From a virus, in the IMG/VR virus record IMGVR_UViG_3300021961_000819, positions 1-20,070 of that record: DNA of 20,070 bases. The stretch is one strand, 5' to 3'. The translations under genes and the position numbers were made by a program. The notes below the pieces were generated by a model. The model saw only the letters and a program-made list of their open reading frames with translations, was not told the origin of the DNA and made no database searches. Below are positions 1-20,070 of this stretch, one piece after another (the first letter of the stretch is position 1; each line of letters starts with the position of its first letter).

Positions 1-43
1 TTCCGTACTTATCTTCACTTAAGAGAGCTTGCATCAGTTTCAT
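1..43 (-). CDS. 5' end of a downstream gene (partial)
   Basis: Only the first 14 codons are inside the window. They read MKLMQALLSEDKYG from an ATG at 43-41 that overlaps the TGA stop of the GIY-YIG gene as ATGA, the usual coupled arrangement in this genome. A second in-frame ATG at 34-32 could be the true start. The reading frame stays open to the window edge. The peptide begins like an amphipathic helix and says nothing reliable about function. It is reported because the overlap and the uninterrupted frame make a gene more likely than not. Confidence 0.5.
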   Translation of the reverse strand, partial: MKLMQALLSEDKYG

Positions 44-492
44 AGAAAATCTTTCCTGTAGAATTTACCTAAAATATTATCGTTGTAGTATAACGGATTA
101 TTTTCGATTGCATCGTATTTAAATAAATATTTGCATTCGTAGTAGGTAAGCATTTTCTTAGAAGTTACAAACTCTAAGATCTCTTTTTGAAACTGCTCTT
201 TAGGGTGAATCTTAGTTAGAGTTAGGAACTCTTTATTTGATCCGTAGTAGTTAGCCCAATCGCTTTCTTTGGTAACGAGCTTGGTGGTTGGCTTGCGGCC
301 AGGACCAGTCTGTTCGGCAATCTCTTTTTTAGTAAGCTTTACCTTGCGGGTAAAGTACAATACCTTTTTGCCGATGTATCTTTTGTTAGTAGGGGTGTGA
401 GTGATCTGATAGATAAATCCGTAAGTGCCTTCCGGAATATCTTTTAACTCAGTAATACCTCTACCCTTATAAGTCCAGGTAGGTTCAGTCAT
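40..492 (-). CDS. GIY-YIG domain endonuclease-like protein
   Basis: This is a 150-aa protein with a GIY-YIG nuclease signature. Y24-G-F-I-Y28 is the first motif and Y39-I-G41 the second, followed by a basic linker (R49 to K75). A Y-Y-E119-C-K helix is placed where the metal-binding glutamate of the family sits, and N137/N139 near the C-terminus match the conserved asparagine. The family cleaves DNA with one catalytic metal ion. The domain fills almost the whole protein and there is no separate DNA-recognition domain. Similar stand-alone proteins occur in many T4-like phages and are often labelled Seg-like or putative endonuclease. It could be a homing enzyme, a repair or recombination nuclease, or a domesticated relative; the sequence does not decide. 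It lies 19 bases downstream of the fibre-like gene, in a gap without the octamer seen elsewhere. The start is preceded by an A-rich stretch (ACATAAAAC) and no Shine-Dalgarno. Confidence 0.75.
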   Translation of the reverse strand: MTEPTWTYKGRGITELKDIPEGTYGFIYQITHTPTNKRYIGKKVLYFTRKVKLTKKEIAEQTGPGRKPTTKLVTKESDWANYYGSNKEFLTLTKIHPKEQFQKEILEFVTSKKMLTYYECKYLFKYDAIENNPLYYNDNILGKFYRKDFL

Positions 493-511
493 GTTTTATG
501 TTTACTGGTTA

Positions 512-3322
512 TTAGTTCTCCCAGTTGCTACTCCAAACAAAAATCTTAGAATTGCTATAATCTACTGATACTTCAGCTCGGCCTGACCAATCTAGCTTAA
601 TTGGAGAGTTCGTTCCAACACCTCCGTTGATACTGGTGTCTACTAACCTGTATCTTTCGTTAGTACTGGATCTGTAACCCAACCAGTAAATGCTCCAACC
701 GTTTTTAGCAGTCGGGGTAACGATAGTTAACTGTAATAAGTTAGCTCCGCTAACGTTGTTAATAGCGGTGCTGTAGTCAGTTAAGAGACCTCCTAAACCT
801 ATAATTAATTGATCTGAAGTTCCATCTTGAGGTTCGAGATTAATAGTACCCCCATTTAGTTCATACAGGTTAGGAATAGTGGTAGTAGTAATTCTTTCAG
901 TAGGGGATAAAGCAGTTGTATTTTGGTACCATTGTGTCGGTACAGTACGATCGCTTGGCTCTAGAGCTGTATCGGATTGATAAACTGTCCAGTGTTGAGG
1001 CACCATACCTTCATTATTACCCTCGCCCCATACTAGGAAGCTAGAGATAAATCTATCTCCAGGTTTAAAATCATTAGTAATAAATCCAACTACAGGATCG
1101 GTGCTAGACCACGTACCTGTAGTTCCGTTTCCGTCAGCCCAGGCGTAGTTCTTAATGTCCGCAATATAGTCTATGCTGTATCCGTTACCAGAGCCATTAC
1201 AAAGGATCTGAACCGGGATATAACCTCCTCCGTCCGGGTATGTTGCTGTAGCAGCTTCGTATCTTAAACGTAGTCTATTTAATGAGCTTCCGTTATTACG
1301 TATGTTGAGGTAATTATACCCCTTTGCTAAAGTATACTCATATACTCCCTCCTCTGTGGTAATTTGTAGGGGAGCTGATACACTAAATGTTTGAAGAGCT
1401 CCTTCTATGTAGCTAAGAGTGTAACTTACTACGTTAGTTGAAACAGTTTTACCTGTAATTCTATAGGTACCTATACCTTGAGGAATTGTATCTTCAGATA
1501 ATGTGATAATACTCCCCGGTGCTAGTTGAGTTAATTTTGTACCTTTATCCACTCCGCCACTTGCTGTTTTCCAAAAAGCTACACGAGTAACTAAGGCGGG
1601 GTTAGAGTTGTTTATCGTAGCGTTACCTGCTGAAGTTGGATCAGAAGACAGTAGCGCTTGAATACTCCAATCTGCTTCACTAGAAATAAAGTCTACATCG
1701 AATACTACGTTGCTAACGCCGCTTGGTGCATCTCGTGAAATAGAGGGGTTCTGTAGAGAGCCGGTATTAATTACAAAAGATCCTGTGCTAAAGTAGGTTA
1801 GTTTACCTGTTGTTGTGTTGAAGCCTACAAAGTTAGATTGAGCTGTATTATCTAACCCTGGTGCGTAGATATCGTAGTCAAAATAAGCGTCTCCTGATGC
1901 TGTAAGTGTTAATGCGGTTCTTTCTGTAGTGGTTCCGCCGCCGCCAGCAAAAGCTGTTTTAATTACAACATCTGTGTCGAAATTACCTAGTCCGTGAGCT
2001 ACTGCGTTTTTAAACTGTATAGATGCTGGTGCTGAGTTCTGAGTAGTAGCCGATGCTGCTATCACACCTGTGATTGCTCCAGCGTTAGATGAACTTCCTA
2101 AAAGCCTGATGTGAGGAGCTGCTGCAGTCGGAGGGGTAGATTTATCGATAGTGACAATCTGGCTTCCTGAAGTGTAGGCGAAAGCTGAATCTCCACCAAA
2201 ACTACCTAACTGATTAAATTGAATGTGTGTGTTAGAGCCGCCTGGTGAGGTAGTTCCTCCTGTAGCACCTGGTATAAAGATTTGAGCTTCTCCAGATGGA
2301 TTTTCAAGTACGGTAACACCGCTTCCTGTAAAGTTTAAAGTGTTTGTCAGTACTATAAAAGGATCTGGTGTTACGTCTAAGTCGTTAACTGTGATTAATC
2401 CACCGCCGCCAGCTCCAGAGCCTGTATTTACTGTTAAAGTAAAGGTTGATCCGTCTCCTTTAGTGAAGCTTAAAGTGTTTAAATTCACACTACCGGTCAC
2501 CATAAGAGATCCTGTAGCAGAAGGTTGCAATCCTGATCCTCCGCCAGCTAATGCTCCTAAATCTAAAAGGTAATTAGTATTCTTACTGTAGAGGGTTATT
2601 GTGTCTACTCCATCGAAAGAACCGCTATAGACATATGAGCCGGTAGCTCCGTTAAGAGCTGTTAAGCTAGTCTGTGCAGAGCCGGTAAAAGCATTGAGCT
2701 GTGTGATATCTGTAGCGATGCCGCCAGCTAGTGCAGTAAGGTCAATGTCATGGTTTACGTCTTTGCTATATAGTCTTATAGTATTAGCTCCTATATAAGA
2801 TCCACTATAAACGTAAGATCCTGTTGCAGCTTCTAAGCTAGCTAACCTGTTGCTGGCAGAACCTGTATTTACTGTTACAGCATCAGTTGTACCGTCTCCC
2901 TGAAAGAAGGTAATAGTATTAAGGTTAACTGAAGAGGAGTAATAAAAGGAACCCGTATCGGAAGGCTGTAATCCTGATCCTCCGCCTACTCCAGAACCTG
3001 TGTTTACGGTTACAGTAAAGGTAGTGCCGTTTCCTTTAGTAAAGGTAATTACGTTAAGAGCAGCAGATGCAGTAGTGATAAAAGATCCGGTTGCTGTATT
3101 AAGTGCAGAAACTCTAACTAATGAACCTGTCTCTAGGTCATCTACAAAACCTGAGAGGTCGATCGAATGGGTATCGCTACCTGTTGTGTGCAGATATAGA
3201 ATTCCGCTAGCGTAAGAGCTTGAGTAGTAATATGACTCAAGGTTTGTATCCATTTCTAGATACGTTAATTCTGCTCCTTTTCCGGTGTTGTTCCCCGTAT
3301 TATCTCTTAGAGTAATTGCCAT
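512..3322 (-). CDS. Tail fibre-like virion protein with tandem beta repeats
   Basis: A 936-aa Gly/Ser/Thr-rich protein, probably a fibre or other surface appendage of the tail. The start is set by an ATG at 3322 with an AT-rich upstream. Residues 1-36 form a short conserved-looking N-terminus containing LTYLEMDTNL, a kind of motif often found at the start of marine phage fibre proteins and possibly an attachment segment. Residues 30-302 contain about six degenerate repeats built on TGS-x-x-x-SGS-(x)n-NTI-x-F-x-KGDGT-x-F-x-VTVNTGS, separated by glycine-rich linkers (GGGSG). Residues 363-393 (NTHIQFN...) resemble fibre segments with repeated short beta strands. The remainder is beta-rich with aromatic residues towards the C-terminus, ending SSNWEN, and could be the receptor-binding part. 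No intramolecular chaperone or enzymatic motif was recognised. It is the last structural gene of the block, downstream of two paralogous virion genes. Exact role (long fibre, short fibre, whisker) is not determinable. Confidence 0.72.
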   Translation of the reverse strand: MAITLRDNTGNNTGKGAELTYLEMDTNLESYYYSSSYASGILYLHTTGSDTHSIDLSGFVDDLETGSLVRVSALNTATGSFITTASAALNVITFTKGNGTTFTVTVNTGSGVGGGSGLQPSDTGSFYYSSSVNLNTITFFQGDGTTDAVTVNTGSASNRLASLEAATGSYVYSGSYIGANTIRLYSKDVNHDIDLTALAGGIATDITQLNAFTGSAQTSLTALNGATGSYVYSGSFDGVDTITLYSKNTNYLLDLGALAGGGSGLQPSATGSLMVTGSVNLNTLSFTKGDGSTFTLTVNTGSGAGGGGLITVNDLDVTPDPFIVLTNTLNFTGSGVTVLENPSGEAQIFIPGATGGTTSPGGSNTHIQFNQLGSFGGDSAFAYTSGSQIVTIDKSTPPTAAAPHIRLLGSSSNAGAITGVIAASATTQNSAPASIQFKNAVAHGLGNFDTDVVIKTAFAGGGGTTTERTALTLTASGDAYFDYDIYAPGLDNTAQSNFVGFNTTTGKLTYFSTGSFVINTGSLQNPSISRDAPSGVSNVVFDVDFISSEADWSIQALLSSDPTSAGNATINNSNPALVTRVAFWKTASGGVDKGTKLTQLAPGSIITLSEDTIPQGIGTYRITGKTVSTNVVSYTLSYIEGALQTFSVSAPLQITTEEGVYEYTLAKGYNYLNIRNNGSSLNRLRLRYEAATATYPDGGGYIPVQILCNGSGNGYSIDYIADIKNYAWADGNGTTGTWSSTDPVVGFITNDFKPGDRFISSFLVWGEGNNEGMVPQHWTVYQSDTALEPSDRTVPTQWYQNTTALSPTERITTTTIPNLYELNGGTINLEPQDGTSDQLIIGLGGLLTDYSTAINNVSGANLLQLTIVTPTAKNGWSIYWLGYRSSTNERYRLVDTSINGGVGTNSPIKLDWSGRAEVSVDYSNSKIFVWSSNWEN
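2417..3235 (-). repeat. Degenerate tandem repeats inside the fibre-like gene
   Basis: Six related protein units lie at residues 30-60, 78-110, 123-155, 167-198, 227-258 and 270-302 of the fibre-like protein. Two subtypes alternate. Units at 78, 123 and 270 end in a KGDGTTFTVTVNTGS-type strand pair. Units at 30, 167 and 227 end in a YSKD-x-N-x-x-x-DLTAL-type strand pair. At DNA level the linker AATCCTGATCCTCCGCC occurs twice, near 2529 and near 2970, showing relatively recent duplication. Such repeats usually form the shaft of trimeric fibres and let the length change by recombination. Confidence 0.65.
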
Positions 3323-3335
3323 GGCAAGTTTTTAA

Positions 3336-3343
3336 ATAAATAG
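3336..3343 (-). promoter_or_regulatory. CTATTTAT octamer before the fibre-like gene
   Basis: The sense strand reads CTATTTAT, ending 13 bases before the ATG of the fibre-like gene, in a 37-base gap between genes. Just upstream in the sense direction is TATAATAT. The same octamer recurs before four other starts. It is the reverse complement of the T4-type late promoter core (ATAAATA plus G). Function unproven: promoter in the sense direction, promoter in the antisense direction, or an RNA element. Confidence 0.45.
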
Positions 3344-3359
3344 ATATTATACTTCGTTC

Positions 3360-4382
3360 TTACATATCTAATTTAACCACAAATGTCATATCTGTATACC
3401 TGCTCTTAGGTACAGGCTGAGATAATTTACCTATAGCAACTAATTCGTCAGAATCATTATATAAGCCTACTGTGGTTACGTATGGTTGAAAGTAGCTACT
3501 AGTTACAAAACCGTATACATCTCCTTCACTACCGCTTTGAAGAGTAGGATTATGTGTGTATAATAAATCTTGATCTCGTACTGTACATCTGTAATTGTGA
3601 GTATAAATCTCATAAGTAGATTGCCACCCAATATTATAACTGTACTGACAGTTGTTTGGAGCAGAACCTGTCACTGTTGTGCTAGATCCTGTTATATAGC
3701 TTCCAGAGATATATCCTGCTACTACATAGCTAGAAGTAGTTTGAGTTAATACTGCCGTACAGGATCCTGAAAGGCTCAATATAGAATTAATAGACCCTGT
3801 ATCTGTAATAATAGCTAGTCCATGTGGGTATATAATATCTCCAACTTTACGGCGGCTGCTGCTCTCTAAGAGTACGCCCTCTCCGTTATCGTAGATGTTG
3901 TAAACTGTTCCTCCAATATTTACAAAGTACCCGGATTGTATAAATCCACCAGAGACGTAATTAATTATAGGGACGCTATTACCTAGAAAGAAAGTTCCCG
4001 GTCTAATTGCAGATCCAAAAATATCTTGAGGGATACTTACTACAAGAGCTTGGTTACCTAAACTTCTAGAAGCACTAGGATGTAGGGTAGTTTGTTTGTA
4101 ATCTTCGTAAGAACTGCTATTAGTTGCTCCCGTAAATACACCTTCATAGTACAGGTGCTTAATTGATTCATAAACTAAGGAGCTATATTCCGAACTGCTT
4201 ACACCGGTAAGAGTCGCAACAGCAGGATCAAATAAACTTTCAGATAGTAAACTGCTGGTGTAAGTATGGTAGACTTCTATACCGTATTCCCCTAAGCTTG
4301 AACTATTTACTGTCCAGTTCTTATAGGCGGTATAGGGGTCTATATACGCATCTTGCTTGTCGAGTCTTATAAACGTACTCAT
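3360..4382 (-). CDS. Virion structural protein, paralogue A
   Basis: A 340-aa protein rich in Ser, Thr and Tyr, of unknown precise function, best placed in the outer baseplate or fibre attachment region. It is homologous over most of its length to the gene immediately upstream. Shared elements are an N-terminal short R-x-D motif, an IPQDIFGSAIRPGTF segment corresponding to IDRDRFKESLLPGSF, a segment with THNYRCTVRDQDLLYTHNP matching FAFVRVRNAEFNYSTNP, and a common C-terminus YVTTVGLYND-(x)n-KLSQP ending in V-K-L-D. The C-terminal signature is common in virion proteins of marine T4-like phages, but its role is not known. The start codon lies 4 bases after the stop of the paralogue (TAA ATGA ATG), so translation is probably coupled. 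A closer ATG (in ATGA) is out of frame. Confidence 0.65.
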   Translation of the reverse strand: MSTFIRLDKQDAYIDPYTAYKNWTVNSSSLGEYGIEVYHTYTSSLLSESLFDPAVATLTGVSSSEYSSLVYESIKHLYYEGVFTGATNSSSYEDYKQTTLHPSASRSLGNQALVVSIPQDIFGSAIRPGTFFLGNSVPIINYVSGGFIQSGYFVNIGGTVYNIYDNGEGVLLESSSRRKVGDIIYPHGLAIITDTGSINSILSLSGSCTAVLTQTTSSYVVAGYISGSYITGSSTTVTGSAPNNCQYSYNIGWQSTYEIYTHNYRCTVRDQDLLYTHNPTLQSGSEGDVYGFVTSSYFQPYVTTVGLYNDSDELVAIGKLSQPVPKSRYTDMTFVVKLDM

Positions 4383-4386
4383 TCAT

Positions 4387-5406
4387 TTAGAAATCAAGCT
4401 TGATTCTGATTAAAGCTTCTTTTGTAAAGTCTTTTAATAGAGGTCTAGATAGTTTTGCTACAGCAAGTAGCTCGTTATTATCATTATACATTCCTACAGT
4501 TGTTACGTACGCCTGTGGAGCGTTAATCATGTCTGCAATTCTTAAATCTCCAGAGCCTGTAATATAAGAAGGATTTGTGGAATAGTTAAACTCAGCATTT
4601 CTAACTCTAACAAATGCAAACTGAGAAGAGATAGTTTCTTTATAGTTTAGCTGGAAATAATCTCCGTTGTTAATTGCGTTATATAACTTTCTAAAGTTAG
4701 ACGGTGCTGGATTTGTGTTTGAAGATAGGGCTGTGCTAATATTTAATCCGCCGTTTGCTGCTGATAGGTCTAAAGCCTTGCCATTTAGTAAGATTACTCC
4801 TACATCTGGAAGGAATAAGCCATATGATCCAGAAACTGTTTGACCAGCAAACCCTGTTCCTGTATACGCAGCTCCATTAGATCCGCTCACTACTTGGTAA
4901 ACTCTACCTGCATCATTGAAGCTAACTGTGGTAGTGTCTGAGCTGTTATCTGTTAAATGTAAAGTTGTAGTAGAGTTTACTAACTTTAAGTTGAAAGATC
5001 CTGGGAGTAGGGATTCTTTAAACCTATCTCTATCTATAGAAATAGCGTAAAAATAATCAGATGTTTTGCTTCCGAATGTTAAATCCGATTCTTCATCTCC
5101 TAACACTAGTGTACGGTACTGTCCGTAGATAGTTGAAGAAGGAGATTTTCCGTCTACAGCTCCGTTATACCAGAGTGATCCAGATCCAAGCTTATGTCCG
5201 AATGCAATAGAGAACTGGGTTGCTGCTATGTCAAGTTCTGAACCTGTTTGAAATACATCTAAGTAAAATTTACCGGACGTACTATTTTCTTGAGTTGATG
5301 ATGTAAAGAATGTTGTGAGTACCGGTGCGCTAGTAGACCAAACTGGTGCTGAAACTGGTTCCGAGCTTACTACTAAGTCTTCTGTGTCAAATCTTTTAAA
5401 CGACAT
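4387..5406 (-). CDS. Virion structural protein, paralogue B
   Basis: A 339-aa protein, sister of the adjacent downstream gene. The central part (about residues 75-215) is predicted to be beta-rich and contains DYFYAISIDRDRFKESLLPG and a second block ending GLFLPDVGVILLNGKALDL. The region around residues 263-280 carries FNYSTNPSYITGSG and the C-terminus carries AYVTTVGMYNDNNELLAVAKLSRP. These signatures recur in virion proteins of T4-like phages from marine environments. The gap to the upstream 216-aa gene is only 11 bases and lacks the octamer. The bases before the ATG are AT-rich (AAACTAATATAAC). No enzymatic motif or membrane segment is visible. The position between the 1601-aa baseplate protein and the fibre-like protein suggests a connector between baseplate and fibre; this is inference. 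Confidence 0.65.
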   Translation of the reverse strand: MSFKRFDTEDLVVSSEPVSAPVWSTSAPVLTTFFTSSTQENSTSGKFYLDVFQTGSELDIAATQFSIAFGHKLGSGSLWYNGAVDGKSPSSTIYGQYRTLVLGDEESDLTFGSKTSDYFYAISIDRDRFKESLLPGSFNLKLVNSTTTLHLTDNSSDTTTVSFNDAGRVYQVVSGSNGAAYTGTGFAGQTVSGSYGLFLPDVGVILLNGKALDLSAANGGLNISTALSSNTNPAPSNFRKLYNAINNGDYFQLNYKETISSQFAFVRVRNAEFNYSTNPSYITGSGDLRIADMINAPQAYVTTVGMYNDNNELLAVAKLSRPLLKDFTKEALIRIKLDF

Positions 5407-5417
5407 GTTATATTAGT

Positions 5418-6068
5418 TTAGACTTTGTTAATTACTACCGGTACAGTTACTCTTGCTCCTGAATCTCTTCCGACAATGGTAAGAGTAGTGTAGATTACTG
5501 TATTTACTCCGAAGAGTGTATTGACTGTAGTAGCGGTAAGGTTTAAGCCTGTTCCGATTACAGTTTTTGATACATTAGTTCCTAGTGTTTGAGCTGCATT
5601 TAATCTGTTAGCTTCTTCTGTGTTGATTCCTACACCAGTAAAGACAGCTGCTACTCTTGCATCAGCAATAGTGAAGGTATATCCGTTTGTTTCAAAGGTT
5701 TGATTAGACCCTAAGTAGTTTAAAGTCTGAGGGGTAATAGCTTGAGATTGTCCTTGTTTGAGGCTTACGCTAGCGATAGTAGCTAGAATTGGAAGCCTTG
5801 CAGTACCTCTTGGAAGAGTGGTCAGTTTATACTTCATAATCTGAGTTTCATCCGGGAAAGCTTCAAGGAGAGGCATATTTTCTATAGCTTCACCGTAGAA
5901 AGCAGATCCAGATGGATGAGAAGTATTGTAGAGTGTGTAATCAATCTCGTCGTCTGCTAGAGCAAATTGAGTAATGCGGAAAGAGCCGTCACCTCTTGCT
6001 AGAAGCTCTCTTCCTTTCTTAGTAAGGATAGCGTCAACTGTGACTGTGCTATTGCTTAAATATCCCAT
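5418..6068 (-). CDS. Conserved phage virion protein, 216 aa
   Basis: This protein begins MGYLSNSTVTVDAILTKKGR and continues with LLARGDGSFRITQFALADDEIDYTLYN. That N-terminal domain (about residues 1-95) is one I recognise as recurrent in tail modules of T4-like and marine phages, without a known function. The C-terminal half (about residues 105-216) looks like a separate beta-sandwich with many Thr, Val and Asn residues ending VPVVINKV. No catalytic residues or membrane segments are seen. The gene follows the 1601-aa gene after a 42-base gap that holds the CTATTTAT octamer and an A/T-rich leader. It most probably encodes a structural component of the baseplate periphery or fibre base. Confidence 0.6.
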   Translation of the reverse strand: MGYLSNSTVTVDAILTKKGRELLARGDGSFRITQFALADDEIDYTLYNTSHPSGSAFYGEAIENMPLLEAFPDETQIMKYKLTTLPRGTARLPILATIASVSLKQGQSQAITPQTLNYLGSNQTFETNGYTFTIADARVAAVFTGVGINTEEANRLNAAQTLGTNVSKTVIGTGLNLTATTVNTLFGVNTVIYTTLTIVGRDSGARVTVPVVINKV

Positions 6069-6086
6069 GTAGCTATTATTTTAAAT

Positions 6087-6094
6087 ATAAATAG
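6087..6094 (-). promoter_or_regulatory. CTATTTAT octamer before the 216-aa virion gene
   Basis: The sense strand reads CCCTATTTATATTTAAAATAA; the octamer ends 18 bases before the ATG. This is the longest gap (42 bases) within the structural block. The extended form CTATTTATA is shared with the copy before the 112-aa gene at 17378-17716. Interpretation as for the other copies. Confidence 0.45.
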
Positions 6095-6110
6095 GGTTGT
6101 TTATGGTTTG

Positions 6111-9100
6111 TTATCCTAACAAATCTCTTCTGAGGTTTGGTAAGATTCTTTTTAATGTAGCTTGTGTAGTGTCTGTTAGAAACTCTGGTTGAAGTATTCC
6201 TCCGGATGTACTTCCTGAAGGTTTTACTCCGGATACTATAACATTCTTAGGATCATTCACAAAAGTTCTAATTAGGAATGAATCAATAGGGTTATCCCAA
6301 TCGCCTCCAAATAGATTGAAGGAGCCTGTTAAGAATGGTCTCAAAGGTGTGTCCAACTCTAATACTAAGCTTCCAGAGTTAACAAATGTACCTCCACCTT
6401 GTTTTGGGTAAAGTCCAATCTGTCCAGGTTCTTTAACTCTTACAATATTGTAAGTATATTTTTCATCGTTAAGGAATCTAATCTGATCTCCTGGTTTAAC
6501 TATGAAAGGTACCTGCACTATAGGGTAGTCGTTATCCGCAGAGCCTGTACTGTATTGTTTGCTTCCGTAAATCTCTGCTATATTTGCAGCTCTACTAAAC
6601 AGGTACTTGCTTCCGTTTTCCAAAGCAGCTCCTGCTCCTAGGGTAATCCAGGGATTAGATCCAGCAATCCAGTAGCTTCTATCCCAAGCTGTTACAGGGG
6701 TTACTGCTTGAAGTATTTCAAGTTTGCTATTTGACTTAATTTCAAAATCTCCTTCTTTAGAGAAGAACCTTACTCTGATTTTATCTCCAGATTGTAGAGG
6801 TACTGGTGCTCCTGATGTCCTGTAATAAGGTAGGGCTACAATTTGTACCAAGTTATCCGAAGAAGCTGTCTGTACTTTAAATTCGTAAGGATCTCCTACT
6901 AACCTAGGTCTAATTAAAGCTCCTGTACCAGAACCAATTAACGCTCCTGCTATTAATCCTGCTGATCCTAACACTAAGAGCACAGGTGCGCCGATTGCTG
7001 CTGCTCCAAAAAGAGCTGTTGCACTTCCTAAGAATCCAAAAGCTCCAAGAGCTGTTGCTGTGGCAGTAGTTCCGATTCCAACTAAGGCTCCGGCTCCGGC
7101 GCCTATTAAAGCACTACTTCCAGCAATACTAGGTCTTTTTAACTCTGTAGTTCCTTGTAGATCAACTATATTGTGCTGTAATTGTGACCAGCCACTTCCT
7201 GCGTTATATTCTACGATGATTTCTAAATCTTCTGTAGAATCAAAAAGGTTCTTATTATCTAAGCTGTCAAAAAGAACAGTTACGTTAAAAAATATGTCAA
7301 ATACTGAAGTAACACCAATACTATACTCTCCTGTTGTTGTGTTGTAGCTTCCGTCGGCTCCTTGGGAGACTTGCTGATCAAATAGTACTACATATCCTGT
7401 ATCGTCTTTAGTATATGTTGGTGTTTGATTAGTAGCTCTTACGTACCTACCTCTATAGTCGTTCACATTAGGGTCATCTCCAAACTGGATACTTCCTGTA
7501 GAGTTACCGCTAAAAGAACTTGAATGAGAATACACAATAGGTTCGGCTTTCTTACCGGTTTTTAATACTTTATGCTCTCCATTAACAGATGTCATATTAA
7601 ACCCTAAGTACTTAGGATTATCTAAGCTTATTTTACTTTTTCCTCCATCTTTAAAAGTTTGCTGGAGTAGTAAAAATTCTTCCGATTCCGGGAGTACATC
7701 TAGGTATGTACCTTGATCATCTACTAGGTACCTAATATCTACATCTAGATGCTCTTTTACTACTGGGCTAGCATCTGTAACTTCATTAAAGTAGGTGAAG
7801 TAGGTAGATTTATTTTCCGCTACAGGTGTCTTTCCGTAGCTCACATCTCCAGGGTAGTATAGGTTAAATTCTGTACCTCGTAATTGTTTACCCACATATC
7901 TAGAACTTATAAACCCGTTACTGTTGTACACGTACTCTTGGAGGTCTGCAGGTTGAGCAGAGCCGCTTCTTAACGCATCTATATTATGTGGGGTAAGAAC
8001 TCCGGATGAGTAATCTACCTGTTGAACTTTTGCTGAGTTTGTGGATACTACTGCATTATTTAGCAGAGCGTTATAATCGTTGTTATTAAATTTACCAGGT
8101 ATATACGGACTTACTGTAACTTGTGCGTTGCTAATAGATTGAGTTATAGGTAACAAAGCTGGGTTAGGTGAAAATCCCAAATCAGTTGTATTAGGCTGTA
8201 ATGTTATCAAAGCAATACTTCCTAAAAGCGTGGTTCCTAGTACGTAGTAGGTAGTACTACCTATTGTAATAGTGTCTACACCTTGTCTAAAAGAGTCTTC
8301 AAAATTTAAACTACCAGTAGCTGGGGAGAGTTGAATTTTAATATGGGTAGCAAAGTAGCTTCCTCCTTTGCCTTCATTCCATAAAATGGAGATGTCTCCT
8401 GCTGATAGTGGGTATCCGTATATGTAGTTATTTTCACCTACCCCAATGTAACTATAAACAGTATTATAGCTCACAACAGGATGTACAATCTCCTTAAACG
8501 GATTTTGCTCATTTAACTCTCCGGTAGTAACTGTTAATAAAGTTCCTTGAAGCTCTCCGTTGTATTTAGCTTGTTCTGTGCTTACGTAGTTATTTACAAT
8601 CCCAAGTGGGGATATGTTAGACTGAGAGTAGGCTGTAGATAGATCTCCAAATACCCCTCCATCACTTCCAACTAAGGTAGCTGTTTCAATAGAAGCAGTA
8701 TATTCTGTACGAGTTCCATCAAATCCAGGTACAGGGTATTTACTTCTCTCTAAGAGGTGCGGCTTAATAATAATACCAGAATCCGTAACAGCGCGAGCCG
8801 GTACGAAGTCTTTAATCATTTTAAAAAGCTGGTTGTCGTAAAATTTAATAAGTCTTACAAAATCGTAAATATCGTAACGTTCTAATCCGCCTACTACACT
8901 AGAAGCAACCGGTAGTAAGTCGTAGTATTTACGGCTTCTAGCATCTCTAGGGTCTCCTATGTAGTTATCTATATTATAGCTTCCTGTTATGTTGTTCTGT
9001 ATATACTCGTTTACAGCATAAGTTGGAGAAAAACCTACTTCTAGTAGATGACTATCTTGCGTGTACTTATCATCTTCTTTATAAACTGTTATATGATTAG

Positions 9101-10916
9101 ATAAAGTGTTATCTATTGGAGTATTGCTTACGTTAACTAGTCTTATCTTATCAACCGGTTCATAATCTGGTCCAAAATGTGGACCTGTCTCATTAGTTAC
9201 TAGTTCCTGTAAAGTTTGTGTTGTTAAAAATTCTTGAAGTTCTGTTAGTAGGTACTCCGGGTAACCGTCTCTATCGACACCGCCAAATTCTCTAATACGT
9301 AAAAAATTTGAAGGAATTCCAAAACAGGTAATTAAAGCTCTCAAACCTCGTTCAGTTCCTTTTGTCTTGAGAAGGTACGGAAGGTTATGATAAATTCTCT
9401 TATAAGTCTCTAGTAGTACTTCTTTGTCCGGAGTCGGTTCGTTAGAAGCAGTTACAAATGTAGTAATTTGCTCTGACCCGCTATCGTACCACTCCCCTAA
9501 CAAGAGTGAGGATAAATTAGCAACAGAAAAATTCGAAGAATATAACTTAACTCCAAAACCTTGTAATGTTTTAGCGATTAAATCTTTAGATAAGCCGTAG
9601 TTTAGTCGATTATCTCCATTGTACTTATTCGTAATATCCTTTGCATACAACCACAGTTCGTCAAAATGCTGTCCTACCATGTTGATAAACAAGGAATAGG
9701 GAGCATTAGCGTCATTCTGCCGTATAAATTCCGGGATTGTATATTCCAAACCGCTTTCGTTTAGTTCATCGTATAGGGATGCAGATGCATACTGCTCAGA
9801 ATACCATGTGTCAACAGCTATATTACTGGAAGTAGTATTTAAGTATGGACGTGTTGATGTAGTTTTTGGCCAAGTAATACTTGAGCTTTCATAATACAGG
9901 TAACGTTCATATCCATCAAATTTAGATACAACTCCCTTAATTAAATTATCGTAGTACTGATTGCTGCTATTTACTACAGTACTTGCATTTGCAATACTGC
10001 CAGCAGATTGTTTTTCAAATTCGTACTGCTGTATTAACTCTACTTTGTACTTGAAGTTAGCTAACCGCTCTTTAGCAGATGAAAAATGTACAAAATTTGC
10101 AAACTCAGTGTAATCTACGTTAATACCGATACCGGTTCCGTTTACATCGGAAAAGATTTTATTTACCGATCCTGTAACCGGATACGAAAATAATTCTGTG
10201 TAGTCAAAATACTCTGTAGAAACGGTACTTTGATCTTCTAACTCGATACTGAAGTTTGGCCCTTTAATAAAAGGTACTGTGATTTCATCTTCTACGACAG
10301 TGCTTGTAATTACATATTCGATCGGTTGAGCAATCTGTTCTTCGAAAGATACGGGGGTGTTTAGAGTTATAGTAACAGCTAATGGCTGGTCTAGCTTTAA
10401 AATAATATTACCTTCGTATAAACTAACGTTAACAACTTGCTCTAAAAGAACTCCGTTTGCTATAAGTCTGAGGTCTACTACATAAGTAGTGTTAGTTATA
10501 AGTCTTGTTAATATATCGTAGGCTTGAGTTGTAACTAATGTATTAAAAGTACTTAGTCGTACCTCTGTTCTATCTGTAGAGATTTCAGATATATAAAAAT
10601 TACCGGGGAGTGCAGTAGGACGTAAAAATTCGTACCGTACTGTCGTTGGAGTGATTTCTAACTGTTCTGTGAGAATCAACGAGTCTAATCCGTCAGATAA
10701 TGGATCAAGTTCCACGATATTCGGTTGAATAGTGGTAACGAGTATTCTGTTAGACTGACGTACTGGTATTCCAAACTCTAGTACGGTTGTACGGAGTATG
10801 TCTTGCGTATTATCTCCTTCTACATTTAGAGTAACTTTTTGCAAGATGTCTACACCTGCTCCGGCGAAATCGTATTCTGCAGGAATTCCGTTTACGTTAT
10901 ATAATACTTGCGACAT
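6111..10916 (-). CDS. Large baseplate protein (1601 aa), gp7-position, with tail-protein-I-like region
   Basis: The largest protein of the window. The ATG overlaps the preceding TAA as TAATG. Residues about 1-260 are beta-rich repeats of strand-forming Val/Thr/Ile stretches. Residues about 390-550 are helical and include NLPYLLKTKGTERGLRAL followed by CFGIPSNFLRIREFGG, the arrangement seen in P2 gpI-type and related baseplate proteins. Residues about 685-730 contain KFYDNQLFKMIKDFVPAR and IIIKPHLLERSKYP, also recurrent in tail modules. Residues about 1262-1336 are a very hydrophobic Gly/Ala-rich stretch of GAGAGALVG type with two or three possible membrane-length segments. The last ~250 residues return to beta-rich sequence. 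In T4 the gene after wedge protein 6 is gene 7 (1032 aa), so a wedge role is plausible, but homology to gp7 cannot be shown by eye. The hydrophobic insert is unusual for a baseplate protein. It could be a membrane-active segment or a glycine-zipper packing module. Confidence 0.7.
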   Translation of the reverse strand: MSQVLYNVNGIPAEYDFAGAGVDILQKVTLNVEGDNTQDILRTTVLEFGIPVRQSNRILVTTIQPNIVELDPLSDGLDSLILTEQLEITPTTVRYEFLRPTALPGNFYISEISTDRTEVRLSTFNTLVTTQAYDILTRLITNTTYVVDLRLIANGVLLEQVVNVSLYEGNIILKLDQPLAVTITLNTPVSFEEQIAQPIEYVITSTVVEDEITVPFIKGPNFSIELEDQSTVSTEYFDYTELFSYPVTGSVNKIFSDVNGTGIGINVDYTEFANFVHFSSAKERLANFKYKVELIQQYEFEKQSAGSIANASTVVNSSNQYYDNLIKGVVSKFDGYERYLYYESSSITWPKTTSTRPYLNTTSSNIAVDTWYSEQYASASLYDELNESGLEYTIPEFIRQNDANAPYSLFINMVGQHFDELWLYAKDITNKYNGDNRLNYGLSKDLIAKTLQGFGVKLYSSNFSVANLSSLLLGEWYDSGSEQITTFVTASNEPTPDKEVLLETYKRIYHNLPYLLKTKGTERGLRALITCFGIPSNFLRIREFGGVDRDGYPEYLLTELQEFLTTQTLQELVTNETGPHFGPDYEPVDKIRLVNVSNTPIDNTLSNHITVYKEDDKYTQDSHLLEVGFSPTYAVNEYIQNNITGSYNIDNYIGDPRDARSRKYYDLLPVASSVVGGLERYDIYDFVRLIKFYDNQLFKMIKDFVPARAVTDSGIIIKPHLLERSKYPVPGFDGTRTEYTASIETATLVGSDGGVFGDLSTAYSQSNISPLGIVNNYVSTEQAKYNGELQGTLLTVTTGELNEQNPFKEIVHPVVSYNTVYSYIGVGENNYIYGYPLSAGDISILWNEGKGGSYFATHIKIQLSPATGSLNFEDSFRQGVDTITIGSTTYYVLGTTLLGSIALITLQPNTTDLGFSPNPALLPITQSISNAQVTVSPYIPGKFNNNDYNALLNNAVVSTNSAKVQQVDYSSGVLTPHNIDALRSGSAQPADLQEYVYNSNGFISSRYVGKQLRGTEFNLYYPGDVSYGKTPVAENKSTYFTYFNEVTDASPVVKEHLDVDIRYLVDDQGTYLDVLPESEEFLLLQQTFKDGGKSKISLDNPKYLGFNMTSVNGEHKVLKTGKKAEPIVYSHSSSFSGNSTGSIQFGDDPNVNDYRGRYVRATNQTPTYTKDDTGYVVLFDQQVSQGADGSYNTTTGEYSIGVTSVFDIFFNVTVLFDSLDNKNLFDSTEDLEIIVEYNAGSGWSQLQHNIVDLQGTTELKRPSIAGSSALIGAGAGALVGIGTTATATALGAFGFLGSATALFGAAAIGAPVLLVLGSAGLIAGALIGSGTGALIRPRLVGDPYEFKVQTASSDNLVQIVALPYYRTSGAPVPLQSGDKIRVRFFSKEGDFEIKSNSKLEILQAVTPVTAWDRSYWIAGSNPWITLGAGAALENGSKYLFSRAANIAEIYGSKQYSTGSADNDYPIVQVPFIVKPGDQIRFLNDEKYTYNIVRVKEPGQIGLYPKQGGGTFVNSGSLVLELDTPLRPFLTGSFNLFGGDWDNPIDSFLIRTFVNDPKNVIVSGVKPSGSTSGGILQPEFLTDTTQATLKRILPNLRRDLLG

Positions 10917-11254
10917 TACTTACTTAGTTGTGCTGATAGTTCTTGTATTTCTTCGTTTGCTTGAAGAAGTCTTTGGCGTAGGTCTGCAATTTCTGCTGTT
11001 AGCGGTGCAAGAGCAGCTGAATTATCTACCTGGTATATTTTGGAGCTCTGATTTACTAGGTATTCATGTGAGTTTATACTCCCGTAAACAGGTATTTCTA
11101 GGTATAACTTGTCGTAGAGTCTAAACAACTCTTCAACCGTCTCAGTAGGTGCTTGTGTTACAGGAGGTACAAAGTACTTAAAAGAAGTATCAACTACCTG
11201 TTTGTACTCTTTCGAGTTTACTCCTTGTTTTACTAGCTCTACTCGCTCAGCCAT
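10916..11254 (-). CDS. Small baseplate-associated protein with C-terminal coiled coil
   Basis: A 112-aa protein. Residues 1-35 hold SFKYFVPP. Residues 38-70 contain TVEELFRLYDKLYLEIP followed by GSINSHEYLVNQSS, a recognisable conserved patch in small tail-module proteins of marine T4-like phages. Residues about 82-110 form a heptad-rich coiled coil (LAPLTAEIADLRQRLLQANEEI). The start overlaps the end of the upstream 381-aa gene by 8 bases, and its TAA overlaps the next ATG, so it is translated in a tight three-gene chain. No function is known. The coiled coil and position suggest an oligomeric linker of the wedge. Confidence 0.62.
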   Translation of the reverse strand: MAERVELVKQGVNSKEYKQVVDTSFKYFVPPVTQAPTETVEELFRLYDKLYLEIPVYGSINSHEYLVNQSSKIYQVDNSAALAPLTAEIADLRQRLLQANEEIQELSAQLSK

Positions 11255-12392
11255 TACGTACTACTTTAAAAATATTTGAACTATCGTAGACAGTTGTTGT
11301 ACCGTCTATTTCGCTCTTAATTAAGATACGGTAATAACGCTCTGGCTGAAGTCCGTTCATATAGATGTCAAAGTAGTTACCTGTGTTATCTGCGTTAAGC
11401 TTTGTGTAAACGTTGTCAAAATCTATAACCATCTCTTCTGTGTTTTCGTCACGAAGCCCCCAATACGCAGATTGAGGAAGTACATAGTTTGTAAGGTACG
11501 AGGATCCGGTTGTAAAAGTTCTTACAGGATATTGAGGACGTACATTCAATCTAAATCTCTGCTTACCTTCGTCTGTATACACTCCTTTGTTATTAGCAAT
11601 AGTAATAACAATGTTGTCGTTTGATACTTGATCCAATCCAGTACTCCTACTGTAATTGTCCCACTTAAATTCTAAACAGGGAGGGTAGATAGTGTGGGTA
11701 TTCGCAGAATAGTACTTTAAAAAAATATTCCTATCAGTCTGAAATTCTAAACTGCTTGTAAGTTTTAGAAGAAATCCATTGTTAGGTATTCCGTATAGAG
11801 TCTGCCCTATAGAGTGTGAGTAGTGTAGCTTCACAGACTTAGTTACGTCTATATCTAAGTCGTGAGTAGAGTTGACACTGTGAAATTGAGAGTGGTACAA
11901 ATTAATACCTCCGGATCCAGTGTACCAAGTACCTCCTACAACATCTGCACTAGCTGAGTAAGATGCGGTTGTGTTTGGTGCTAGCGGACTAGTCCAGTAT
12001 TCTGAAGGGTTTGCGTAGATCCAGTTTACTCCATCTGTTGCGTATGGAATATCTCCGAACCTACCTGTTCCTCTAGACCAGTCGTCGTATACCGGTAATG
12101 CTTCTACGGTGTACTCTACCGGTGCTTCGTTACCGTCGGCTAAATAGGCTTTTAGTGAAGCAGAAAAGTTTAAAAAGTTCTGACCTAGTGTGGCGAGTGA
12201 CGCTGAAATTTCACCCTGTATTAAGCTTTTCTGTTCTTGAGTATTAAACGCTATCAAAGTTCGAGCAACATAGCTAGTATCTCCTACGTAATAAGAGTCT
12301 ACTTCCATAATCTCATCTAATCCTGTGTTAAATAACGGATACCTGGAGTAGAGAGTAGCTGTTTTGTCTGGGAAAATTCTGTAGATCGCCAT
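11247..12392 (-). CDS. Baseplate-region protein with DNRLRE/CBM-like beta domain
   Basis: A 381-aa protein. Residues about 5-245 follow the layout of DNRLRE-type beta-sandwich modules: an opening KTATLYSRYPLFNTGLDEIMEV strand pair (aa 10-31), an ISASLATL...FSASLKAYLAD hydrophobic pair (aa 62-85), YTVEALPVYDDWSRGTG (aa 94-110) with the typical W, then DLDIDVTKSVKLHY (aa 178-191), NNGFLLKL (aa 204-211) and a final SANTHTIYPPCLEFKW (aa 229-244). Bacterial relatives are attached to surface or carbohydrate-active proteins. Residues 255-381 look like a second beta domain resembling a fibronectin fold, with NGLQPERYYRILIKSE near the end. The role is probably structural or adhesive on the virion. The start is 17 bases after gp6-like and the gap carries GTATTTAT. 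The fold assignment is by pattern only. Confidence 0.6.
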   Translation of the reverse strand: MAIYRIFPDKTATLYSRYPLFNTGLDEIMEVDSYYVGDTSYVARTLIAFNTQEQKSLIQGEISASLATLGQNFLNFSASLKAYLADGNEAPVEYTVEALPVYDDWSRGTGRFGDIPYATDGVNWIYANPSEYWTSPLAPNTTASYSASADVVGGTWYTGSGGINLYHSQFHSVNSTHDLDIDVTKSVKLHYSHSIGQTLYGIPNNGFLLKLTSSLEFQTDRNIFLKYYSANTHTIYPPCLEFKWDNYSRSTGLDQVSNDNIVITIANNKGVYTDEGKQRFRLNVRPQYPVRTFTTGSSYLTNYVLPQSAYWGLRDENTEEMVIDFDNVYTKLNADNTGNYFDIYMNGLQPERYYRILIKSEIDGTTTVYDSSNIFKVVRNG

Positions 12393-12400
12393 AGTCTATT

Positions 12401-12408
12401 ATAAATAC
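12401..12408 (-). promoter_or_regulatory. GTATTTAT octamer before the DNRLRE-like gene
   Basis: The sense strand reads AAGGTATTTATAATAGACTATG; the octamer ends 8 bases before the start. It occupies half of the 17-base gap after the gp6-like stop codon. It differs from the other four copies in having G in the first position. On the opposite strand it is TATAAATAC, a perfect match to the first nine bases of the T4 late consensus. Confidence 0.45.
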
Positions 12409-12409
12409 C

Positions 12410-14248
12410 TTAAAGAGAAGTTATGCGACCTTCAATATCTGTGTTAGGATACTTAAGTTCAAAAATACATGGATCGTAAGAAGGGTACACAACATTACTA
12501 CGTGTTGCACTTTTAATATCGTAGGCGTAAGATGTATATCCAGTTCCGTATTTGTTTGTAATTTCAATATTTTTAACTGTCTGCACTCCTTTTACCTTGT
12601 CCAGTAAAGTGTAGAGTTTAGATATATTAATGGGCTGATTTATGCTCCATTTACTGATTTGAAAATAATCTTGTAAAGCTTCTGTACATTTCACTAATAC
12701 ATCTCTTCCGGTCGCAGAAGGTCTTAGTATAATTTCATACTTAATACCAATGTTAACAATAAAGGCGTCTTTAATATTAACTGCATCGGTTAACATTCTA
12801 TACTGGGAAAGATATCTTTTTAGATTCTCTTTAAGTACCGGGGTTGCAGTCGTTAAGTTCCCTTGATTATTATAAGCTAATATGAACATCGATAAAGATA
12901 ATGGATTGCTATCTACTATATTATCAGAGGCTGATTTTACAGATCTAAGTTGATCTTGAGTTACAAATACCTTAGCTACAGATCCAAATTTAGACGGCAT
13001 TGCTAGAGCACGTACAGTATAGTCCTCTCGTGTAACTGTTCTTAGTTGCTCATTAAAAGCTCTCAAAGAGTTTTGGCGTAGCTCTTCTACTGTATCCCCG
13101 TCTTTACCTCCTGTTGCTGGGTTTGTGTTATCTACTCTAAATGTGTTTTCAAATCCTGTAGCGCTAGGAACTCGGGGAGCTCTAACCGCATTAACTACAG
13201 TTGTAATAGTATTTGCAGGTACGTTTGAACTAACTCCGCCTCCTACTAGGTACCTAATTGTTAAAGTAGTATTTACGGGAGATACTCCGTATGCTCCAGT
13301 AAACATAAAGTTAGAAGGATCGTATGCTTTGTCAATCTTGGAAATACCAATAGTCTGATCTCCTAAACCTACGTTGGTCGGATCAGGTGTAATTAAAGTA
13401 TCATCTTGTCCATCCTGACCTGCTCCGAATTGAACCTGTAGTACTCCGTTTGAAGTAAATCTAGTAACAAATCGGCGAGGTGTTTTTTGAAGTTGTAACA
13501 AATATGGAGCGTCATTACGGTCCGGACCTGTGTTTACAACTTCTTGAAAGACTGTATCTTGAGCAAGATAAGGAACTTCGGTCCAAGTATTATTATTACT
13601 ATCTACAATGTCCAATACTCCTAAAATATCCGTATCGGCTATAGTTAAAGTTCTAAATCTTTCAAAAGTATCAATCGTTACGTTGATTGTTCTAATTTCT
13701 GCTGAAATTGCTTCTGCTTGTTTCTTAAGAAGGAAAATACTTGGATTACCTAATAAAGTCTCTAAGACTGTTACTTCTGTGGGATCATATGAACTTGAAT
13801 AGCTAAAATCGATTTTATCCTGTATTAGGAACTGAGCTATTGGGTTTGTATTACTCTGAACTACTGCGTTATTATCAACTGTAAGCGCATAATCGTAGTT
13901 GGGTACGTATTCTGTTCCAGACAGTATGGCAGGTACTTGTTGGTATATATCTAATGTAACAGAAGCTGCAGTACTTAACTTGGGACGGTATCCCATCATA
14001 TAAGCTAAACTGTATAGATTTCCTGGCTCTTGAGCGTATTGGAGAAAGGTTTCCTGTAGCTGTATATCTTGGTAAAAGGATAAAACATCTCCTACATAAG
14101 ATGCCATCTCCATAAACATAACTCCAGGAGATGTTGGGGAGAAATCATTGTAAGTATCTGGAAAGTAGTTTTTTGCGTAATCGATTAACTGTTGCCTGAA
14201 ATCAGCAAATGTTTTATCTGAATACTGTATTTCTCGCTGCTGGGCCAT
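12410..14248 (-). CDS. 6: Baseplate wedge protein gp6-like (J-like family)
   Basis: A 612-aa homologue of T4 baseplate wedge protein gp6 (660 aa), which with gp25 and gp53 forms the inner ring that clamps the hub and starts sheath contraction. The N-terminus carries YSDKTFADFRQQLIDYAKNYFP, then NDFSPTSPGVMFMEMASYVGD and SFYQDIQLQETFL (aa 34-70), the characteristic opening of this group. Around residues 375-425, GGKDGDTVEELRQNSLRAF followed by TREDYTVRALAMPSKFGSVAKVFV matches the conserved core of the gpJ/gp6 baseplate family. The C-terminal ~110 residues include VNIGIKYEIILRPSATGRDV and the helical segment after it, as in gpJ-like proteins. Its ATG overlaps the stop of gp25-like as TAATG, the same order (25 then 6) as in T4. 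Evidence is good; the exact domain boundaries are approximate. Confidence 0.88.
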   Translation of the reverse strand: MAQQREIQYSDKTFADFRQQLIDYAKNYFPDTYNDFSPTSPGVMFMEMASYVGDVLSFYQDIQLQETFLQYAQEPGNLYSLAYMMGYRPKLSTAASVTLDIYQQVPAILSGTEYVPNYDYALTVDNNAVVQSNTNPIAQFLIQDKIDFSYSSSYDPTEVTVLETLLGNPSIFLLKKQAEAISAEIRTINVTIDTFERFRTLTIADTDILGVLDIVDSNNNTWTEVPYLAQDTVFQEVVNTGPDRNDAPYLLQLQKTPRRFVTRFTSNGVLQVQFGAGQDGQDDTLITPDPTNVGLGDQTIGISKIDKAYDPSNFMFTGAYGVSPVNTTLTIRYLVGGGVSSNVPANTITTVVNAVRAPRVPSATGFENTFRVDNTNPATGGKDGDTVEELRQNSLRAFNEQLRTVTREDYTVRALAMPSKFGSVAKVFVTQDQLRSVKSASDNIVDSNPLSLSMFILAYNNQGNLTTATPVLKENLKRYLSQYRMLTDAVNIKDAFIVNIGIKYEIILRPSATGRDVLVKCTEALQDYFQISKWSINQPINISKLYTLLDKVKGVQTVKNIEITNKYGTGYTSYAYDIKSATRSNVVYPSYDPCIFELKYPNTDIEGRITSL

Positions 14249-14658
14249 TATTGTTCAAAGTTTATTGAGATTTCATCTACTATATTAGTCTGTGTAACAG
14301 TGTAGTCGAGTTTAAAATTTATGAGATTACTATCCGGGGTGCTTTTTAAAGTAAGCTGTTTAATTACAACTTGTGGAAAATATAATCTTAAGTCTGCTTC
14401 TATATTAAGTTTTGCTTCCTCTAACGTTACGTCGTTTATACCTTCGAATAAAAAGTTTCTAATACCGGATCCAAAATCTACATTCAGTACTCTTTCATTT
14501 TTTCCAGTTAGAAAAAAATTCAGCAAATTACTCCTTACTGCATCCTTAGTGGTATACGTTGAATTAAATACCGCAGATCCTTGAAAAGGTATAGCAACAC
14601 CTACAGCTTTTCTAGGCTGTAAATCTAACGGATTAATTCTTTGTACCTTATAAGCCAT
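14248..14658 (-). CDS. 25: Baseplate wedge protein gp25-like
   Basis: A 136-aa protein in the size range of T4 gp25 (132 aa). It is a lysozyme-fold-like (GPW/gp25 family) wedge subunit that nucleates sheath polymerisation and binds gp6. The middle holds the family signature: FLTGKNERVLNVDFGSGIRNFLFEG (aa 49-73), including the E55-R56 pair where other members have an EPR-type motif and the DFGSG turn. Then follow two helices, NDVTLEEAKLNIEADLRLYFP (aa 75-95), and the terminal strands ending NFKLDYTVTQ...ISINFE. The N-terminal 45 residues have the usual extended basic start. Its ATG is inside the last codons of the 137-aa gene (11-base overlap), and its TAA overlaps the gp6-like start. This tight order is what is expected of the baseplate operon. 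Confidence 0.88.
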   Translation of the reverse strand: MAYKVQRINPLDLQPRKAVGVAIPFQGSAVFNSTYTTKDAVRSNLLNFFLTGKNERVLNVDFGSGIRNFLFEGINDVTLEEAKLNIEADLRLYFPQVVIKQLTLKSTPDSNLINFKLDYTVTQTNIVDEISINFEQ

Positions 14659-15061
14659 GTTTCTTCTTATCTGCTAAATTTACAATTGCAGAGGCTTTAT
14701 TAACAAAGCTTAGTTGAGAGATATCTATTCCTGCTTTAGGTGCTGCTGCTACTGCCTGTGCTACCGCTCTTGGATCATCAGAAACCGGCTTATGTGATTG
14801 TTTAGGCATGAAAGCGCTTCTGTCAAACATCTGAGCCATATTAGACGTAGCTGTTCCCATACTACGGTAGTCTTCTGAAGTCATAGATCGACTGGTCATG
14901 TTTAGAGCTTCCATGAGTGGGTTACGGCCTGTAAATTGTACCGGTTCTGATTTTGATACGGGCGGCTGGGGAGGAGTGTCTTTTTTTGCTTCAGAGAGCT
15001 CTTCTCTAATAGCTTCTCTTACAGCTTCTTTGATCAAAGTTTTAAATTCAATAGCTTTCAT
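14648..15061 (-). CDS. Small virion-module protein, 137 aa
   Basis: A hydrophilic 137-aa protein of unknown function. Residues 1-26 form an amphipathic helix with alternating Lys, Arg and Glu (IKEAVREAIREELSEAKK), followed by a Pro/Ser/Lys-rich linker (aa 27-45), an NPLMEALNMTSRSMTSEDYRS patch (aa 47-67), and an Ala/Val-rich C-terminal third ending LADKKKHGL. Such short helical proteins next to gp25 and gp5 occur in other phages of this type and may act as linkers or assembly factors. The start is the ATG at 15061, only 4 bases after a CTATTTAT octamer, in a 14-base gap. It overlaps the gp25-like gene by 11 bases. No enzymatic motif is present. Confidence 0.55.
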   Translation of the reverse strand: MKAIEFKTLIKEAVREAIREELSEAKKDTPPQPPVSKSEPVQFTGRNPLMEALNMTSRSMTSEDYRSMGTATSNMAQMFDRSAFMPKQSHKPVSDDPRAVAQAVAAAPKAGIDISQLSFVNKASAIVNLADKKKHGL

Positions 15062-15065
15062 AATA

Positions 15066-15073
15066 ATAAATAG
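15066..15073 (-). promoter_or_regulatory. CTATTTAT octamer before the 137-aa gene
   Basis: The sense strand reads AATCTATTTATTATTATG: the octamer ends only 4 bases before the ATG and no alternative start is nearby (the next Met is about residue 50). A promoter -10 at this site in the sense direction would begin transcription at or inside the start codon, so this copy argues against a simple sense promoter. Confidence 0.45.
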
Positions 15074-15075
15074 AT

Positions 15076-16269
15076 TTAACCCAGTTGGTTGTCAATTCTA
15101 AATTTAAGTTCATCAATAAGTATTTGAGTATCTGCACTAAAAGAAGGTACACCTTCTAAAACAACTATACCTTGCCTATCTAAAGCAACTGCGTACCTAC
15201 GGGGTGCAAGCTGAGATTCCCCAATGACTGTTCTTATCTCGAATCTAAATCCGCGGTAAGTAGTTCCTTCTCCAGCTGTAAAAGATCTAGGGATTAATCT
15301 TGAAGTTATTTCAGGAGTAAGAGCGTTATCAGGGAGGCAAGTTAAGAGTAGCTGTTCAATAACCTGTACTAGTGCATAAACAACATCTAAAGTGGTATCT
15401 ATGTACGTTACCGATTTACTAGCAGAGCATAGTCTATCGTCTAAGGCTGCTACCCTTTCTTCGTACCTTGAAACGATTTTATCTAGTAAACGATTAGCAT
15501 TAATAAGAGGAGGGGTAGCAGCGATTCCGACTCCGGAAGCAGTTGCTGCTAATATAGCCGCATCGTTAGTCTTTACTGTAATTTTTAAAGACTGTAAAGA
15601 TATATTTAACGCATTAACTATAGCAGATGCAACATTAATTGCTTGCTTGAACTGTTCAAAAACTCTAGTAAATGTATTTAGAAATACTATTACGTTTTGC
15701 ACAATTTTAATTAACCTTTCTACTACTTCTTCGGGAGGACATTTTAACCTGTCCAAAATAAAAGTTGTTATTGCGTCTCTTACAAGTACTTCTACTTCAC
15801 TAACTCCTTGCTGTAGCAGAGCCTCCTCAACTTCTGAGGCTTGTTGAGGTAGTAGTACTGGTGGTCTTCCTCCTCGGTCTCTAATATAAGCTCCTGTGTT
15901 GTTAGGAAAATTTATTCCAACTAAAGGACTTGTCCAGCTTATAATCTCTTGAAAGTCTTTATCAGTTAGTGCTGCAGCACCTTCTTTTAAGTAACGTAGT
16001 ATGTGCGGAGGAAAGCCTTTTTTGGAGAGTATATATTCTATAGCGACTATAGACTGTGTCTGAGTTAGTCTCTTAAAAAATTCCTCGTCTAAATCTGTAC
16101 AGGGGTTAAAGTTTTCAAATCCATATTGAGAAAAAATCTCAGAAGCTTGTGTACACAGCTTAGCTCTAACTTCTACTACACGCTCAATAGCAGCCACAGT
16201 TAGTACCTGTATAAGATCTCGGCCATCACAAGGCTGTATCTGCTGAAACTGTTCGGTTAGTGTTGGCAT
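15076..16269 (-). CDS. Baseplate/tail protein, 397 aa, helical core and conserved C-terminal domain
   Basis: A 397-aa protein between the gp5-like spike and gp25-like genes. Residues 1-115 are mostly helical with Cys14, Cys39 and Cys57. Residues 140-310 are a long run of amphipathic helices, including LIKIVQNVIVFLNTFTRVFEQF (aa 186-207). A Gly/Ala stretch AAILAATASGVGIAATPP (aa 237-254) occurs in the middle. The last 60 residues form a separate beta-type domain, YRGFRFEIRTV followed by RRYAVALDRQGIVVLEGVPSFS and ILIDELKFRID. I recognise that kind of C-terminus from other large tail-module proteins of T4-like marine phages, but cannot name a function. The start lies 2 bases after the spike stop. 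By position it could be a hub, tail-tube initiator or inner wedge component. Confidence 0.6.
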   Translation of the reverse strand: MPTLTEQFQQIQPCDGRDLIQVLTVAAIERVVEVRAKLCTQASEIFSQYGFENFNPCTDLDEEFFKRLTQTQSIVAIEYILSKKGFPPHILRYLKEGAAALTDKDFQEIISWTSPLVGINFPNNTGAYIRDRGGRPPVLLPQQASEVEEALLQQGVSEVEVLVRDAITTFILDRLKCPPEEVVERLIKIVQNVIVFLNTFTRVFEQFKQAINVASAIVNALNISLQSLKITVKTNDAAILAATASGVGIAATPPLINANRLLDKIVSRYEERVAALDDRLCSASKSVTYIDTTLDVVYALVQVIEQLLLTCLPDNALTPEITSRLIPRSFTAGEGTTYRGFRFEIRTVIGESQLAPRRYAVALDRQGIVVLEGVPSFSADTQILIDELKFRIDNQLG

Positions 16270-16271
16270 AG

Positions 16272-17378
16272 TTAGGTTAAAAATACTTTTTTGGATAGTA
16301 ACCTTTCTCTCATACTGGTAGAGCTAGTTTTTAACCAGGTTGCTAATTCTGTAGCTCTTCGTATACCATCTGCGTTATTTGTAACAGATGCTAATATTAC
16401 CAAGAAGTCTGAAACGTTTGAAAGATAATCATACGTGGTTAATAGCTCTTCTATTAGTTCATCTCCTCTAACAGCGGATTGCTGAAGTGTCGGGTTTAAA
16501 GATTCTCCGGTCAGTCTTACTGTAGGAGCTTCTATGTTTACGGTAACGGTAGCATCGAGGTGTACTTCTTCTCCAAGTAGGCCTACATTTCTTTTTGCAG
16601 ATAGTAAAATACTCTCCTCACTGGCGTTAAAATAAAGTCGACCACTGTTTATTAAAACTTGCTTACCTGTATACTCTTTGGCAGCTGCAGGAACTTTACC
16701 TAGTGCATAACTAGTACTCTGAGGTCTCTTCCATTCATAAGGTGCTTCTAGAGGAATAGTATGATTACTAGCTAAGTAAATAGAAGCCGGATCTAAATTA
16801 ACATCTTCAATTATATAAGAACTACCTTCTGAGGTATTTACTTGTCCGTTTGCAATTATTAAGACTGGTTGGCTTGCAGAAGGAGAAGTCCAGGGTGTAG
16901 TCGAGAAGTTTTCGGAAAATCTAATACTTTGACCAGTTCTTCCTTCTAATATAATGTCTCCAGGAAAGGGTTCAAGCGGGTTAACATCCACTTTCTCGTA
17001 GAATTCAGGAGCTAGTTTAGGTGGTGATCCTGCATCTGATGTGGCTCCGTGCTGGGGATGGTTCCATATATTAACAGGCGGTAGGTAGTAATCTAAACTA
17101 GTTAAATTCCCTGAGCTTTCGGCGCCTGGACCTTTAACAATCTGTACAAATTCTCCAGCTAAAGGCACGGTAGATAGGTAGCTGAGCGCAGGAAAAGCAT
17201 AAACTACTTTACCACTCTTGCTATCTGCACATCGTATTTGATTTACACTTAGTGTACTATCAGTGTAATGGTTATCTAATACTTTAGCAAATTTTAAACC
17301 AGTTCCTGGGTTATATTTACGTGAATCTTTTCTAGATTTCGTATTTCCAGTTAAACTGAGGTTTCTAAAATCAGCCAT
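16272..17378 (-). CDS. Central baseplate spike, gp5-like, without lysozyme domain
   Basis: A 368-aa protein with the layout of a contractile-tail spike. Residues about 28-112 form an OB-fold-like domain: LKFAKVLDNHY, then VVYAFPALSYLSTVPLAGEFVQIVKGPG (aa 58-85) and YYLPPVNIWNHPQHGA (aa 97-112). Residues 140-153, GDIILEGRTGQSIRF, are a signature I associate with gp5-like proteins of marine T4-like phages. Residues about 238-292 show the repeated short-strand rhythm of a beta-helix (VLINSGRLYFNASEESILLS and following). Residues 304-360 are helical. T4 gp5 (575 aa) has a lysozyme domain between the OB-fold and the beta-helix; nothing like it is visible here. Its ATG overlaps the upstream stop as TAATG. 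The spike is expected to be trimeric at the tail tip and to puncture the outer membrane. Confidence 0.72.
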   Translation of the reverse strand: MADFRNLSLTGNTKSRKDSRKYNPGTGLKFAKVLDNHYTDSTLSVNQIRCADSKSGKVVYAFPALSYLSTVPLAGEFVQIVKGPGAESSGNLTSLDYYLPPVNIWNHPQHGATSDAGSPPKLAPEFYEKVDVNPLEPFPGDIILEGRTGQSIRFSENFSTTPWTSPSASQPVLIIANGQVNTSEGSSYIIEDVNLDPASIYLASNHTIPLEAPYEWKRPQSTSYALGKVPAAAKEYTGKQVLINSGRLYFNASEESILLSAKRNVGLLGEEVHLDATVTVNIEAPTVRLTGESLNPTLQQSAVRGDELIEELLTTYDYLSNVSDFLVILASVTNNADGIRRATELATWLKTSSTSMRERLLSKKVFLT

Positions 17379-17716
17379 TACTTCTGCTCTACTATTGCAT
17401 TAGCTTGTTCTAGAATCTGAGCTAGTTCTTCTGCTCCTAATTCAAATCCTGCTGTATCGCCGGATGTCTTAGCGTTATCCATCCTCTGGACGATTGTAAG
17501 CATCTTAACCAGCATTTCATCGTTTCTAACTCCAATCTCTAGGTAGTTAGCGATCATAGGTACTACTAAGGTAGCGTCTCCAATATTTTCAATAAGAGGC
17601 TTGAGTTCCCCAATGAGAGCATTGATCTGTTTATCTTTTTTCTTAGAGTTGTTATATATCTCCTCTAGAACGTTAGAAACAGTTTTTCCGTTAAATAGCT
17701 CCTTGTCTAGTGCCAT
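17378..17716 (-). CDS. Conserved small phage protein, 112 aa, upstream of spike
   Basis: A 112-aa acidic helical protein. Residues 1-45 contain LFNGKTVSNVLEEIYNNSKKKDKQINALIGELKP; residues 45-75 contain GDATLVVPMIANYLEIGVRND; the remainder is helical and ends EQANAIVEQK. I recognise this type of sequence from T4-like phages of aquatic bacteria, where it lies near the late sigma factor and baseplate genes. No function is established. It has no membrane segment and no catalytic motif. A CTATTTAT octamer precedes the ATG by 11 bases, so it would be the first gene of the baseplate block, and a purine-rich AAAGAAAGAG is the only hint of a Shine-Dalgarno. Its stop overlaps the gp5-like start. Confidence 0.6.
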   Translation of the reverse strand: MALDKELFNGKTVSNVLEEIYNNSKKKDKQINALIGELKPLIENIGDATLVVPMIANYLEIGVRNDEMLVKMLTIVQRMDNAKTSGDTAGFELGAEELAQILEQANAIVEQK

Positions 17717-17727
17717 ACTCTTTCTTT

Positions 17728-17735
17728 ATAAATAG
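17728..17735 (-). promoter_or_regulatory. CTATTTAT octamer at the head of the baseplate block
   Basis: The sense strand reads TTTCTATTTATAAAGAAAGAG, with the octamer ending 11 bases before the start of the 112-aa gene. It stands in the 24-base gap immediately downstream of the late sigma factor gene, i.e. at the junction between the regulatory block and the structural block. Confidence 0.5.
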
Positions 17736-17740
17736 AAAGG

Positions 17741-18442
17741 TTAGTTTTTTAAGTCCACCATACCTTCTTGCTCTAAGGCAGTATATAGAGTGTAGAACTC
17801 TTCCTTGAGTATGTTTATGACCTTTGTTAAGTATGGAGTCTCAGTACCGGTCATTTCCCGTATGTAGATGTATAACGCTTTCTTTTTAAAAATATCTAAA
17901 TCGTAACGCTTTTCAAATAACGTAAGAACGGCATCAGCTACCTTTCGGTCAGCTTCCTTAGGGAACAGCGCTTCTAACTTACTATATGTACGTTCGACGT
18001 AAATATCTACGATTTGACGCAAGGTTAAAGCGTTTGGATGTACATAATTAACTTCAAGCTCATACGTTCCATTAAAGTCTTCAACAGGAGCTAGTGATTT
18101 TAAACGCTTATAGTTCTTGTTATTGTAGTTAATCAAATGCCTCTTTACAATTGTCCCGAAGTATGAGTAAGCTTTTGCACCCCTAGTAGGATCAAACATA
18201 TGAATCTTCTCCTCCACTAATAGGGAAATGACCTCGTGTTTTAAATCTTCGAGGTCATCTACATCGGTGTAGTAAAATCTAAAGGTGTGAATGATGTTTT
18301 CTACGAGTTTGTAGAAAGGGTAGTATATTTCATCCGTAAAAATCTTCTGTCTGAAGGCTGTATCGGTTGAATTGTTATATGCTACTATTGCATTCTCTGT
18401 ATCTTGCGTGAAATAATTTGTATTACTCTTCTTTCTCCCCAT
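17741..18442 (-). CDS. 55: Late-transcription sigma factor, gp55-like
   Basis: A 233-aa protein with a sigma-70 region-2-like core. Residues about 15-55 are helical and lead to YYPFYKLVENIIHTFRFYY (aa 40-58), followed by the acidic DVDDLEDLKHEVISLLVEE (aa 60-78). Then comes HMFDPTRGAKAYSYFGTIVKRHLIN (aa 81-105), which matches the conserved helix of gp55 and sigma region 2 that binds RNA polymerase and melts the -10 DNA. Residues 106-120 are basic (NYNNKNYKRLKSL). The C-terminal ~90 residues are helical. T4 gp55 (185 aa) directs host RNA polymerase to the late promoter TATAAATA with the sliding clamp and gp33. Neither partner is in this window. It precedes the baseplate genes by 24 bases, a sensible place for the factor that would switch them on. 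Confidence 0.85.
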   Translation of the reverse strand: MGRKKSNTNYFTQDTENAIVAYNNSTDTAFRQKIFTDEIYYPFYKLVENIIHTFRFYYTDVDDLEDLKHEVISLLVEEKIHMFDPTRGAKAYSYFGTIVKRHLINYNNKNYKRLKSLAPVEDFNGTYELEVNYVHPNALTLRQIVDIYVERTYSKLEALFPKEADRKVADAVLTLFEKRYDLDIFKKKALYIYIREMTGTETPYLTKVINILKEEFYTLYTALEQEGMVDLKN

Positions 18443-18445
18443 GAG

Positions 18446-18715
18446 TTATCTTATGTTGTACTCATCGAGCGTATCTTGTATAGCTTTTAAATTAGAGAAA
18501 AAGAAGCCGACTTCGTCATCTGATGAAAAATGACCATTTGCATCGACTTCGCGTAACCTTTTTGATGAATCCTCTATCAAGTTTGCAATTCGCTCGACGT
18601 ATATTTGCTGATTTTGAACGGTATCCTCGTATTTTTCCAATTTTCGTAGAGTATTCCACGTGGTAAAACCTAGGATTACTACTAATATAGTTAAAATTAT
18701 GATTGAAACCAACAT
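18446..18715 (-). CDS. Small membrane-anchored protein with cytoplasmic coiled coil
   Basis: An 89-aa protein. Residues 2-21 are one continuous hydrophobic helix (LVSIIILTILVVILGF), followed by a basic-acidic helix from residue 24. The positive residues after the helix (RKLEK) suggest an N-out, C-in topology. Residues 25-60 look like a coiled coil. Residues 56-75 contain the motif REVDANGHFSSDDEVGFFFSNL, a D-x-x-G-x-F-x-x-DDEVG pattern that I recognise as recurrent in small membrane proteins of marine T4-like phages. It is not a recognisable holin, spanin or lipoprotein. The start is 3 bases downstream of the HD-domain gene stop, and the next gene starts 3 bases downstream. Confidence 0.65.
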   Translation of the reverse strand: MLVSIIILTILVVILGFTTWNTLRKLEKYEDTVQNQQIYVERIANLIEDSSKRLREVDANGHFSSDDEVGFFFSNLKAIQDTLDEYNIR

Positions 18716-18718
18716 TTT

Positions 18719-19456
18719 TTAAATATTTTGTAGTAGATTACTTAATCCTTCTGAAGATTTAACAGTTTTACCGGTAGAGGTACCTGTTTTACCTACATTT
18801 GGAGTACTTTTACCTCCTGTATTCAACCATCGATCATATTCAATCTTAGAAGCCATGAAGTCAGCTTGGTGGAGAACGTAGACGATGTTGGTTTTAAAGC
18901 GTGAATCTGGGTTATGACTGAAGAAGTACGCCTTATTTGCATCATCGTAGATGCCATCATGTAGTCGAATACCTAAATACTCTTTCTGAGACATAGAGAT
19001 ACCGTATTTCTGGAGGAGAAACAGAGAGCGGTCTTGGATAAGCATGAAATCGAGGGAAGTATTGATAGAATACTCCTCTTTTAGTTTATCCCTACGCCAG
19101 TTATCGGTTTGAGGAAGATATCCATCCTGTTCTCCGTCCCCAATCTTACCTAAATCATGATTCAAAGCGGCAAAAACGAGTTCCTCTTCAGTAAAATCGA
19201 TATTTGCACCAGAAACACCCCAGAATTTAGCAGTACGAAGAGCAATTTCAACTACTCTATTAACATGCTCTACATATCCTCCAGGAAATGCATTATGATA
19301 CCATGATTTTGAGGAAGCCGGAGCAAGAACCATGTGATCAGCTAAAGATTCGTAAAGATTTTTAAGTTTTTCTCTACGTTCCCCGGTAATATACTCTTCA
19401 ACGTATTGAAGATGGCGATTCCAATTAGATTCTACTTGTTCGGGTGTAAGTTGCAT
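18719..19456 (-). CDS. HD-domain metal-dependent phosphohydrolase
   Basis: A 245-aa protein with an HD-superfamily core. H54-NAFPGGYVE-H64 begins the domain, followed by A97-LNHDLGKIG with the H100-D101 pair that names the family, H166-D167 (LHDGIYDD) and H196-x-x-D199 (LHQADFMASKIEYDRW). Together these are the expected metal ligands. The residues LAPASSKSWYH (aa 44-54) and YVEHVNRVVEIAL (aa 61-73) are typical of phage and bacterial HD hydrolases. Members remove phosphate from nucleotides, phosphodiesters or cyclic second messengers; the substrate here cannot be predicted. The C-terminal 30 residues (GKSTPNVGKTGTSTGKTVKS) are a Ser/Thr/Lys-rich tail that looks disordered. Possible roles are dNTP metabolism or removal of a host signalling nucleotide. 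It is the second gene after the promoter region, which suggests expression before the structural genes. Confidence 0.8.
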   Translation of the reverse strand: MQLTPEQVESNWNRHLQYVEEYITGERREKLKNLYESLADHMVLAPASSKSWYHNAFPGGYVEHVNRVVEIALRTAKFWGVSGANIDFTEEELVFAALNHDLGKIGDGEQDGYLPQTDNWRRDKLKEEYSINTSLDFMLIQDRSLFLLQKYGISMSQKEYLGIRLHDGIYDDANKAYFFSHNPDSRFKTNIVYVLHQADFMASKIEYDRWLNTGGKSTPNVGKTGTSTGKTVKSSEGLSNLLQNI

Positions 19457-19458
19457 AA

Positions 19459-19641
19459 TTAAGCCTTAAAATATTCTTCCTCACGGTTAAGCATAGTTTG
19501 CATATCTCGAAGGATCTCTCGAGCCTTATCTAAATCTTGATAAGCTTGATCTCTATCTAAGGTTGCAACACTATATTCAATTTTCTTGATTTGTGATTCA
19601 AGACGATTAATTTTTTCTTGGTATAAATTTTTGTTTTTCAT
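19459..19641 (-). CDS. Small coiled-coil protein (60 aa), first gene of the operon
   Basis: A 60-aa charged protein with heptad pattern over nearly the full length: LYQEKINRLESQIKKIEYSVATL (aa 6-28), a short DRDQAYQDLDKAREIL turn and helix, and QTMLNREEEYFKA at the end. It may form a helical hairpin. No function is recognised. It is the first gene downstream of the predicted promoter. Its ATG (19641-19639) follows the AT-palindrome leader directly, and its stop is 2 bases before the HD-domain gene start. The length and coding pattern are compatible with a real gene because the frame is bounded by the long leader and the close coupling downstream. Confidence 0.5.
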   Translation of the reverse strand: MKNKNLYQEKINRLESQIKKIEYSVATLDRDQAYQDLDKAREILRDMQTMLNREEEYFKA

Positions 19642-19647
19642 AAGTAC

Positions 19648-19661
19648 TTAATAATTATTAA
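19648..19661. repeat. 14-bp palindrome TTAATAATTATTAA
   Basis: Perfect dyad, overlapping an 8-bp palindrome AAGTACTT at 19642-19649 that touches the start codon of the 60-aa gene. It could be an operator or simply AT-rich leader sequence. Confidence 0.45.
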
Positions 19662-19666
19662 TCTTT

Positions 19667-19696
19667 ATATATAATATATTAATATTAATTATATAT
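19667..19696. repeat. AT-only 9-bp inverted repeat
   Basis: ATATATAAT (19667-19675) and ATTATATAT (19688-19696) are perfect inverted repeats with a 12-base spacer, itself containing TTAATATTAA. No G or C occurs in the whole 30 bases. The stem is weak as RNA, so a DNA function (easy melting, protein binding) is as likely as an mRNA hairpin. Confidence 0.45.
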
Positions 19697-19734
19697 TCTT
19701 TTTACTCTCCCCTTTTTCTCCCTCCCCTTCGTTT

Positions 19735-19765
19735 CAAATATACGAACTAGATCAATACGAAACAA
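19735..19765 (-). promoter_or_regulatory. Bacteroidota-type primary sigma promoter
   Basis: The sense strand has TTG (19765-19763), a 20-base spacer, then TATATTTG (19742-19735). This fits the published consensus of Bacteroidota primary-sigma promoters, TTG-N17-23-TAnnTTTG. The transcript would start around 19728-19731 and carry a leader of about 88 bases before the 60-aa gene. It would drive the operon of coiled-coil protein, HD protein, membrane protein and sigma factor. No competing promoter of this type was seen in the other gaps. Confidence 0.6.
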
Positions 19766-19774
19766 CTGTTTGAT

Positions 19775-19806
19775 AAAAAAGTTTCCCACACGCGCCGCGC
19801 CGCGCG
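19775..19806 (-). terminator. Possible weak terminator after the GIY-YIG gene
   Basis: In the sense direction CGCGC (19806-19802), a 6-base loop and GCGCG (19795-19791) form a 5-bp GC stem; ten bases later there is a run of six T (19780-19775). The T-run is further from the stem than in a normal intrinsic terminator, so this is tentative. Its place between a gene end and a promoter makes sense. Confidence 0.3.
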
Positions 19807-19824
19807 AAAAGTCGCCACGCAAAT

Positions 19825-20070
19825 CTAGTAGCGAAAAGCATCTCCGGTCTTCATTTGAGAGCCTAATAACTCAATAACTTCAATAGCGCGGTCTAACGTA
19901 ACTTCAAAGAATTCACGAGAGGAACCTTGATCACTAGTCCGGCGATAGTCGGCTAGATACTCATGAACGGAATGCTCTAGCAGATAATCATTCTCTACCG
20001 GGAGTGAATACCGAAGCTTCCATTCGGAAACAACACCGGCTCCGTTAATCTGTGCAACTCTACGCAAGGG
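19825..20070 (-). CDS. GIY-YIG nuclease of T5orf172/MUG113 type, C-terminal part (partial)
   Basis: The frame is open to the window edge, so the gene starts outside. The TTG at 20067-20065 is probably an internal Leu codon. The visible ~81 residues match the C-terminal half of T5orf172/MUG113 GIY-YIG proteins. Counting from that Leu, there is RVAQINGAGVVSEWKLRYSLPV (aa 3-24, the R...LN...GV...W pattern), then an E31-x-x-x-H35 helix (LLEHSVHEYLADYRR) and an REFFEV motif (aa 51-56, E52-F53-F54) followed by a closing helix. The GIY and YIG motifs would be upstream and cannot be seen. By my hand count the segment is about 46% G+C (113 of 246), against roughly 35% in sampled lines of the tail genes. 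Together with its family this is compatible with separate acquisition. It ends with TAG 183 bases before the next gene. Confidence 0.7.
   Translation of the reverse strand, partial: PLRRVAQINGAGVVSEWKLRYSLPVENDYLLEHSVHEYLADYRRTSDQGSSREFFEVTLDRAIEVIELLGSQMKTGDAFRY

Follow-up and report, generated by a model that had tools for sequence, protein, structure and literature searches.

The late promoters of T4-like phages are reported to be nearly invariant, following (N)ATAAATA in T4, KVP40 and marine cyanophages. A 20,070-nt stretch of viral DNA (IMG/VR record IMGVR_UViG_3300021961_000819, positions 1 to 20,070; hereafter the window) raises the question of what an octamer with the core TATTTAT does on the sense strand ahead of its tail genes. 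The preliminary description of this DNA offered three readings: the phage sigma factor recognises another, nearly mirror-image motif on the sense strand, antisense late transcripts start in the gaps between genes, or the element works in RNA.

A scan of the window bore out the layout first reported. The minus (sense) strand carries (C/G)TATTTAT 4–18 bases before five ATGs, occupying five of the six gaps of at least 14 bases (14, 17, 19, 24, 37 and 42) between consecutive genes from 17740 to 493 (Table 1); the gap at 493-511 lacks it. TATTTAT does not occur on the plus strand of the window, and beyond the five boxes plus-strand ATAAATA occurs only at 123-129, as had also been stated. Raw counts in the window are not above chance, with six TATTTAT compared to 8.2 expected and five STATTTAT compared to 3.9 expected. 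Placement and strand are non-random, whereas the count is ordinary for the base composition: all five octamers fall inside gaps, which cover 0.76% of the window, and across 20,000 shuffles of the sequences of the six gaps the mean was 0.02 octamer-bearing gaps and the number never exceeded two.

Table 1. Putative promoter elements and the genes assigned to them in the window
Feature	Position	Strand	Remarks
Putative late-promoter box CTATTTAT	17728..17735	-	11 bases before the 112-aa gene (ATG at 17716), directly after the sigma gene
Putative late-promoter box CTATTTAT	15066..15073	-	4 bases before the ATG at 15061 (137-aa gene); leaderless mRNA predicted, with +1 at the A of this ATG
Putative late-promoter box, variant GTATTTAT	12401..12408	-	8 bases before the 381-aa tail gene (ATG at 12392)
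Putative late-promoter box CTATTTAT	6087..6094	-	18 bases before the 216-aa tail gene (ATG at 6068)
Putative late-promoter box CTATTTAT	3336..3343	-	13 bases before the 936-aa tail fibre/spike-like gene (ATG at 3322)
112-aa gene	17378..17716	-	First gene of the operon assigned to the box at 17728
137-aa gene	14648..15061	-	Box 4 bases upstream; predicted leaderless
381-aa tail gene	11247..12392	-	First in the operon assigned to the box at 12401; 1601-aa gene next
216-aa tail gene	5418..6068	-	First in the operon assigned to the box at 6087
936-aa tail fibre/spike-like gene	512..3322	-	Assigned to the box at 3336
Host-type (Bacteroidota sigma-A) promoter TTG-20-TATATTTG	19735..19765	-	Upstream of the 60-aa/HD/89-aa/sigma operon
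Phage sigma factor, 233 aa	17741..18442	-	Predicted sigma region 2 fold at residues ~6-115; own C-terminal helical domain; proposed reader of the box

The window covers 20 kb of a phage that is a relative of immuto, a Flavobacterium phage, and includes baseplate genes (gp25 and gp6-like). Immuto is the closest annotated relative, with 58% identity in the gp6-like protein, 61% in the sigma factor, and a matching gene order around 77-101 kb; many environmental contigs are nearer to the window than immuto. Microcystis phage Mel-JY01, which has a cyanobacterial host, is a distant relative (gp6-like protein 43% and sigma 35% identical). The position of the sigma gene next to the tail genes is conserved in this phage group.

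Counts by strand and comparisons with shuffled gaps, which the preliminary description had proposed, found the box enriched and almost one-stranded in relatives; neither of the refuting outcomes named there, absent enrichment or random orientation, was seen. Forward-to-reverse counts of CTATTTAT in related records are 28:1 (a 173-kb record), 14:1, 1:20, 1:15, and 8:0, favouring the gene strand, and further related records gave 20:1, 0:13, 10:1, and 0:12. A control word with the letters reversed has zero to three copies in the records with ratios of 28:1 to 8:0. Sense copies of CTATTTAT are intergenic in 17 of 20 cases in immuto and 24 of 28 in the related genome G001, with gaps amounting to ~6% of the genome. 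Across five related genomes, 8–20 gaps bear CTATTTAT, compared to 0.2–0.6 when the gaps are dinucleotide-shuffled. TATTTAT is present in 36 of 85 gaps in the nearest relatives (3.6 expected; antisense 0) and in 56 of 119 gaps in more distant ones (5.3 expected). The box of the 112-aa gene is also found in relatives (G001, at 123237), and homologues of the 216-aa tail gene are preceded by a box in immuto (ATATTTAT) and Mel-JY01. Mel-JY01 has the same box, mostly 33–40 bases before late genes and with a Shine-Dalgarno sequence between box and start; a minus-strand gene in this genome has its box on the minus strand. The gaps of two unrelated Bacteroidota phages contain no TATTTAT box, and a 41-kb stretch of jumbo phage LR756508 (sigma 41% identical) yielded no clear motif. 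The CTATTTAT signal is common to a large uncharacterised phage group with hosts in two bacterial phyla.

The word ATAAATA is identical in forward and backward order, which makes its complement and its reverse complement one and the same, and the core alone cannot show the direction of reading. The motif had been called nearly mirror-image, a likeness that for this reason carries no direction; the flanks do. CTATTTATA and TATAAATAG are exact reverse complements, and the strand opposite CTATTTATA carries the exact T4 consensus TATAAATA. This would suit antisense late promoters, at which the sigma would recognise a T4-type (T)ATAAATA opposite the genes and send antisense RNA into the upstream gene. 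Flank statistics, taken from copies whose ATG is 14 or more bases away, point the other way. The fifth base downstream of the box is a purine in 95% of C-copies (n = 75) and 80% of A-copies (n = 95). The first six downstream bases are rich in A+T, at 71–97% for C-copies, with no such rise upstream; the antisense side, where an antisense transcript would start, has no comparable purine peak and no A+T-rich stretch. Gaps with both a predicted intrinsic terminator and a box have the terminator first in 36 cases and the box first in 4, so that the box follows a sense terminator in 36 of 40. Distance to the sense ATG has a floor, being at least 4 bases in all but one or two copies, with 38–39 copies at exactly 4. 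In all relatives tested, the T4 core TATAAAT occurs on the sense strand about as often as chance predicts, so an antisense role for the box would leave the virion genes without a late promoter, and the few opposite-strand genes that carry the box bear it on their own strand. A test of position in gaps of at least 40 bases was uninformative, the box being no nearer to the start codon ahead of it than to the stop codon behind it (32/81, P = 0.07). Purine, A+T content, terminator order and ATG floor together favour a sense promoter, and antisense late promoters are very unlikely.

Read in the sense direction, the box would direct transcription to start at the purine about five bases after it, which would place the box at -12 to -5. 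Spacing between box and ATG ranges from 4 to 60 bases, and where it is exactly 4, a +1 at base +5 falls on the A of the ATG and predicts a leaderless mRNA. For the 137-aa gene, this short spacing had earlier been taken to argue against a simple sense promoter, an objection that a +1 at that A would answer. Spacings of exactly 4 bases recur in several families of genes, above all among the homologues of the 137-aa gene, which have the box at this distance in immuto and in dozens of relatives (most of those seen). The transcript of the 137-aa gene is a candidate conserved leaderless mRNA of phages, and genes 4 bases from a box would be translated without a leader. Leaderless transcripts account for 5.5% of mapped mRNAs in Flavobacterium psychrophilum (PMC9723704). 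The spacing in Mel-JY01, with its Shine-Dalgarno sequence, fits a start just after the box.

Two promoter classes were distinguished in the relatives. The first, AGTTG[CG] followed after ~18 bases by TTC.TA(TA or TC)TTTAG, is the Bacteroidota -33/-7 pattern and is concentrated in hypothetical-gene clusters adjoining the sigma operon. The second is CTATTTAT(A) without a -33 element, and no conserved block was found upstream of CTATTTAT in the relatives. De novo motif searches in immuto and the related genome G002 first gave host-type/TTCGTAT motifs, after which the classes were separated. The late block of immuto has the box in 19 of 27 gaps (the other 8 lack it) and the host-type motif in none, compared to 3 and 21, respectively, of the 33 gaps in its early cluster (Fisher 1.6e-6 for the box and 5e-8 for the host-type motif). 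GTTG stands at -33 before 24 of 27 host-type boxes in immuto and 18 of 20 in G001, and before 0 of 17 and 0 of 24 copies of CTATTTAT in the same genomes; per genome, 0–1 of 11–24 CTATTTAT copies have it. Genes preceded by the box include portal, terminase, sheath, tube, tape measure, and hub. The sigma operon of the window has a host-type promoter that its closest relatives share (in L111 the element lies 1322 bases ahead of the sigma gene), and the first CTATTTAT follows right after the sigma gene.

These two classes bear on whether the box is instead a modified host sigma-A promoter (TAnnTTTG), at which host RNA polymerase would act with no phage sigma involved. The letters are related, the inferred position equals that of the -7 box of F. 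psychrophilum (PMC9723704), and copies of ATATTTAT after TTCGT resemble TAnnTTT. However, the Bacteroidota sigma-A promoter (-33 TTG, -7 TAnnTTTG) serves the early genes here, the late box has neither the -33 element nor the TAnnTTTG letters, and the gene sets are separate. The box is missing from the gaps of the two unrelated Bacteroidota phages and shared with a cyanobacterial phage, and the F. psychrophilum elements described in the text of PMC9723704 (TAnnTTTG, TAnnTTGY, CGT box, and sigma-54) do not match it. We consider a host sigma-A variant highly improbable. An RNA element that serves for processing or ribosome loading along one long late transcript is extremely unlikely: the motif lies near start codons and Bacteroidota lack Shine-Dalgarno sequences (PMC6847099), but its spacing is variable, the 33–40 bases and intervening Shine-Dalgarno sequence of Mel-JY01 speak against ribosome loading, terminators separate the upstream gene from the motif, and overlapping genes do not have it. 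Among the three readings first offered, a sigma that reads a different sense motif is supported, and the other two are disfavoured.

The best reading of the box is an altered T4-type late promoter, not a member of the class with the T4 consensus. T4 was run as a control through the same procedure, which placed sense TATAAATA 14–28 bases ahead of many late-gene starts; in the phages studied here, TATTTAT is enriched on the sense strand instead of that consensus. In T4, gp55 reads the late promoter together with gp33 and the gp45 clamp (PMC2988020). As in T4, there is a single A+T box about one helical turn upstream of the inferred +1 and no -35 element, an A+T-rich melting region lies downstream, virion and other late genes follow, and the phage encodes a small sigma (PMC2988020). 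Unlike T4, the core is TATTTAT rather than ATAAATA (the complement at every position) with C or A as the 5' base, the inferred position is -12 to -5 rather than -13 to -6, and many boxes lie only 4–19 bases from the ATG, with leaderless starts predicted. The closest published variant in the review is that of Aeh1, with a/gC at -13/-12 (PMC2988020). The marine T4-like cyanophages S-PM2 and Syn9 (NATAAATA) similarly have the single-box late promoters of T4-like myoviruses (PMC2984593); they keep the T4 core, whereas Mel-JY01, also a cyanophage, has the TATTTAT core. A search of open-licence papers found no description of a TATTTAT-type phage late promoter.

A box that is common to phages of two host phyla and absent from unrelated Bacteroidota phages indicates a phage-encoded reader, and we infer that the 233-aa sigma is this reader. 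T4 gp55 is shorter (185 aa) and has its clamp-binding tail at the end. The window sigma matches Pfam Sigma70_r2 below the cut-off (E = 0.002). Its AF2 model (pLDDT 75) gave almost only sigma factors in the top rows of VIA-align, the best being 1or7 (Z 9.1, 105 residues, 3.5 A); Foldseek alone found no significant match for either sigma model (E-values >1). Comparison to a T4 gp55 profile was collinear over 99 columns and weak (P = 0.035, probability 1.5%), there was no match in PHROGs, and phmmer against the PDB returned nothing significant. The C-terminal ~100 residues (17741-18049, minus strand) form a confidently modelled helical domain (pLDDT 84) that had no clear match in the PDB (VIA-align Z ≤4.4). 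A gp45-type clamp (PF02916, detected in T4 with E = 2.9e-35) was not found in immuto, Mel-JY01, G001, or G015, where a diverged clamp is possible.

The motif recurs on the gene strand, before late genes and with promoter-like flanks, and it is conserved across phages of two host phyla. Judged on these sequence patterns, CTATTTAT, with its variants ATATTTAT and GTATTTAT, is very probably a sense late-promoter box read by the phage sigma. The host-type promoter would first transcribe the operon that includes this sigma, which would then direct RNA polymerase to the CTATTTAT boxes before each virion operon without a -33 contact. RNA would start at the purine about five bases past the box, leaving genes 4 bases away leaderless and the others with short leaders. 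More tentatively, these phages may form a T4-like clade, with Bacteroidota and cyanobacterial hosts, in which sigma specificity switched from ATAAATA to the complement TATTTAT, the C-terminal domain may replace activation by gp33 and the gp45 clamp, and late mRNAs are leaderless; we hold this wider scenario to be possible but doubtful. A different late box in a large environmental clade allows operon annotation and start-site prediction, and the predicted leaderless late mRNAs come with a usable late-promoter model for Flavobacterium phages. The matched series of sigmas, which are 52–92% identical, offers material for how a region-2 sigma changes its box.

Several further features were observed in the window and its relatives. 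The long gap at 19642-19824 (minus strand) opens with the very G+C-rich TTTCGCGCGGCGCGGCGCG and has a T run shortly after, in a window of 38% G+C; this stretch is probably the terminator of the upstream gene. A GIY-YIG-like protein is encoded after the last tail gene (40-492, minus strand) without a box of its own. It belongs to PHROG 447, is called 'NAD synthetase' in records, and has homing-endonuclease matches. Immuto (L086, 18607-37015) is annotated with a 7-deazaguanine DNA modification set comprising QueC, QueD, QueE, FolE, DpdA, and QueF. One site in L097 (~118-160; G001 140117-140154) holds CTATTTAT, a host-type TATCTTTAG, and an inverted ATAAATAG within 40 bases before a single gene, and is a possible dual early/late promoter or hairpin.
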